From positions 38,189-102,188 of the forward strand of contig QQVE01000028.1 of assembly GCA_003389325.1 (NCBI GenBank): a stretch of DNA of 64,000 nt, read 5' to 3'. Origin of the DNA: Planctomycetota bacterium (GTDB lineage Bacteria; Planctomycetota; Planctomycetia; Pirellulales; PALSA-1355). The position numbers and the translations under genes are program-made. The notes beneath the pieces are model-generated. The model did not search any database, was not told the origin of the DNA, and saw only the letters and a program-made list of their open reading frames with translations. Of the stretch, positions 1-64,000 are shown in pieces; within the stretch, counting starts at the first letter, position 1, and each line of letters begins with the position of its first letter.

Positions 1-32
1 ACACGTCGACAATACTCGCGGGAGAGGATGCC

Positions 33-1724
33 ATGGCTGCACGTAAGGCGGGCGTGGGTGCAAGGGGATGGACGTTCGTTGTGATCAGCGTGGTCGTGGC
101 AGGTGGCTGTGCCGGACCCTCCACCGAACCCATTGGTGAACGCGACAAGGAAGCAACCGCTTCCCGCCAAAAAGCGTCCGCCGAGCCAGGTCCCCCAGAG
201 CAGTCGGTCGCCAGCGGCAAAGAACTGTACGCGCAACACTGTGCCGCGTGCCATGGTGAGGACGGCAATGGTCAGGGGCTGGCAGCCCAATTCTTGTTTC
301 CCAAGCCGCGAGACTTTCAAGCCGGCCGCTTTCGACTCGTAAGCACGTCCAACGGTGTGCCCACGTTGGACGATGTAGTAGCGGTTCTGCGCCGCGGCAT
401 GCCCGGCTCCTCCATGCCGCCTTGGAGTCATCTCGGCAACGCATCCATCCGGCGGTTGGCCGAGCATGTATTCGTGTTGCGGAGCGAGGGCGCGAAGAAG
501 GCTCTGGCGGCCCAACTCGAAGAAACCGGCGATGAACTGCCACCCGACGAGATCGACGAGATCATCGCGAACTTGACGACCCCGGGTGCCATCGTCCAGG
601 CGCCTGAGGATGCTCGGCCGACACCCGACTCAGTGGCACGTGGAAAGGAGCTCTACGTCAGCAAAGCCTGTGTGCAGTGTCATGGGCCGACGGGCAAAGG
701 TGACGGCCAGCAACAGATGGTGGACTCCGAAGGGCTGCCCACCAGGCCCCGCGACTTGACGCGAGGAATCTTTAAGGGCAGCGCGGACCTGGCTTCGGTG
801 TGGAGACGGATTCGCACCGGAATGCCCGGTACGCCGATGCCGTCGAGCGAGACGCTTTCGGATGGGGAGGTCACTGATCTTACCAACTATGTGTTGTCGC
901 TTTCCGACGAGGCAGCTCGCGAAGCTACCGTGTTGTCGCGAGAGCACATTCGGGCTCGGCGAGTGAGCGAGCTACCTGCCACCATCGATGACACCGCATG
1001 GAAGGAGGTTCCCGCCGTCGAGCTTCGCATGGTTCCATTGTGGTGGCGTGACGATGCCGAACCGGATTTGACTATTCAAGCCGCCCACGATGGGAAGTCC
1101 ATTTGCTTTCGCCTTTCTTGGGCGGATGCGACTGCGAACGAGGACGCCGCCCGCAGTGAGGATTTTGAAGATGCTGTCGCCGTGGAACTTTTCCGCGGCG
1201 CGAGCGAGCCATTCCTTGGAATGGGTGCGCCGGGCGCTGTCGTCGATATGTGGTTCTGGGATGCCGATCGACAGTCGGCACCGGGCATTGAGGACATTAA
1301 TCCGAATATCATCGTCGACGTAGACCCATTCACGACTGGGCCTGTGGCCAGCGCCGAGTATCAACGCGGCGGTACCAGGACCGAGGCGCAACCCTCCATC
1401 TCGCTGACCGCCGCCGCGGCAGGAAACCCCATCGTCCCCGGCAAGGACGTGCCAGCAGCGAGTTCCCTGGAGACCGCCGGGCCCGGCTCCGCGACGTTCC
1501 GGCCACCGACCAGCCAACTGGTTTCCGCTAACGGGCGTTGGAAGGACGGGCGCTGGATCGTGGTGATGAGTCGGCCGCTAGGTGTGGACAATCCTTCCGA
1601 GGGTGTTTCGTTGGTGCCCGGGGAAGAGGCGTCGCTAGCCGTCGCGGTTTGGGACGGGGCTGTCAATGACCGCGACGGCAAGAAACTCGTGACGATTTGG
1701 CAGGACTTGGAGTTGGAGCGATGA
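33..1724 (+). CDS. nxrC: NXR-type gamma subunit: diheme cytochrome c fused to heme b (ethylbenzene dehydrogenase gamma-like) domain
   Basis: Likely electron-transfer subunit of the molybdoenzyme encoded next, passing electrons from the beta-subunit iron-sulfur chain to periplasmic carriers. The N-terminus has a hydrophobic export segment ending in AGGC, a possible lipobox. Two class I cytochrome c domains follow: CAACH near residue 70 with the later Met ligand in MPGSSMPPW, and CVQCH near residue 213 with MPGTPMPSS. The last ~240 residues resemble the heme b fold of EbdC/DdhC/SerC-type gamma subunits, with a candidate Met (FLGMG) and Lys (DGKKL) heme pair. A GGAGAGG ribosome site lies five bases before the ATG. 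It is the first gene visible in the operon; more genes may lie upstream. As I recall, gamma subunits joined to c-type hemes occur in some nitrite oxidisers. The gamma role is inferred from domain and position. Confidence 0.82.
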   Translation: MAARKAGVGARGWTFVVISVVVAGGCAGPSTEPIGERDKEATASRQKASAEPGPPEQSVASGKELYAQHCAACHGEDGNGQGLAAQFLFPKPRDFQAGRFRLVSTSNGVPTLDDVVAVLRRGMPGSSMPPWSHLGNASIRRLAEHVFVLRSEGAKKALAAQLEETGDELPPDEIDEIIANLTTPGAIVQAPEDARPTPDSVARGKELYVSKACVQCHGPTGKGDGQQQMVDSEGLPTRPRDLTRGIFKGSADLASVWRRIRTGMPGTPMPSSETLSDGEVTDLTNYVLSLSDEAAREATVLSREHIRARRVSELPATIDDTAWKEVPAVELRMVPLWWRDDAEPDLTIQAAHDGKSICFRLSWADATANEDAARSEDFEDAVAVELFRGASEPFLGMGAPGAVVDMWFWDADRQSAPGIEDINPNIIVDVDPFTTGPVASAEYQRGGTRTEAQPSISLTAAAAGNPIVPGKDVPAASSLETAGPGSATFRPPTSQLVSANGRWKDGRWIVVMSRPLGVDNPSEGVSLVPGEEASLAVAVWDGAVNDRDGKKLVTIWQDLELER

Positions 1725-1774
1725 GCAGCCACTGCCTCGGTACCTAGGAAATCACGCCGACAAGGAGCCGCAAA

Positions 1775-4700
1775 GTGGAAGTTTCGCGAAGACGCTTTCT
1801 GGAATCATGCCTCTCCGCAGGCGGCGCCGCGCTGTTGGCTCGAGGTCCGCAAGCGTGGGCCTTTACGCCCTTGACCGTCGAAAATCCGTTGGGCGCCTAT
1901 CCGAATCGCGGGTGGGAGAAGGTCTATTTGGATCAATATGCCTACGACGACTCGTTCACTTGGATCTGCGCTCCCAACGACACGCACATGTGTCGTTTGC
2001 GGGCATTCGTGCGCAACGGCGTGATGCTCCGCAGCGAGCAGAATTACGACCACGACCGCTGTGGCGACCTCTACGGCAACACGGCCACCAAGGCCTGGAA
2101 CCCCCGCGGCTGTCCGAAAGGCTTCACCATGCAGCGGCGCATCTACGGCCCATATCGGCTTAAGGGTCCCGTGTTGCGCAAGGGCTGGAAGCAATGGGCC
2201 GACGATGGGTTTCCGTCGCTCTCCGACCAGCCCGAATTGCGGTCGAAGTACAAATTCGACGACCGCGGGAACGACAGCTACGTGAGGCTCAGTTGGGATG
2301 AAATCTTTCCGTACGTGGCCGGCGGTCTGGAAGCGGTCGCTCGCACCTATAGTGGTGCTGAAGGCGCTGCTCGGCTGACAAGCGACGGCTACGAACAATT
2401 GATGATCGATCAGGTGGAAGGCGCCGGCACGCGGGTCATCAAGATCGGCTCGAATCTGCCAATCCACGGCATCATCGGCAAGTTCGGCATCTATCGCCTG
2501 GCAAACTTGCTGGGCCTGTTAGACCATCACGTCCGCGATGTTCCGGCAGAGGAAGCCCGCGGGGCGCGCGACTGGAACGAATACACCTGGCGTGGCGATC
2601 AGGCTCCCGGCCATCCGTATGTGCATGGATTGCAAACGTCCGACATGGATTTCAACGACATGCGGTTCTCGAAGCTCGTGATCCAGATCGGCAAGAACCT
2701 GATTGAAAACAAGATGCCGGAATCGCACTGGCTCAACGAGGTCATGGAGCGCGGCGGAAAGCTCGTCGACATCGCGCCGGAATATAACTGCCCCGGCACG
2801 AAGAGCGACTACTGGATCGGTGTGCGGCCGGGGCTTTCCGACACGGCAGTACTGCTGGGCGTGACCAAGATCCTCATCGACGAAGGATGGTACGATCCGA
2901 AGTTCTGCCGCCGGCACACCGATTTTCCCCTCCTGGTGCGGACCGATACGCTGAGGCGGCTGCGGCCGGAGGACGTGCAGGGTGACTATCGGCCGAAAGA
3001 CATCTCCGCCGGTCCTTCCTATAGGATCCAAGGACTGACGCCGGAGCAGCGCGAGCGAATCGGCGATTTTTGCGTCTGGGATGCTGACAACGACGGCGTT
3101 GCCTTTGTCAGCCGCGACGACGTCGGCGACCATGCGCTCGCCTCCGCCGCGCTCGAAGGGGTATTCCAGGTCAAGCTCGCCGACGGCAGCACGGTCGAAG
3201 CCATGCCAATCCTGGAAATGTACAAACGTCATCTAGTCGACTACGACCCAGCGACAGTCGAAGAGATTTCCGGCGCGCCTGCGGCCCTGGTCCGCCGCTT
3301 GGCGGAAGACATCTGGAAGACCACCGTAGCCGGCGGCCCAGTCGCCGTTCACATCGGCGAAGGCATCAATCACTACTTCCACGCCACACTCCATAACCGA
3401 GCCAGCTACCTGCCGATGATGCTCACCGGCAACATCGGTAAACATGGCGCGGGTGTTTTCACCTGGGCGGGCAACTACAAAGGTGCGCTGATGCAGTCGT
3501 CCTCCTGGAGTGGACCGGGAGTCGGTGCGTACACGCACGAGGACCCATTTGATCCGGTACTCGACGAGAACGCCAAGATCACGCACGAGAATCTACGCCA
3601 TTTAAGCGACGGCGAAGATCCTTCCTACTGGGCGTGTGGCGAACGGACGCAGACGGTCAAACTGCCCAAGGGCGGTGAGCGCACGTTTACAGGCCAGACG
3701 CACATGCCAACGCCCACCAAGGTCATTTGGTACAACAACGCCAATTTCCTCAATCAGGCGAAGTGGATCTACAACATCATCGTCAACGTTCTTCCCAAGG
3801 TCGACATGATCGTCGACCAGCAGATCGAGTGGACCGGCAGCGCCGAATACGCCGACGTGGTCCTGCCGGTGAATTCCTGGGTCGAGCAACAGGACTACGA
3901 GTGCGGAGCGTCCTGCTCCAATCCGTTCTTGCAGGTTTGGAAGGGCGGCATCAAGCCAGTCCACGATTCGATCGACGATGCGGCGGTCTTCGCCGGCACG
4001 GCCCGGGCGTTGGCCGAGAAGACGGGGGATGCCCGTTTCGCTGATTACTTCAAGTTCGTTACGGACAAGAAGGCGAAGGTCTACCTTCAGCGCGTCTTCG
4101 ACGGTTCCACGACGACGCGCGGCACAGATGGGCCCTACAACGTCGATAAGCTGCTGGCCGGCGAGTATGGCGGTGAGCCTGGAGCGGCACTGATGCTCTT
4201 TCGGTCGTATCCACGCGTCGCGTTCTGGGAGCAAGTCCAGGACTCGATTCCATTCTATACCGACAGCGGTCGACTGGCGAGCTACTGTGACCTGCCGGAA
4301 GCGATCGAGTTCGGCGAGAATCTGGTCGTGCACCGTGAGGCCGTGGAGGCGACGCCTTACCTGCCGAATGTGATCGTTTCCACGAGCGAGTTCGTTCGCC
4401 CCGCCGACTTCGGCATTCCGCATGATACGATCGATCCCGACTTGCGGCAGGTTCGAAACGTGAAGATGGGGTGGGCCGAAGTTAAGGAGACGGTCAATCC
4501 GCTCTGGGAACAAGGCTACCGGTTCTTCTGCTCGACGCCCAAGAGCCGGCATTCGACGCACTCGTCCTGGTCGACAGTCGATTGGCATTGGATCTGGAGC
4601 GACAACTTCGGCGACCCGCACCGCAAGGATAAGCGCGCGCCAGGCGTCGCCGATCGGCAGATTCAACTCAATCCCGAGGCCGCGGCCGCCATGGGACTGC

Positions 4701-5245
4701 ACGAAGGCGACTACGTCTATGTCGACGCCAACGAGCTGGATCGGCCCTACGTCGGCTGGAAAGACGACCAAGGACCCCGCCACAAGGCGTTTCGCTGCAT
4801 GGTTCGGGTCAAGATCAACCCCGGACTGCCGTACAACTTCTCGATCATGAAGCACACGGGTTGGATTGCAACCGAGAGGTCCGTCAAAGCCCACGAATCA
4901 CGGCCCGACGGCCGAGCGCTTGCCGCCGAAACGGGCTATCAGGCCAGCTATCGCTATGGCTCGCACCAGAGCATCACTCGCAACTGGATGATGCCCATGC
5001 ACCAGACCGACACTCTGTTTCACAAGAAGACCGGTGCGATGGGATTCGTTTTTGGGGCCGACGTGGACAACCATGCCATCAATACCGTGCCGAAGGAGAC
5101 ATTGGTGCGCATTACGAAGGCCGAGGACGGAGGTTTGGGAGGCAAGGGCGTCTGGAAGCCTGCCACAACCGGCTACGGTCCGACGGGCAAAACCAACCAG
5201 AACGAGCTGTACCTGAGCGGTGCCCTGGTTCGCATCGAGGAGTGA
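1775..5245 (+). CDS. nxrA: NXR-type molybdopterin alpha subunit (periplasmic, Tat-exported)
   Basis: Catalytic subunit of a type II DMSO-reductase-family enzyme, expected to interconvert nitrite and nitrate at a Mo-bis-MGD centre. At 1156 residues it matches NxrA of Nitrospira, Nitrospina and anammox bacteria and is much longer than PcrA, SerA, DdhA or EbdA (roughly 900-980). The N-terminus is a clear Tat signal (SRRRFLES then AGGAALLARG), so the enzyme is periplasmic. The proximal cluster site reads C65-x3-D69-x3-C73 and then C113 in GCPKG: Asp stands where NarG has its second ligand Cys. D275 in WRGDQAPGHP is the likely Mo-ligating Asp by eye alignment with NarG D222. It lies 50 bases after nxrC and 4 bases before the next start. 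A related periplasmic nitrate reductase is the main alternative. Confidence 0.88.
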   Translation: MEVSRRRFLESCLSAGGAALLARGPQAWAFTPLTVENPLGAYPNRGWEKVYLDQYAYDDSFTWICAPNDTHMCRLRAFVRNGVMLRSEQNYDHDRCGDLYGNTATKAWNPRGCPKGFTMQRRIYGPYRLKGPVLRKGWKQWADDGFPSLSDQPELRSKYKFDDRGNDSYVRLSWDEIFPYVAGGLEAVARTYSGAEGAARLTSDGYEQLMIDQVEGAGTRVIKIGSNLPIHGIIGKFGIYRLANLLGLLDHHVRDVPAEEARGARDWNEYTWRGDQAPGHPYVHGLQTSDMDFNDMRFSKLVIQIGKNLIENKMPESHWLNEVMERGGKLVDIAPEYNCPGTKSDYWIGVRPGLSDTAVLLGVTKILIDEGWYDPKFCRRHTDFPLLVRTDTLRRLRPEDVQGDYRPKDISAGPSYRIQGLTPEQRERIGDFCVWDADNDGVAFVSRDDVGDHALASAALEGVFQVKLADGSTVEAMPILEMYKRHLVDYDPATVEEISGAPAALVRRLAEDIWKTTVAGGPVAVHIGEGINHYFHATLHNRASYLPMMLTGNIGKHGAGVFTWAGNYKGALMQSSSWSGPGVGAYTHEDPFDPVLDENAKITHENLRHLSDGEDPSYWACGERTQTVKLPKGGERTFTGQTHMPTPTKVIWYNNANFLNQAKWIYNIIVNVLPKVDMIVDQQIEWTGSAEYADVVLPVNSWVEQQDYECGASCSNPFLQVWKGGIKPVHDSIDDAAVFAGTARALAEKTGDARFADYFKFVTDKKAKVYLQRVFDGSTTTRGTDGPYNVDKLLAGEYGGEPGAALMLFRSYPRVAFWEQVQDSIPFYTDSGRLASYCDLPEAIEFGENLVVHREAVEATPYLPNVIVSTSEFVRPADFGIPHDTIDPDLRQVRNVKMGWAEVKETVNPLWEQGYRFFCSTPKSRHSTHSSWSTVDWHWIWSDNFGDPHRKDKRAPGVADRQIQLNPEAAAAMGLHEGDYVYVDANELDRPYVGWKDDQGPRHKAFRCMVRVKINPGLPYNFSIMKHTGWIATERSVKAHESRPDGRALAAETGYQASYRYGSHQSITRNWMMPMHQTDTLFHKKTGAMGFVFGADVDNHAINTVPKETLVRITKAEDGGLGGKGVWKPATTGYGPTGKTNQNELYLSGALVRIEE

Positions 5246-5249
5246 AGCC

Positions 5250-5624
5250 GTGACCGATTCATCCAGCCAGTACGTGCCAAAAGTTCACCCGGCGACTCGA
5301 CCTGTCGAGCCCGAGGATCCGATGAACCTGTTCGCCGTCGAGGTTCCCGGTGATCCTGAATTGATGCTCCGTCTGTTGGTCGAAGAGTACGCACGCATGG
5401 GTTGGGGGCTAGACGAGCTGCTGCCCTTGTTTCGCGATCCATTCTACGTGGCCGCCCATGGATTGTGGCTGCACTATGGCGAGGAGGACTTGCGTCGTCG
5501 GTTGACAGACCTCTTAGGTCGCGTGGCCGTCGTTCGAGTGAAAACCACATTCTGTAGCCCGCCGCCAGAACAGTTGGTGCAGATTCGCACCTCTGGAGCA
5601 ACGAAAGGAAACAATTATGGCTGA
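5250..5624 (+). CDS. Small unknown protein encoded between NXR alpha and beta
   Basis: A 124-residue protein with no signal peptide or membrane segment. I chose the GTG at 5250, four bases after the nxrA stop, because the in-frame ATG upstream lies inside nxrA. The 3' end overlaps the nxrB ATG by eight bases, so translation of the beta subunit is probably coupled to it. The central part (MNLFAVEVPGDPELMLRLLV and a GLWLHYGEEDLRRRL helix) looks like a compact helical domain. I recall similar small proteins beside planctomycete redox clusters but cannot name a family. Its position suggests a role in assembly or stoichiometry of the complex; that is inference. Confidence 0.72.
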   Translation: MTDSSSQYVPKVHPATRPVEPEDPMNLFAVEVPGDPELMLRLLVEEYARMGWGLDELLPLFRDPFYVAAHGLWLHYGEEDLRRRLTDLLGRVAVVRVKTTFCSPPPEQLVQIRTSGATKGNNYG

Positions 5625-6912
5625 GGTGTACAACTGGCAGCTGGGGCGCGAGATGAGCTATCCGCACGAGGCTCATTTTCCCGAATGGCAGTTTGCTTTC
5701 GTGTTCAACCCCAATCGCTGCATTGGGTGCCAGACCTGCACGATGGCCTGCAAGAGCACTTGGACGTTCTCCAAAGGCCAGGAGTTGATCTGGTGGAACA
5801 ACGTCGAGTCGAAGCCGTACGGAGGATATCCGCAGAACTGGGATAGCAAACTGCTCAACATGCTTGAGGAGGCGAATCCCGGCCAGCAGGTCTGGAACAT
5901 TGCGGAGAAGGATTCGGATACCAAGCCGTATGGCACCTTCCAGGGGATGACGATCTTCGAAGCCGCCGAGAAGCGTCCAAGTCCAGACGGTCCGCAGGCG
6001 GCACTGGGCTATCTGCCGACGGACGACGAGTGGCGGCATCCCAATATCCACGAAGACACCGCGACCGGCGGACCCTTTAAACAGGATGGCCAATACGGCG
6101 CGTCGGCCCAACTGCCTGAACACAAGGTGTGGTTCTTTCATCTGGCGCGGATCTGCAACCATTGCACGTATCCCGGCTGTCTGGCCTCCTGCCCGCGCCA
6201 GGCGATCTACAAACGGCCCGAAGATGGCATCGTGCTGATCGACCAAAGTCGCTGTCGCGGGTATCGCAAGTGCGTGGAAGGTTGCCCGTACAAGAAAGCC
6301 ATGTATCGGCCCACCACCCGAACCAGCGAAAAGTGCATTGGTTGCTTTCCGCGCATCGAGGGAAAGGACCGTACGCTAAGTCCGACCGGCGCCCCGGCCG
6401 AGACCCGCTGCATGGCGGCCTGCGTGGGTAAGATTCGACTACAAGGGCTGATCAAGAAAAACCCGGACGGCACTTGGGCCGACGATCCCAAGAACCCGCT
6501 CCACTACTTGATCCGTCAACGGCAAGTGGCGTTGCCGCTATACCCACAATTCGGCACGGAGCCCAACGGTTTTTACATCCCGCCGCGCTGGGTGCCACGC
6601 GACTACCTGATTCAGATGTTCGGCCCGGGCGTCGATCACGCGATCGAGCAGTATAGCTGTCCCGATCGCGAGCTGCTGGCCGTACTGCAGTTGTTCCGGG
6701 CCAATCAGCAGATCGTCTTCCGCTATGAGATTGAAGAAGGCCCCAAGGTCTGCGAGATGGAAGTGACCATGCCCTCGGGCGAAACGAAAGTTCAGGAACT
6801 CTACAACGACACGGTGATCGGCTTCAACAAGCTCGGCGAGGAAGTGGTGCGTGTCACGATCGAGGAGCCAACGTTCGAGCGGCCGGCTGAAGCACACGTG
6901 AACTCTATATGA
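5617..6912 (+). CDS. nxrB: NXR-type iron-sulfur beta subunit
   Basis: Electron-transfer subunit carrying four cubane-type clusters between the Mo subunit and the gamma heme. Cysteine groups visible in order: C35-x2-C38-x2-C41-x3-C45; CNHCTYPGC-x3-CP; CRGYRKCVEGCP; and CIGC...RCMAAC. In the third group a Tyr occupies the position where NarH has Trp instead of Cys, so this is the [3Fe-4S] site. It has no signal peptide, as expected for a partner that crosses the membrane bound to the Tat-signal alpha subunit. The 431-residue length matches NxrB of Nitrospira and anammox bacteria rather than the ~330-residue SerB/PcrB/DdhB. The ATG is preceded by an AAAGGAAA ribosome site and overlaps the preceding small gene. 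Confidence 0.9.
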   Translation: MAEVYNWQLGREMSYPHEAHFPEWQFAFVFNPNRCIGCQTCTMACKSTWTFSKGQELIWWNNVESKPYGGYPQNWDSKLLNMLEEANPGQQVWNIAEKDSDTKPYGTFQGMTIFEAAEKRPSPDGPQAALGYLPTDDEWRHPNIHEDTATGGPFKQDGQYGASAQLPEHKVWFFHLARICNHCTYPGCLASCPRQAIYKRPEDGIVLIDQSRCRGYRKCVEGCPYKKAMYRPTTRTSEKCIGCFPRIEGKDRTLSPTGAPAETRCMAACVGKIRLQGLIKKNPDGTWADDPKNPLHYLIRQRQVALPLYPQFGTEPNGFYIPPRWVPRDYLIQMFGPGVDHAIEQYSCPDRELLAVLQLFRANQQIVFRYEIEEGPKVCEMEVTMPSGETKVQELYNDTVIGFNKLGEEVVRVTIEEPTFERPAEAHVNSI

Positions 6913-6945
6913 ACAAATGAACTTCAGGCCGATGGATGGCAAGAA

Positions 6946-7761
6946 ATGAATATGCAGTACGCCGTTGCGACCAGATCAGCTGGCGAGGCTGAGTTCGATC
7001 CCGTGCTGTGTTCCGCGCGGCGGACCTTGTATCGCTTTGTGGCATGGACATTGGCCGATCCTCGTGGCGGCTCATGGGATCAGCTCGCGCTTGACTCGAC
7101 CGCGCAGTTGGTAAGCGCCGCTGCGGCGGTCGTTCGTGGCGAGCCAAGCGCCAGCGCCCACTCACTGGGCCGCGGGGAACTCCCGCTTGTCGATCTCGAC
7201 CCCGCCCCTGTGTTCGCGCGGTTGCCCGCCACCACAGAGGCTGCCAATGCCGCGTACGAGCAGACATTTGGATTGCTGGTTTCGAGCAACTGTCCGCCCT
7301 ACGAAACCGAGTACATCAACAGCAAATTCACCTTTCAACGCTCGCATGGGCTGGCCGACGTCGCGGGTTTCTATCGGGCGTTCGGGCTCGAACCTTCCGC
7401 CACGCATCCCGAGCGTCAAGATCACCTCGTGCTGGAGCTGGAATTCATGGCCTTGCTGTTGGGCCTCGAACAAGCGGCCATGGAAAGTGATCACCCCAGT
7501 CGAACGGAGCATCGAGACGTTTGTGCTGCCGCCGGGCGCAAATTCCTTGAAGAACACCTGCTGTGGTGGGTGCCAACGTTTGCCCGCCTGTTGAGCAGGC
7601 AGGATCCCGATGGATTCTACGAGGCCGTATCGCGATTGCTCGCGGCGCTGGTGGCCGCGGATCGGTCGATGGCCGGGCTACCGACGCTATCGGCACAGGT
7701 GGCGCCCACCATGGTCGAGCGACCCGAAGAATGCGCAGGATGCCTCCTGAATCCAGATTGA
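6946..7761 (+). CDS. TorD/NarJ-family molybdoenzyme assembly chaperone
   Basis: Predicted cytoplasmic chaperone that holds the apo alpha subunit until cofactor insertion and proofreads its Tat signal. It is 271 residues and largely helical, with the family's central acidic/aromatic region (YEQTFGLLVSSNCPPYETEY) and the later LEFMALLLGLEQ helix. It begins 33 bases after nxrB and lies in the same direction, which matches the usual alpha-beta-chaperone order of type II enzymes. A second in-frame ATG two codons later (6952) is an alternative start. The C-terminal ECAGCLL motif is unusual and could bind a metal, but this is speculative. Family assignment is by overall pattern, not by a catalytic motif. 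Confidence 0.8.
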   Translation: MNMQYAVATRSAGEAEFDPVLCSARRTLYRFVAWTLADPRGGSWDQLALDSTAQLVSAAAAVVRGEPSASAHSLGRGELPLVDLDPAPVFARLPATTEAANAAYEQTFGLLVSSNCPPYETEYINSKFTFQRSHGLADVAGFYRAFGLEPSATHPERQDHLVLELEFMALLLGLEQAAMESDHPSRTEHRDVCAAAGRKFLEEHLLWWVPTFARLLSRQDPDGFYEAVSRLLAALVAADRSMAGLPTLSAQVAPTMVERPEECAGCLLNPD

Positions 7762-7784
7762 ATCGAACAATGGGGAAGAATGCC

Positions 7785-8567
7785 ATGAGAACGATCGGAA
7801 AATGCGTCTCGCTTTGCGCTGCCAGCTGCTGCGTTGTTGTGCCGGCGATTGCAGTGGCGGCCGATGGCTGGGCCACACTTAAGGGGCGCTTCGTCTACGA
7901 CGGTTCGCCGCCTGCTGTGAAATTCTTGTCTACTTCCGGCAAGGACTCGACAGTTTGCGACAAGCATGAAATCCCGGACGAGTCACTGATTGTGGATTCG
8001 GCGTCGAAGGGAATCGCGAACATCGTTGTCTATCCTCGCAAGGTGAGTCGCGTGCATGAGTCGCAAAACAAGCCAGCCACCAACGAAGTTGAGTTCGACC
8101 AGAAGGATTGCGTGTTCCTGTCGCACGTGCTGCCCTTGCGTGTCGATCAGACCCTTGTGATCAAGAACAGCGATCCGATCGGTCACAATACAAACATCAG
8201 CCCGCTGGCCGATACTTCCATCAACCCGCTGCTTCCGGCGGGCGGCCAACTCAAGCACAAGTTCAATCGCGAACAATCCTTGCCCGTACCAGTTACGTGC
8301 AACATCCACCCCTGGATGAAGGCATATGTCCTGGCGCGCAATGACTCATATGTTGCCGTATCCGCCAAGGACGGCAGCTTCGAGACCACCAACCTTCCGG
8401 CCGGCGAGGAGATCGAGATTCAGGTGTGGCACGAAAAGGGCGCAGGCGCTGGAGGCACTCTTGAAGCCAAGAAGGATTGGAAGAGGGGGCGGTTCAAACT
8501 TAAGCTTAAAGATGGCGAAACCAAGGATGTGGGCGAAATCTCCGTCAGCAGCAGGGCATTCAAGTAG
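7785..8567 (+). CDS. Periplasmic cupredoxin-like (plastocyanin-type) protein
   Basis: Exported 260-residue protein with an N-terminal signal peptide (hydrophobic run ending at AIAVAADG). The middle contains the type 1 copper pattern of cupredoxins: a His in IGHNTN, then CNIHPWM giving Cys, His and Met ligands. The remainder looks like a beta-sandwich extension common in planctomycete methylamine-utilisation/plastocyanin-like proteins. I chose the ATG at 7785 because GGGGAAG precedes it at good spacing; the ATG at 7770 is weaker. Its place in the NXR operon suggests it could be the soluble electron acceptor of the enzyme, but nothing in the sequence proves partnership. The upstream open frame overlapping the chaperone gene is not real coding. 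Confidence 0.8.
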   Translation: MRTIGKCVSLCAASCCVVVPAIAVAADGWATLKGRFVYDGSPPAVKFLSTSGKDSTVCDKHEIPDESLIVDSASKGIANIVVYPRKVSRVHESQNKPATNEVEFDQKDCVFLSHVLPLRVDQTLVIKNSDPIGHNTNISPLADTSINPLLPAGGQLKHKFNREQSLPVPVTCNIHPWMKAYVLARNDSYVAVSAKDGSFETTNLPAGEEIEIQVWHEKGAGAGGTLEAKKDWKRGRFKLKLKDGETKDVGEISVSSRAFK

Positions 8568-8570
8568 CGA

Positions 8571-9062
8571 ATGGGCGAGCGAAGTGTACGAACGATGGCA
8601 TCTCCAGCCGGTAATCTGGTCGCCGTGTGTGTCTCCTCCGGGAGCATTCCCAAGCGCTCGGTCGATGGGGCACGAGTCACGACGAACGGCTTAGAAGGTG
8701 ACGAGCATGCGCATGACAAACATAATCGTCCCGACCGCGCGGTAAGCTTATTCGACTGGGAGATCCTGACGCAGTTGCAAGGCGAAGGCTTTCACCTCTA
8801 TCCCGGCGCGATCGGGGAGAACCTGACTGTCTCTGGGCTCCACGTGCAACACCTACCCCCGGGCACGCTGCTGGAGATCGGCAACGTGTTGCTGCGGCTC
8901 GAGCAGCCGCGCAAACCGTGCTATGTCTTGGACTCTATCGACCCCTCCCTCAAAGATGTCATTGTGGGCCGTTGCGGCTACATGGCCTCCGTCGTCCGCG
9001 AAGGATTGGTCAACAGGTCGATGCGGGTCCAAGTGTCGCAGCCAAACTCACGGGCGAGCTAG
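8571..9062 (+). CDS. MOSC-domain protein
   Basis: Small 163-residue single-domain MOSC protein, the family related to the C-terminal domain of molybdenum cofactor sulfurase and to YiiM. Seen: the G-L-E-G-D-EHAHD segment, the RAVSLFDWEI segment, the GAIGENLTV turn and the conserved Cys in RKPCYVLD, where the family places its Mo- or sulfur-handling residue. It begins three bases after the cupredoxin stop, so it is probably the last gene of the NXR operon. An ATG at 8595 (MASPAG) is an alternative start. A role in Mo-cofactor handling or protection for the upstream molybdoenzyme is inferred from family plus context. Confidence 0.82.
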   Translation: MGERSVRTMASPAGNLVAVCVSSGSIPKRSVDGARVTTNGLEGDEHAHDKHNRPDRAVSLFDWEILTQLQGEGFHLYPGAIGENLTVSGLHVQHLPPGTLLEIGNVLLRLEQPRKPCYVLDSIDPSLKDVIVGRCGYMASVVREGLVNRSMRVQVSQPNSRAS

Positions 9063-9229
9063 CTGCTGGCATGACTGACAGCATCCGACGCGTGACATGC
9101 TCGCTAAGCGGTACTGGTCGAGGGGACAATACCGCCTTTCACCATGTTCCTGCTGCGATTCATAGCTGCCGACCGACGCAATTGATATAGTGTGAGATTC
9201 TCCAATCCGCGCTTGCCTCGTGCCCATCC

Positions 9230-9265
9230 CCCACCCGGCTCATCTAGGCGGCTGAGCCGGGTGGG
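9230..9265 (+). terminator. Hairpin downstream of the NXR operon
   Basis: A perfect 13-base inverted repeat (CCCACCCGGCTCA and its complement) with a 10-base loop, 168 bases after the MOSC stop. There is no T-run on either side, so it may be a factor-independent terminator of the planctomycete kind or an RNA 3' end stabiliser. The rest of the 9063-9481 gap shows no open frame with coding character and no RNA gene that I recognise. Confidence 0.5.
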
Positions 9266-9481
9266 AATGGCCAGAATTCGCCGTTAGCTGCGTGCAAGTC
9301 CTGCACTGGACTACACAAATGTCACCGGCCATGACTCTCGTCTCAGCGCGAATGTCGCGCTCTTTGGACACACGAACAGCTCATCGACACTTCAACCCGG
9401 CTGAGCGCAGCGATTGCGGTCGGCGTGACTGCTCGCTAGTAGGCGCGAGCCCGACGCCAAGAACAATCACAACCGATGCAG

Positions 9482-11191
9482 CTATTCAGGCAGGGTGTAC
9501 CGGGCTTCGATCAGAGCACGGATCAATTGGCGGGTTTCCGCTGGCTGAAGATCCTGACGCCGCTCGATGCGTTCTACCTGATCTGCCAGGTACTTGTCCT
9601 TCACGGAGTCGCGGAACCAGCGCGAGTAGTCTCCCCGTCGCAGATGGAACAGCCAGGTATCCTGGTCAATTCCCTCGGCAATCTGGGAGAACATCACCAG
9701 ATTCTGGGATCTGAGATTGTGGCGGTTCCCGGGGCCTCGAAAGAAGAAGCTGCGATGCCGCATGTTTCCTTCGGCGTACTTGCGATGATGCCGGATGCGC
9801 TCAGCGCGCCCCGGAAGTACCTCAGCCGCGAACGGTGCTTCATTCTGCCTTGGGAACCAGAATACGGCTCTGCCGCGTTGATGAACGAGGCCGTTCGGCC
9901 AAGAGATTGACTGCCCGATCGCGCTGGCAAACCTTTGGATCGTCCTATCGGGTGCGGGTCCAACTGCGACCACTGCATCGACCATCGAGAGCACTTCGGG
10001 AGCGAGATGATCGGGATGAACGGTGACCAGAACCGTTTCCCCCAATCTTTGCGGCAATGCGTGGCCGAGGTGCGACCACTCGATCGGGAGCATATGATGA
10101 GCCTCGTCTAGCACAATCCAATGGGGACGACCTGTCCGGGTGCGCATGGCCTGCAAATTGGGGAACAATTGACCGAAAAACTCCGGTCGATCGGCCAGCG
10201 GAATACCGAGCAAGTTGACATTCAGTGTTATCTTGGGATCCTCCAGCAATGCCAACACTTCATTTACTGTGACGGCGTGTCGCTGATTGCCAAGAGTGAT
10301 GATGTCCTGCAAAGTACCATAGTCACCCTCAGGATCGACAATGCATAGCTGGTAGGCCAGTTCAACAAGCCGCTCAACAATCCCCGATGCGACGGTAGAC
10401 TTCCCAGTGCCAGACGGGCCAGCAATCAAAATGTTGAGGCCGTAAGGAGGAACGGTCACCAAAACCCCATCTTCGCGCTTGCCGATCGGAATGAGATGCC
10501 GCTTGACGCGGCCTCGCATCCGATGCAAGTCGTCGGCAACGAGATGATCAATCAATTCTGTCACTCCGTGACCATTCTCATGCTCGGTAACGATGTCCGC
10601 AATCTTCTGAGTCGAGGGCAACGCATTCGACACCGCCACAGCGCACTCGCTCGCCTCGAGAAAGGAGTGATCGTTCTGCGCATCGCCGATTCCCACCACC
10701 TCGTGCGGCGACAATCCAAGCTTCCGTAGCGCATGGTCGACACCCGTGGCCTTGTTCACTCCGCAGGGCAAGACCATTACGGCCGACTTGTTGAAAATAA
10801 TCTGCAATTCGAGACCGGCCTCCTGGATTGCGTCAAGCACGGTCGTATGGTGAGGCAGCCAGGTCGCGACAATGACGCGGCCGATCTCGAGCGGGGCGAC
10901 TCCCAGTTCTTGCAAGCGTTCAATGAACTCCGCGGGTGGCGCCTTGGCTAGAAGTGTTTCCTGACGAGAGCGCGGATCAAAGAGCACAGCTCCATTCTCC
11001 GCAACGACGTAGTCGAATAGGGTTAGATTCCCACACACCCCCAAAAGATCCACAAGCCGCCTGCCCGTAACCAGAATAGCGCGTCGACCAGACATCCGCA
11101 GTCGCTCGATTGCTTTGACGGTGGCTAGCGACATTCGGCCGTCGGTAGCGACCACGCCATCGTAGTCCGTGACAAGAGCTAGGTAGCGCAC
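9482..11191 (-). CDS. HAD hydrolase (Cof-type) fused to HerA/DUF87-type ATPase
   Basis: A 569-residue two-enzyme fusion. Residues ~1-215 are a HAD type IIB phosphatase: DYDGV at the nucleophile position, a TGR motif, and GIGDAQNDHSFL as the metal-binding motif. Residues ~240-480 are a P-loop ATPase of the HerA/FtsK-like DUF87 group: GPSGTGKS Walker A, VDPEGDY, and DEAHHM in the Walker B position. A ~90-residue C-terminal tail begins around RHRSFFFRGP. No membrane segments are seen. It stands alone, reading away from Rnk gene 1. A weak sigma-54-like site lies 35-50 bases upstream. The substrate and purpose of the fusion are unknown to me; a link to a stress regulon is only suggested by location. 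Confidence 0.75.
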   Translation of the reverse strand: MRYLALVTDYDGVVATDGRMSLATVKAIERLRMSGRRAILVTGRRLVDLLGVCGNLTLFDYVVAENGAVLFDPRSRQETLLAKAPPAEFIERLQELGVAPLEIGRVIVATWLPHHTTVLDAIQEAGLELQIIFNKSAVMVLPCGVNKATGVDHALRKLGLSPHEVVGIGDAQNDHSFLEASECAVAVSNALPSTQKIADIVTEHENGHGVTELIDHLVADDLHRMRGRVKRHLIPIGKREDGVLVTVPPYGLNILIAGPSGTGKSTVASGIVERLVELAYQLCIVDPEGDYGTLQDIITLGNQRHAVTVNEVLALLEDPKITLNVNLLGIPLADRPEFFGQLFPNLQAMRTRTGRPHWIVLDEAHHMLPIEWSHLGHALPQRLGETVLVTVHPDHLAPEVLSMVDAVVAVGPAPDRTIQRFASAIGQSISWPNGLVHQRGRAVFWFPRQNEAPFAAEVLPGRAERIRHHRKYAEGNMRHRSFFFRGPGNRHNLRSQNLVMFSQIAEGIDQDTWLFHLRRGDYSRWFRDSVKDKYLADQVERIERRQDLQPAETRQLIRALIEARYTLPE

Positions 11192-11225
11192 CGCAGAATC
11201 CTTATGCCGACTGATACCGAGGCGT

Positions 11226-11241
11226 GCAACTTGAGTGCATT
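11226..11241 (-). promoter_or_regulatory. Weak sigma-54-like promoter for the HAD-ATPase gene
   Basis: Read on the minus strand it is ATGCACT-CAAG-TTGCA, against consensus TGGCACG-N4-TTGCA. The -12 half is perfect, but the -24 GG is TG, so this is doubtful. The gene starts 35 bases further on. Confidence 0.25.
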
Positions 11242-11287
11242 GAGTCTACCGACCCACCCCATCGCAGATGTTCGGCGTTGGCAACCT

Positions 11288-11704
11288 CTATAAGTCAAGC
11301 ACTCCGGCGCGTTCAGGCTGAAAAATTACCTGCTCGACCTTCAATCGCCTCCATCCAGCGGGCACACGCCATTTAAGTTCATCACCAACTCGGTAGCCGA
11401 TAATGGCCGTGCCGATCGGCGCGAGGACCGAGAGTTTATAGTTAGCGATATCGGCGCGATCTGGGTAAACGAGCGTGTAAGTTTCGAACTCGTTCGTATC
11501 TAGATCTCGCAGCGCGACGGCGGAATTCATCGTCACCACGTCCTCGGGTACTTCCTCCTGCGGCACGACCTGCGCCCGGTCCAATTCGGCCCGTAGTTCG
11601 TTCAATCGCTCCTTGTCGCCAGCTATCCGAGCCAGGTTCGACGCTAGCAGCGATTCGAGCCGTTGATAGTCTTCGGTGGTCAATATGATTTGTCGGCGCA
11701 TCAT
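11288..11704 (-). CDS. Rnk/GreA C-terminal-like RNA polymerase-binding regulator, copy 1
   Basis: A 138-residue protein of the nucleoside diphosphate kinase regulator (Rnk) type. It has a short N-terminal coiled region followed by the GreA/GreB C-terminal FKBP-like fold: DVVTMNSAVALRDLDTNE, YTLVYPD, and SVLAPIGTAIIGYRVGDELKW. Such proteins bind the RNA polymerase secondary channel region; they lack the long GreA coiled coil, so a cleavage factor role is unlikely. The open frame continues further 5', but a good sigma-54 promoter at 11749-11764 makes the ATG at 11704 (or 11701) the start. Two paralogues occur at 14588-15037 and 18720-19136. Confidence 0.8.
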   Translation of the reverse strand: MMRRQIILTTEDYQRLESLLASNLARIAGDKERLNELRAELDRAQVVPQEEVPEDVVTMNSAVALRDLDTNEFETYTLVYPDRADIANYKLSVLAPIGTAIIGYRVGDELKWRVPAGWRRLKVEQVIFQPERAGVLDL

Positions 11705-11748
11705 TGCAAGCAACCATGAGAAGGAGGAAGGGAAGCGCGGAACTATCA

Positions 11749-11764
11749 TGCAATTTGCGGGCCA
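11749..11764 (-). promoter_or_regulatory. Sigma-54 (-24/-12) promoter of Rnk copy 1
   Basis: On the minus strand TGGCCCG-CAAA-TTGCA matches the consensus TGGCACG-N4-TTGCA with one change. The invariant GG and GC are in register. It lies 45 bases before the Rnk start and has the shared 12-base motif 114 bases upstream. Confidence 0.72.
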
Positions 11765-11877
11765 AAGACAGTAAAAGACGACGTTGCAGCGGCGGTGCAG
11801 AAATGACGGCGGCGATTGCCGAACCTGCTTCGCCGCAACTCTCACCGGTGCTGTTTCGGAGGTTTCAACACACAATT

Positions 11878-11889
11878 GTTGACAGTGTC
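11878..11889. promoter_or_regulatory. Putative activator operator (GTTGACAGTGTC)
   Basis: The 12-base sequence GTTGACAGTGTC contains the near-palindrome GACA-N-TGTC. Its exact complement occurs at 15164-15175 and an 11/12 match at 16904-16915. All three lie 57-114 bases upstream of good sigma-54 promoters, the usual place for NtrC-family enhancer sites. Binding by the adjacent response regulator is inference. Confidence 0.55.
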
Positions 11890-11910
11890 GCCACGCCGTG
11901 ACGCTGTGAT

Positions 11911-13296
11911 CTACTGGCGAAATTCGCCGGCGTCGAGATTGTGCTTTTTGAGAAGCTTGTGGAGCCCTTGTCGGGACATCCCTGCTTGCTTCGCCGAACC
12001 GGCCACGTTGCCTGCGTTCTCGCTCAGCAGGGCCACAAGATAGTCACGCTCGGCCCCCTCTATAGCCTCCGCGCGAGATCCGTACGCTGGATAACCTGAA
12101 GTCGAGGCATTTGTGTTCAGAGCACAGCGTTGAAGGGCCGCCGGGAGGTCACTCGGAACGATCACGTCGGTACAGGCCATCGCCAGGCCATGTTCGACGG
12201 CATTGCGAAGTTCGCGAATATTCCCGGGCCAAGGATAGCGTTTGAACAAGTCAATGGTTTCGGAGGCGAACCCGCCAACACGGGAATCTGCCGTTTGAAG
12301 CTGCTCGAGAAAATGGTTCGCCAGCAGCACAACGTCATCTCCGCGCCGCCGCAGCGGCGCCAAGTCTATGTGGATTACCGCCAGCCGATAGAATAGGTCT
12401 CGGCGGAACCGCCCGGAATTGACTTCCAGTTCAAGGTCACGATTGGTGGCGCAGATGAAGCGCGTGTCGATTTGCTCCGGAACCCTCATGCCGAGTGGAA
12501 CAAAGGTTTGTTCCTGTATCACTCGAAGCAACTTTGCCTGCAGCGGACCCGGCAATTCACCGATTTCGTCAATGAAGGCTGTGCCGCCATGGGCCTCGCT
12601 CAGCAGTCCAACCTGGTCCTTCACTGCGCCGGTGAACGAACCCTTGGCGTGGCCGAACAGCAGTGATTCAAAGAGTGTCTCTGGGATAGCGGTGCAGTCG
12701 ATTACCTGAAACGCTCCTTTCGCCCTAGAGCTGCGGTTATGAATGGCCCGCGCGACGACTTCCTTGCCAGTGCCGCTCTCGCCTGTGATCAGAACGTTGG
12801 CGTCGTTGCCGGCCACGCGCTCGATGATCTCAAATAACTCCCGCATCGGCGGACTATCTCCGACCAACTCCGGAAACCGGCCCACTTCGGCCGAGTCTTT
12901 CGGTAATCTCGGGGGCCGACGGGCGCGGTGGGCCAGAGCGCGTCGCACGCTGGAGAGCAAATCGTCGTACTTGACGGGCTTAAGCAAATAATCAGCAATC
13001 CCAAGTCGCACGCTTTCGATCGCTGAGGGGAGCGATGGGGCTCCAGTCACAACGATCAATGGGGTATCCGGCCATCGTTGTCGTCCGTGATGCAGGAGTT
13101 CCAGCTTCAGATTCCCTGGCATGTTAAGATCGGAAAGAACCAAGTCGATTGGCTGACTTGACAGCGCCTCGAGTGCCGCGTGTCCATCCGCGGCGCAGGT
13201 GCATTCGTAGCCAGCCTTCCGCAGTAATTGGGCGGTGGTTCTCAAGAAACGCGGCTCGTCATCGGCAATGAGGATGCGCGGCACCTTCTCAGCCAT
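11911..13296 (-). CDS. NtrC-family sigma-54-dependent response regulator
   Basis: A 461-residue transcription activator. Receiver domain (1-120) with phospho-acceptor Asp in [13 protein letters not shown]+ domain (~140-375) with GESGTGKE Walker A, the sigma-54 contact loop GSFTGA, and FIDEIGEL Walker B. C-terminal Fis-type helix-turn-helix near [20 protein letters not shown]. The start overlaps the last eight bases of the kinase gene, so the pair is translationally coupled. All motifs needed for phospho-dependent activation of sigma-54 RNA polymerase are present. Likely targets are the sigma-54 promoters found within 6 kb, which share a 12-base upstream motif. The signal sensed is unknown. 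Confidence 0.93.
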
Positions 13297-14566
13297 TCGC
13301 TACCCCCTGTGACGAACCAGTACGTTGAGGAAACACGATTGAAAAGACGCTCCCCCGATCGGGCTCGCTAGTAACGTCGATGCGCCCGCCCATGGCTTCG
13401 ACGAGATTGCGCGACACTGAAAGGCCCAGACCCATACCCATTTGCGCGTCGCCGTCCTTTGTGCTAAAGAAGGGATCGAAAATGCGGTGCTGGATGTCGG
13501 GGCGAATGCCGGGCCCTTGATCCTTGATGTGCAGCAAGACTTCCGTCGCATCCTGTTGAAGCGTGACGATAACTTCGTCACCGGGCGACGATACCTGAAT
13601 TGCATTTTTGACTACATTGTAGAGGATCTGCTTGACTTCTCCTTCAACAAGGCACACACGAATCGACTCATCAACCATGTCAAAGCGCAAGTGAACCTGG
13701 TGTTTGGCGGCGGTGCTTTCCAGCATGTCGATTACTTCGCGAACCGTCTGTGCGATGACGAACTCGGACGGCTGTTGCGGGGCACGTTTGTATAGCTGGT
13801 ACATCTGGTGCGTAATTCCGCTAATCCGCTCGATTTCCTTGTCGATCTGCCCGAGCAATTCGAAATGTTCGTGGTCCGGAGTAAGCGACGTCCTGATCAG
13901 CTCGAAGGCGTTGCGCATTCCCGCCAGTGGGTTATTGATTTCGTGTGCAACGCCGGCGGCGAGCTCGCCCAAGGCAGCCAGCTTCTCCATCTGCTGCTGA
14001 CGTCGTTCGAGTTGCCTGAGTTTCTCCGTTCGCTCCTGGACAAGCTGTTCGAGGTGCTCGGCATAAAGGCGGAGCTGTTCGCGAAGCGCTTGTCGCTCGG
14101 TGATGTCGCGCACACTCGTCCGAAAGCCCAAATGTCGGCGACCGCTGTCATACATTGGTTGCCATGAAAGCGACATCCAACGTGACTCTCCGGTGCGGGA
14201 CAGACTGCGGAAGTCCAAAAACTCTCCCGACTTTTGCTCTCGCGCCGATGCAAGCGCTTCAGCGACGATGTTTCGATCTACCGGTTCGACGATCGGCATT
14301 GGATAGTCGGGCATCGACAGGCAGTCGTCCACTGTGTAACCGGTGATGCGCTCGACAGCCGGGTTGACCCACACGAGCCGCGCATCTGGCGCGTGCCAGC
14401 TCTCCCAGTCCGGCGTGTAATCGGCCACCGCGCGAAAACACTCGAGATCATTGGCCGCGATTTGGGAGTCGACAGACCTGCCTGCCTTGTTCTGAAGTCG
14501 TTTGTTGCGCACTTGAGGGGACGCCACAGGGGCCACAAAAAAAAATGCGAATAGGGTCTGGTCCAC
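13289..14566 (-). CDS. PAS-domain sensor histidine kinase (NtrB-like)
   Basis: A 425-residue soluble kinase without membrane segments, so it senses a cytoplasmic signal. A PAS/PAC unit spans about residues 40-160 ([14 protein letters not shown] and [13 protein letters not shown]), followed by a short coiled coil. The H-box is [12 protein letters not shown] with the phosphorylated His. The ATPase domain shows N box NVVKNAIQ, G1 DQGPGIRP and G2 [10 protein letters not shown]. It overlaps the response regulator by eight bases and lies 22 bases after the second Rnk gene, giving an Rnk-kinase-regulator operon. The exact start is uncertain because the first ~35 residues look unstructured. No heme or FAD ligand can be identified in the PAS domain. 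Confidence 0.9.
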
Positions 14567-14587
14567 TCTCCGCCCCAGCCCGATTGT

Positions 14588-15037
14588 TCATAAGTACCAA
14601 GCGCCCGTTTGCTCAGGCTGGCGGATGACTTCGGCAACACGGAAGCGGCGATGACAGTGCTCGGCTGGGCATTGTATCACATCGCCCGCCGTGCATCCGA
14701 GTAGCGCCACCCCCAGCGGCTCAAATACTGAAACGCCGTCGCAGACCAGGTCTATATCGTCGGGATAGACGAGTGTGACGGTCCGCCGCTGGTTGGTCGC
14801 GAGGTCCGCCAAAACTACCGTGGTGTTCATCGTCACCAGGTCTTTCGGTGCGCCGCACGGGTCTACTGCCTGGGCTTGTTCAAGAGCCCATTCGAGATTC
14901 GATCGCCAGCGAGCCTCGCCCCACGCCCGGCTCTCCTGACTGGCCAGCAATCGGCCGAGGCGGCATCGATCAGTGTCGGTGACACAAGAATGACTAGCGC
15001 CAGACGGCTTTCCAACGTAGGGGTTGCGAGAGTTCAT
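14588..15037 (-). CDS. Rnk/GreA C-terminal-like regulator, copy 2 (diverged)
   Basis: A 149-residue paralogue of the other two Rnk-like proteins. It retains DLVTMNTTVVLADLATNQ, VTLVYPDD and VFEPLGVALLGCTAGDVI. It differs in an N-terminal Cys-containing stretch and in a Cys/His-rich segment (CPAEHCHRRF) near the C-terminus not seen in the other copies, which might bind a metal. I chose the ATG at 15037 because it lies just downstream of a sigma-54-like promoter at 15092-15107; no strong ribosome site is visible. It is the first gene of an operon with the kinase and regulator, which suggests autoregulation of the system. Confidence 0.7.
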   Translation of the reverse strand: MNSRNPYVGKPSGASHSCVTDTDRCRLGRLLASQESRAWGEARWRSNLEWALEQAQAVDPCGAPKDLVTMNTTVVLADLATNQRRTVTLVYPDDIDLVCDGVSVFEPLGVALLGCTAGDVIQCPAEHCHRRFRVAEVIRQPEQTGAWYL

Positions 15038-15091
15038 TTTTGGACAACGTCGAAGGCTGGAAACGGAGTTACTTGTCTCGATGTCGCATAA

Positions 15092-15107
15092 AGCAGTTCT
15101 TATGCCA
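15092..15107 (-). promoter_or_regulatory. Probable sigma-54 promoter of the Rnk2-kinase-regulator operon
   Basis: On the minus strand TGGCATA-AGAA-CTGCT keeps the invariant GG and GC at correct spacing but has three departures from consensus. The operator motif at 15164-15175 lies 57 bases upstream. Confidence 0.5.
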
Positions 15108-15163
15108 ACACGCACACGTAGTATGTGCCGTTCATACGGCGGCTAAGGAGGTAACGGGCGTCG

Positions 15164-15175
15164 ACACTGTCAACA
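15164..15175. promoter_or_regulatory. Putative activator operator (GACACTGTCAAC) between divergent promoters
   Basis: Exact complement of the 11878-11889 motif. It sits between two divergent sigma-54 promoters (15092-15107 minus, 15260-15275 plus), so one bound activator could serve both. Confidence 0.58.
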
Positions 15176-15259
15176 TACGGTGACGCTTCCACTTGGTTAT
15201 GACGCTACCTCCTGCATCTGGACCGCGTGATTCCCATGGCCTACGGGCGGGCATACCTT

Positions 15260-15275
15260 TGGCGCGCCGATTGCT
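15260..15275 (+). promoter_or_regulatory. Sigma-54 promoter of the universal stress protein gene
   Basis: TGGCGCG-CCGA-TTGCT differs from the consensus TGGCACG-N4-TTGCW at one position only. It is 85 bases downstream of the 15164 motif. It implies that the gene starts at 15427, not at the earlier in-frame ATG at 15193. Confidence 0.72.
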
Positions 15276-15426
15276 CAAGTCACGAGTGCCGTCCGGCGGC
15301 CAGCGAACGACCGCACTGACGGCGTTGGAACAGAATCGAGGCACAAGATGGCAGCCGGTGAAAGTCGCGATTAAGCCCTGGGGCGTCGCCGACACCGGAA
15401 GTACCGAATCGAGAGGCTTGTCAGAA

Positions 15427-16512
15427 ATGAACCGAGAGCGCGAACCTAACCCGCAACAAGCAGATGTTATTGGCGCCAATCGGATAAGGCACTTCAATGG
15501 CTGGCTGCGCGCATATGATTTCCGTGTACCGAGTCGCGAAGAAAGTTCTGGGCGCTGGGTCGTTCCCTTCTCTCGACTCCGCTCGCTCGTTGTCCCGTTG
15601 GACGGCACCTCGTTCGCCGAGCACGCCCTTCCGCATGCGATAGCGATCGCTCGCCGATCGGGCGCGAAAGTGCGGCTGGTTCAGGTGCATTCTCTGCGGG
15701 ATTCCGTCAGTTTTTGGGAGCAATACTACAGCGACAGCTTGATCAACCGACTCAGGCGCAAGAAGCAGGAGTATGTGCAGTCCATCGCTGGCAGAGTACG
15801 CCGATTGGTCGATACCGAGGTCGCTGGCATTGTCGTTGAGAGCGGCGAAATCACGGAATCTCTCAGCGAGGCCGCCGCCGGCGCTTCTGCTGTTGTGATG
15901 GCCACCCATGGTCGAGGACTCGTGGGTAGGCTGCTGCACGGCAGCCTTGCCGATTCGCTGATTCGGCGATTGAGCTGCCCGGTGCTGCTGGTCGGCGGAT
16001 CCCGATTCCCGGTTGATTTGACACGCGACCCGATGCCGCGGCACGTCTTGATTCCGCTTGACGGCACACGCTTCTCCGAAAACGTCTTCGACGCTGCCGT
16101 TGACATCGGCTCGCTGAGTAGTGCGCGGTTCACGCTCGCTCACTTGCAACATGTTGGCGAGGCTGAATTCTGGCCCGACCGGTCTGGCGCACGTGGTCAC
16201 CTACAAGGAGCTGCAATGCGACTCAAACAACGGGTGCCAAACGTCAATACTGAGTTCATAATCAGCAACCAGCGGACCGCCCCGGCAATAGTATCACTCA
16301 TCAAGGAAAAAGGGATCGACATGGTCGCCTTGACCACGCATGGGCGGCACGGATTGGCGCGACTGGTGAAGGGGAGTGTTGCGGCCTCGGTGGCGCGCAC
16401 GGCCAAGGTACCAGTCTTAGTGTTTCGCCCATTGGATCAGCCGGCAGAATCGCACGGTCGCTCGCTGGCGCGCTCACTTTGGCGTTGGATGCAGACGATA
16501 GCCACGGAGTGA
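15427..16512 (+). CDS. Tandem universal stress protein (two UspA domains)
   Basis: A 361-residue protein with two UspA domains and no membrane segment. Domain 1 starts at RSLVVPLDGTSFAEHA and ends with HGRGLVGRLLHGS...CPVLLVGG. Domain 2 starts at RHVLIPLDGTRFSENV and ends with THGRHGLARLVKGS...VPVLVFRP. The glycine-rich ATP-binding pattern is visible in both halves. Such proteins bind ATP and accumulate in energy-limited or non-growing cells. The frame is open from 15193, but the sigma-54 promoter at 15260-15275 argues for the ATG at 15427. The gene is divergent from the Rnk2-kinase-regulator operon and shares its operator. Confidence 0.85.
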   Translation: MNREREPNPQQADVIGANRIRHFNGWLRAYDFRVPSREESSGRWVVPFSRLRSLVVPLDGTSFAEHALPHAIAIARRSGAKVRLVQVHSLRDSVSFWEQYYSDSLINRLRRKKQEYVQSIAGRVRRLVDTEVAGIVVESGEITESLSEAAAGASAVVMATHGRGLVGRLLHGSLADSLIRRLSCPVLLVGGSRFPVDLTRDPMPRHVLIPLDGTRFSENVFDAAVDIGSLSSARFTLAHLQHVGEAEFWPDRSGARGHLQGAAMRLKQRVPNVNTEFIISNQRTAPAIVSLIKEKGIDMVALTTHGRHGLARLVKGSVAASVARTAKVPVLVFRPLDQPAESHGRSLARSLWRWMQTIATE

Positions 16513-16544
16513 CCTACGCATACGGGTTCGATGAAGGACGGCCG

Positions 16545-16952
16545 ATGTTCAAGACAATACTACGCGCTTTCGGGATTGGCGCAGATCCGTCGGAATTGGA
16601 CAAGTTTGAACCAATCTACGGATTGACAAAGCGATCGCTCGATGAATGGCTCTCCCGCAACCCTGAGCTTAGGAAGAAGTACGACATTGAGATGGCGGCC
16701 AGATTGCAGCGTAGTCGCGCTGCTCACACTGGCTGGTCGCCATACAACGAATGGGCACGGAGATCGCGGCGATACTTGGTTCTCGTCACTTGTGCGCTCC
16801 GATTGCTTTCCCTAAGAGTGTTGTTGCGATCGATTAGTCGCAACCCACTATTCCCTCATGCCTCAAGTTCGAGGATGGTAAGCAAGTGGCGGTGTCCCGA
16901 GAAGTTTACAGTGTCACCTCGCATTGGCGACTCGCGGTGCCTCCGATGGTAG
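16545..16952 (+). CDS. Small unknown protein after the universal stress protein
   Basis: A 135-residue open frame starting 33 bases after the stress protein, with a GAAGGA ribosome site before MFKTILRAFG. The first half (FEPIYGLTKRSLDEWLSRNP and a basic helix) looks protein-like. The second half is Arg/Ser-rich and overlaps the upstream control region of the CBS gene, so a shorter or decayed gene is possible. I recognise no family. Confidence 0.35.
   Translation: MFKTILRAFGIGADPSELDKFEPIYGLTKRSLDEWLSRNPELRKKYDIEMAARLQRSRAAHTGWSPYNEWARRSRRYLVLVTCALRLLSLRVLLRSISRNPLFPHASSSRMVSKWRCPEKFTVSPRIGDSRCLRW
16904..16915. promoter_or_regulatory. Putative activator operator (GTTTACAGTGTC)
   Basis: Matches the 11878-11889 motif at 11 of 12 bases and lies 78 bases upstream of the sigma-54 promoter at 16993. 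Confidence 0.52.
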
Positions 16953-16992
16953 AAACTCCTAGATCGCTGTCTCACTACGATGCCATCGACGG

Positions 16993-17008
16993 CGGCACGG
17001 CCTTTGCA
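16993..17008 (+). promoter_or_regulatory. Sigma-54 promoter of the CBS/HPF operon
   Basis: CGGCACG-GCCT-TTGCA: every consensus base matches except the first. It lies 47 bases before the CBS gene ATG and would drive the run of plus-strand genes from 17055. Confidence 0.75.
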
Positions 17009-17054
17009 ATTGTCGTTGCAAGATTGACCTCGCCATTTGTGAAGGAGGAGACGC

Positions 17055-17591
17055 ATGACCGCCGCCACGATGACTCTAACTGCGAGCACCGCTCGGGGGC
17101 CGATGACGTCGAATCCGATTTCCATCGATGCACATGCAACGCTAAAAGACGCCGCCGCGTTTCTGACCAAGCGCAGCATCAGTGCCGCCCCGGTCATCAA
17201 TGATGCTGGCAAGCCGGTCGGCGTGTTGAGTCGCACCGATATAGTCCGATTCTCAAGTGGCGACCTCGAAGCGCCGCAGATGCTTGGCGACTTCATCAAC
17301 GAGGCGAAGGCGCAGCACGATTCAACACGGCCCAACTCGGTCACAGTGGACCAAGTGATGACGCCATTTGTGGTGTCGGTGAGTCTTGATGCATCACTGG
17401 CCGAGGCCTGTGAGAAGATGGTTGAGCGCAAAGTGCGTCGACTGTTCGTGATCGATCACGATGGCGTAGTGGTCGGGGTAATCAGCGCGTTGGATGTACT
17501 CCACTGCCTGGGACGGAAGCCGTTGACTGTCAGCAAGACTAAAGGAAGTGGCCATGCACCTCTGGGTCAAAGGACGCGATCGAAGGCTTAA
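17055..17591 (+). CDS. CBS-domain pair protein
   Basis: A 178-residue cytoplasmic protein made of two CBS motifs: MTSNPISIDAHATLKDAA...GVLSRTDIVRF and QVMTPFVVSVSLDASLAEAC...GVISALDVLHCL. Stand-alone CBS pairs usually bind adenine nucleotides and report energy state. A strong GGAGGAG ribosome site precedes the ATG. It is the first gene behind the sigma-54 promoter at 16993 and overlaps the next gene by 38 bases, so the two are likely coupled. The ~20 residues after the second CBS motif are basic and read into the HPF gene. Confidence 0.9.
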   Translation: MTAATMTLTASTARGPMTSNPISIDAHATLKDAAAFLTKRSISAAPVINDAGKPVGVLSRTDIVRFSSGDLEAPQMLGDFINEAKAQHDSTRPNSVTVDQVMTPFVVSVSLDASLAEACEKMVERKVRRLFVIDHDGVVVGVISALDVLHCLGRKPLTVSKTKGSGHAPLGQRTRSKA

Positions 17592-17961
17592 TGAATCCGT
17601 GCGCGAACTCATAAAAGCCCGAGGGATCAGCAAGCTGTTGCGGACATCGAAAGGAATTCGGTCAATTGCAATTTCAATACGAGACGTCAATGGGCCTCGC
17701 GGAGGATGCGATCACGCCATTGGAGTCGTTGTTCGTCTAGAACCGGCGGGCAACATTATTGTTCGCCATCGGGACTGTGATGCCTTTGTCGGGGTTCCAA
17801 TCGCAATCAAACGCGCTATCCGAGCCGTGCGGCGTGAGCAGGGGCGCCGTCGCAGCAAGCGATTAGGGGCGCAACGACGCAGTCTCGCAAGTAGGCGGCG
17901 CGCAGCGCAGACGCCCTTAGATGATCGTGGTCTGTTGACATTCACGGAGGCGGATCAATGA
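17554..17961 (+). CDS. HPF/RaiA-like ribosome hibernation factor
   Basis: A 135-residue protein resembling the sigma-54 modulation/ribosome hibernation family, which binds the 30S decoding region in resting cells. Seen: an N-terminal beta strand (MHLWVKGRDRRLNESVRELI), ISIRDVNGPRGG, a second strand (GVVVRLEPAGNIIVRHRD), and a C-terminal helix rich in Arg/Lys (AIKRAIRAVRREQGRR). The tail of ~40 residues is very basic. I chose the ATG at 17554 over the GTG at 17548 because AAAGGAAG precedes it. It overlaps the CBS gene and so falls under the same sigma-54 promoter. Short-form HPF without the dimerising C-terminal domain. Confidence 0.75.
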   Translation: MHLWVKGRDRRLNESVRELIKARGISKLLRTSKGIRSIAISIRDVNGPRGGCDHAIGVVVRLEPAGNIIVRHRDCDAFVGVPIAIKRAIRAVRREQGRRRSKRLGAQRRSLASRRRAAQTPLDDRGLLTFTEADQ

Positions 17962-18311
17962 GGGAACGCGGAAGAGTTGGCAACTTGTGGGACGCGATTG
18001 CAAAGACGCTCGCCACGGACTCGCTTAGCGGCGTGCGACAGTATTGCCTTCGTGTGTTTCGTATTCGGCAGCGGAATGGCGGCCGAATCGTGTGTGCCCT
18101 CGTCGCAATGGGCACAACCTCCGCAAGCGATCCGGCCGCCCGAGTGCAGAACCTGGTGGAGTTGGCTCAAGGGCAAAGACTAGGCGAGTGGGAAAGTGAA
18201 GACGGTCTTGTGGCAGCCATGGTGTTCGAAATGAACTCGGTGCCAACGGAATTCTGGCATGAGTGCATTCGAACGCCAGGGCCGAATGATCGGTTGCATG
18301 CTCACAGCTAG
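17958..18311 (+). CDS. Small unknown open frame after HPF-like gene
   Basis: A 117-residue frame whose ATG overlaps the HPF stop (ATGA), which favours a real coupled gene. No signal peptide, membrane segment or family motif is recognised. Composition is not strongly protein-like in the middle, so confidence is low. Confidence 0.35.
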   Translation: MRERGRVGNLWDAIAKTLATDSLSGVRQYCLRVFRIRQRNGGRIVCALVAMGTTSASDPAARVQNLVELAQGQRLGEWESEDGLVAAMVFEMNSVPTEFWHECIRTPGPNDRLHAHS

Positions 18312-18376
18312 AGTCGCGCTTGCCGTCAAAGTGGCATGCGCGATGGCTCCATGCAGTGCCTGTGGAGGATGGCGGT

Positions 18377-18643
18377 ATGATCGGACGCGGACAATCCCTC
18401 GACGGCGAAGCGGTCGTTGCAGATGAAATCGAACTTGTAATGGAACATCTGACGAACCATCTGCGCGGTCGCCTGCATGGCGCAAGCATCTCTGTACACC
18501 GCGACGGCGTCGTAATCCGCGGCAAGGCGGGATCTTACTACGTCAAGCAGTTGGCGCGACATGCCGTCATGAAGGGTGTGTCGCTACCAATTGCGGCCAA
18601 CACAATTGAAGTGCCGGAACCGTACCGTGTCCACGGACACTGA
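18377..18643 (+). CDS. Small BON-domain protein
   Basis: An 88-residue protein that fits one BON domain without a signal peptide: ASISVHRDGVVIRGKAGSYYVKQLARHAVMK followed by an ANTIEVPE strand. BON domains bind phospholipid or small ligands. Cytoplasmic single-BON proteins occur beside stress genes in planctomycetes as I recall. The ATG at 18377 has GGAGGATGG in front; the longer frame from 18320 lacks one. It lies between the HPF-like gene and the third Rnk gene, same strand. Confidence 0.62.
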   Translation: MIGRGQSLDGEAVVADEIELVMEHLTNHLRGRLHGASISVHRDGVVIRGKAGSYYVKQLARHAVMKGVSLPIAANTIEVPEPYRVHGH

Positions 18644-18719
18644 TCCACATTGAAACCTTGAATTGCTTGTTCGGCGCGCTCATGTGCCCAATGAGATCAT
18701 CTCGCTAGGAGGATGTGAA

Positions 18720-19136
18720 ATGTTCATGAAACCGCTTTGCATAACGGAACAGGACCATCGGAGCCTACAGGTGCTGATCGACGCCAGCCGCGAGCAGCCC
18801 AATGGACAGAGACGTTATTCCGACGCTCTACAGAGCGAGATAACACGTGCCCGCATCGTGGACGGGAGCTCCGTTCCGCGTGACGTAGTGACTATGAACT
18901 CCAGGGTTCGGCTCCGCGATCTGGACACTGGCGAAACCGAAGTCTACACGCTTGTTTATCCGCGAATGGCCGACCCTGGTGAGAATCGAATCTCTATCTT
19001 GGCGCCCGTTGGCACTGCGATTCTTGGCTGCAGCATCGGCGACGTGATCGAGTGGCCGGTCCCGGCCGGTGTTCGGCGATTGCTTGTAGATGACATTCTG
19101 TACCAGCCAGAGAAGGCGGGCGACGCGGCACTATGA
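18720..19136 (+). CDS. Rnk/GreA C-terminal-like regulator, copy 3
   Basis: A 138-residue paralogue of the proteins at 11288 and 14588, closest to copy 1. It has RDVVTMNSRVRLRDLDTGE, VYTLVYPR and ISILAPVGTAILGCSIGDVIEWPVP, and ends with a similar LVDDILYQPEKAG tail. A clear AGGAGG ribosome site lies eight bases before the ATG at 18720. Expected to bind RNA polymerase. It stands in the plus-strand series behind the CBS sigma-54 promoter, with possible promoters of its own not recognised. Confidence 0.8.
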   Translation: MFMKPLCITEQDHRSLQVLIDASREQPNGQRRYSDALQSEITRARIVDGSSVPRDVVTMNSRVRLRDLDTGETEVYTLVYPRMADPGENRISILAPVGTAILGCSIGDVIEWPVPAGVRRLLVDDILYQPEKAGDAAL

Positions 19137-19183
19137 GCAAGCCTGTCCATTGGCGCACGAGCGTGCTAGAGGAGAAACCACAA

Positions 19184-19957
19184 ATGACATCACCGTTGAC
19201 AGTCGATGCCCTGAGCCGTGCAATGAACGCCCTCAAATACTCGCTGGCGAACTATTTGCAGTTCGCGCGACCGTGGGTCGATGGCGACTCTCGCGCGATC
19301 GACGACACTGTCGCGCGTGTGGCGACAAATCACGATGACCGTGCCACTCGAATCGGCGAACTGCTGGTGGAGCGTCATGGGCATGTCTTGTCGCGAACGT
19401 TTCCAGCCGCCTTTGCGGCGCTGAACGACCTATGCATCCGCTACGTTCTCCCCCTCGTTATCGAAGATCAGAGGCAGATCGTCCGCCTCCTAGAAGCAGT
19501 GGCCGTCGAGTTGGCAGGTGACGTTGAGGCACACGATCTGGTGTCTGGATTCATCGACCAAGAGAACAGACAGTTGCGCGCTCTCCGACAATTGTCAGGC
19601 GATCACCCCGTGACGAACAGGGGCGCACGCATTCACACGGTCCCTCACGCGCGTATGTGGTCAACCTCCGTCCACCGTCCAAACAAACGAATCCCGCGCA
19701 TAAATGAGCCAGTTCCTGAAGCTAGTGTCAATCTAGATCGTATTGCAAGGAGGACTTTTGCCATGCTAGTGTTGTCGCGCAAGGCCGATCAGCGAATCGC
19801 CATCGGAAACGACGTATGGATCACGGTGCTGAAGATCGTTGGGAATCGCGTGAAGGTCGGCATCGATGCGCCAGATTCGCGGCAGATCATGCGAGGCGAG
19901 CTCGTTCCCGAACGTTCGGTCGGAGCGGTTAGGCCGATCGCGCGCCGCGCGAAATGA
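19184..19957 (+). CDS. Unknown helical protein whose frame runs without a stop into CsrA
   Basis: From MTSPLTVDALSRAMNALK (GAGGAG ribosome site) the frame encodes about 140 residues of amphipathic helices, including YVLPLVIEDQRQIVRLLEAV and HDLVSGFIDQENRQLRAL, which could form a helical bundle. About 50 low-complexity residues follow, and then the complete CsrA sequence in the same frame. Either this is a 257-residue fusion with CsrA as its C-terminal domain, or the helical gene has lost its stop. Family of the helical part is not recognised. Confidence 0.45.
   Translation: MTSPLTVDALSRAMNALKYSLANYLQFARPWVDGDSRAIDDTVARVATNHDDRATRIGELLVERHGHVLSRTFPAAFAALNDLCIRYVLPLVIEDQRQIVRLLEAVAVELAGDVEAHDLVSGFIDQENRQLRALRQLSGDHPVTNRGARIHTVPHARMWSTSVHRPNKRIPRINEPVPEASVNLDRIARRTFAMLVLSRKADQRIAIGNDVWITVLKIVGNRVKVGIDAPDSRQIMRGELVPERSVGAVRPIARRAK
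19763..19957 (+). CDS. csrA: CsrA carbon storage regulator
   Basis: A 64-residue RNA-binding translational regulator. It starts MLVLSRKADQRIAIGNDV and has the conserved Leu4 and Arg6 and the RGEL segment that carries the second RNA-binding Arg in the family. An excellent AAGGAGG ribosome site lies nine bases before the ATG, so free CsrA is surely made even though the frame is open upstream. CsrA binds GGA motifs in mRNA leaders and controls translation in the shift between growth modes. Location next to Rnk and HPF genes suggests it belongs to the same resting-state programme. Confidence 0.9.
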   Translation: MLVLSRKADQRIAIGNDVWITVLKIVGNRVKVGIDAPDSRQIMRGELVPERSVGAVRPIARRAK

Positions 19958-20287
19958 CCGACCGCCATTTGCAGGCTTCCTCATCACCTACACCCGTGCC
20001 TTGCTCTCGAAGTGTATCCGAAACACGAATGAAGCGATGGACGTATTCGCACATCGAGTATGCAACACATCGTCCGATGTTCCCCACGGCCACACCTTCT
20101 GATGCGATGCGAAAGCTCGGCATCGACGCAAGTAGCATGAACCCAGCCATGGCATGAACGCGTTCGAACTTGTCTGCCGTTACCCAACGTAAACCACATA
20201 GCGACAGGGAGCCGTCGTTGGCGACCAAGAGCACGTTAGCGAGGGCCTGGCCGATCATTCTCCAACAATCCCAAGGAGCACAGAAAG
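19958..20287. other. Gap between csrA and the MgtC gene
   Basis: 330 bases with no supported gene. Short frames here lack ribosome sites and family motifs. No promoter or hairpin stands out. Confidence 0.4.
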
Positions 20288-20779
20288 ATGATCGACTGGA
20301 TCGAGACTCCAAATGAGTTCCGTGAATTCGTCGCTAATTGCATGCGGCTGTGTGTTGCCGTACTACTCGGTGGACTGTTAGGCCTCGAGCGAGAACTACA
20401 TGGGCGATGGGCAGGACTAAGAACGCACATGATGGTGTCTATAGGCGCGGCCATCTTCACCATCGCCGCTTTGGCAGTCGCGCCGAACGATTCGAACGAA
20501 GTAACTCGTGTGATCCAGGGAGTCGCAGCAGGAATCGGCTTTCTCGGCGCGGGCACGATTCTCAAGCTCAACTCTCAATTAGAAGTCAAGGGACTTACGA
20601 CAGCAAGTTCCATTTGGCTGGCGGCGGCTCTCGGCACCGTGGCCGGCCTGGGCGAGTACACCTTGGCAGCCGCATCTGGCTTGGTGTCACTTGTTGTCCT
20701 GGCCGTGCTGCGACCACTCGACAAAGCCATTGCGCGCGATTCGAATTGGAAAGATCAGAAGAAGAACTCTGATGCGTAG
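20288..20779 (+). CDS. MgtC/SapB-family inner membrane protein
   Basis: A 163-residue membrane protein with four to five hydrophobic segments and the family hallmarks: LLGGLLGLERELHGRWAGLRTHMMV, GVAAGIGFLGAGTIL and GLTTASSIWLAAALG. The Asp/Cys variants of virulence MgtC are not evident. AAGGAGCAC precedes the ATG. Family members affect magnesium and acid homeostasis and in some species inhibit F-ATPase, which would fit an energy-stress module, but that function is inferred. The long MgtC C-terminal cytoplasmic domain is missing, so it is the short SapB-like form. Confidence 0.88.
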   Translation: MIDWIETPNEFREFVANCMRLCVAVLLGGLLGLERELHGRWAGLRTHMMVSIGAAIFTIAALAVAPNDSNEVTRVIQGVAAGIGFLGAGTILKLNSQLEVKGLTTASSIWLAAALGTVAGLGEYTLAAASGLVSLVVLAVLRPLDKAIARDSNWKDQKKNSDA

Positions 20780-21124
20780 CCGAAGGAGGCCGCGTGCAGG
20801 TTAGCCGAGCGATGTGATTGTCCACGGCTGAAGACGCCGCGCGCATCGCACTCAACATGAAAACGCTTCACAGCCCGGACTCGCGTCCAAAGGGCTCACG
20901 AGTTTTCTCTTTAGGATGTCGTTACGGAATCCACCCGCCTCATGATGATTGATTGCAATAGATTGATGTCGCCCAAGATCCGCCCAGTACATATGCGACC
21001 GTCCCTAGATCTGGCCAACGATCTCATCGAATCCGGCCTCCCAGACAAGAAAGGCATAGTGTTGCGGAGTGAATCGTCATCGGTGTCCCTGTGAGCACGT
21101 AGAAGGTGCCGGCAGAGCAAGCAT
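20780..21124. other. Gene-poor stretch before the decayed genes
   Basis: About 345 bases without a supported gene. It may hold the eroded 5' part of the glycosylase remnant that follows, but I cannot match it to the family by eye. Confidence 0.35.
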
Positions 21125-21459
21125 CTCGGCAAGGAATTTCGCCGACGCACTTCGCCTACTCGGGTTCAGCTGGCAGAATGTCTACGCGATGATCGAATTG
21201 GGTGCGATTGACAATGGAACGCTGAATCTGGTGGCGCAGCTGAGGTGCCGGATGACGCGGCGTTGGCCAAATTGCAGCAACTGCGAGGTGTGGGTCGATG
21301 GACCGCTGAGTATGTGCTCTTTGTGGCCTCGGTCGATGGCACGTATTTCCGGGCGACGACGTAGGGCTCGCAATATCTTGACAAGGTGGCTGGGGTTAGG
21401 CGAGGAACTGGATTACGAAAGCGTGCGGCGCGTACTGGCGTATAAGTGGATTGATCTTA
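21125..21459 (+). pseudogene. Decayed HhH-GPD DNA glycosylase (AlkA-like)
   Basis: Three reading frames in succession spell parts of a 3-methyladenine DNA glycosylase: LLGFSWQNVYAMIELGAI, then ALAKLQQLRGVGRWTAEYVL (the helix-hairpin-helix), then FPGDDVG followed by ARNILTRWLGLGEELDYES. Reading all of it needs at least two frameshifts, and the 5' end is missing, so it is not functional. It directly precedes a DUF488 remnant; the two are often neighbours in intact genomes. Both indicate decay within the possible island. Confidence 0.72.
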
Positions 21460-21859
21460 TTCAATCAAGCTACGTTGTCGCAATCGCTACGGGATGCCCA
21501 CATTGAATACGTGCACATCCCGGGCCTGGGCGGACTGCGCCGCCATCAACTGAATTCACCGAACACGGGCTGGAAGAATGCGCCCTTTCAGGGCATGCGG
21601 ATTACATGCTGACGGCACAGTTTGAGGAACGTCTCTTGGAAGTCCTTAATCGATCGCGAGGCCATCGGTCCGTACTGATGTGCGCGGAGGCGTTGCCCTG
21701 GCGCTGCCATCGGTGCTAATCGCAGCCGTATTGGCAGTGCGAGGTATTGCCGTCGAGCGCATCCTGAGCGCTTCTATGGCTCAATTGCACTTGATAAGGC
21801 CCTGGGCGCGTGTGCATGAAATGCGCATCACGTATCCGCCTCGAGCAGTAGGGGATTGA
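21460..21859 (+). pseudogene. Decayed DUF488 protein
   Basis: The frames together give a nearly complete C-terminal two-thirds of a DUF488 protein: FNQATLSQSLRDAHIEYVHI, PGLGG, SPNTGWKNAPFQG, then after a frameshift HADYMLTAQFEERLLEVL and LMCAEALPWRCHR, then after a second shift LIAAVLAVRGIAVERILSAS and RVHEMRITYPP. The N-terminal third is absent. The family has no firmly known enzyme activity. With the adjacent glycosylase remnant it marks eroding DNA. Confidence 0.78.
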
Positions 21860-21934
21860 AACGATGCGAAGGATTCAGCTGCCCTAGCCTTAGATCTCCG
21901 CTACGTGGCTGAGAGAAGTGAGCTATGTTTGAAC

Positions 21935-22339
21935 ATGAAACAGTGGGTTCTCTCGCAGCTCCGATACCTCGACGAATTGGCTAGGCATCCCGATTTGCAG
22001 CCCTGCCACTTCGACGAGCTGCGCACGATTGTAGCTCAGGCCACGCGCAAGGCCGCGCAGGTCGGTATCTCCGTGCCGCGTGTTCGACAGGGACCGATTT
22101 CGATCGACCTGTGCCGCAGGATTCTGGCAGGCGTAGTTGCAGAGATCAAACCAGCGAGCGATCTGATGACCGTTGCAGAAGCTGCCGAAAAATTCAATGT
22201 GTCGAAACGTACTTTGTACAGGGAGATTGAAAGTGGCAATCTCCCTTGTGAACGAATTCGCGGCACGATCAGGATTCGACCGGCTGATCTTGAGCGGCAT
22301 CTGGCCCAGCGTCAAGCGTCGGGAAGCCTATTCGACTAG
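21935..22339 (+). CDS. Excisionase-like helix-turn-helix protein
   Basis: A 134-residue protein whose C-terminal 60 residues form a MerR/excisionase type (HTH_17) DNA-binding domain: LMTVAEAAEKFNVSKRTLYREI, then SGNLPCERIRGTIRI with an Arg-rich wing. The N-terminal part is helical and unassigned. It converges with the integrase gene and overlaps its 3' end by 71 bases. That pairing suggests a directionality factor for the integrase, although xis genes more often lie upstream of int. A GTG at 21905 is an alternative start. Confidence 0.7.
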   Translation: MKQWVLSQLRYLDELARHPDLQPCHFDELRTIVAQATRKAAQVGISVPRVRQGPISIDLCRRILAGVVAEIKPASDLMTVAEAAEKFNVSKRTLYREIESGNLPCERIRGTIRIRPADLERHLAQRQASGSLFD

Positions 22340-23291
22340 CTTCATTCGCGAGATAGTCTCGATTAGCGCTCAAGTGTCCGTATCGTCGCGCCACCATTCG
22401 AGTGTCTCTGTGATTTAATAGCGTAGCCACAGTCAAGGCGTCCTGCAGCGGAAGCCGATAGTGGGCGAATGAGTGGCGCAGTGTCGTAGCGCAAAGTTTC
22501 GGCATGCCCATGATTCGTTTGAGGCGGCGAAAGCGACATCGGATTGAATTCTTGTTCCACTGCACGCCCCGGCGATTACGAAAAAGTTTTCCCGTAGGGT
22601 ATTGTTCTGCCAATCGCTTGACGACCTCCAGCGCGATCGGAGGCAGATAGACCACGGTAGAGTGCTTCTGGCCCTTGCTATCCACGATCGGCAACACCAG
22701 GCGATCGCCGTCGAGGTGCTGAGCCTCGAACTTCGCCATCTCCTGTGGTCGTGCTCCGCTGGCAAGCATAACCAGTGCATAGTCTCGGAATGTATCGTTG
22801 CATGCATCTAGTAACTTGGGCCACTGTTCAACCGGTACGAACTCTTGGCGGACTGCAGGCGTTGGCTTCTCCATCTTGGCGATGGGGCTGTACGGCGCGT
22901 AGCCCATCTTGACGCCCCAGTTGATGGCGATCTGCACGACCGTGATCCGGGTGTGCCGCGTCGTCGGTCCCCAGGAATACCCGTCTACCCACCGCTGGAC
23001 GTGATACGGCCGTAAGTCGCGGACTCGTAGGGACGCAGGGATCGACAGGCCAAAGGACTTCAGGACCGGCTCGCGCCTCTTGCAGGTTTCGGTGGACCTG
23101 TTGCCTTGGAGCCACTTCCAATAGGCATCAAGGACTTCCCGGACCGTGCGGGTACCCAGTGGGACGCCGCTGGCCCGGTCGCTCATCAGGCGGTGGTACT
23201 CATCTTCGGCCGCCTTCTTGTCCTGGCCGAGTTTGTGCTGCGTGCCGTCGATCTGGCAATAGTAGGTCTGGTTCTGCTCGCGTAGCCACAT
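22269..23291 (-). CDS. int: Tyrosine-type integrase (site-specific recombinase)
   Basis: A 340-residue phage-type integrase. The N-terminal SAM-like core-binding domain spans ~60-160. The catalytic domain shows Arg in ASGARPQEM, TLRHSF with the His-x-x-Arg equivalent, LLNHRDTRM and the nucleophilic Tyr in ARRYGHL. It would cut and join att sites for integration of a mobile element. I chose the ATG at 23291 because the longer frame runs into the tRNA. The start is 108 bases from the 3' end of tRNA-Thr, the classic arrangement of an integrative element in a tRNA gene, with the element to the left. It appears intact. Confidence 0.88.
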   Translation of the reverse strand: MWLREQNQTYYCQIDGTQHKLGQDKKAAEDEYHRLMSDRASGVPLGTRTVREVLDAYWKWLQGNRSTETCKRREPVLKSFGLSIPASLRVRDLRPYHVQRWVDGYSWGPTTRHTRITVVQIAINWGVKMGYAPYSPIAKMEKPTPAVRQEFVPVEQWPKLLDACNDTFRDYALVMLASGARPQEMAKFEAQHLDGDRLVLPIVDSKGQKHSTVVYLPPIALEVVKRLAEQYPTGKLFRNRRGVQWNKNSIRCRFRRLKRIMGMPKLCATTLRHSFAHYRLPLQDALTVATLLNHRDTRMVARRYGHLSANRDYLANEASRIGFPTLDAGPDAAQDQPVES

Positions 23292-23365
23292 GGCAACCCT
23301 CCACAGTGAATCTAGGTCACTGGTGGGCTGCCGTGCATGAAACGTGCACCGAGCGTGCAAAACTA

Positions 23366-23389
23366 GAAGGGGTTGATCGTAACCCCTTC
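23366..23389 (-). terminator. Terminator hairpin after tRNA-Thr
   Basis: A perfect 9-base stem (GAAGGGGTT with AACCCCTTC) and 6-base loop. Read on the minus strand it is followed closely by TAGTTTT. It lies 10 bases beyond the tRNA 3' end and separates it from the integrase. Confidence 0.6.
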
Positions 23390-23398
23390 CCAAAAAAG

Positions 23399-23472
23399 AG
23401 CCAGCGGTGGGAGTCGAACCCACAACCCCCGCATTACGAATGCGGTGCTCTGCCGATTGAAGCTACGCTGGC
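23399..23472 (-). tRNA. tRNA-Thr (anticodon CGU)
   Basis: Complete cloverleaf of 74 bases on the minus strand. Acceptor stem GCCAGCG pairs with CGCTGGC; anticodon stem CCGCA/TGCGG encloses loop TTCGTAA with anticodon CGT; T arm GTGGGTTCGACTCCCAC. CCA is not encoded. Its 3' end faces the integrase gene, making it the probable integration site of the region to the left. Confidence 0.93.
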
Positions 23473-23494
23473 GAACTGGTTCGAATTTAAGATT

Positions 23495-23839
23495 TTACGA
23501 CAGATCCCCCTGGTCGGCTAGAGGGGCTGCAGGCGGCCACGATGAGGCCGAAAACCGGGGACGCTTGCCGATGCGGCGTCCCCGCCGAGAGAGCCAAAAC
23601 GACCAGGATGCCCCCAGCAGAATCAACGATCCCAGCATGACAGACACCAGGAACAGGGTCGCGGCTCGCTCGGTTCGCAGCCATTTGGCGTCGTAGAACA
23701 GCGCTAGAGCCGCATAGCCGATAGCGAGGCTGGCCAGCACGATGCCATACGGCTCGCGCGACGGCACGCGGACCGCGGCGAACGCCACGGCGAACAACAA
23801 GGTCGCCAGCAGCAACCGGCGGATCGAGAGATTCCACAT
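23495..23839 (-). CDS. Small membrane protein of unknown function
   Basis: A 114-residue protein with three predicted membrane helices (LLLATLLFAVAFAAV, GIVLASLAIGYAALALF, LFLVSVMLGSLILLGASW). It begins with MWNLSIRRLLLATLLF, a style common in planctomycete small membrane proteins. The upstream extension of the frame lacks coding character, so I start at 23839. The C-terminal 30 residues are basic and cytoplasmic. No functional family is recognised. Confidence 0.6.
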   Translation of the reverse strand: MWNLSIRRLLLATLLFAVAFAAVRVPSREPYGIVLASLAIGYAALALFYDAKWLRTERAATLFLVSVMLGSLILLGASWSFWLSRRGRRIGKRPRFSASSWPPAAPLADQGDLS

Positions 23840-23954
23840 GTCGGTGATTCTACCGGCTCGGCGTGGGGCTACGCGACAATCGCGGTCCTGGGGCAACTTC
23901 CCGCCGGTCTTCGACAGGCTGCTGCAATCTCGGCAACAGCGCAACCACTACCCG

Positions 23955-24680
23955 TCATCGCCACTTCCACGTCTTCAACACCTGGCCAAACGCGGAAGTA
24001 ATCTCGGGCGTATCCTTTCCCGCTGCCGTGAGCAGGTAGACCTGTCCGTCGCGAAAGACGGCTGCGACGCAGCGGGGATGCGACCAGTCGACGCTGCTCG
24101 TCTCCATTACGAAACCTTCGATTCCGTCAACGTGGATGGCCTTCGGCGGAGTGCTGCCGCTGTCTTCAAAGTGTTGAACGAGTTCACGGGCTGTTGCCAT
24201 GCGGGGCTTACCGACGTCGACCATCAACACACTATGCGACGAGTTTTGGGCCGCATCAGTCGATAGAAGCATCGCTTTGCACACGTCACTCTTGGGCCGC
24301 ACGCAGACCCAGCCCGCTGGTACTTCGAATCCAAACTCGCCGAAATTCGTCGGCCTTTCCCGTCCGACCAGCACTAGGACGCATTGCAACGCCAGCGCTA
24401 GCGTAAAGCAGGTGCTCGCCGCACGCGTTGACCGTCGACCGATGCGGTATGCGATCCACGCAACGGTCAGGGGAATTACGGCGCTGCCCAGGAGTCGGCC
24501 GAATTCAAAACCAACCGCATCGGCCGGAGTGGACGCACGACGCATCGCCTCGGACCAACCGATCGGCAATTCAACGGCAAGCCAACCGGCGACGGGCAAT
24601 AGGCACCACCAAGCCAACAATCGCGGCTTTCGCGGGCGCTCCTCCGGTACAGTCGCTTCCGGCGGTGCCGTGCCTTCCAT
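23955..24680 (-). CDS. Membrane protein with extracytoplasmic domain, unknown
   Basis: A 241-residue protein. The first half has three hydrophobic segments (LLAWWCLLPVAGWLAVELPI, LLGSAVIPLTVAWIAYRIG, CFTLALALQCVLVLVG). The second half, from GEFGFEVPAGWVCVRPKSD, resembles soluble domains that begin 'F-x-VPxGW', seen in many planctomycete secreted proteins of unknown role. The start at 24680 was chosen because the longer frame upstream overlaps the lipoprotein gene and is non-coding in style. No catalytic motif is seen. Confidence 0.6.
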   Translation of the reverse strand: MEGTAPPEATVPEERPRKPRLLAWWCLLPVAGWLAVELPIGWSEAMRRASTPADAVGFEFGRLLGSAVIPLTVAWIAYRIGRRSTRAASTCFTLALALQCVLVLVGRERPTNFGEFGFEVPAGWVCVRPKSDVCKAMLLSTDAAQNSSHSVLMVDVGKPRMATARELVQHFEDSGSTPPKAIHVDGIEGFVMETSSVDWSHPRCVAAVFRDGQVYLLTAAGKDTPEITSAFGQVLKTWKWR

Positions 24681-24805
24681 TGTCCAAAATCCCTCGGCAA
24701 GGTGCACAAACTGCGATTTCAACACCCAACGTGCCGGCCCCTGGACGCTGCTACCGGGTTGGCCCGACGCCAATAGTCGGGGAAACCTCGAGGCGGCCCA
24801 CGGCC

Positions 24806-25360
24806 TTAGCGCACCGCGCTGTGGCTCGTATTCACCACGGCCCCATGCCGGTTGCCGCGCGGCGGGGAGGTTTCGGCGACGGAGGTCGTCGCGGCGTCGG
24901 CTTTCGGGCGCTTGTGATTCCAGGCAAACAGCTTGGGCGGGTGCACGGCTTTGTCGCCCTTGATCACGACCACGTGGTCGACGGTCTGCGCGGGGCCATA
25001 GTGCACTTCGAGTTGCACGTCGGTGCCGTCGGCGATCGACTCGACCGGAATGCCGACCACTTCCCATAAGCCGAACGTGGCCACGTCGGCCGCGCCGTGG
25101 GCCAGGGCCCGAGCCGCCTTGGTGCCTTTGGAGTAACCCTGCTTGAAGGCAAACACGTCGACGCTCGTGCCCACTTCGCGATCGCTCCACACGGGCGATC
25201 CCAGCTCGGCAATCACGTGCGTGCGCGGCACGCCGGCATTCAGCACGTCCATATTTCGCTTGTCGGGTTGTTCGGTGGCCTTGATGGCCGCGCAGCTCGA
25301 GAGACCGACCGTTGACAACAGCAACACCGCGGCCGCTTGGCCAAGCATGCAGGCTTTCAT
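24806..25360 (-). CDS. Small lipoprotein, unknown
   Basis: A 184-residue protein with a signal peptide and lipobox (LSTVGLSSC), so probably anchored to a membrane facing outside the cytoplasm. The mature part begins with an unstructured stretch and contains a SmpA/OmlA-like pattern (VLNAGVPRTHVIAELGSPVWS), the start of a fold often seen in small outer-membrane lipoproteins. Later GLWEVVGIPVE and a hydrophilic tail. The ATG at 25375 is an alternative start. Confidence 0.62.
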   Translation of the reverse strand: MKACMLGQAAAVLLLSTVGLSSCAAIKATEQPDKRNMDVLNAGVPRTHVIAELGSPVWSDREVGTSVDVFAFKQGYSKGTKAARALAHGAADVATFGLWEVVGIPVESIADGTDVQLEVHYGPAQTVDHVVVIKGDKAVHPPKLFAWNHKRPKADAATTSVAETSPPRGNRHGAVVNTSHSAVR

Positions 25361-25511
25361 GGCGAGGGCTTCCATGAAGAGAAAAAGGGACCGGACTGAA
25401 CAGCCCGGAAGAAGGGGGGCGATGTTAGTGTTCATCGGCCGAAATCGTCAACAGCATTAGCCGCACGCATGCCATCACCGCTAGCGTCGAGGAATCGTCG
25501 CGCGCCATGAA

Positions 25512-25533
25512 AAAGCCGCCCGGAAGCGGCTTT
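25512..25533 (-). terminator. Hairpin with T-run
   Basis: An 8-base stem (AAAGCCGC/GCGGCTTT) with loop CCGGAA, followed by TTTTT on the minus strand. A second-line terminator downstream of amtB. A further 10-base stem at 25561-25570/25585-25594 with TTTT on the plus strand lies beside it. Confidence 0.6.
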
Positions 25534-25653
25534 GCGAGCGAGTGCCCCGGCGCGCACCCCGACTTGGGCGAGCTCTTTCAAACCCGCCCAAGTCTTTTGG
25601 GGCGTCCTTCTGGCTCTGTGAAGAAGCCAGAATGCGCAGGCGAGGGTTTGTAA

Positions 25654-25692
25654 AAGGCCGGCGCCGCCGCAACCCGGCGACGCCGGCCTTTC
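25654..25692 (-). terminator. Terminator immediately after amtB
   Basis: An 11-base perfect stem (AAAGGCCGGCG with its complement) whose minus-strand 3' side ends in TTTT, 12 bases past the amtB stop. Typical intrinsic terminator. Confidence 0.7.
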
Positions 25693-25704
25693 GATCGCAG
25701 ACGA

Positions 25705-27243
25705 TTAACTGGTTTCGCTGGCGAACTGGAAGCCGTGGTAGGCCTCGTTGCCGTGTTCGCCGAAGTCGAGACCTTCGGCTTCCTCTTCCGGCGTGACACG
25801 CAATCCGATCGTGTACTTGATGCCGAAGAACGTGATCGCACCGGTGACGATGCACCAGCCGAAAACGGCAGCTACGCCGATCGCTTGATCGATCAACTGC
25901 GTGGCGTCGCCACCATAGAACAGGCCCGGGTACGGTGAGCCCTCGCCGGTTCCCGTCGAGAACAGCCCGACCGCCAGCGTTCCCCAGGCACCGCAGGTGC
26001 CGTGCACCGAGATGGCACCGACCGGGTCGTCGATCTTGAGCGTGTGCTCGATGAACACCACCGAAAGCACCACGACCACGCCGCCGATGGCACCGATCGC
26101 CAGGGCGCCGGGAACGGTGACCCACGCACAGGGCGCGGTGATCGACACCAAGCCGGCGAGAGCACCGTTGAGGGCCATCGTGGCTTCCCACTTCCCGAAC
26201 ATGGCCTTGGCCGTGAAGATCGCGGCAATCGCGCCGGCGGCAGCCGCCGAGTTCGTGGTGACCGTAATCAACGCAATGGCGTTCGCATCAGCGGCCATCG
26301 TGCTACCGGGGTTAAACCCGAACCAGCCGAGCCACAGGATGAACACCCCCAGGGCCACGAGCATGATGTTGTGACCCGGAATCGCCTTGGGCTTGCCCGA
26401 CGAGTCGAACTTGCCGGTACGTGCACCGAGGGCAAACGAGCCGACAAGCGCCAGCCAGGCTCCCACGCTGTGCACCACGGTCGAGCCGGCGAAATCCCAG
26501 AAGCCCAGGTCGGCCAGCCAGCCACCGCCCCAGATCCAATGCCCCGAGATCGGGTAGATAACCGCGGTAATGATCAGGCTATAGACCATGTACGAGACGA
26601 ACTTGGTCCGCTCGGCCATGGCACCCGAGACGATCGTCGCCGCCGTGGCGGCAAACACCAACTGGAAGAAAAACTTGCTGTACAGCGGGACCAGCGCCCA
26701 GTTGATCGGGTCGAAGTTCGACGTCGGCGTGCCTTCCACGTCCACCATCTCCTCATGCAACATGAAGCCGCTGGTGCCCATGAACTCATTGCCGATGCTG
26801 AACATCAGCCCGAAGCCGACCAGCCAGAACATGATGCTGCCGAAGCTGAAGTCGAGCAGGTTTTTCATGCAGATGTTGGCCACGTTCTTGGCCCGCGTCA
26901 GTCCCGCCTCGACCAGGCAGAAACCGGCCTGCATGAACATCACGAGGAAGGCGGCCACCATGACCCAAATCGTGTCCAGGGCCACACTGATCGAACCGGT
27001 GTCCTCATTCAGCCCCATCGTAGGGCCGCTGATCTCTTCTTCCTCGGCCTCGGCAGCCTCCTCTTCGGCCGGCTCTTCGCTCGCATCTTCGGCGGGCTCC
27101 TCTTCCACGACCGCCTCGGTCTCTTCGACCGTGGTCTCTTCGGCGGGCTCTTCATCCTGGGCCCGAGCGGTGGTGGTCACCGCGACCAGGGCCGCGACCA
27201 TCAACAGCATGGCCCACAGACGGGGACTCAATAAAGTACTCAT
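25705..27243 (-). CDS. amtB: AmtB-type ammonium transporter with acidic N-terminal extension
   Basis: A 512-residue Amt/Rh family channel for ammonium uptake across the inner membrane. After a signal peptide (ending near TTARAQDE) there is an extracytoplasmic stretch of about 45 residues made mostly of Glu, Ala and Pro. About eleven membrane helices follow. Family motifs: DTIWVMVAAFLVMFMQAGF, DFAGSTVVHSVGAWLALVG with the first pore His, and DDPVGAISVHGTCGAWGTLAVG with the second. GGAGGT precedes the ATG. A consensus sigma-54 promoter lies 320 bases upstream, fitting control by nitrogen limitation. No glnK gene is adjacent. Confidence 0.95.
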   Translation of the reverse strand: MSTLLSPRLWAMLLMVAALVAVTTTARAQDEEPAEETTVEETEAVVEEEPAEDASEEPAEEEAAEAEEEEISGPTMGLNEDTGSISVALDTIWVMVAAFLVMFMQAGFCLVEAGLTRAKNVANICMKNLLDFSFGSIMFWLVGFGLMFSIGNEFMGTSGFMLHEEMVDVEGTPTSNFDPINWALVPLYSKFFFQLVFAATAATIVSGAMAERTKFVSYMVYSLIITAVIYPISGHWIWGGGWLADLGFWDFAGSTVVHSVGAWLALVGSFALGARTGKFDSSGKPKAIPGHNIMLVALGVFILWLGWFGFNPGSTMAADANAIALITVTTNSAAAAGAIAAIFTAKAMFGKWEATMALNGALAGLVSITAPCAWVTVPGALAIGAIGGVVVVLSVVFIEHTLKIDDPVGAISVHGTCGAWGTLAVGLFSTGTGEGSPYPGLFYGGDATQLIDQAIGVAAVFGWCIVTGAITFFGIKYTIGLRVTPEEEAEGLDFGEHGNEAYHGFQFASETS

Positions 27244-27563
27244 ACGACCTCCAACACAGTTTGACAGAAGGACTTGAATCTCGCGGGAACCCACAGGCGC
27301 CCTAGGGACATCGCTCAACGTTGACTCGCCGTAACTAACAGGGAGGCTCGCGCTCGCAACCCACACGCGCCCGAGACCGTTTTTGCCGCACCCGGTGTGC
27401 GGCGACTCGGGAGAGCCGAAGCTCCCACGCCTCCGCCGTTGCTGACGCGAGTCGTGGGGTACATGCCCGCGCTCATTCGCCCGCGAATGCCGCGAGTTGA
27501 GAGACAAGGACCGCGCACCGCCTCGACCCACCAGCCACCTGAACGGAGTCGGGCTCCCCTCGA

Positions 27564-27579
27564 AGCAAGCACCGTGCCA
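27564..27579 (-). promoter_or_regulatory. Consensus sigma-54 promoter of amtB
   Basis: On the minus strand TGGCACG-GTGC-TTGCT matches the consensus at every defined base. The predicted start near 27550 leaves a leader of about 305 bases before amtB. No other gene lies between. Confidence 0.82.
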
Positions 27580-27874
27580 AGGGGCACATTTCGCCTCCAA
27601 GCGATGCGCGTAACCTACTTATGACAATAGGTTTACAGATCGGATTGCGTCGCGAGCAAGCCGTGGCTCCAGCGACGCGATGCCAGCAGGTTAGGCAACC
27701 AAGGATGAAAAACGCAGCACTCGCGATTTGCGCCCAGACCCAGCGCACCAGAACCCGAAACGCGGGAAAGCCCAGAGTGGGAATCCCTGCCGCAAAGTGT
27801 CACAAGAGCCATCCGCGGCCAGGCGTCAGAAGGCCGACCGAGCAATCGACCGCTCAGCTCGATCAACGGCGCGC

Positions 27875-27967
27875 AAAAAAAAGGGGCCTCTGATGCGCCA
27901 AAAACGTTTGGCGATGCCGGATGGTTAGGGGCAAGGTAACTATCCCGCTACACTCATCAGAGGCCCC
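27875..27967 (-). ncRNA. Possible structured RNA or terminator in the amtB upstream gap
   Basis: A 13-base perfect inverted repeat (GGGGCCTCTGATG with its complement at 27955-27967) encloses 59 bases that contain an inner hairpin (CGCCAAA-AACG-TTTGGCG). Read on the minus strand the structure ends in eight Ts, like a small RNA with its own terminator. No gene precedes it on that strand, so it is not simply the end of a coding transcript. The rest of the gap 27580-28323 shows no supported gene. Confidence 0.45.
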
Positions 27968-28323
27968 ACGGGCCGCATAGTAAGGGTGCCTGTCCGGCAC
28001 CGCCTTCCTTTAATAGCAAGCCGAATGCCAACAGGGGGTGGCCCCGGCCAAGTCATGACAGCATTTTTTTATGTCCAATGAAAACAACGACTTAAAAACG
28101 ATTCCAGATCTTGGAACATCACTTTGCATTGCAAACCACCCTGAGGCGTTCTGCGCCACTTGCAGCATATCGATACAGCGCGCTCGCGGTCGTGCGCGCC
28201 AAATTCCAGAATCCAGACACGCCGTCCCCCCCGACGGGATAGCGTGGTAAATGGCGTCTCATAAGGATTTAATGCAATGGGAATCCCATTGCCGCCATCG
28301 CCAAGACGCGCATACTTCGCACC

Positions 28324-29271
28324 ATGACCGACCAGGTCCTCATTTTGAGCAATCCCGGTGCCGGTTCGCGGTTCCGTACCGATGTGCTCGCCGAATTGAC
28401 CGCCGCGATCCAGGCCGCGGGGCTCGCGTGCCAGGTGATCGATCGCATGGATGCCCTGGCCGAAACCGCGGCCGGATTCCACGCACAGGGGAAACTGCGG
28501 GCCGTCGTTGCGGCCGGCGGCGATGGCACCGTGGCCGCGGCCGCCAATCACGTGGCTCCGGAAGTACCGATCACCGTCTACCCGCTAGGAACCGCCAACC
28601 TCTTGGCCGGCTACTTTCGCATCGGGCGCGATCCCCAGGCGATGGCCCGCATGCTGCGCGACAACTGCCGGGCACGGTTCGATGCCGGCCGGGCAGGCGG
28701 GCGCCGGTTCCTGCTGATGGCCAGTTGCGGGTTCGACGCCGACGTCGTGCGCCGCCTGCACGAGAAGCGTTTGGGAAAGCACATCACCTATTGGACCTGG
28801 GCCCGGCCTCTGCTCGAATCGATACGCCGTTATCGCTATCCCGAGTTGCGTGTGTCGTGCTTCGCGAGCGACGGAACCCTACTGGACGAGGAGCGCCGCG
28901 TGCGCTGGGCCTTTGCCGTCAATTTTCCCGTTTACGCCGGCGGATTGGGCGTGGCACCCGAAGCCGACGCCGCGGATGGCGTGCTCGACGTGTGCACGTT
29001 TCGCCAGGGCTCGCCCTGGCATGCGCTGCGCTACGCTGCGAGCGTGGCGTTGGGCTTCCATCGCCGCTTCGCCGATTTCCACTGCATGCCGGCGGCGCGC
29101 GTCCGGATCGAGTCCGACGAACCGATCCCCTATCAACTCGACGGCGACTATGGTGGAGTGCTCCCGCTCGAGATCGAATGTATCCCCGGATGCCTGACGC
29201 TCGTCGTTCCGCGGCAACGCGCTCTCGAACTGGGACTCCAGTTGATCGAACCCACCCACGCAGGAAGCTAG
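28324..29271 (+). CDS. Diacylglycerol kinase-like lipid kinase (YegS/LCB5 family)
   Basis: A 315-residue cytoplasmic kinase of the DAGK catalytic family, which phosphorylates a lipid hydroxyl using ATP. Motifs: N-terminal LILSNPGAGS, the nucleotide-binding VVAAGGDGTVAAAANH, YPLGTANLLAGYF, and a C-terminal YQLDGDYGG that carries the second catalytic acidic segment. Substrate (diacylglycerol or another lipid) cannot be read. It is the first gene of a plus-strand group and is followed after three bases by kdsA. Confidence 0.88.
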   Translation: MTDQVLILSNPGAGSRFRTDVLAELTAAIQAAGLACQVIDRMDALAETAAGFHAQGKLRAVVAAGGDGTVAAAANHVAPEVPITVYPLGTANLLAGYFRIGRDPQAMARMLRDNCRARFDAGRAGGRRFLLMASCGFDADVVRRLHEKRLGKHITYWTWARPLLESIRRYRYPELRVSCFASDGTLLDEERRVRWAFAVNFPVYAGGLGVAPEADAADGVLDVCTFRQGSPWHALRYAASVALGFHRRFADFHCMPAARVRIESDEPIPYQLDGDYGGVLPLEIECIPGCLTLVVPRQRALELGLQLIEPTHAGS

Positions 29272-29274
29272 AAC

Positions 29275-30105
29275 GTGCCAAACAATCCCGCCACGGTTGG
29301 ACCCTATCTGTGCGGCCGCGAACAACGCCTGCTGATCATCGCCGGCCCCTGCGTGATCCAGGACGAGGCCCTGGCCTTGGAGATCGCCGAGACGCTCAAG
29401 GACGTGGCCCACCATCTCTCGGTGTCGCTGGTCTTCAAAGCGTCGTTCGACAAGGCCAATCGCACCAGCCTCAGCTCGTACCGCGGGCCGGGACTCGAGA
29501 AAGGGCTCGAAGTGCTGGCCGCCGTCAAGCGTGCCACCGGATTGCCCGTCACGACCGATATCCACGAGCCGCGGCAGGCCGCGCCGGTGGGCGAGGTGTG
29601 CGATTTGCTCCAGATTCCGGCCTTTTTGGCCCGGCAGACCGATCTGCTGGTGGCCGCCGCCCACACGGGCCGGCCGGTGCACGTGAAAAAGGGCCAATTC
29701 ATGGCTCCCTGGGATATGCGGCACGTTTTGGGCAAACTCGAAGGGGCCGGCTGCCGTAATATCTTATTGTGCGAGCGCGGTACGTTTTTCGGCTACGGCC
29801 GCCTGGTCAACGACATGCGCTCGATCGTGCAAATGCAGGAACTCGGCGCCCCGGTCGTGTTCGACGCGACCCACAGCGTGCAGGAACCCAGCGCCGCGGG
29901 CGGCACCACCGGCGGCAACCGCGCCATGGTCGAACCGCTGGCCCGGGCGGCTACGGCATTGGGTGCCGACGGACTGTTCTTCGAGACCCATCCCGACCCC
30001 GACAGCTCGCCGAGTGACGGGCCCAACATGATCCCGCTGAGCGAATTCGGCCACTTGATATCGCGGCTCGTCCGAATTCGCCAAACCGTGGAGAGGCTGG
30101 ATTGA
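29275..30105 (+). CDS. kdsA: 3-deoxy-8-phosphooctulonate synthase
   Basis: Condenses phosphoenolpyruvate with arabinose 5-phosphate to make KDO-8-phosphate for lipopolysaccharide. The 276-residue TIM barrel shows family segments [87 protein letters not shown] and DATHSVQEP. Cys in AGPC may be a metal ligand, as in metal-dependent KdsA. It starts with GTG three bases after the lipid kinase stop. Supports an LPS-type outer membrane in this planctomycete. Confidence 0.95.
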
Positions 30106-31847
30106 ACCAACTCCCTGATCGGCACCTCATCGCTCCCTCACGATTTCTGTTCGTGCTGGGCGCGGCACTCCTGCTATCTGTCGGGCTCGCGGCGTCCGGT
30201 TGCGACAACCCCGCCGAGCGCTCCCAGCGCGGCCCGGCCAGCGACGCCGGCGCGCGCGGCGGCCTGTTCGATACGGTCGCCGAAAACATCAACCAGCTCG
30301 AACAATACGAGACCGGCCAGATCCTCAAGCAGGTCTGCGACCGCCTCAACCAGTGGTACCAGCAAGAGCAGCCCGAGATCGCCTGGCAGCGTGATCCGCT
30401 ACTCGACACGCTCAGCGACGAGCTGCGCGAGCAGCCCGCGGTCGAAGACCTCGGCGTCGTGCGGTATCAAACTCCCGACGACGCCTGGTTCTTGCAGCAA
30501 TGCGTCTGGATGCGCGACATTTCCACCGGTGCCCGCGCCGACCAGTTCGAAGATCTTGGCATCGCCCGGCGGTTGTTTGACTGGACGGTGCGCAACATCC
30601 GGCTCGAACCGGATCCCGTTTCGGGCGACACGCAGACCAACCGCCATCGACCGTTCGAAACGTTGCTGTTTGGCCGCGGCACGGCCGACGAGCGGGCTTG
30701 GGTCTTCACCTTGCTCGCCCGGCAGCAAGGGCTCGACGTCGTGATGCTGGCCGTCGCCGACGAAGACGGCGGCAATGCACGCTCCTGGCTGCCGGCGCTG
30801 GTGCTCGACGATGAACTGTACTTGTTCGATACCCGACTCGGCCTGGCCATTCCCGGTCGCGAGCCGGATAGCGTGGCCACGCTGGCCCAGGTCGCGGCCG
30901 ATCCCGAATTGCTGCGCAACCTCGATCTGGAAAACGAGCCGTACCCGATCACCGCCGACGACCTGAAGCACGTCGTCGCTTACGTCGAAGGCAGCCCGGC
31001 GAGCCTGTCGAAGCGCATGGCCCTGGTCGAGGCGGCCCTGGTGGGTCCCTATCGCATGAAGCTCATGTCGCCCGGCTCGACGCTTGCCGCGCGGGTCGAG
31101 GCCTTGCCGCACGTGGCCGAAGTGAAGCTGTGGCCGCTGCCGTTCGAAGTCTTCAAATGGAAATCGGAACTGACGCCGCAGACGGCCCAGCGCGCCGGCG
31201 AGGAATTAGTCGTCTATCAGGCCGTGCCGCCGCTCAAGGTGGGACGCGCACTGCAGTTCAAGGGTCAGATCGACGGCCAAGAGGGAGCGAAGACCCAGTA
31301 CCTTAACGCCCGACCGCCGGAAAGCTTGTTGGAAAACTACCAGCTTCCGCCGGACCTGGCTGAAAGGATCCCGCCCCGTCGCTGGGCCGAAGTCGAAGCC
31401 GCGCAAATCCTCTGGATGCGCGAGGCCAAGCAGAACGCCAGTTACTGGCTCGGGCTGATCTTCTTCGAGCAGGAAGACTATCCCAACGCCATCGACTTCC
31501 TCGACAAACGGACTCTGCAAAGCGAAGGCAAGAACCCCTGGCGGGATGCCGCCCGCTACAACCTGGCCCGCACCTACGAAGCCCAGGGCAAGCTGGACAA
31601 GGCCATCGAACTGTACGAGGCCGACGGCGACAGCCCTCAAAGCCACGGCAACCGCCTGCGAGCCCGCCGGCTGCGTGAGCAGATGGAAGCGGCGGCCGGC
31701 GAAACCGAAGTGAGCGATCCCGAGAAAGCGGCCGACGACGAAGCCTCGGCCCCCGAAGATAAAGACGCCGAGGCCGGCGACGAGGACCCTGCCGACTCGC
31801 CCGAGGCGGACAACGACGCGAACGACGACGCGGACCCGGCCAAGTAG
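30102..31847 (+). CDS. Transglutaminase-like/TPR lipoprotein
   Basis: A 581-residue secreted protein starting at a TTG that overlaps the kdsA stop. Signal peptide with a lipobox-like end (LAASGC). Residues ~150-290 resemble a transglutaminase-like fold ([34 protein letters not shown]), although the usual catalytic Cys is not evident, so it may be a non-enzymatic member. Residues ~420-520 contain TPR-like helices ([38 protein letters not shown]). The last 60 residues are an acidic Glu/Asp/Ala tail. Function unknown; a cell-envelope role is inferred. Confidence 0.72.
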
Positions 31848-31876
31848 CGCTTTCCCAGGTCCTGGGCTTCATCCGG

Positions 31877-31901
31877 CACGAGGGGGCCGGTCCCCCTTGT
31901 G
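31877..31901 (+). terminator. Hairpin after the transglutaminase-like gene
   Basis: A 10-base stem (CACGAGGGGG with CCCCCTTGTG, one G-U pair) and 5-base loop, 30 bases after the stop; no T-run follows. Confidence 0.4.
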
Positions 31902-32008
31902 GCGGCCCTAACGACTTGGTAGCTTAACGGTTTGCATCGAGCGGGCAGGGGCCCGCCTTGCCCTGGCGTCTAGAATGGACGTGTCAGGAAAGCCCCGATA
32001 GAAGAGCC

Positions 32009-32269
32009 ATGAAAAGCGACATCCATCCCGAATACTTCGTCACCACGGTCAAGTGCGGCTGCGGCAACACCTTCACCACGCGCAGCACGCGCCCCGAGCT
32101 GAAGGTCGACATTTGCAACGTTTGCCATCCGTTCTATACGGGCAAGCTGAAGTTCGTCGACACGGCCGGCCGCATCGAGAAGTTCAAGAACAAGTTCGCC
32201 TCGTCCGGCTATGCCAGCCTGAAGCGCGGCAAGAAGAAGGCCGAAGCCGAGGCCAAGAGCGAATCGTAG
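32009..32269 (+). CDS. rpmE: Ribosomal protein L31
   Basis: An 86-residue 50S subunit protein. [20 protein letters not shown], then [20 protein letters not shown], are classic. It is the zinc-binding (C+) type with CxC and CxxC pairs, so no zinc-starvation paralogue is implied here. The C-terminal tail is Lys/Glu-rich and longer than in E. coli. The start at 32009 matches the family. Followed by prfA and prmC, a common order. Confidence 0.96.
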
Positions 32270-32418
32270 CTGCCAGGATTCTCGCGCCGTCGTTGTCGAC
32301 CACCGATGTCGGCCGGCGGCGTTGTCGTTGGATGACGTCTCGCGTCCAATCCTGTTGACTTGCCGCATGTGCCACGGAAGGACTCAAGGCAGGCGATCCA
32401 TTTCGGAGGACACCCCCG

Positions 32419-33498
<1,080 letters not shown>

Positions 33499-33556
33499 TC
33501 CCTCGTCCCCCCGGGGCATGCCCGGCCGGCGTGCTCTCGCCACGAAAGAAGCTGCC

Positions 33557-34432
33557 ATGGCCGAAGACTGGACCATCGGGCGCCTGCTGCAGTGGACGAC
33601 CGACTACCTCAAGCAGCACGGCTCGGAAAGTGCGCGGCTCGAGGCCGAGGTGCTGCTGGCCCATGCCCGCGGCTGCCAGCGGGTCGAGCTCTACACCAGC
33701 TTCGAGGAATCGGCCGACGAGGAACTGCGGACGTCCTTTCGCGCGCTGGTCAAGCGCCGCGCCGAGGGCGTGCCCGTGGCCTACCTGGTCGGGCATCGCG
33801 AGTTCTTCTCGCTCGACTTTCGCGTCACGCCGGCGGTGCTCATCCCGCGGCCCGAAACCGAGTTCCTGGTGATGACGCTGTTGGACCTGATCCGCGCCCG
33901 CCCGAGGGAACAGCAGGGGGTCGACGTGGCCGACGTCGGCACGGGCAGCGGCATCGTGGCCATTTGCCTGGCCAAGCACGCCCGCCAAGCCCGGGTGACG
34001 GCCATCGACAGCAGTGCCGCAGCTCTGGCCGTCGCCCGCGAAAATGCCGAGCGGCACGGGGTCGCCGAGCAGATCGAGTTCGTCGAGAGCGACCTGTTTG
34101 CCCGCGTCGCCGAGGACTGCCGGTTCGACTTCGTGGCCAGCAACCCGCCCTACGTGAGCGAGGACGAATACGCCAAGCTGGCCCCCGAGGTACGCCAGCA
34201 CGAGCCGGCCGCTGCCCTGGTGGCCGGGCCCGCAGGCACCAGCGTCATCGAGCGGCTGCTGCCGCAGGCGGCCGAGCGGCTGCGTCCCGGCGGATCGGTC
34301 TTGCTGGAAATCAGTCCCATGCTACAACAACGGGTCGAAGAGCTAGCAGCGGCCGAAGCTGGCCTGCACGTTCTTCCTACGGTCAAGGACTTGGCCGGCC
34401 TGGCCCGCGTCGTGCAGGCCCGGCGAACCTAG
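33557..34432 (+). CDS. prmC: Release factor glutamine methyltransferase
   Basis: N5-methylates the glutamine of the GGQ motif in release factors using S-adenosylmethionine. The 291-residue protein has an N-terminal helical domain and a Rossmann methyltransferase domain with VADVGTGSGIVAICLAK (SAM loop) and the substrate-binding NPPY motif (VASNPPYVSEDEY). The start at 33557 follows GAAAGAAG; the frame is open to 33518. It lies 58 bases after prfA, forming the usual pair. Confidence 0.94.
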   Translation: MAEDWTIGRLLQWTTDYLKQHGSESARLEAEVLLAHARGCQRVELYTSFEESADEELRTSFRALVKRRAEGVPVAYLVGHREFFSLDFRVTPAVLIPRPETEFLVMTLLDLIRARPREQQGVDVADVGTGSGIVAICLAKHARQARVTAIDSSAAALAVARENAERHGVAEQIEFVESDLFARVAEDCRFDFVASNPPYVSEDEYAKLAPEVRQHEPAAALVAGPAGTSVIERLLPQAAERLRPGGSVLLEISPMLQQRVEELAAAEAGLHVLPTVKDLAGLARVVQARRT

Positions 34433-34458
34433 CGCGTAGCACCCACTACGCGGCCTCG

Positions 34459-35853
34459 ATGGAACGAGCCATGGATCGTCTTCGCGTTGCGGGCGGAGTC
34501 CCGCTGTTGGGCTCGGTGGCGGTCAGCGGATCGAAGAACGCGGCCCTGCCGATCATGGCCGCCTCGATTCTCGCCGACGGACCCTGCACGCTTGCGGGCC
34601 TGCCCGCGGTCACCGACGTCGAAACCATGGCCCAATTGCTGGAAGCCTTGGGCCTCGATGTCCAGCAAACAGGCGGCAACACGCTCTGCATCGCCACCGT
34701 CGACCCGTGCCCCACGACGGCACCCTACGAATTGGTGCAGCGGATGCGGGCCAGCTTTTGCGTGCTGGGTCCGCTGCTGGCGCGGCGGGGCCGGGCGGTC
34801 GTGTCGCTGCCCGGCGGCTGCAACATCGGCACCCGGCCGGTCGACTTGCACCTCGAAGGCCTGGCTGCCTTGGGTGCGGTCATCCGCCTCGACCGCGGCT
34901 ACGTCGTCGCCGAAGCGCCGCGTCTGCGCGGAGCGACGATCGACCTGCGCGGGCCGATGGGCTCCACCGTCACGGGCACGGCCAACGTGATGGCCGCTGC
35001 CTGCCTGGCCGAAGGCACGACCGTCATCCGCGGTGCCGCGGCCGAGCCCGAGATCGTCGACCTGGGCCACTTCCTCATCTCCGCCGGTGCACGCATCGAC
35101 GGCCTCGGCACCGACGCGATCGAGATTCGCGGCGTCGAGAGCCTTTACGGCACGCAGCACCGCGTGATTCCCGACCGCATCGAAGCCGGCACCTTGCTCT
35201 TGGCCGCGGCCATCGCCACCGGCACGGTTAGCGTCGAGGGCGCGCGGGCCGATCATCTCACCAGCGTGCTCGAAGCCCTGGCCGAAGCCGGCGTCGACGT
35301 GGCCCGCGGCGACGACCGCATCACCGTTCATGCCAGCGACGGTCCAAAGGCGATCGACGTCATCGCCCGGCCCTATCCCGGCATCCCCACCGACTTGCAG
35401 GCCCAATTCATGGCGCTGCTGTCGCTGGCCGACGGCAGCAGCACGATCTGCGACGACGTGTTCCCCAAACGCTTTCTGCACGCCGCCGAACTGCGGCGGC
35501 TGGGAGCCCGCATCGAACAGCGCGCCGGTACCGCCCGGGTCGACGGCGTGTATCGCCTCTCTGGCGCAAAGGTCGTGGCCACGGATCTGCGCTCGGGCGC
35601 CGCATTGGTGCTGGCCGGTCTGGCGGCACGCGGCGAGACGATCGTCGGCGGCCTGGAGCACCTCGACCGCGGCTACGACGACCTGGCCGCGAAGCTGGCC
35701 GCGCTGGGAGCCAATATCCAGCGCGAGAGCCCCGCACTCGACGCGGCCTCGGCGCTGGACAGCACGACCGGCATCATCCCCTTACGAGCCCGAAGCGCGA
35801 GCGAGGGTCTTGGTGTGACGACGCCAAAAACCCTAGCTCGCGCTTCGGGCTAG
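34459..35853 (+). CDS. murA: UDP-N-acetylglucosamine 1-carboxyvinyltransferase, with repeat-encoded C-terminal tail
   Basis: First committed step of peptidoglycan synthesis: transfer of enolpyruvate to UDP-GlcNAc. The protein has the expected inside-out barrel repeats; N-terminus GSVAVSGSKNAALPIMAAS; active-site Cys in PGGCNIGTRPVDLHLEG; and GRIE-type RIEAGT with FPKRFLHAAELRRLGA. The C-terminal ~20 residues (after IIPLRA) are encoded by a palindromic genomic repeat at 35787-35851, not by family sequence. Two near ATGs (34459, 34471) are possible. Presence fits the now accepted peptidoglycan wall of planctomycetes. Confidence 0.95.
   Translation: MERAMDRLRVAGGVPLLGSVAVSGSKNAALPIMAASILADGPCTLAGLPAVTDVETMAQLLEALGLDVQQTGGNTLCIATVDPCPTTAPYELVQRMRASFCVLGPLLARRGRAVVSLPGGCNIGTRPVDLHLEGLAALGAVIRLDRGYVVAEAPRLRGATIDLRGPMGSTVTGTANVMAAACLAEGTTVIRGAAAEPEIVDLGHFLISAGARIDGLGTDAIEIRGVESLYGTQHRVIPDRIEAGTLLLAAAIATGTVSVEGARADHLTSVLEALAEAGVDVARGDDRITVHASDGPKAIDVIARPYPGIPTDLQAQFMALLSLADGSSTICDDVFPKRFLHAAELRRLGARIEQRAGTARVDGVYRLSGAKVVATDLRSGAALVLAGLAARGETIVGGLEHLDRGYDDLAAKLAALGANIQRESPALDAASALDSTTGIIPLRARSASEGLGVTTPKTLARASG
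35787..35851. repeat. Palindromic genomic repeat, copy A (overlaps murA 3' end)
   Basis: Two 21-base arms (35787-35807 and 35831-35851) are complementary except at one base, with a 23-base spacer. The arm AGCCCGAAGCGCGAGCGAGG is the same as in copy B at 51336-51416. The murA stop codon falls within the right arm. Confidence 0.8.
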
Positions 35854-35879
35854 TGTCACGAGAAGACGTCCGGTGGGCG

Positions 35880-36875
35880 TTATGCTTCGGGTGTGCCGCG
35901 ATAGAGCTTCTGGCCTAAGACGTTCTTGCGCGAAGTGACGACGCCTTCGTTCTTGTCCTCGCGCAGAATCGTGGCCACCATCTGATACTTCGCGTCCAGA
36001 TCGTCGGCGTAATGCACGATCAGCGCCTCGGGCGTCATCGGCGGCTTGGGCGAGCCCCACTCGGGCAGCCGCTGGTGCGAAACGACAATGTGCTCCAGCC
36101 GCAACAGCGTCTCGCTGTCGACGGGAAACTCGGCGGCCGCCTCGCGCACGATGTCGCGCCCTTGCAGCACGTGGCCGATCAGGTTGCCCTCGGCCGTATA
36201 CTCGGCGCCCTGCGGCAACACTTCGATCTCGCGCAACTTGCCGATGTCGTGCAGCATCGCCCCGGCAACGACCAGGTCCTTGTTCAAGCGCGGCTGCATG
36301 TCCGGATAGTAGGCGTCGTACTTGTCGGCCAGGTAGACGCAGGTGCGGGTCACGCTCACCACGTGCTCGAGCCATCCGCCCACGAAGGCGTGATGGTTGT
36401 GCGTCGCGGCCGGCAGCGCCAAGAGCGCCTCGCGATGCTGCTCCAAGATGCCCACGACCAGCCGCCGTAGCTCGGCAGCCTCGATCCGCTCGCCGGCCGT
36501 GGCGATCAACTCGGCAAACATCACCTCGGGGTCGAAGCGCGTCCGCGGCAGGCACAACTCCGGCGAGAACCCATCGGCGTGATCGTCCTGGCTTACCTCG
36601 CGGATCTTGCGCAGGTCGAGTTGCGGGCCGTAGTTCGTCTCTCGGTAAACGGCCCGCAGCTTGTAGAACGCACCGGGCTGCCAGGCATCGCGGCAGTCGG
36701 CCCCCCAGGGGGAATCCTGCCAGATCGGAAAGGATACCTCGCGGGCATGATCGCGGAAGCCGACGCGGAAATACGGCTTGCCGTCGCGGGTGGTTAGCTC
36801 CTCCTTGGCCGTCATCAGCACGAAGATGTCCGCTTCCTGACCGTGCACCAGCTCAGAAAGCGTCGCGATCGCCAT
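35880..36875 (-). CDS. YhaM-like 3'-5' exoribonuclease (OB fold + HD domain)
   Basis: A 331-residue protein with the YhaM architecture. N-terminal OB-fold nucleic acid-binding domain (VLMTAKEELTTRDGKPYFRVGFRD), then an HD phosphohydrolase domain: HNHHAFVGGWLEHVVSVT, MLHDIGKLREIEV as the HD motif, EHIVVSHQ, and HYADDLDAKY. Predicted metal-dependent RNase or nucleotidase. The frame extends upstream to 37010 but only through a repeat region, so I start at 36875 (MAIATLSELV). Convergent with murA across the repeat. Confidence 0.85.
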   Translation of the reverse strand: MAIATLSELVHGQEADIFVLMTAKEELTTRDGKPYFRVGFRDHAREVSFPIWQDSPWGADCRDAWQPGAFYKLRAVYRETNYGPQLDLRKIREVSQDDHADGFSPELCLPRTRFDPEVMFAELIATAGERIEAAELRRLVVGILEQHREALLALPAATHNHHAFVGGWLEHVVSVTRTCVYLADKYDAYYPDMQPRLNKDLVVAGAMLHDIGKLREIEVLPQGAEYTAEGNLIGHVLQGRDIVREAAAEFPVDSETLLRLEHIVVSHQRLPEWGSPKPPMTPEALIVHYADDLDAKYQMVATILREDKNEGVVTSRKNVLGQKLYRGTPEA

Positions 36876-36897
36876 CGGTGCGTCTCGAGAAGCAAGC

Positions 36898-37006
36898 CTC
36901 TCTCCTGGCCGAGAGAGGGCCGGAGCAAGGTGGTTTTCACCGGCGAGCGCCGATTGCCCCTTCGGCACGCGCTTCCTCGCTCCGAGCCCTCGCTCGGCCA
37001 GGAGAG
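36898..37006. repeat. Inverted repeat flanking an ~80-base core
   Basis: CTCTCCTGGCCGAG at 36898-36911 and its exact complement at 36993-37006. The core is not coding. A dispersed palindrome distinct from the murA/ruvC type. Confidence 0.6.
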
Positions 37007-37108
37007 ACAAACCATTCGCTTAGCGCCCCGCGAAGCCCTTCGCGGCGAGCCCCCGAATCCAACCACCCATCTTAGCGGAGTCGGCTTACCAAGACAAAAA
37101 CTATTCGC

Positions 37109-38092
37109 TCACCCGCCGTACCCCTTGGGATGCCCCTGGTGCCATTTCCAGGCGGTGGCAACGATCGCATCGAGCTCCGTGAACTCGGGCTCCCAGCCGA
37201 GCAGCTCGCGGGCTTTGCGGGCATCGGCCACGAGCTCGGGCGGGTCGCCGGGACGCCGATCGCCGATCTGGCTGGGAATCGCGTGGCCGGTCGCGCGGCG
37301 GCAGGCCTCGATCACCTCCTGCACGCTGTAGCCCCGCCCGGTGCCGAGGTTGAGCTGCAGCGTCACCCCAGGGGAGAGCTTTTCCAATGCCAGCACGTGG
37401 GCCCGGCCCAGGTCGTCGACGTGGATGTAGTCGCGGATGCAGGTGCCGTCGGGCGTGGGATAGTCGTCGCCAAAGATCGTGATCCCGTCGCGTTGCCCAA
37501 GCGCCACCGAGAGCACCAGCGGAATCAAGTGCGTCTCGGGGTCGTGGTCTTCGCCCAGGTCGCCCTCGGGGCTCGCGCCCGCGGCGTTGAAATAGCGTAG
37601 CGCCGCGGTGCCGAAGCCATACGCCCGGGCGTAGTCGGACAAGGCATGCTCGACCACCAGCTTGCTGAAGCCGTAGGGATTGATCGGCTGCTGCGGCGTT
37701 TCCTCGGCGATCGGCAGCCGCTCGGGCACGCCGTAGGTGGCCGTGGTGCTCGAGAAGACGATTCGCGTGACGCCGGCCTCGCGCATGGCCTCGAGCAGGT
37801 TCAGGCTGCCGACGATGTTGTTCTGGTAGTACTTGGCCGGCTCAACGACCGACTCGCCCACGAAGGCAAACGCCGCGAAGTGCATCACGGCCTCGATGGT
37901 GTGATCGTTCATTGCACCGACCAGCCCGGCACGGTCGCCCAGCGTGCCCTCGATCAGCCGCCCCGCGGGCACGGCCTGGCGATGGCCGAACGACAGGTCG
38001 TCGTACACCCAGGGCTCGTGCCCGGCACGCTCGAGCAATCGCACGGCATGGCTGCCGATGTACCCGGCTCCGCCGGTGACGAGCACCTTCAA
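37109..38092 (-). CDS. galE: UDP-glucose 4-epimerase
   Basis: Interconverts UDP-glucose and UDP-galactose with bound NAD, supplying galactose units for surface glycans. The 327-residue short-chain dehydrogenase fold shows GGAGYIGSH for NAD, the SSTTATYG segment, and the catalytic Tyr-x3-Lys in NPYGFSKLV. Start is a TTG at 38092 with GAGGAG seven bases before; the frame is open further upstream but overlaps the xerD control region. Divergent from xerD. All family features intact. Confidence 0.93.
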   Translation of the reverse strand: MKVLVTGGAGYIGSHAVRLLERAGHEPWVYDDLSFGHRQAVPAGRLIEGTLGDRAGLVGAMNDHTIEAVMHFAAFAFVGESVVEPAKYYQNNIVGSLNLLEAMREAGVTRIVFSSTTATYGVPERLPIAEETPQQPINPYGFSKLVVEHALSDYARAYGFGTAALRYFNAAGASPEGDLGEDHDPETHLIPLVLSVALGQRDGITIFGDDYPTPDGTCIRDYIHVDDLGRAHVLALEKLSPGVTLQLNLGTGRGYSVQEVIEACRRATGHAIPSQIGDRRPGDPPELVADARKARELLGWEPEFTELDAIVATAWKWHQGHPKGYGG

Positions 38093-38317
38093 GGTTGTCT
38101 CCTCAGGAAAACGCGAAACTTTACCGGCCGCGACGCTTGTGCCGGATCGGCGACCGTTGCCGGCGCTCGTGCTGGCCGTCAATGCCCTTCGGCGCCCCGG
38201 CCGCGTGTGGCGCGAGCAAATGCGTGAAGTCTCGCGCGAGCTGCCGACGAACCAAGGATATACCGCATCGCCGCCGCCCGATAGAGTCGGGCTCTGTTTG
38301 CCCTTCAGGAACCGCCG

Positions 38318-39259
38318 ATGGGTGCTCCCCGCCGCAAGCTGCTCAAACCGTCGGCCGTCGCCGCCAAGGCCGTCACTGGCCGCTGGCTCGAGTCGTTCGT
38401 CGACTACCTGCGCTCCGAGTGCCACCTGGCCGAGAACACCGTGGCGGCCTACCAGCGCGACCTGCGGCGGTTCACGTCCTGGTTGGGCGGCCGCGGCGTG
38501 GCCCGGCTCACCATTCAGGAACTGGCCGACTACGCCAGTTGGCTGCACCAGCGCGATCTGGCCCCGGCCAGCATCGCCCGGCACCTGGCTTCGCTGCGGG
38601 TGTTCTTTCGCTACCTGCAACTCGAGGGCCTGCTGCGCGACAACCTGGCCGAACTCTTAGGCAGCCAGAAGCTGTGGCAGCGCGTACCGCAGGTGCTCAC
38701 TTCCGGCATGGTCGAGAAGCTGCTCGAAAGCCCCAAGCCGGGCGAGCCCCAGTGGCGCCGCGATCGGGCGTTGCTGGAGTTGCTCTACGCCACCGGGTGC
38801 CGCGCCTCGGAGATCGCCCATCTCAAGCTACAGGACGTGCACTTGGACGACGGCTACTGCCTGTGCAAGGGCAAGGGAAACAAGGAGCGTCTCGTGCCGC
38901 TGGGACGCCGGGCCGTCGAAGCCGTGCGGGCGTATCTCGCCACCGAGCGGCCCAAGCTCGTGGCCAATCGCTCGCCGGCGCCGCCGTGGTTGCTTGTTTC
39001 GAAGCGCGGTCTACGATTGCGCAGGGAGCGAATCTGGGAGTTGTTCAAACGCTACGCGGCCGTCGCGGGGATCGCCGCCGACACGAGTCCTCACACGCTG
39101 CGGCACAGCTTCGCCACGCACATGCTGGCCGGCGGAGCCGACCTGCGCCAAGTTCAGGAGATGCTCGGCCATGCCAGTATCGCGACCACGCAGATCTACA
39201 CGCACGTCGACCCCACGCGGCTCAAGAAAGTCCACAAGCAGTTCCACCCGCGCGGTTAG
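38318..39259 (+). CDS. xerD: Tyrosine recombinase XerC/XerD
   Basis: Chromosome-dimer resolution recombinase acting at dif. The 313-residue protein has the SAM-like N-terminal domain (FVDYLRSECHLAENTVAAYQRDL) and catalytic residues Arg in GCRASEIAHL, Lys in KGKGNKERLVP, His/Arg in HTLRHSFATH, His in MLGHASIATTQ and Tyr in IYTH. Length and sequence fit Xer rather than phage integrase. Single gene in the window, so XerC versus XerD cannot be settled; the sequence leans to XerD. Confidence 0.88.
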   Translation: MGAPRRKLLKPSAVAAKAVTGRWLESFVDYLRSECHLAENTVAAYQRDLRRFTSWLGGRGVARLTIQELADYASWLHQRDLAPASIARHLASLRVFFRYLQLEGLLRDNLAELLGSQKLWQRVPQVLTSGMVEKLLESPKPGEPQWRRDRALLELLYATGCRASEIAHLKLQDVHLDDGYCLCKGKGNKERLVPLGRRAVEAVRAYLATERPKLVANRSPAPPWLLVSKRGLRLRRERIWELFKRYAAVAGIAADTSPHTLRHSFATHMLAGGADLRQVQEMLGHASIATTQIYTHVDPTRLKKVHKQFHPRG

Positions 39260-39313
39260 AGCTTGCCGGAAGCGGGGTCGCCGCCAGCGCAGATCTCGCG
39301 TCGGAAGGGCCGA

Positions 39314-39796
39314 CTACGAGGGCTTCTTGGGGGGCGACAACTTGATCTTCTGGATCAGCTTGACGATGTGACCGTCGGCGGTGACATAGCCCGAGATGGC
39401 CGTCACGGCCGAGATCACGTAGCGATACTTGAGCCCGTAGTCGCAGTCGAGCTCGACTTCCATGTTGTCGGCGCCGTCGGGGCCCGCGTCGTTGCCGACC
39501 TGGGCCAGAATGAACTGGTGCAGATCGCTGAAGTTATCCAGCTTGCGATCGCCCGCGACGATGCCGGTGAGGTTGCCTTCGTCATCGGAGGTGAGCCGCA
39601 CCCGGATCGGCAATTGCGTGTCGATCGAAGCGGCCGAGGGGCCCGCCACGGGCATGCGGATATTGAAGTCGCCTTCCTGCACGACGATCCGGAAGTTGAA
39701 GATGAAGAAGATCAACAGCAGAAACACGATGTCGATCATCGGCGTCATCTGAATGTCGACCTTGTCCGACAGCTCGCCGGTATTGCGCAGCTTCAT
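39314..39796 (-). CDS. ExbD/TolR-type proton channel component (1)
   Basis: A 160-residue inner-membrane protein with one N-terminal helix (MTPMIDIVFLLLIFFIFNF) holding the proton-carrying Asp, then a periplasmic domain. Works with the ExbB/TolQ protein at 40304 to couple the proton gradient to envelope work. Its start overlaps the stop of the second ExbD gene by four bases. Two ExbD genes side by side are common in planctomycetes and suggest a heteromeric stator. Confidence 0.88.
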   Translation of the reverse strand: MKLRNTGELSDKVDIQMTPMIDIVFLLLIFFIFNFRIVVQEGDFNIRMPVAGPSAASIDTQLPIRVRLTSDDEGNLTGIVAGDRKLDNFSDLHQFILAQVGNDAGPDGADNMEVELDCDYGLKYRYVISAVTAISGYVTADGHIVKLIQKIKLSPPKKPS

Positions 39797-40269
39797 GGCT
39801 CCTCCTCGGCCAGCTCTTGCTTGGCGCGGAGGGCGAAGATCTCAAAGTCGTTTTCCTGGCAAAGCTGCATCACTTCCTGCACGACGCCGGTCTTGGCGTC
39901 GCCGTCGGCCCGGATCACGATTGTGGCCTCCTTGGGATCGACGCCGTTGAGCTCGAGAAACCGCTTCTCGCGCGACAGCGGCTGCCCCAGCCCCGAAATC
40001 GGCAGCAGCTCGCCGCCGAAGATCACCTTGTCGTCCTTAGTCAATTGCAGCACCAACGGCGACTCGAGCGCCACTTCGGGCGGTTTGGCCAGCTCGCTGC
40101 TGGGCAGCTTGATCCGCGCGTCCTGTTCAGTCTCGGCGAAGTTGAGCAGCACCATGAAGAACGCGATGAGCTGAAACGTCATGTCGATCATCGGCGTCAT
40201 GTCCATCTCGGCCTTGGCCAAGGTCTGTTTGGGACTCGGCATGCGCATCGTGGGGGCCCTCTCAGCCAC
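39793..40269 (-). CDS. ExbD/TolR-type proton channel component (2)
   Basis: A 158-residue paralogue with the helix MDMTPMIDMTFQLIAFFMVLL carrying the same Asp. Periplasmic domain contains VIRADGDAKTGVVQEVMQLC, the TolR/ExbD fold end. Lies between the ExbB gene and the other ExbD, all on the minus strand. Role as above; the two copies differ in their periplasmic parts and so probably have separate positions in the complex. Confidence 0.88.
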   Translation of the reverse strand: MAERAPTMRMPSPKQTLAKAEMDMTPMIDMTFQLIAFFMVLLNFAETEQDARIKLPSSELAKPPEVALESPLVLQLTKDDKVIFGGELLPISGLGQPLSREKRFLELNGVDPKEATIVIRADGDAKTGVVQEVMQLCQENDFEIFALRAKQELAEEEP

Positions 40270-40303
40270 GCCGGCAACCGGGTCGCCTGGCGTGAGCCTT
40301 TGG

Positions 40304-41092
40304 CTACGGCATCTTCTTGGGACCGACGTTCTGGAAGCGGCTCATCAGCCGCTCGCTAAAAATGCCCACCTCGAGCACCAGCCGTTGCAGCCGGTTGCGG
40401 AAGATGCCGAACGCGGCAATCGCCGGAATCGCCAGCATCAGCCCGATCAACGTCGTGATCAACGCCATCGAGATACTGCCGGCCAGCACCGACGGCTTGG
40501 GCTGGGTGTTGGTCCGGGCAATCTGCTGAAACGCCAGCACCATACCGTTGACCGTGCCCAACAGCCCGATCATCGGGCTCACCGTACCGATCAGGGCGAT
40601 GTAGCTGAGCCGCTGCTCGAGCCGCATGTTTTCGTCCTCGCCCACCTCCTGCATCGCTTCGACCGCCTGCGGATAGCCTTCCTGCAGCTTGGCCAGCCCC
40701 GCGGCCAGCACGTGCCCCAGAAAGCTCTCGTCGTTGCGGGCCAGCTCGTAGGCGTCCTGGAACCGTTTTTCGTTGAGCATCGCCTCGAAGCTTGCCACCA
40801 GATCGGGCGGCACGACGCTCTGACGGCGGATCGCCATGATGTTCATCACGATCAACGCCACGAACACGAACGACAGCGAGAGGAACACCACCGTGTAGAC
40901 GGGCCCCAGGGCGTCGTAGTAGAAGCGCAGGGCGCTCTTTTCCGGCACCGCTTCAGCATCCGCGGCGTCGGCATCCTGGGCATAGGCCGTTTGCACCAGG
41001 ACCGTACCGGCCGGTGGACCGAAGGCCGCGCCGAACAGGATGGCGCCAATCAGCAAAGCGGCATGCCAGCGGACGCGAGCGAAGTACCGCAT
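40304..41092 (-). CDS. MotA/TolQ/ExbB-family proton channel
   Basis: A 262-residue inner-membrane protein with an N-terminal signal-like helix, a periplasmic segment rich in Ala/Asp, then helices at VYTVVFLSLSFVFVALIVM, LSYIALIGTVSPMIGLLGTV and SMALITTLIGLMLAIPAIA. The family segment GTVSPMIGLLGTVNGMV is complete. It forms the pentameric channel around which the two ExbD proteins act. It is downstream of two TPR proteins, forming one five-gene cluster. Confidence 0.9.
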   Translation of the reverse strand: MRYFARVRWHAALLIGAILFGAAFGPPAGTVLVQTAYAQDADAADAEAVPEKSALRFYYDALGPVYTVVFLSLSFVFVALIVMNIMAIRRQSVVPPDLVASFEAMLNEKRFQDAYELARNDESFLGHVLAAGLAKLQEGYPQAVEAMQEVGEDENMRLEQRLSYIALIGTVSPMIGLLGTVNGMVLAFQQIARTNTQPKPSVLAGSISMALITTLIGLMLAIPAIAAFGIFRNRLQRLVLEVGIFSERLMSRFQNVGPKKMP

Positions 41093-41237
41093 GGATTCTC
41101 CTCAAGAATGAGATGGGGTCGTGGAGGTGGTGGTGATGCGAATGTCGCAGGTTTCGTGCAATTCAAACGTCGCGCCAGGCACAGTGTAAACGTCGGTCGC
41201 CGTTTCCGCCAAGGCGAGCCCGAGCGACGCGTGTGTC

Positions 41238-42269
41238 TCACTTCGATGCCCACGAGCTGTTGGGGTATTTGTCTTTCAGCATCCGCCGTGCTTCGTCGGC
41301 TCGGCTGGCTTTGTTGTCGGCTTCGAACAGCTTGACCAGGTTCGAAAGCGCCTCGGCATGTAGTTCCGGAAATCGGGAGTACAACAAGTCGACGTGCAGG
41401 TAAGCCAGAATCGCCGGCTGCGTCTGACCCGCCGCCTGGTGGCAGCTTCCCAGCAGGTTGTAAGCGCGGGCGTGCAGCGCTTCGTCCTTGGGGTCGGCCT
41501 GGGCGATGATATCGTCGATCAGGGCGACGGCTTCCTCGCTGCGCCCGCTGCCGGCCAGGGCCGAGGCCTTGCCCAATCGGGCAGCCGCCTTATGCTCTTT
41601 GGCTTCGTCGGAGTCTTCACGCGAGCTCAACACGCTGTCGAAGCGTTCCAGGGCCGCCTCGTACTTCTTTTGTCCCACCTGCGCCCGTCCCATCAGCACA
41701 GCGGCTTTGAGCTTGTATTCGGGCCAGGGCGCGGCGGCCACCTTGCCGTAGTAGCTTTCGGCGGCCGCATAGTTCTCAAGCGCCGCCAGCAGGTCGCCCA
41801 GCACCTCGCACGCTTCAAAGTAGTGGTAGCTGTTGGCGTTGGCCCGCACGAAGTTGAACATCATCTTGCCGGCGTTGGCGATCGAGCTGCCCCCGGCCAG
41901 CGAATGCCGTGCGGCGGCCAGCGAACGGTAGAATTCGACGTCGCGGGCGATCTCCATCCGCCGCATCTCGGTCGGCGTCACCTTGGCCAGCATCCTGCCG
42001 GCATCCACGTAGCGACCGGATCGTACGAAAGCCCGGGCCTGCGTCAACTCGGTGGGCTCAGCGTCGAACTGCACGGTTTCGATCGCATTGACGTCGAATT
42101 CCCGCCGCGTGGCGCCGATCTCGAGCGTGACCTTCGTGGGCGACGTCTCCACGAGCTTGCCGGGATACTCGTTACCGGCCTTGAGCCGCACGCGGTCGTC
42201 GGACCAGGCCGGCGCGCAGGCGATGGCCGCGAGCAACAGCCCCAGCGAGATTTGCAGCGTTTTCTTCAT
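41238..42269 (-). CDS. Secreted TPR protein of the ExbBD cluster
   Basis: A 343-residue exported protein (signal peptide ending at CAPAWSDD) with a short beta-rich N-terminal domain (RVRLKAGNEYPGKLVETSPTKV) followed by TPR-like helical repeats from residue ~130. Likely periplasmic partner of the ExbB/ExbD motor, replacing TolA/TolB-type parts. It lies 24 bases after the larger TPR gene, so both are co-transcribed. Function inferred from cluster context. Confidence 0.72.
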   Translation of the reverse strand: MKKTLQISLGLLLAAIACAPAWSDDRVRLKAGNEYPGKLVETSPTKVTLEIGATRREFDVNAIETVQFDAEPTELTQARAFVRSGRYVDAGRMLAKVTPTEMRRMEIARDVEFYRSLAAARHSLAGGSSIANAGKMMFNFVRANANSYHYFEACEVLGDLLAALENYAAAESYYGKVAAAPWPEYKLKAAVLMGRAQVGQKKYEAALERFDSVLSSREDSDEAKEHKAAARLGKASALAGSGRSEEAVALIDDIIAQADPKDEALHARAYNLLGSCHQAAGQTQPAILAYLHVDLLYSRFPELHAEALSNLVKLFEADNKASRADEARRMLKDKYPNSSWASK

Positions 42270-42293
42270 GCCTCGTTCTCTCCGCGAGCAGGG

Positions 42294-45200
42294 TCACCCG
42301 GAGGCCGCGGCGGCCTGCTCGTCGCGTTTCTTGAACTCCTCGAGTCCCAGCGGTTCCTCGCCGAGCGCCTTCTGCATCTTCTTGAGCACCTGGTCGTACT
42401 GGGCCGCCGTTTCGGGGCCGCCCAACGCGCGATCACTTCGATAGGTGGACCACAAATCGCCGATGCCGGCTTCGAGCACCTTGCGGCGTCGTTCGGCGTC
42501 GTCCTGGCTGGTTGCGTAGCCGAGTCGCGCCTCGGCGATGTTCCTGCGCGCCAGGTGAAACGTCTCGACGAACTGCGGCTTGTTGTGCGTCAGTTGCGAG
42601 ATCTTGGCCCAGCCCCAAATCTTGTTGCGGCCTTGCCGGTTCGGCTCGGCCCCCTGGATGGCTTTGACGTAGCCGGTCGGGTCCGAATTGCCGCTGGCCT
42701 GCAGGATCTCGGCCGCCTTCACCTGCGCGGTTAGCAGCGAAGGCTTCTTAGCGAGCACGTCGTTGATTACATCGACGGCCCGATCGAGCTTGCCGGCCCG
42801 GCCGTAGCAGTCGGCCAGCCGCAATTGCACGGCGATCAGCGTGTCGGGCTTCTCGCTGTACTTGGGATCGTTGGCTGCCATCTCGAGCATCGGCTCGTAA
42901 GCGCCGGCAGCCTTTTCGAAATACGACTGGGCCGTCAGCGAGACGCCGGGGCCGTCGGTGTCAAGGCTCGATGCCAGGCCATAGTACGTTTCGCCGATCC
43001 AGTTCAGCGTGGCAAAGCCGGCGTTGCCCGGCTGCTTGGCCACACGATCGAGAAACACCTCGAATGCCTTGGAGATGCGCTCGACCTCCTTGTTCTTGCC
43101 GCTCTTGCGGAGCGACTCGAGATTTTGCTGCAACTGCCGGCCCAGGCTGATGTAGATCGCCGTGAGGCTCTCGGCCGCGCCTTCGTCGCCCGATGCCTTG
43201 ACCAACTCTTCCAGGGAGTTCATCGCCGCCTGGGCCTTGTCCAACTGCTGCGGCGTGGCCGCGATGAACGCCCGCAGCGCCATCTTGTACGTTTCCACGG
43301 CGAAACCGGGACGCTGCGCCGCGGCATGCTTCTTCTCGACCAGCGTCAGCGGCCCGAACCGCGGATGGGTCAGCCACTCGATCGCCTTCTCCGGCTGATC
43401 GGTCTCGACGTAGATCTGTGCCAGCGAGAACACGGCCGTGGCCAGCGTCGCGTCGATCTGATCCGACTTGTCGAGCCGCCCGATCCCCCGCGTCAGCACC
43501 TGCTCGGCCTGCGTCCTGAGCGCTTCGAGCTTGTCGCCCGAGGGACGCTCGCCCTCGGGCATCCGCAGCGACCGCAGATAGGTCGACCAGAGGGCCTGCC
43601 CGGCCCGCAACTCGGCTTGTCCGCGGCGGGGTGAGTCTTCGGGAATCTTGTCGAGGTAACTGACGGCCTGCTCGACCGACTGGGCAGCCGCGGCGAAGTT
43701 CACCAGCGTCAGCGCCGCATCCTCGGCCTCCTGCTGGTCGGGCCAACGCTGGAAAATCACCTCGGCGATCTTCTGGATCCGCTGGATCTCGAACGAGCGA
43801 TCCTCGGCCTCGCTCTCGCCATACAGGCGCACCCACGAGGCCATCGCGATCTTGGCGCCTTGGCGTCCCGCGAGGCTATCGGGAAAGTTCTTGGCGAGGA
43901 ACTCGCCGAGCACCGCGGCGTCGTAGTAGCGCTCGGTTTCCCAACAGGCAAAGCACAGATAGTGCCGCGCCGTGTTGAGCTCTTCGATCGGCGTCTCGTT
44001 GTCGGCCATCTGCATGGCCAGCCGCAACAGGTGAATGGCCCGCGAGGCTCCGGCCTGCCGCTGCGCTTCGAGCTTTTCGACGGCGACCGCGTCTCCCTTG
44101 CTTTGGGCGGCCGTCACCGAGGCCGAGGCGTCCTGCATCAGGGCCAGCGCCTGCCGGGCCTGCTCCATCGCCTCGGCAAACGTCTTGGGCTCGGCATCCT
44201 GCTGCGCGGCCTGGGCCGCGGCGCCGCCTCCGGCCAGCGCCACCAGCAACGTCTTGGCCGGACGCTGGAACGCGCCGGGTTGCTTGGCGATCGGCGAAAC
44301 GTGCTCCCGCGCCGAACTGGTCAGACGCTTGCGGTTGGGATCGCCCGCGGGCAGCGCTCCGGCTTGCTTCTCGTAGGCCACGGCGGTCAGGTAGCGAATC
44401 GCCTGCGCGTCGGTACCGTCGACACCCTGTCCTGATTCTTTTTGCCACAGCTCGCCGCGCTCGATGGCCGCCTGGTACTGTTTCACTTGATCGCTCGTCC
44501 AGCACTCGAGCGCATGCCGCGTGGCTTTGGTCTTAATCGAGCGCATCTCGTTCGAGTCGGGCACGTCGAGCAGTTGCCGAAAGCATCCCAGGGCCTGCTG
44601 GAACGCGCCCAATTCCTGATGGCAGCGGCCTTCCCACAACCGCGCGAGCAATCCCACCGCGCGCGTGCGATACGTTTCGTGCAGCGCGGCGTAGCTCTTG
44701 GCCGCGGCGGTGTAGTGCTGCTTGGCCTGCTTGCTATCGGGCTCGTAGGTTCTTGCCACTTCGAAGTCGATACCGGCCTGCAGCAGCCGCGCCTCGGCCA
44801 GGTCGGCAGCCAGCTTCCATTTGCGCGATTGCAGCTCGCGATCGTCGTCGGGCACCAGCTTGGGCATCTCGCCTAGCTGCGCGTCGATCTGTTCTGCGGC
44901 GGCGGCGAACTGCTTGCGCGCTTCTTCGTAGAGCTTGCGCGCCGCGGCCGGGTCGCGGTCTTCCGGCTTCGAGGCCAGCATCTCGCTCCGCCCGCGCTCC
45001 AGCAGAATGTCGGCCAGTTGCGCCCGCGCTGAGCCCGCCAGGTCGTGCTCGGGCTGTTCGCGGCAGAACTGCTCGAATCGCTCCGTGGCCTCGGCCAGCT
45101 TGGTGCGTCGCCGGCGCGGATCGTTCTGCTCGCGGGCTTCGCTCAACAGGGTCACGGCCCGCTCGTAGCCGATCCGCTCGCGAAACGCGTCGTCGACGTG

Positions 45201-45368
45201 GGGGCTGGTGCGCAGTTGCTCGAGGTACGCGTCGGCCAGATCGTAGTACTGTCGCTCGCGCAAGGCGGAAAGAAACGCGTCGACCGGCTCGGTAGCCCGT
45301 GCGCGGCCGGCCGGAACCAGTCCGGTCAGGCAGATCGCAACAAGCACCCAGCAGCGGTAAGAACTCAT
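42294..45368 (-). CDS. Large secreted TPR-repeat protein
   Basis: A protein of 1024 residues with a signal peptide (ending GRARATEP) and helical TPR-like repeats over nearly its whole length. Candidate units include AERFEQFCREQPEHDLAGSA, KSYAALHETYRTRAVGLLAR and LADCYGRAGKLDRAVDVIND. I start at 45368 (MSSYRCWVLV), as GAGGAAGGG precedes it; an in-frame ATG eight codons earlier is possible. It is first of the five-gene ExbBDD cluster. Probably a periplasmic scaffold; no enzyme motif seen. Confidence 0.72.
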   Translation of the reverse strand: MSSYRCWVLVAICLTGLVPAGRARATEPVDAFLSALRERQYYDLADAYLEQLRTSPHVDDAFRERIGYERAVTLLSEAREQNDPRRRRTKLAEATERFEQFCREQPEHDLAGSARAQLADILLERGRSEMLASKPEDRDPAAARKLYEEARKQFAAAAEQIDAQLGEMPKLVPDDDRELQSRKWKLAADLAEARLLQAGIDFEVARTYEPDSKQAKQHYTAAAKSYAALHETYRTRAVGLLARLWEGRCHQELGAFQQALGCFRQLLDVPDSNEMRSIKTKATRHALECWTSDQVKQYQAAIERGELWQKESGQGVDGTDAQAIRYLTAVAYEKQAGALPAGDPNRKRLTSSAREHVSPIAKQPGAFQRPAKTLLVALAGGGAAAQAAQQDAEPKTFAEAMEQARQALALMQDASASVTAAQSKGDAVAVEKLEAQRQAGASRAIHLLRLAMQMADNETPIEELNTARHYLCFACWETERYYDAAVLGEFLAKNFPDSLAGRQGAKIAMASWVRLYGESEAEDRSFEIQRIQKIAEVIFQRWPDQQEAEDAALTLVNFAAAAQSVEQAVSYLDKIPEDSPRRGQAELRAGQALWSTYLRSLRMPEGERPSGDKLEALRTQAEQVLTRGIGRLDKSDQIDATLATAVFSLAQIYVETDQPEKAIEWLTHPRFGPLTLVEKKHAAAQRPGFAVETYKMALRAFIAATPQQLDKAQAAMNSLEELVKASGDEGAAESLTAIYISLGRQLQQNLESLRKSGKNKEVERISKAFEVFLDRVAKQPGNAGFATLNWIGETYYGLASSLDTDGPGVSLTAQSYFEKAAGAYEPMLEMAANDPKYSEKPDTLIAVQLRLADCYGRAGKLDRAVDVINDVLAKKPSLLTAQVKAAEILQASGNSDPTGYVKAIQGAEPNRQGRNKIWGWAKISQLTHNKPQFVETFHLARRNIAEARLGYATSQDDAERRRKVLEAGIGDLWSTYRSDRALGGPETAAQYDQVLKKMQKALGEEPLGLEEFKKRDEQAAAASG

Positions 45369-45658
45369 CCCTTCCTCGATGCGGATTCCCATCGGCGCAT
45401 GCTCGGACGTGACTGACGAATCGTCGGGGTCCGTTGTCGGTTATTGCCTCGAAACGCGGACCAGGCAGCCGGCGAGGAAACCAAGGCGGGATGAGAAAGG
45501 CCCTCTTCACCGTGAGCCACCGGCGGGTTCCGGACCGCTTGGGCTTGCCTCGTCCTCTATCTTCTCTTCTCAGATTATAGTCCCACGCGCGAGAACGCAA
45601 CCCGTGGCACAGTCGGCGCTTGCAGTATCGGGGCAAATCCGCCCCGCGAGCCTCCCGA

Positions 45659-46507
45659 TCATTCCATGCCGGCCTTGGTGCGGGCCAGCTCGATTCGGGC
45701 CAACCGCTGCCCCAGCGACGGCGAGAGGCGATTGACCCACCAGATGGCCCGCCACCAGCGCGGAATCACGATGATGCCCCGATTCTTGGCCACCGCTCGC
45801 AACGCCTGCCGGGCGAATTCCTCGGGCTCCATCGGATTGAGGTGATCCCAGAACTGACGCTGCCGTTCCGATGATACCGGTTGTATCAGCTTTCCGTACT
45901 TGCCGTAGTCTTCCAGCATTGCCGTGCGCACCGTACCAGGACAAAGGGCGCTGATGCGGACGCCGGCGGCGGCCGCCTCGACGCGCAGCGAGATCGATAG
46001 CCCCAGCACGCCGAACTTCGATGCCGCGTAGCTCACGCACCACGGCGAGGGCAGCAGCCCGCACACGCTCGAGGTGTTGACGATGTGGCCATAGCCCTGG
46101 CTCAGCATGATCGGATAGGCGGCCTGCACGCCGTTGGCCACGCCGCGCAGGTTGACGTCGAAGACCCTGGTCCAGTCTTCGGTCTGATAGTGTTTCACTT
46201 CGCCGCCGATGCTGATGCCGGCGTTGTTGAACAGGTAGTCCAGCCGGCCGAAGCGGTTGGCGGCGGCCTCGACCACGGCCTTGACGGCCGCCTCGTCGAC
46301 GACGTCCACGGTGGCCGCCATCGCGTTGCCGCCGGCGGCGCGCAGCGACGCGGCGATCTCCTCGACGCGTTCCTGCTGCCGGTCGGCCAGCACGACCGAC
46401 GCCTCGCGTTTCACCAACTCGCGCACGAGCCCGTAGCCGATGCCCGAAGCGGCCCCCGTGACGATGGCCACGGCGCCCTGGTAGGTGCGAAGCTGGTTCG
46501 ATTTCAT
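45659..46507 (-). CDS. Short-chain dehydrogenase/reductase
   Basis: A 282-residue NAD(P)-dependent oxidoreductase. Seen: TGAASGIGYGLV for the cofactor, NNAGISIGG, catalytic Ser in NTSSVCGLL, and Tyr-x3-Lys in SYAASKFGVLG. The start at 46507 is the only sensible one. The C-terminal ~50 residues include a hydrophobic Trp-rich stretch (PRWWRAIWWVNRL) that could touch the membrane. Substrate unknown. The long frame continuing upstream is non-coding. Confidence 0.9.
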   Translation of the reverse strand: MKSNQLRTYQGAVAIVTGAASGIGYGLVRELVKREASVVLADRQQERVEEIAASLRAAGGNAMAATVDVVDEAAVKAVVEAAANRFGRLDYLFNNAGISIGGEVKHYQTEDWTRVFDVNLRGVANGVQAAYPIMLSQGYGHIVNTSSVCGLLPSPWCVSYAASKFGVLGLSISLRVEAAAAGVRISALCPGTVRTAMLEDYGKYGKLIQPVSSERQRQFWDHLNPMEPEEFARQALRAVAKNRGIIVIPRWWRAIWWVNRLSPSLGQRLARIELARTKAGME

Positions 46508-46668
46508 CGGAGTCTGACCGGCCGAATCGGCCCAAAGAACGTGCGCCGCGATTGAAACTGGAGAATCCAGTTTAGTTGGGCATACCGTGACGTGCATCCA
46601 GGCGGCAGCGATTTGGCGGGCGAAAACGCGGGAATCGCGTCCCCCAAGCCCGACAGGCACGGGGCCGA

Positions 46669-48654
46669 CTAGCGCAGCCGGGCAGAAGTCTCGATCAACT
46701 CGACCAGCTCCCGAAAGTCGGGCTGCTTGGCGGTCTGAGCGTCGACTTGGCGGGCCAGATCGAGCAACTGCTCGAGCCGCCGCGAGTTGGGCAGAAAGTA
46801 GCTGCCCCGCAAGAACTCGGCCGTACGCGCGGCCAACACCCCTTGCTGCACCCAGGTCGGTGCGTCGGCAAACGAGCCGGCCAGGTGGGCATCGGTCAAC
46901 GGGCGAACCATCCGGCCCGGCTTGCCCGTTTTCGGATCGCGCCACACGACCTCGACCGAGCCCAGCGGTCCCTTGGCATCCTTCGTGGGCGGCTTCACCC
47001 ACAGCTCGTACATGCACGTGGCCACTTGCTCGGGCGAAAGCTCGATCCGTAGCGGATCGCCCGCCTCGCCGGTGAGCGTGGCCGCCTCGTGCCCCAGCAG
47101 CCGGTAGCTGTTGATCCGTTTCGGATCGAACTGAATCCGCACCGTAACGCCGGCCGCAACGCTCGAATCGCGCCCGAGGAGTTGCTCGAGCAACACGGCG
47201 TACAGGGCATCGGTCGATTGGGCGGCGCTGGCACCGCCGCGACGATGGCGGGCCAACTGCTGCCACCGCTCGAGATCCGCCTGCGGCGAGAGCTGGACGA
47301 CGTGCCAGGGAATATTGGCCGCGGCCAGTCCGGCCAACTCGTCGCGGGCCCGGCTGAATCCGGCATCGTCCATCTCCGAGCGTCCGCTGGTGACGAACAC
47401 CACGCGACGGGCTTCGTTCGATTCGACGGCCAGCACGGCATCGCAGGCCGACTGCACGGCGCCGGCGAAGTCGGCCCAGCCAGCAGTGTCCGGCAGCCGC
47501 CCCTCGGCGATCCACGAGGCGAGTTGGCGGCCGGTGAGGTCTTCGGCCAGCACCTGGGGCGATTCCGAAAAGCCGATCAGCGTCACGCGGTCTTGCGGGC
47601 CCATCTGCTCGGCCAGCCGCTCAAGCGCCCGGGCGAACGCCTTCCACCGCGCGTCGTATTCCATCGCCGCGGACGTCTCGGCCACGAGGATCAGTCGGGT
47701 GGGGGCATGTTTGCCTGGTCCCCGGCCTCCCTGCACGGCCAACTGCATCAGGTAGGGGCCCGGCACGCCCAGCGGCGAGGGACAGGCACCCACGTGCAGC
47801 GCGAGCGGCTGACGCGGAGCCTCGGGCAGCCGATAGTCTTGGGCTGCCAGAAAGTCTTCGACGCGAATCTCCCCGGCCTCCGGCAGCCGGCCCGATTGCG
47901 CGGCGGCGGCCGCCAGATCGTAGCTCGTGGTGCGCGAGGTAAACGGCACCCGGCTCACGCGCAGTTGCTTGTGGGCCGCGGGCGACACAAAAGGATGCTC
48001 GCCGTAGCGTAGTTGAAACAGCATGTCGTAGCCGCGGATCCGCGGGGGCTCCACCCCCCGGGGCACCGGCGGCTCGAGAAATTCGAGTTCCGGCAGCCGC
48101 TCGATGCGGCCCCCGGCCCCCAGCGTCGACTGGGCCTGCAGCTTGGCGTTGATCACCTGCTTGAGCGAGGCACCAACGTCGGCCACTTCGCGAAAGGCCC
48201 CGGGCAGATCGGCCGTCGTTTCGGACGCGGGCGTTGGACCCAAGCGCACGGTGACCGGTTTCTGACGGCGCGGCCGCTGCGGCGGGTTGGCGGCCACCTG
48301 AATATCGGCCACCGGGGGCGCGGCCTCTTGGGCCGGCGGCGCCACCTGGGCCACTGGCGCCTGGGGTGCGTCTTCGCTCGAACCTAGCGACAGGTAGACG
48401 GCGCCGGCGGCCACCAGCACCGATGCGGCCAGCGCGGCTGCTCCGTACGAACGCCGCCGGCTGCGCCAAGCCACGGCGCGCAACCGCTTGCCCAGCCCTT
48501 CAGGCACAGGCACGGCGCGCAGACTCTCGTCGAGAGCTTCGTCGGTAAGCTCCTGCGACGGTCGGATAGCCGACAAGCGCGCATGCAAGTCCGGCGGAAC
48601 CGGAACGTTGCGCAACTGCCCATCGACCCAGTCGTCGAAATCGAATTCCGGCAT
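46669..48654 (-). CDS. vWA-domain membrane protein linked to ECF sigma factor
   Basis: A 661-residue protein. Residues 1-65 are cytoplasmic with repeated 'VPVP' segments (PVPPDLHARL, PVPEGLGKRL), then one membrane helix near residue 75-90. A disordered Pro-rich linker follows, and then a YfbK-like N-terminal vWA region and a von Willebrand A domain (RLILVAETSAAMEY in place of DxSxS, GWADFAGAVQSAC). The MIDAS motif is altered, so metal binding is uncertain. It follows the sigma gene by 39 bases and may act as anti-sigma or sensor. Confidence 0.72.
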   Translation of the reverse strand: MPEFDFDDWVDGQLRNVPVPPDLHARLSAIRPSQELTDEALDESLRAVPVPEGLGKRLRAVAWRSRRRSYGAAALAASVLVAAGAVYLSLGSSEDAPQAPVAQVAPPAQEAAPPVADIQVAANPPQRPRRQKPVTVRLGPTPASETTADLPGAFREVADVGASLKQVINAKLQAQSTLGAGGRIERLPELEFLEPPVPRGVEPPRIRGYDMLFQLRYGEHPFVSPAAHKQLRVSRVPFTSRTTSYDLAAAAAQSGRLPEAGEIRVEDFLAAQDYRLPEAPRQPLALHVGACPSPLGVPGPYLMQLAVQGGRGPGKHAPTRLILVAETSAAMEYDARWKAFARALERLAEQMGPQDRVTLIGFSESPQVLAEDLTGRQLASWIAEGRLPDTAGWADFAGAVQSACDAVLAVESNEARRVVFVTSGRSEMDDAGFSRARDELAGLAAANIPWHVVQLSPQADLERWQQLARHRRGGASAAQSTDALYAVLLEQLLGRDSSVAAGVTVRIQFDPKRINSYRLLGHEAATLTGEAGDPLRIELSPEQVATCMYELWVKPPTKDAKGPLGSVEVVWRDPKTGKPGRMVRPLTDAHLAGSFADAPTWVQQGVLAARTAEFLRGSYFLPNSRRLEQLLDLARQVDAQTAKQPDFRELVELIETSARLR

Positions 48655-48693
48655 GGCAAGCTAAAAAGGGTAGGACGATTCCAGCGGGATCAT

Positions 48694-49215
48694 TCAGCCA
48701 GCCATCGATTTCGCCGCCACCAGCCAGTACTCGCGCAACCTTTGGCGTGCTCGGCTGACTCGCGAGAGCACCGTTCCCAACGGCACTCCCAACGTGTTGG
48801 CCACTTCCTGGTGCGTCAACTCGCCGACGACCACCAGCAACAACGCTTCACGCAGCTCCAGGGGGAGCCGAGCAAGCGCATGCTGCATTTCGTCGGTGAA
48901 TCCTTGGGCCGTCGGGTCAGCCCCTTCGACCTCCACATCCAGAGTGAATTCGCCCCCTGCCGCCGGCATTGGATGCCGACGCCATCTGTCCACCACACGG
49001 CGCCTGAGAATCGCTGCCAACCAGGCCCGTTGACTGTGGCCCGATTGATACCCCCGACGGCTGGTCCACGCCGAACGGTAGGTCTCTTGAACGATGTCCT
49101 CGGCTTCGTGTCGGTCACCAACCATTCGATACGCCATGCGGTACAAGGCGGAGCCATGTTCCGCTACCAGGCGGTCGAACGCTGCCTGTGTCAGTGCCAC
49201 TTCTTGCACTCCCAT
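48694..49215 (-). CDS. ECF-family RNA polymerase sigma factor
   Basis: A 173-residue sigma factor with region 2 (YRMAYRMVGDRHEAEDIVQETYRSAW) and region 4 (LPLELREALLLVVVGELTHQEVANTLGVPLGTVLSRVSRARQRLR). Between them is a short acidic linker. I start at 49215 (MGVQEVALTQ), the place where the family begins; the frame is open to 49332 but that part is unusual for ECF factors. Its regulon is unknown. Co-transcribed with the vWA protein. Confidence 0.88.
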   Translation of the reverse strand: MGVQEVALTQAAFDRLVAEHGSALYRMAYRMVGDRHEAEDIVQETYRSAWTSRRGYQSGHSQRAWLAAILRRRVVDRWRRHPMPAAGGEFTLDVEVEGADPTAQGFTDEMQHALARLPLELREALLLVVVGELTHQEVANTLGVPLGTVLSRVSRARQRLREYWLVAAKSMAG

Positions 49216-49563
49216 CCAGGAGCCAAAATCTTCGCGAAGGCCCTGGCACAGGCTCCCTTGAATTCGCCCCACACAGCCAGGATTATTCCAGTCGAGAGAC
49301 GACTGTTCGTCGAAGAAAGGCCAAACTCGCACGCAGTTCCGAAGCGATAGGAGTCCCTTCGCGTGCCTTTAATCTAATGCATTCGCGCTAATTAGCACAA
49401 GCAGTTCGCGGAATTATTTTCAAAGTAAGGCGTTTTCGGACAAGCATTTAGGTTACCAAACGGTCGGTCGGCGATGGACACTTGGGCCCCGCCTCGAGTG
49501 CGATTGCCCCATGCCGCCGGCGGGGCGCACCGCGAAGCGTGCATATTCCCGCCAGAAAAGCGG
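49216..49563. other. AT-richer gap between ruvB end and the sigma gene start
   Basis: About 350 bases with no supported gene. The stretch around 49360-49460 is clearly richer in A/T than its surroundings and probably holds the promoter of the ECF sigma factor. I see no convincing -35/-10 pair or RNA structure. Confidence 0.4.
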
Positions 49564-50589
49564 CTAGAACAGCGACCGCTGCCCGTCGCCGTCGCTCTCC
49601 TCCACCGGCGAGAGCGACAAGTGCTCGAATCCCCGAGCGGTCACCCGGCGGCCGCGCGGCGTGCGAATCAGCAGCTCGCTTCGCAACAGATAGGGCTCGA
49701 TTTCGTCTTCCAGCGTGTCGACCGCGAGGTTCATCGTGTGGGCCACGGCACCCACGCCCACCGGTCCCCCCTTGAACACCCGGGCGATCGTTTCCAGATA
49801 GCGGCGATCCTGCCCGTCGAGCCCCAGGGTATCGATGCCCTGCATGTCGAGCGCCGCGCGGGCCAGTTCGAGCGTCACGGTGCCGTCGGCCTTGCTGGTA
49901 ACGTAGTCGCGCACCCAGCGCAAGCGATTGTTCGCCAGCCGCGGCGTGCCCCGGCTGCGCGAAGCGATCTCGGTGGCCGCCTCGGGCACGATGTCGACTT
50001 GCAGCTTGCGGGCGTTGCGGACCACGATCTCGGTCAGCTCCTCGATGCTGTAAAAGTCGAGATGCTCGCGAATCTGAAACCGATCGCGAAGCGGCGCCGA
50101 GAGCAGCCCGGCCCGCGTCGTGGCGCCGATCAACGTGAACGGCTGCAAAGCCATGTTGATCGTGCGGGCATTGACGCCTTCGCCCAACAGGATGTCGATG
50201 CGAAAGTCCTCCATCGCCGGATAGAGGAACTCTTCCACGGCCTTGGGCAGCCGGTGGATCTCGTCGATGAACAGCACCGACTGCTTTTCGGCGTTGGTCA
50301 GGTAGGGAATCAGGTCCTTGGGGGCCTGCAGCGCCGCGCCGCTGGCGATCTGCAGCGTCACGCCCATGTCGCGGGGAATGCAGGTGGCAAAGGTCGTCTT
50401 GCCCAGCCCGGGCGGGCCGTCGAAGAGGATGTGCCCCAGCGTGGCGTCGCGCTTCTGGGCGGAGTCGACGGCGATCTCCAGCCGGGCGAACACCTCGCGC
50501 TGCCCGACCATGTCGCGCATCTGCTGCGGGCGCAGCGCCAGATCGGCGTCTTCCGGCGTCGGGCTCCCCTGCAAGACCGGCTCGCGCAC
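49564..50589 (-). CDS. ruvB: Holliday junction branch migration ATPase
   Basis: Hexameric motor driving branch migration with RuvA. The 341-residue protein has GPPGLGKTTFA Walker A, FIDEIHRLPKAVEE Walker B, sensor 1 IGATTRAG, the LLSAPLRDRFQI region and the C-terminal winged helix (GPVGVGAVAHTMNLAVDTLED). One of cysS-ruvC-ruvA-ruvB on the minus strand. All motifs intact. Confidence 0.96.
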   Translation of the reverse strand: MREPVLQGSPTPEDADLALRPQQMRDMVGQREVFARLEIAVDSAQKRDATLGHILFDGPPGLGKTTFATCIPRDMGVTLQIASGAALQAPKDLIPYLTNAEKQSVLFIDEIHRLPKAVEEFLYPAMEDFRIDILLGEGVNARTINMALQPFTLIGATTRAGLLSAPLRDRFQIREHLDFYSIEELTEIVVRNARKLQVDIVPEAATEIASRSRGTPRLANNRLRWVRDYVTSKADGTVTLELARAALDMQGIDTLGLDGQDRRYLETIARVFKGGPVGVGAVAHTMNLAVDTLEDEIEPYLLRSELLIRTPRGRRVTARGFEHLSLSPVEESDGDGQRSLF

Positions 50590-50665
50590 GCGGCGACCCT
50601 CCGTGAAACGAAACGTTGGAACCCCGCCAATATACCGGCAGAGCGGGAGGGGCCGTCAAGCGAGG

Positions 50666-51289
50666 CTATCCGTGCGCCTGCTGATACACCGCTTGCAGCA
50701 ATTCCTCCACGCTCTTGTACTTCTTCTTCTGGCCAAGGGCCGCGTCGAGCAGGCGGCGGGCGTCGCTTTCGCTGTGGCCGAGCTTGCGCAAGACTTCGAA
50801 CGTCTCGCCCACCACGTCGGTGGCCACGTCGGCTGCGGTGGGCACGTCGCGGGCGACGATCAGAGCGAACTTCGGCACCTTGCGGCGGAGCTTGGCCACG
50901 ATCCGCTCGGCCGTGGCCGGCCCGATGCCCGGCAGGCTGGAGAGCGTTTTGGTGTCCTGCTCCTCGATGGCCGTGGCCACTTCGCGCACGGGGCGGACCA
51001 TGGCCCGCAGCGCCTTGCGCACGCCCACGCCGTCGACCGAACAGAACAGCTCGAAAAACTCGCGCTCGGCCTGCGACAGAAACCCGATCAGCCGCGGCGT
51101 CATCCGGCCCTGCATCGGGTTGCCTTCCAGATACTCGATCGTGTGCAGCCGAATCTCTTTGCTGAGCTTGTCCTGCAACTGCCGCCGCGAGAACTCGGGC
51201 ACAAGCACCTGGTATTCGAACGCCGCCACGCCGAGCGTGGCCGTGTCGTCGGCAAGCTCGAGCAACTGGCCGGTAATTTTCGTGATCAA
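50666..51289 (-). CDS. ruvA: Holliday junction DNA helicase subunit
   Basis: Binds four-way junctions and loads RuvB. The 207-residue protein has the N-terminal OB fold ([19 protein letters not shown], and the [23 protein letters not shown] segment), the helix-hairpin-helix pair ([19 protein letters not shown]) and domain III ([20 protein letters not shown]). ruvB starts 76 bases downstream. Family length and motifs normal. Confidence 0.93.
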
Positions 51290-51335
51290 GGTTGGACCTG
51301 TGGTTGACGTATGTATCCGGCCAAAGTGAGCGTCA

Positions 51336-51416
51336 ACACCAGCCCGAAGCGCGAGCGAGGGTCCGTCGAATGGTGCGCGACGGACGAAAACCCTCGCTCG
51401 CGCTTCGGGCTGGTGT
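51336..51416. repeat. Palindromic genomic repeat, copy B (between ruvC and ruvA)
   Basis: Two perfect 26-base arms (51336-51361 and 51391-51416) with a 29-base spacer that has its own 8-base stem (GTCCGTCG/CGACGGAC). The arm shares AGCCCGAAGCGCGAGCGAGG with copy A. A folded transcript would be very stable. Confidence 0.85.
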
Positions 51417-51452
51417 CATTTACGGAACACGACTTGTCCCGGATTGTCGGCG

Positions 51453-51971
51453 CTACGCGGGGCGCTTGCCGACGCGGTCGGGACGCACCTGAAGATAGTA
51501 ATGACACAGGGCAATCGCCAGGGCATCGGCCACGTCGGGCGGGTCGGGCACCTCGGCCAGGCCCAACTCGCGGCGGATCGCCAACTGCATCTGCCCCTTG
51601 GGGGCCCGGCCGCTGCCGGTCAGGATGCGTTTGACCTGCGTGGCCGAGTAGTGCATCACCGGCACCTCGGCCTCGGCCGCCGCCAGGCAGATCACGCCCC
51701 GGGCATGCCCCATCAAGATCGCCGTGCGGGGGTGCTTGTAGTGCGAATAGAGCTGCTCCAGCGCCATGGCACTCGGTTTGAGCGAAGCGATCACGTCGGC
51801 CACGCCGGAGCGGATTTCCACCAGCCGGGCCGACAGCGACTGCTTGGTCTTGCCGCGCACAACGCCGGCCTCGAGCGTCGACACCCGGCCGGATTCGACC
51901 TGCAGCACGCCGTAGCCGGTGATGTTCAGCCCGGGATCGACGCCCAGAATGCGCACGGCAGGCGCGCTCAT
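51453..51971 (-). CDS. ruvC: Holliday junction resolvase
   Basis: Metal-dependent endonuclease cutting Holliday junctions. The 172-residue protein shows acidic active-site residues Asp in ILGVDPGLNITG, Glu in MALEQLYSHYKHP, and Asp in PPDVADALAIALCH. I chose the ATG at 51971 because it forms an ATGA overlap with the cysS stop; an ATG four codons earlier is possible. The last ~12 residues are basic. Confidence 0.94.
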   Translation of the reverse strand: MSAPAVRILGVDPGLNITGYGVLQVESGRVSTLEAGVVRGKTKQSLSARLVEIRSGVADVIASLKPSAMALEQLYSHYKHPRTAILMGHARGVICLAAAEAEVPVMHYSATQVKRILTGSGRAPKGQMQLAIRRELGLAEVPDPPDVADALAIALCHYYLQVRPDRVGKRPA

Positions 51972-53566
51972 TTCAGAGTCCATTCGGTGCCGCCGGGGCG
52001 ATCTTCCAGTACGACGCCCGCCTCGCCCAGCACGTCGCGAATGCGGTCAGCCGTGGCAAAGTCCTTCGTTTTCCGCGCATTGGCCCGCAGCTCGATCACC
52101 AGTTCCATCAGCTTGCCGACCAGCTCGCTGTCGCCGCCGGCCTGCGGTCCGGCCGGCGCGGCGCGAAACAGCCCCAGCGTGGCGGCCAGCTCGCGCAGGG
52201 TGGTCGCTGCCTGGCGCAGCACAGCCAACTGCGCGTCGGTCGGTTTCTTGGCTTCCAGCTTTTGGTCGTCCGCGTACTTGTTGGCCGTGCGCACCAGCTC
52301 GAACAGGTCGGCCACGGCGCCGCCGGTGTTGAAGTCGTCGTCCATGCTCTCCAGAAACCGCTTTCGCAGTTCGGCCACCTGCACCAGCGTCGGCTCGTCG
52401 CCGGGGTCGAAGTCGCCGGCCGCGCGATGGGTCGGATAGTCGACCTCGTAGAAGCTCGCGCCGGTGATCCGTTCGTACCGCTTGAAGAAGCGGTAGAACT
52501 GCTCGAGCCCCGTGTGCACTTCCTCGATGCGGCCTTCGCTGAAGTCGATCGGCCGGCGGTAGTGGGTCGACAGCAGGAAGAAGCGAATCGTCTCGGGCGC
52601 GTGCCGCGTGAGCAACTCGCTGAAGGCCGAGGCGCCTTTCGACTTGCCCATCTTGCCGGCTTCCTGGGCCTGCTGATCGCCCGGCTGCGCTTCGCGGGTG
52701 GCGCGGCCGCCGATCTTGCCCACCTCGTTCGAGGCCTGCATCAGGCCGTTGTGCATCCAGTACTTGGCCTGCGGCTTGCCGTGGCAGCACTCGCTTTGGG
52801 CGATCTCGTTTTCGTGGTGCGGAAACACCAGGTCGAGCCCGCCGCCGTGAATGTCGAACGTTTCGCCCAGGATGGCGTGGCTCATGGCCGAGCATTCGAT
52901 GTGCCAGCCGGGTCGCCCCTTGCCCCAGGGGCTATCCCAGGAGGGCTCGCCCGGCTTGGCGCTCTTCCACAGCGCGAAGTCGATCGCCGAACGTTTGCGC
53001 TCGGCCATGCCGCCGCCTTCGCCCTGCATGCTGGCCACGTCGCGGTTGCTGAGCTTCCCGTACTCGCGATCCTTCTCGACGTCGAAATACACGTCGCCGT
53101 CCGACTCGTAGGCAAAGTCCTTGGCCACCAGCTTTTCGATAAACTTGATGATGTCGCCCATGCACTGCGTGGCCCGGGGAAAGTGGTCGATCGTATCGAC
53201 GCCCATCGCTTCCAGGTTGTGCATGTAGTCGGCCGTCATCTCCTCGGCCAAGGCGGGCATGCTGATGCCGCGCTTTTTCGACTCGGCGATCAACTTGTCG
53301 TCGACGTCGGTCACGTTCACCACGAAGGTGACCTGGTAGCCGCTATAGGCCAGATAGCGCTTGATCGCGTCGAAGATTACCGGACCGACCATGTGGCCGA
53401 TGTGGCTCGGCTTGTAGACCGTGGGCCCGCAAAGGTACATGCCGACCTGGCCGGGCTTGACCGGCTCGAACGGCTCCTTGGTCTTGGACAGCGTGTTGTA
53501 GACTCGCAAAGACATCCCAGGTTGGCTCACGTTGGCGACGATCGGGTTTTCCTTGGTCTTGAGCAT
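51968..53566 (-). CDS. cysS: Cysteinyl-tRNA synthetase
   Basis: Charges tRNA-Cys. The 532-residue class I synthetase has CGPTVYKPSHIGHMVG (HIGH), the zinc region with WHIECSAMSHAILG, HHENEIAQSEC, and KMGKSKGASAF as KMSKS. It is somewhat longer than the E. coli enzyme at both ends. The ATG at 53566 has AAAGGA before it; M18 (MSLRVYNTL) would match the usual start. First of cysS-ruvC-ruvA-ruvB. Confidence 0.95.
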   Translation of the reverse strand: MLKTKENPIVANVSQPGMSLRVYNTLSKTKEPFEPVKPGQVGMYLCGPTVYKPSHIGHMVGPVIFDAIKRYLAYSGYQVTFVVNVTDVDDKLIAESKKRGISMPALAEEMTADYMHNLEAMGVDTIDHFPRATQCMGDIIKFIEKLVAKDFAYESDGDVYFDVEKDREYGKLSNRDVASMQGEGGGMAERKRSAIDFALWKSAKPGEPSWDSPWGKGRPGWHIECSAMSHAILGETFDIHGGGLDLVFPHHENEIAQSECCHGKPQAKYWMHNGLMQASNEVGKIGGRATREAQPGDQQAQEAGKMGKSKGASAFSELLTRHAPETIRFFLLSTHYRRPIDFSEGRIEEVHTGLEQFYRFFKRYERITGASFYEVDYPTHRAAGDFDPGDEPTLVQVAELRKRFLESMDDDFNTGGAVADLFELVRTANKYADDQKLEAKKPTDAQLAVLRQAATTLRELAATLGLFRAAPAGPQAGGDSELVGKLMELVIELRANARKTKDFATADRIRDVLGEAGVVLEDRPGGTEWTLK

Positions 53567-53687
53567 CTCAATCCTTTGAGAACAAAGTGCCGTTGGCTGT
53601 TTCGCATGGCGGCGCGTCGCGGCGATTCTCGTGCCGGTGCGGCTCGTCGGTCCGTCTATCTTGTCGATCCGTCCGTGTGGCGATCCG

Positions 53688-54305
53688 TCAGTGTTCGTCG
53701 GCTTCCAGCAGCACCACGCACTGGGCCATGATGGCTTCGTGCTGGCCGACCGGGCCGAGCGATTCGCCGGTCTTGGCCTTTACGCCCACGCACTCGATCG
53801 GCACGCTGAGCAGGCTGGCGATCCGCTGGCAAATTCGGTGCTTGTAGGGCGACAACTTCGGTTGCTCGGCAAACACGATGCAGTCGACGTTCACGACGCG
53901 AAAGCCCTTCTCGCAGACCTGGCGCCAGGCGGCCGACAACATCTCGGCCGAGTCGCGCCCGCGGTTGGCCGGATCGGTGTCGGGAAACATCTCGCCGATG
54001 TCGCCCAGCGCCGCGGCTCCCAGCACCGCATCGGTCACGGCGTGCAGCAGCACGTCGGCGTCGCTATGGCCGACGGCGCGCGTTTGGGAAGGAACGTCGA
54101 TCCCCCCCAGCCGCAAGGGCCCGCCCGGCTCCAGCCGGTGAGTATCGTGCCCGATGCCGATGCGTTGACCTGCCGTGACTCCGTCTCCTACCTCGTGGAG
54201 GACAACCGGTCCTGCGTCCCCATCTTGGCGCGGGATTATAACCCAGGGGCATTCCACGGACAACGCGAGCACCGCTGGCAGCCGCGCGGCGCTCTCGCCC
54301 GGCAT
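53688..54305 (-). CDS. ispF: 2-C-methyl-D-erythritol 2,4-cyclodiphosphate synthase
   Basis: Forms MEcPP in the MEP isoprenoid pathway. The family core begins at [11 protein letters not shown] (zinc ligands Asp and His) and includes [33 protein letters not shown] and the C-terminal [25 protein letters not shown]. The N-terminal 46 residues before the core are not family sequence, and no ATG lies closer, so the true start may be a GTG nearer the core. It sits 121 bases after the cysS start region and is divergent from the ABC genes. Confidence 0.9.
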
Positions 54306-54337
54306 ACGGGATGCTTTCCCGACGTCGGGGCACTTCC

Positions 54338-54343
54338 TATAAT
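54338..54343 (+). promoter_or_regulatory. TATAAT box before the ABC exporter genes
   Basis: A perfect -10 hexamer with a poor -35 (TTTCCC at 54315). It lies only 11 bases before the ATG at 54354, so a transcript from it would be leaderless or nearly so. Confidence 0.4.
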
Positions 54344-54353
54344 CCGTTCACCT

Positions 54354-55391
54354 ATGGCCATCATCGAGATCGAAGGGCTGGCGAAGTCCTACCGCATCTA
54401 CCAGAAACAGGAAGGACTCCTGGCGGCGGTGCGGGGCTTGTTCCACCGCTCCTATCGCGACGTTCAAGCCCTGCGCGGCATCGACCTCTCCGTCGAGTCG
54501 GGCGAGTTCGTGGCGTTTCTCGGACCCAACGGCGCGGGCAAGACCACCACGCTCAAGCTGCTCTCCGGCGTCATCACCCCCACCAGCGGCACCGCCCGCG
54601 TGATGGGCCACCTGCCCTGGCGGCGCGAAAACGCCTATCGACGCCGCTTCGCGCTGGTGATGGGCCAGAAGAACCAGCTCTGGTGGGACCTGCCCGCGCA
54701 AGAGTCGTTTCGCCTGCACCAGCAGATCTACTGCATCGAGCCGGCCGAGTTCGACCGCCGCCGCGACGAGCTGGTCGACCTGCTGGGCGTGCAGACCCTG
54801 TTGCGCCAGCCGGTCCGCGAGCTGTCGCTGGGCGAGCGGATGAAAATGGAGCTCATCGCGGCCCTGCTGCACTCGCCCGAGGTGCTGTTCCTCGACGAAC
54901 CGACAATCGGCCTCGACGTCATTGCCCAGCACAACATTCAGTCGTTTCTGCGCCACTATCAGCAGGTGCGCAAGATGACCGTGCTGCTCACGAGCCACTA
55001 CATGAAGGACGTGGCCGCCCTGTGCCGCCGCGTAGTGATCATTGCCCACGGGCGGATCATCTACGACGGCTCGCTCTCGGGCATCGTCGACCGCTTCAGC
55101 GGGCACAAGATCATCACGCTCATCTTCCCCGGCAACACCGTCCCGCACGGGCTGGGCCAATTCGGCGAAGTGCTCGAAGAGCAAGGGCCCAAAGTCAAAC
55201 TGCGGGTCGACCGCGGCGGTATCGCCCAGGCGCTTTCCGCCATTCTCGATCGCCACACGATCGAAGACGTCAGCGTCGAAGACCCGCCGCTGGAAGAAGT
55301 GATTGCCGAGGCCTTTTCGATCGCCGCCGAGGACCTCTCCGACGGAGCGCCCGAAGACGACGTTCCCTCGCCGCTGGCGGGCCAAGGCTAA
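54354..55391 (+). CDS. ABC transporter ATP-binding protein
   Basis: A 345-residue ATPase of the ABC-2 exporter (NatA/DUF990-linked) group. GPNGAGKTT Walker [19 protein letters not shown] signature; [11 protein letters not shown]alker [11 protein letters not shown] switch. The last ~90 residues form the extra regulatory region found in this group. It is followed by two DUF990-like permeases, giving a three-gene exporter. Substrate is unknown. Start chosen as [13 protein letters not shown]; the frame is open upstream over ispF. Confidence 0.93.
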
Positions 55392-55417
55392 AGAGACCCC
55401 AGGCTAAACAAACACCG

Positions 55418-56293
55418 ATGGCCGACTTCCACTCCAGCATGCACGGCAGCGCGGCGGCCTTGCCCCGCCGCAACCCGCTGCACACCTGGTGGACGATTCT
55501 GCGGATTTCGATCGAAGAGCGGCTGATCTATCGCGGCGACTTCGCGCTGGGCACGCTGATGCGGTTTCTGCCGCTGTTGACGCAAATCTTCCTGTGGGCC
55601 GCCATTTACCAGGCCGTGCACCCCCGCGAGACGATCGCCGGATATTCCTATCACGAGATGGTGGCCTACTACCTGCTCACGCAGATCAGCCGCGCGTTCT
55701 CGAGCATGCCGAACCTGGCGTCGCAAATCGCCCTGCAAATCCGCAACGGCGAAATCAAGAAGTACCTGATCCAGCCGGTCGACCTGATCGGCTTCATGTT
55801 CCTGATGCGGGTGGCCCACAAGCTGGTCTACTACGTCGTGGCTTTCGCGCCATTTGCACTGGTGTTCTTCCTCTGCCGCGACTTCTTCAGCGGCTGGCCC
55901 GACGCGACGACGATGGCCGCTTACCTGGCCTCGCTGGTGATGGCCTTCCTGATCGGCTACTTTCTCGAGGCCACGCTGGGCCTGGTCGGCTTCTGGTTCC
56001 TGGAAGTCAGCTCGCTGTTGTTCATCTACATGCTGTTCACGTTTTTCTTCTCGGGCCACATGTTCCCGCTCGACATGCTCGAGGAACTGGGTGGACCCTG
56101 GGCCACGATCGTGCGGGTGATTCCGCTGCAGTACCTGGCCTATTTCCCGGCCGCGGTCTTTCTGGGGAAGATCCAGGGGGCCGATTTGGCCTGGGGGCTG
56201 GCGATGCAGTTGTTCTGGGTGCTGTTTTTCATCGGGCTGTGCCGGCTGACGTACTATCTCGGCGTCCGACGATACAGCGGGTATGGGGGCTAA
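55418..56293 (+). CDS. ABC-2 type permease (DUF990-like) (1)
   Basis: A 291-residue membrane protein with six helices typical of ABC-2 permeases ([73 protein letters not shown]). [20 protein letters not shown] is the coupling region of this group. First of two unlike permeases that likely form a heterodimer with the preceding ATPase. Starts 26 bases after it. Confidence 0.88.
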
Positions 56294-57176
56294 GCCGCAA
56301 GCGATGATCGATCAGAACCGGCAACACGAGCCCGAAACGGTACCGGCCCCGGCGGTGCACCCGTCGTACCTGCGGGTGTTCATGACCTTCGCGCACAATA
56401 GCCTGGTGCGGGACATGACGTTTCGCTCAAACTTCTTGATCGAGTGCGTGACGTCGCTGTCGTGGATGGGGCTGAACCTGGGTTACTATCTGCTGATCTT
56501 CCGGTTCACCGATTCGATCGGCGAGGAATCCGGCTGGGGCGAATTCCAGTACTTCGTGTTTCTGGCCACGACGCTGTTTGTCAACAGCATCGTGCAGGCC
56601 CTATTCATGCCCAACTGCGAGGAATTCAGCGAGTTGATCCGCACCGGCGGGCTCGACTTCGCGCTGCTCAAGCCGATCGACACGCAGTTTCTGGTCTCGC
56701 TGCACAAGATCAACTGGTCGGCGCTGGCCAACTTCTTCTTCGCCCTGGGGCTGTTGGGCTACTCGGTGGTGCGGCTGCCCGAGCTGCCCGGCGTGGCCCA
56801 GGTGCTGCTTTATCCGGGGTACGTGGCCTGCGGCGTGGCGATCATGTACAGCCTGATGATTACGCTGGCGGCCACCAGCGTATGGCTGGGGCGCAACCAA
56901 TCGCTGTACAACTTCTGGTTCTACATCACGAACTTTTCGCGCTACCCGATGGAGATCTATCGCGGCCCGATCGGCGGTCCCTTGCAATGGGTGTTCACGT
57001 TCATCGTGCCGGTGCTGATCGTGGTGAACGTGCCGGCCCGGCTGATGGCCAAGCCCCTGGAAGCCCAAAGCTGGCCGCTGGCGGTGTTCGGCCTCGCGGC
57101 CGCCGCCGGTTCGCTCTGGTTCTCGCGGTGGATCTTCACCACCGCCATGGGCAGCTACCGCAGCGCGAGTAGCTAG
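56283..57176 (+). CDS. ABC-2 type permease (DUF990-like) (2)
   Basis: A 297-residue paralogue of the previous permease, overlapping it by 11 bases. Six helices; coupling segment [38 protein letters not shown] near the C-terminal helices, a pattern I associate with the DUF990 group. Heterodimer with the first permease is inferred from the overlap. Confidence 0.88.
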
Positions 57177-57202
57177 TCGCTACCTGGGCGCCTACGAAGA
57201 GA

Positions 57203-57397
57203 GAAACGCAAAGACGCTAAGAAGCAAAGGCGCAAAGAAAATAGGAACGAGAGTTAGCAATGACTCTCTCTTCGTTGCGATTCCTTCCTCGTCTTCTTTG
57301 CGCCTTTGCCCCTTGGCGTCTTTGCGTTTCCTTCCCCCGTCTTCTCTTTCCTACTCCGCGTCTTTGCGGCTTGGCGTCTTTGCGTTTCCTTCCCCCG
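57203..57397. repeat. Inverted and direct repeat unit beside msrB
   Basis: A left arm (57203-57240, GAAACGCAAAGACGCTAAG...) is largely complementary to 57294-57330. A 28-base piece of the right arm (57312-57339) is repeated exactly at 57370-57397. The last copy runs into the msrB coding end. Confidence 0.75.
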
Positions 57398-57974
57398 ATC
57401 CTTCCTCCGGCTCAAAATCCAGCGACGCCGAGTTCATGCAAAACCGCACGCCGGTCGGCTGGGGGCCGTCGTCGAAGACGTGGCCCAGGTGCGCTCCGCA
57501 CTTCTTGCACATCACCTCGGTGCGGACCATGCCCCAGGAGCGGTCTGCTTCGGTGTGCAGGTTGTCGGGCTGGTCGGCCGCGTAGAAGCTGGGCCAGCCG
57601 CAGCCCGAGTCGTACTTGGTCGCTGAGGTGAACAGCTCGGCCCCGCAGCAGACGCACTTGTACTTGCCCGGCTCCTTGTGGTTCCAGTACTTGCCCGTGT
57701 AGGGCCGTTCGGTCCCTTTTTGGCGCGTGACTTTGAATTGCTCGGGCGTGAGCTCGGCCTGCCATTGTTCCTCGGTTTTGTTGATGTCGGGCACAAAATC
57801 CTCCTCGCTATGGGTCGTCGCCTCGGGCGTCATGGCTTCGGCCGGGGCATGGGACCCTGCTTGCAGCCACTGCCAGCCGGCCGCGGTCACCAGAACCAGT
57901 CCCGCGGCCATCCCAATGGGTGCCCATCGCCGGGCGGAAACGCTCGTCGTTGTGTCTTCGGCCTGTGGGGGCAT
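57351..57974 (-). CDS. msrB: Peptide-methionine (R)-S-oxide reductase, membrane-anchored
   Basis: Repairs oxidised methionine (R form) in proteins. The 207-residue protein has one N-terminal membrane helix ([18 protein letters not shown]), so it acts in the periplasm. MsrB domain from ~65: two zinc CxxC pairs (CVCCG, CKKCG), GCGWPSF, and catalytic Cys in [13 protein letters not shown]. The final dozen residues ([12 protein letters not shown]) are encoded by the genomic repeat, a read-through tail outside the family. Confidence 0.94.
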
Positions 57975-58297
57975 CGTGCCAATCCGCTCCTGCTAAGAAT
58001 TGTCTGCCAAGAATCAAGGCCGCCGGACGAACCACCCAGCAGTCCGGCAGCGGCGCTGTCCATGGGAATTGTATCGCCTTGGTCCAGATGCGGCTGCGGG
58101 AGTTTTTGGGAGGGTCCCCGCCAGCTGGCAGCCGGGCGAAAACGAAAAAACCCCGCGCGCGAAGCGAAAAACTTGCACGCGCCTGGGGGGCGGGTATCTT
58201 GTTTGTTGTTCTCTTTTGCTCGCTGGCCGCCCGGCGGTGTGGCCGGTCTTGTCTCAGCGTGCCGCAAGTCCATCAAGAAAGTTTGGGGGAGGTTTCT
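57975..58297. other. Divergent control region between msrB and the secreted-protein gene
   Basis: Some 320 bases with no supported gene. A GGGGGAGG ribosome site lies at its right end. I see no clear promoter pair. Confidence 0.4.
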
Positions 58298-58957
58298 ATG
58301 AGGAATCTTGTTCTGTCTGTGGCCGCGCTCGCGGCCGGCACTCTTGGCGCAACGTCGGTCTTGGCCGAAGACCTCGAGATTCTCGATCCGCAGATCGCCA
58401 TGGCGTTTGCTCAAGTCCTGACCGAAGAGGCCGAAGGGGACGAAAAGGCGCCGGTCAAGATCGAAGGCGACATCGAAGCCGCGACCGGCGTGCACCGCGA
58501 AAACATCGGGCTGATTCTGGTGCCGCAAAAGGATCTCAAGCCGGAAGAGATCCCCGAGGCAGTCAACGCCGATCCGGGCGCTCCGATGGCCCACCTGTTC
58601 ATGTCCTACGGCTTCGCGCCTGTCGTCGACGGCGAGCCGCTCGACAAGTCGAAGATGAAGACGCTCACCATGACCGGCCAGGACGGCACCGAGCAGAAGG
58701 TCAGCTACCTGGCCCTGACGGCCCGCCACACCGACGACGACGTCTGGCACCTGTACGGCTACGGCACCGATGAGAAGCCCGTGCTAGACGTGCAGATCGG
58801 CGAAGGCATCGGCCCGGGCACCATGCCGCTGGCGCTGGAAGTCAAGGACGTCGAAGAAGACACCGGCACGGCCTACGTGACGATCTACGACCGCTTCCAG
58901 ACCGCCTTCAAGGTCAACTACAAGGCCGACGAAGACTCGGAAGAGGCCGGCAACTAA
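58298..58957 (+). CDS. Secreted protein of unknown function
   Basis: A 219-residue exported protein (signal peptide ending TSVLAED), acidic overall. No known motif. It reads as a soluble periplasmic beta-rich protein with segments MAHLFMSYGFAPVV, VSYLALTARHTDDDVWHLYGYG. Start at 58298 is fixed by the strong GGGGGAGG ribosome site; upstream frame is not coding. A strong terminator follows at 59074, so it is a single-gene unit and may be well expressed. Confidence 0.68.
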   Translation: MRNLVLSVAALAAGTLGATSVLAEDLEILDPQIAMAFAQVLTEEAEGDEKAPVKIEGDIEAATGVHRENIGLILVPQKDLKPEEIPEAVNADPGAPMAHLFMSYGFAPVVDGEPLDKSKMKTLTMTGQDGTEQKVSYLALTARHTDDDVWHLYGYGTDEKPVLDVQIGEGIGPGTMPLALEVKDVEEDTGTAYVTIYDRFQTAFKVNYKADEDSEEAGN

Positions 58958-59073
58958 CCGCCTGTTGAAGGTTTCGACAGGCTGCGTGATTCGATGGATG
59001 CGATCGGCACTGCTGAGCCGCTCCTGACAACGGCGTCGCCGCCGATGGCGACGCAACCAGACGCAGGCACGCC

Positions 59074-59109
59074 ACGGCGGCCCGGGGAGAATGCACCTCG
59101 GGCCGCCGT
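59074..59109 (+). terminator. Intrinsic terminator
   Basis: An 11-base perfect stem (ACGGCGGCCCG with CGGGCCGCCGT) and 14-base loop followed at once by TTTTCTTT. Ends the transcript of the secreted-protein gene. Confidence 0.8.
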
Positions 59110-59252
59110 TTTTCTTTGAGCCCAGGAAAAGCGGCATCCAGGGCAGGGGGCCGCCGCGAAGCACATCGATGTTAGAATGGACAGCGGAGCGTCGCAGCCC
59201 AGCGTCGACGGCTCAACATCGCACCTATCCCCCTGGAATCGAGGCAGGCCCC

Positions 59253-60629
59253 ATGGCCCGCGGCATTCGCCCGCACGAACGGACGACGCGCCCGGCCCGG
59301 CAATGGAGCACGGCGGGCTTGCTGGTCGTCCTGTCGCTGTGCCTGGCCACCGCCGCATTCGCCCAACGGCCGGGCAAGCGCCGCGCGGTTCCGCCCGGCC
59401 CGGCGGAGGTTCCCCCGGCCAAACGTCAACCGGCCGAGCCGTCCGACTATGGCTCGCGGCACTTCCTCATCCACACCGACCTGCCCGCGGCCGAGGCCCG
59501 CGATCTACTCAAGCAATTGGAAACGATGCTCTCGCTGGTCGCCTCGTACTGGGGGCAGCCGCTCAAGGGCCAGATCGAGTGCTACATCGTCCGCGACCTG
59601 AACGTCTGGGGCGAAGACGCCTTGCCGGCGGAAGCTCGGGCCAAGATCGCCGCCAAGGCCGGCATCACCACCACCGAAACCCTCAATCGCGGCCGCCGGT
59701 TCATCTCCGGCAAGTCCGTGGTCTATGCCATCGCCGACGGCGGCACGCCGCAGCACGAGGCCGTGCACGCCTATTGCGGTCAGACGTTCGGCAACGTCGG
59801 TCCCTTGTGGTACTCCGAAGGCATGGCCGAGCTAGGCCAGTGCTGGCGCCGCGACGAACAGGGCGTGTTCTGCAAGCAGCACGTGCTGGACTACCTGCGC
59901 AGCCAGCGGCCCAAGGGCATTCGACAGATCGTTTCCGAAGACGGCGTCGCGCGGCGGCGCGGCCAACCGGCGGCCCGCACCGGCGACTCGTGGCAGAGCT
60001 ACGCCTGGCGCTGGGCCCTGTGCCATCTGCTGGCGAACAATCCCAACTACTCCGTACGGTTTCGCTCCTTGGGGCTGGGATACCTGAGCGGATCGCGGCT
60101 GCGCTTTGCCGAAGCCTTTGGGCCCATGCTCGACGAGATCGATTTCGAGTACCGCTTCTTTCTCGCGAATATCGAAAAGGGCTTTCGCGTCGATCTGGCG
60201 CGCTGGGACTGGGACGCTCGGTTTCGCGAGCCCGACAGCACCGTACGCTCGCGGATCATGGCCCAGCGCGGCTGGCAGCCTTCGAGCGTGCGGGTCGAGC
60301 AGGGCCAGCGCTACGCATTCCAGACGGGCGGCCGGTGGAAGCTTGATGCCGACGGACCGGCGGTGTCGGCCGACGGAGCCGCCGACGGACGCGGCGAGCT
60401 GCAAGGCGTGATCTTTCGCGACTACACGCTGGGCAAGCCGTTTCGCTTGGGCGCAAGTGGAACCTGGACGGCACCGGCCGACGGCGAGCTATATTTGCGA
60501 TGCGGCGAGGCTTGGAGCGAGATTGCCGATAACACGGGCTTTGTGAGCGTGAAGATCAAGAAAGCGGCCCCCGGGCCGACTGACGAGACGACGCCCACTC
60601 CCGCCCCGGCGGCAGCCAGTGTAAACTAG
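59253..60629 (+). CDS. Secreted putative zinc metallopeptidase (HExxH, DUF1570-like)
   Basis: A 458-residue protein with a signal peptide (LLVVLSLCLATAAFAQ). Residues ~90-330 resemble the gluzincin-like planctomycete DUF1570 family: the zinc motif HEAVH in GGTPQHEAVHAYCGQ and the downstream Glu in WYSEGMAELG. The last ~120 residues (VRVEQGQRYAFQTGGRW...YLRCGEAWSEIADNTG) look like a PA-IL/LecA-type beta-sandwich often attached to such proteins. Peptidase activity is inferred from the motif. Start at 59253 chosen at the signal peptide. Confidence 0.75.
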   Translation: MARGIRPHERTTRPARQWSTAGLLVVLSLCLATAAFAQRPGKRRAVPPGPAEVPPAKRQPAEPSDYGSRHFLIHTDLPAAEARDLLKQLETMLSLVASYWGQPLKGQIECYIVRDLNVWGEDALPAEARAKIAAKAGITTTETLNRGRRFISGKSVVYAIADGGTPQHEAVHAYCGQTFGNVGPLWYSEGMAELGQCWRRDEQGVFCKQHVLDYLRSQRPKGIRQIVSEDGVARRRGQPAARTGDSWQSYAWRWALCHLLANNPNYSVRFRSLGLGYLSGSRLRFAEAFGPMLDEIDFEYRFFLANIEKGFRVDLARWDWDARFREPDSTVRSRIMAQRGWQPSSVRVEQGQRYAFQTGGRWKLDADGPAVSADGAADGRGELQGVIFRDYTLGKPFRLGASGTWTAPADGELYLRCGEAWSEIADNTGFVSVKIKKAAPGPTDETTPTPAPAAASVN

Positions 60630-60678
60630 TCGCTTCACCCGCCCCACGAACGCCCCGTCACCACGCCCGCGGCGCCCC

Positions 60679-61533
60679 ATGAAGCTCGCTTTTAGCTCCA
60701 ACGCCTACATGCATTTCTCGATCGAAGCCACGATCGAGAAGATCGCCAGCTTGGGCTACACGGGCATCGAAATCCTGGCCGACGTGCCGCATGCCTGGCC
60801 GGCCGGCCTGCTCGAAGAGCGCAAGCAGTCGATCCGCGACGCGCTGGCGAAGCACAAGCTCTCGATCGCCAACGTCAACGCCTTCATGATGAACGCCGTG
60901 GCCGACCCGCGGCAGCCGTACTGGTATCCCGGCTGGACCGATCCCGATCCGCACTATCGGGCCATCCGCCGCGAGCACACCAAGCGGGCCTTGAAGCTGG
61001 CCGCGGAGATCGGCGCCCCCAACATCACCACCGAGCCGGGCGGCCGCCTGGAAGCAGGCTGTTCGTTCGCCGACGCGGCGAAGATCTTCTACGAAGAGCT
61101 GATGCCTTGCGTCGAGTTGGCCGAGCAAACCAAGGTCCGCCTGTTGATCGAGCCCGAGCCGGGCCTGATGATCGAGAAGTTCGACCAGTATCTCGAGTTC
61201 ATCGAGCGCATCGACTCGCCTTGGGTGGGGCTGAACTTCGACGTCGGCCACGCCTACTGCGTCGGCGAAGATCCCCAGCTCTGGGTCGAGCGGATGGCGC
61301 CGCACACGGTGCACTACCACTTCGAGGACATCGCCGACACGCGCGTGCACCGGCACCTGATTCCCGGCCACGGGGCCATCGACTTCGAAGCCACAGTGCG
61401 GGCCATCGCCAAGACCGGCTACGACGGCTGGCTGACCGTCGAACTCTATCCCTACATCGACAACCCGGACGACGCGGCCCGCGAAGCCCATCGCTACATG
61501 ACCGGGCTGCTCGAACGGCTCGGGCTGGGTTAG
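60679..61533 (+). CDS. Sugar phosphate isomerase/epimerase-like TIM barrel
   Basis: A 284-residue xylose-isomerase-like TIM barrel. MKLAFSSNAYMHFSIEATIEKIASLGYTGIEI at the start; likely metal ligands Glu in LLIEPEPG, Asp and His in GLNFDVGHAYCV, His in HYHFEDIAD, and Glu in WLTVELYPY. Substrate unknown. It is followed by a UbiA prenyltransferase and a phosphodiesterase on the same strand, an order that resembles eboE/eboC/eboF-like gene sets. Confidence 0.85.
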   Translation: MKLAFSSNAYMHFSIEATIEKIASLGYTGIEILADVPHAWPAGLLEERKQSIRDALAKHKLSIANVNAFMMNAVADPRQPYWYPGWTDPDPHYRAIRREHTKRALKLAAEIGAPNITTEPGGRLEAGCSFADAAKIFYEELMPCVELAEQTKVRLLIEPEPGLMIEKFDQYLEFIERIDSPWVGLNFDVGHAYCVGEDPQLWVERMAPHTVHYHFEDIADTRVHRHLIPGHGAIDFEATVRAIAKTGYDGWLTVELYPYIDNPDDAAREAHRYMTGLLERLGLG

Positions 61534-61609
61534 ACTGGCACGGCACCTGCCCCCGGCGGTGTGCCGAGTCCCTCGCTTCGAACTCCTGCCACGGAATCCT
61601 GCCCGGCGC

Positions 61610-62512
61610 ATGCGAGCCTATCTGCAACTCGTGCGGCTACCGAACGTCTTCACGGCGATGGCCGACATCCTGCTCGGCTACCTGCTCACGCACCCGAGCC
61701 TCGAGCCGGTCGGCGAGTTCGCGCTGCTGCTGGGCGCTTCGAGCCTGCTGTACATGTCGGGCATGGTGCTCAACGACTACTTCGACCGCCAGCAGGACGC
61801 CGAAGAGCGCCCGTTCCGTCCGATCCCCTCGGGCCGCGTCTCCGAGCGGCAGGCGCTCGCGCTCGGCCTGGGCATGATGGCCGCCGGAGTGGCACTGGCC
61901 TGGGTGGCCAGCTTCGTCGCCAGCGATCCTCGCCCTGGGCTCGTGGCCACGGCGCTGGCGGCTGCGATCCTGGTCTACGACGGCGTGCTCAAGCAGACGC
62001 CCGTGGCGCCGATCGTCATGGGGGCCTGCCGCACGCTGAACATTCTGCTGGGCATGAGCCTGTCGCTGTCGGTCTGGTCGGCCCCGTACTTCGTGATCGC
62101 GGTCGGCGTGGGCCTGTACATCACCGGCGTGACGATCTTCGCCCGCTGCGAAGCCCGAGAAAGCGCCCGCGGGCAACTGGCCCTGGGCGTCGTCGTGCTG
62201 CTGGCCGGCATCGGCGTCGTGGCCTCGCTGCCCACCTGGATCACCGGCGGCGAATGGCCGGCGTTTCGCCTGCCGAACACCTGGTACCTGTTTTGGGCAC
62301 TGCTGGGCACGATGATCGGCTACCGCTGCATGCGAGCCGTGCTCGATCCGCAGCCGATGCGCGTGCAGGCTGCGGTGAAGAACGCGATCTTTTCGCTGGT
62401 GATCATCGACGCCGCGGCCTGCCTGGCCGTGCAGGACATGATCTGGGCGGTCGTCATCCTGCTGCTGCTGATACCGACGCTCACGCTGGGACGGTGGATT
62501 TACTCCACCTGA
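61610..62512 (+). CDS. UbiA-family prenyltransferase (EboC-like)
   Basis: A 300-residue integral membrane prenyltransferase with about eight helices. The first Asp-rich motif is NDYFDRQQDAEERPFRPIPSG; the second Asp motif is replaced by TIFARCEARESARG, as in EboC-like members. The ATG at 61610 (MRAYLQLVRLPNVFTA) is the family start. Acts on a lipid polyprenyl donor in the membrane; acceptor unknown. Lies between the TIM barrel and phosphodiesterase genes. Confidence 0.86.
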   Translation: MRAYLQLVRLPNVFTAMADILLGYLLTHPSLEPVGEFALLLGASSLLYMSGMVLNDYFDRQQDAEERPFRPIPSGRVSERQALALGLGMMAAGVALAWVASFVASDPRPGLVATALAAAILVYDGVLKQTPVAPIVMGACRTLNILLGMSLSLSVWSAPYFVIAVGVGLYITGVTIFARCEARESARGQLALGVVVLLAGIGVVASLPTWITGGEWPAFRLPNTWYLFWALLGTMIGYRCMRAVLDPQPMRVQAAVKNAIFSLVIIDAAACLAVQDMIWAVVILLLLIPTLTLGRWIYST

Positions 62513-62575
62513 GAGCGTTACCATTCAAGCTCGCTCCCCGACTCGCCAAGAATCGTCCGGCAAGGAACCCGAGAT

Positions 62576-63895
62576 ATGACCGATCGCGTCGTGCTGCTTT
62601 CGATTCCCGGTTTGCGAAGCGCCGATCTCGCCGCCATGCCCACGCTGCGGCGTTTGGCCGGCGAGGGCGACGTGGTGTCGCTCGTGCCGAGCTTTCCGGC
62701 GGTGACGTGCCCCGTGCAAGCCAACCTCACCACGGGCAAGCTGCCCAGCGAGCACGGCGTGGTGGCCAACGGTTTCTACTGGCGCGACAAGCACGAAGTG
62801 GAGATGTGGACCGCCTGGAACGACGCCATCGGGCAGCCGCAGATCTGGGACCTGCTGCACGAGCACGACCGGGCCCTGACCTCGGCCGTGTGGTTCCCGA
62901 TGCTCAGCAAGGGCGCGGGGGCGAACTACATCTGCACGCCCGCCCCGATTCACAATCCCGACGGCACCGAAACGCTGTGGTGCTACACAAAGCCCACGGA
63001 ACTGTACGGCACGCTCCGCGACGCGCTGGGGCACTTTCCGTTGCAGCACTTTTGGGGGCCGCTGTCGAACATCAAGTCGACCGGCTGGATCTGCGACTCG
63101 GCCGTCTGGGCTGCCCGGGAGTTTGCGCCGCGTTTCACCTACGCCTATCTGCCGCACCTCGACTATGCGGCGCAGAAGTTCGGCCCCGATAGCGAGCGCG
63201 CCGTCGCGGCGCTAGGCGAACTCGACGAGGCCATCGGCCGGCTGGTGAGCGGGGCCGCGGAAGCTTTCGGCGGCGAGGAGCCCCTGTGGCTGGTGGCCAG
63301 CGAGTACGTCATCACGCCGGTCGATCACGTCACGTATCCAAACCGCGTGCTGCGCGAGGCCGGCTTGCTCGCCATCGACGATACGCCTGAAGGCGAACAG
63401 CTCGATTTCGCCGGTAGCCGGGCCTGGGCATTGGTCGATCACCAGTTTTCGCACGTGTTCGTGGCCGACCAGGCCGACGTGGCCCGGGTGGTCGACCTGT
63501 TTCGCGGCCGCGAGGGCATCGAAGAGGTGCTGGTCGGCGAGGAAAAGGCCCGGCACGGCCTGATGCATGAGCGCTCGGGCGAGGTGTTGCTCGTCTCGTC
63601 GCCCCAGAGTTGGCAGGCGTACTACTGGTGGCTTTCCGACGATCGCGCTCCGGCCTATGCCCGCACCGTCGACATCCACCGCAAGCCGGGCTACGACCCG
63701 GTGGAGATGCACTTGGACATGGCCACCAAGACCACGCCGCTCGACGCGTCGCTGGTGCGCGGCTCGCACGGCGCCCCGCCCCGCGACGAGTCCCAGCGCG
63801 GCATCTTGCTGGCCAGCCAAAAAGGCACCCTCGTCGGCAGCGCCATGGCCGACACCGACGTCTGCGAACTCGTCCTCCGCCAGTTCGGGCTGTAA
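62576..63895 (+). CDS. Type I phosphodiesterase/nucleotide pyrophosphatase-family protein
   Basis: A 439-residue protein of the alkaline phosphatase superfamily. [21 protein letters not shown] at the metal-binding start; [29 protein letters not shown] has the nucleophile Thr region; [13 protein letters not shown] and [15 protein letters not shown] supply later metal ligands; DHQFSHVFV. No signal peptide, so cytoplasmic unless exported otherwise. In Ebo clusters a similar protein (EboF) is present. Substrate is unknown. Confidence 0.82.
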
Positions 63896-64000
63896 CCGTT
63901 TAGCCCTCTATGAAGGGTGATTGTTTGTCAACGAGTTCATCGGTGGTTCCCTTCCTCTATCCGAGCGTCGGCTGGGGAGCCTAGCCCCTGTGGGTTTTTC

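Follow-up and report, generated by a model that had tools for sequence, protein, structure and literature searches.

Genes for nitrite oxidoreductase (NXR) serve as markers of nitrite oxidation, and in two oxygen-deficient zones Planctomycetota, Scalindua included, make up the majority of nxrA carriers according to the available part of that study (PMC10359470). What an NXR-type enzyme does in a planctomycete that does not resemble an anammox organism is the question raised by the locus described here. Should its clade turn out to reduce nitrate, counts of nxr would exaggerate nitrite oxidation; should it oxidise nitrite, they would miss a set of organisms with that metabolism. The stretch of DNA analysed, referred to as the window, comprises 64,000 nucleotides (positions 38189 to 102188 of contig QQVE01000028.1, hereafter C23) of a 5.94 Mb genome that is 86.23% complete, 2.87% contaminated and contains one NXR copy.

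Inspection of the open reading frames confirmed the operon that the initial annotation had described at the left end of the window, with an NxrA of 1156 aa bearing a twin arginine and an NxrB of 431 aa, and revealed the gene order nxrC-nxrA-(small gene)-nxrB-torD-(cupredoxin)-MOSC over positions 33 to 9062 (Table 1). The small gene at 5283 to 5624 was absent from the earlier list; its GTG start was picked by comparison with homologues. To the right of the operon lie a sigma-54 regulator and a PAS kinase, followed by Rnk/GreA-, Usp-, CBS-, CsrA-, and MgtC-type proteins. The kinase and regulator pair (11911 to 14566) was found again near NXR genes in other phyla.

Table 1. Features of the window, with positions counted from its first nucleotide, and the evidence for each.
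Feature	Position	Strand	Evidence
NxrC	33..1724	+	Haem b domain of ethylbenzene-dehydrogenase type, fused with two cytochrome c domains (CAACH, CVQCH); Pfam EB_dh 2e-31, Cytochrom_C
NxrA, catalytic Mo subunit, 1156 aa	1775..5245	+	N-terminus MEVSRRRFL, twin arginine; 7b04_B 1482 bits; ligand columns
Small helical protein, 113 aa	5283..5624	+	Follows nxrA; overlaps nxrB by 8 bases
NxrB, Fe-S subunit, 431 aa	5617..6912	+	7b04_A 577 bits
TorD/NarJ-type chaperone	6946..7761	+	PF02613 2.7e-21; homologue in 70/80 NXR loci
Predicted blue-copper protein (cupredoxin), 260 aa	7785..8567	+	Invariant ligands; model and amicyanin 2gb2 match
MOSC-domain protein	8571..9062	+	PF03473 3.3e-14
Sigma-54-dependent response regulator	11911..13296	-	Homologue near NXR in 8/80 loci
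PAS-domain histidine kinase	13289..14566	-	Homologue near NXR in 10/80 loci, also in 2/20 control segments
Integrase (tyrosine recombinase), 340 aa	22269..23291	-	PF00589 9.5e-14; reading frame and start
tRNA-Thr (CGT), presumed insertion site	23398..23472	-	Island on its 3' side, leftward; same tRNA and host genes in G002
Host flank: ammonium transporter, lipid-kinase-like, KdsA-like, TPR, RF1, PrmC, MurA-like (names by eye)	25705..35853		Same order in G002, 45.9-86.6% identity

A comparison with solved enzymes revealed that window NxrA aligns with the NxrA of Kuenenia stuttgartiensis (7b04_B) over residues 1 to 1155 with 1482 bits, while NxrB aligns with 7b04_A over its full length with 577 bits; at the level of sequence, the similarity of both subunits to Kuenenia NXR is far beyond chance. 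The next solved relatives of NxrA were perchlorate reductase alpha (187 bits), ethylbenzene dehydrogenase (135 bits), and NarG (about 100 bits). On these scores an identity as perchlorate reductase or hydrocarbon dehydrogenase, an affiliation that the initial annotation had named as a possible refutation of its reading, was rejected.

In the Kuenenia enzyme, Asp275 is a ligand of Mo, Asn70 lies at the substrate, three Cys and one Asp hold the FS0 cluster, and Met and Lys bind haem b (PMC8387239). Alignment columns place the corresponding residues of window NxrA at D275 (Mo ligand), N68 (substrate site), and C65/D69/C73/C113 (FS0). The FS0 Asp is present in 93 of 100 rows and replaced by Cys in the other seven, among them NOB-type Nitrospinota rows. 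Signs of a canonical NarGHI are missing, as Cys occupies the FS0 position where two NarG-type rows have His and the operon contains no NarI-type gene. In NxrC, the haem b ligands M397 and K551 align with Met155 and Lys305 of 7b04_C (73 bits), and both are kept in all 61 NxrC cluster members with letters at these columns, three further members being gapped. CxxCH motifs vary across the 64 members of this cluster (two in 49, none in 14, and one in 1 short piece). NxrC also matches 6h5l_B, annotated as a 'conserved hypothetical cytochrome protein'. Judged by its twin arginine, of which the first R is kept in 96 and the second in 98 of 100 rows, NxrA carries a predicted Tat signal. Together, the full-length NxrA and NxrB homology, the Mo Asp, the substrate Asn, the FS0 ligands, and the Met/Lys haem b gamma subunit support the earlier placement of these genes in the periplasmic NXR lineage (Nitrospira/Nitrospina/anammox type).

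The small helical protein is a candidate for a missing part of NXR-type enzyme assembly. Homologues accompany NXR genes in 62 of 80 loci, no Pfam family matched at E up to 10, and the structural model built from 53 sequences (pLDDT 86.6) consists of four helices. A fold search against the PDB returned a best match at only E 4.7, which is not significant. Our guess from the model is that the protein could be an assembly factor. The predicted cupredoxin, in the numbering of a 253-aa read from position 7806, has H127, C165, H168, and M171 invariant in 21/21 sequences, and its model (pLDDT 92.1) matches amicyanin 2gb2 at E 5.3e-6. The idea of the cupredoxin as an NXR-specific part was dropped, since few of its 2273 relatives lie near NXR (6/80 loci).

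The composition of C23 suggests how the operon reached this genome. A low-GC block extends over C23:1-61500 (at least 61.5 kb), its three segments having a GC content of 0.578-0.585 versus 0.623-0.673 in 20 other genome segments. Tetranucleotide correlation to the rest of the genome is 0.895-0.916 for the block, 0.917-0.979 for the 20 other segments (the lowest being a 7 kb piece), and 0.958-0.977 for the host side of C23. The initial annotation had described a high-GC flank; this holds to the right of about 23.4-24.4 kb in the window, where GC steps up to about 0.65, but not for the operon itself, which sits in DNA of about 0.58-0.62. The block, possibly a composite of two or more elements, ends about 105 bases past the integrase, at the 3' end of tRNA-Thr. 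In G002, a genome of the same family listed as 100% complete and without an NXR match, the same tRNA is flanked on one side by seven of the host genes seen in the window, in the same order and 45.9-86.6% identical. On its other side a TPR gene follows directly, then GH15-, Tgt-, and SecDF-like genes (named by eye), with no low-GC block. An integrase beside a tRNA gene at a compositional step thus coincides with an empty site in a relative, both marks of a genomic island, and the NXR-type operon was likely acquired on such an island at tRNA-Thr. The same TPR gene seems to come after the tRNA in G045 as well (by eye, over a short stretch). In G003, also of the same family, only 40 bases of the tRNA remain next to the host genes, apparently because a different element has interrupted it, and a whole copy lies on another contig beside an integrase-like ORF. 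Taken together, these genomes make the site look like an insertion hotspot.

Cargo of the island adjacent to the window (C23:18300-38200, locus L003) includes a quinol-type NO reductase (qNor), an Rrf2 regulator, RIC, a SLAC1-type channel, and cytochromes c, along with weaker matches to NnrS (below its cut-off) and to a globin (a weak flavohaemoglobin match). At positions 10997 to 15582 of this locus, a molybdoenzyme of NasC type (scoring below its cut-off) is encoded together with a QmoC-like membrane protein and partners of the Fe-S and Rieske kinds; it may be a further nitrate reductase carried by the block. Further left, in L004 (C23:1-18300), positions 11920-11941 resemble the 3' half of another tRNA and 3113-3736 hold a recombinase-like ORF (by eye).

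An assembly error at the junction of low-GC and high-GC DNA, with the operon belonging to another organism, would also produce a step in GC and tetranucleotide composition at the tRNA. Consistent with such an error, neither the far-end repeat nor the left host flank was located: no repeat of the tRNA end occurs on C23, where the contig ends inside the block, and C12 holds one 81% match; the far end of the island was not found among the own-genome pieces fetched, nor were orthologues of the G002 genes left of the tRNA, for which those pieces gave weak TPR matches only. The step falls, however, at an integrase and a tRNA, as integration gives, the same-family genome G001 carries a closely similar operon (NxrB 93%), and in G003 this tRNA seems to have been interrupted by an insertion of a different kind. 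We therefore find an assembly error very hard to credit. Misbinning, raised earlier as a possible refutation, is likewise unlikely, as C23 carries both the operon and the host genes, and gene order on the host side agrees with that of a same-family relative. The G001 copy (L187, contig C212 of that genome) lies beside Rrf2 and protoglobin genes and is cut by the contig end, with one TAG inside its NxrA match.

To evaluate the host, we searched for hydrazine synthase alpha (PF18582). The own genome gave 0 matches, in agreement with the non-anammox host suggested at the outset, and an anammox host was rejected on this absence, with the caveat that the genome is 86% complete. Among 294 Planctomycetota genomes drawn, 57 match PF18582, most of them outside families f62 and f93, so PF18582 was dropped as a clean anammox marker; some of the 57 have many copies. 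An NXR-type alpha subunit (E up to 1e-150) was found in 69 of the 294 genomes. Of these carriers, 19 belong to f62 and f93, families regarded here as anammox on the strength of hydrazine synthase alpha matches in 17 of these 19 genomes (all but G105 and G292). The other 50, own genome included, fall outside these families, 29 with at least 1299 bits (NXR-proper) and 21 with lower scores, some of them fragments.

A protein search returned 1851 proteins, of which the 120 listed are 78-100% identical, and a genome scan gave 545 relatives, of which the best 80 were kept. Twelve of 97 extracted loci (duplicates, fragments, and far outgroups) were left out, and the main tree has 102 rows, with no named Nitrospira or Nitrotoga row. 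Window NxrA falls in a 26-row clade (support 100) whose named rows are all Planctomycetota, nested in a 72-row clade (99) of many phyla, whereas Kuenenia sits in a separate 18-row clade (85) together with L120, L121, and P0206, Nitrospinota rows of NOB type. A slower tree of 41 rows places it in an 18-row clade (99/96) without Kuenenia, L120, L121, and P0206, the backbone being otherwise unresolved. Both sequence trees thus keep window NxrA apart from the clade that holds Kuenenia and these NOB-type rows, with modest backbone support. Exceptions to the split are L075, labelled Nitrospina and on the window side in both trees, and L130 (MAG ARS89), on that side in the 102-row tree only. MAG ARS89, labelled Nitrospinota, has two NxrA of different clades, the NOB-type L121 and L130, the latter near a bd-like oxidase. 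Genome G019, which we take to be Thermogutta terrifontis, encodes a NarG only 40-42% identical to window NxrA. The MAG behind L075, ERR599109_bin11, is set apart from other Nitrospinia in the accessible text of PMC10839748.

Homologues of the island proteins recur to very different extents in the 80 loci: NxrB in 72, TorD in 70, NxrC in 65, the small protein in 62, Rrf2 in 16, the PAS kinase in 10, the sigma-54 regulator in 8, RIC and the cupredoxin in 6 each, the globin and MOSC in 3 each, qNor in 2, NnrS in 1, and the window integrase in none. Twenty own-genome segments, a weak control from one genome only, contained no homologues except the PAS kinase (2) and MgtC (1). In the planctomycete clade, qNor, RIC, NnrS or globin occurred in 6/22 loci versus 0/20 of these single-genome control segments. 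Neighbouring ORFs from 18 of the 22 loci, up to eight per locus, were scanned against Pfam (101 of 126, 25 being left out by hand). The commonest families were hemerythrin (7) and RIC/ScdA (5); NorB, protoglobin, Rrf2, MobB, and sigma-54 regulators were found twice, as were unrelated families. These counts cover 25 of the 136 families listed, and rarer ones such as NirK may occur. The commonest annotated neighbour in the planctomycete clade is thus an NO-damage-repair protein, and G001 (Rrf2, protoglobin) and G045 (RIC, Rrf2) show NO-response neighbours again.

Two partners of NOB-type loci were looked for in the same way. A bd-like oxidase (PF01654) lies near 11/80 loci and a putative zinc-finger protein, so called by guess as Pfam gives no family, near 10/80; neither was found on C23, in own-genome pieces totalling 1.17 Mb (with some overlap), or among the 22 planctomycete-clade loci. 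Searches for other enzymes gave three strong matches to haem-copper oxidase, no match to RuBisCO, no NrfA, and a best NirK match of 28 bits against a cut-off of 296. Six partial Cytochrom_D1 matches, covering about a quarter of the model and two to three of them over a low cut-off, were not taken as NirS.

Sequence alone cannot settle the direction of catalysis, and the surroundings are circumstantial; the available part of PMC10839748 likewise describes NXR and NAR as hard to distinguish by sequence and phylogeny. By analogy with Kuenenia NXR, which acts in both directions in vitro, nitrate reduction included (PMC8387239), the window enzyme is probably reversible. We favour, with a probability of roughly 55%, the reading that it is mainly a cytochrome-c-linked periplasmic nitrate reductase (nitrate to nitrite) in an apparently non-anammox planctomycete. 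The Tat system would export NxrA together with NxrB, and TorD, perhaps also the small helical protein, would help NxrA to mature. A bc-type complex would deliver electrons to cytochrome c or to the predicted blue-copper protein, and the carrier would feed the c and b haems of NxrC; from there the path would lead through the Fe-S clusters of NxrB and FS0 to Mo, where nitrate would be reduced. For NO derived from nitrite, the island has its qNor, RIC, globin, NnrS-like, and Rrf2 genes, which would deal with it. Nitrate reduction agrees better with the surroundings, given the NO-response neighbours, the missing NOB partners, and the lack of a RuBisCO match, and T. terrifontis, a more distant relative of the same order, grows anaerobically with nitrate by the excerpted account in PMC5673643. 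Several points count against nitrate reduction. No known nitrite reductase was found in this 86%-complete genome, which leaves NO production from nitrite without explanation by a known enzyme, the haem-copper oxidases would also suit aerobic nitrite oxidation, and L075 and L130, labelled Nitrospinota, fall on the window side of the tree. Cupredoxins, moreover, accompany NXR in NOB too, as far as the accessible sections of PMC3578206 go.

A true nitrite oxidoreductase is possible, if on balance unlikely: it would convert nitrite to nitrate in the periplasm, and a haem-copper oxidase would receive the electrons by way of NxrC and then either cytochrome c or the blue-copper protein, in an aerobic, probably mixotrophic organism. 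The shared lineage and ligands, the Kuenenia-type FS0, the fusion of cytochrome c and haem b parts in one subunit, as in the alternative NxrC of Nitrospina, and the haem-copper oxidases agree with it, and Suarez et al. 2023 put forward this function for related MAGs (PMC10732223, available part). The placement of NxrA away from Kuenenia and its NOB-type Nitrospinota clade mates, the failure to find the bd-like oxidase and putative zinc-finger partner on C23 or in the 22 clade loci, the lack of a RuBisCO match, and the NO-response neighbours argue against it. The wider enzyme family of NXR acts on many substrates, and the enzyme could have another natural one (e.g., chlorate), with nitrate and nitrite as side substrates only. 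The NCBIfam chlorate/selenate/ethylbenzene group does match as a subfamily, below cut-off. We consider this improbable given the full-length NXR match, the presence of all tested active-site residues, the 1482 versus 187 bits for perchlorate reductase, and an island cargo that concerns nitrogen oxides. Returning to the nitrate reductase reading, a broader and rather doubtful extension, offered tentatively, is that heterotrophic planctomycetes exchange nitrate/nitrite respiration as a single island integrated at a tRNA, complete with its NXR-type enzyme, an electron carrier, regulators, and protection against NO, that the clade is a separate functional class, and that a single transfer could bring or remove nitrite oxidation. 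The island is one way in which an NXR-type trait could spread.

The initial annotation regarded the locus as possibly undescribed for this group. Genes of the NXR type had, however, already been described from non-anammox members of the phylum: Suarez et al. 2023 reported them in 19 Planctomycetota MAGs from an Oslofjord tunnel and proposed nitrite oxidation, as the available part of their paper states (PMC10732223). Three of these MAGs, OFTM39, OFTM341, and OFTM389, have an NxrA 78-81% identical to that of the window, and the accessible text describes neither a tRNA-integrated island nor the small protein (PMC10732223). Within the partial coverage of a literature search judged by titles and the beginnings of abstracts, we found nothing on NXR with a genomic island, integrase or tRNA, or on such a small protein. 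What is added here is the island at tRNA-Thr, the clade position of NxrA, an NO-repair neighbourhood without the bd-like oxidase, and the small helical protein. The Nitrospina gracilis NXR cluster, in the available portion of its description (PMC3578206), shares a Tat-exported alpha subunit, TorD, an alternative NxrC with c haems and haem b, and cupredoxins, but its bd-like oxidase was not found with the window NXR. In place of the FS0 Asp of window NxrA, the rows L120, L121, and P0206 (NOB-type Nitrospinota) carry a fourth Cys. The NarG of T. terrifontis, from the same order and the wider NXR/NAR lineage, is described with a NarI subunit in the part of the source at hand (PMC5673643). Compared with the NXR of K. 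stuttgartiensis (7b04), the window differs in its two fused cytochrome c domains in gamma, its separate clade, and the absence of a hydrazine synthase alpha match, while sharing full-length NxrA and NxrB, the Mo Asp, the substrate Asn, the 3Cys/1Asp FS0, and the Met/Lys haem b in gamma.
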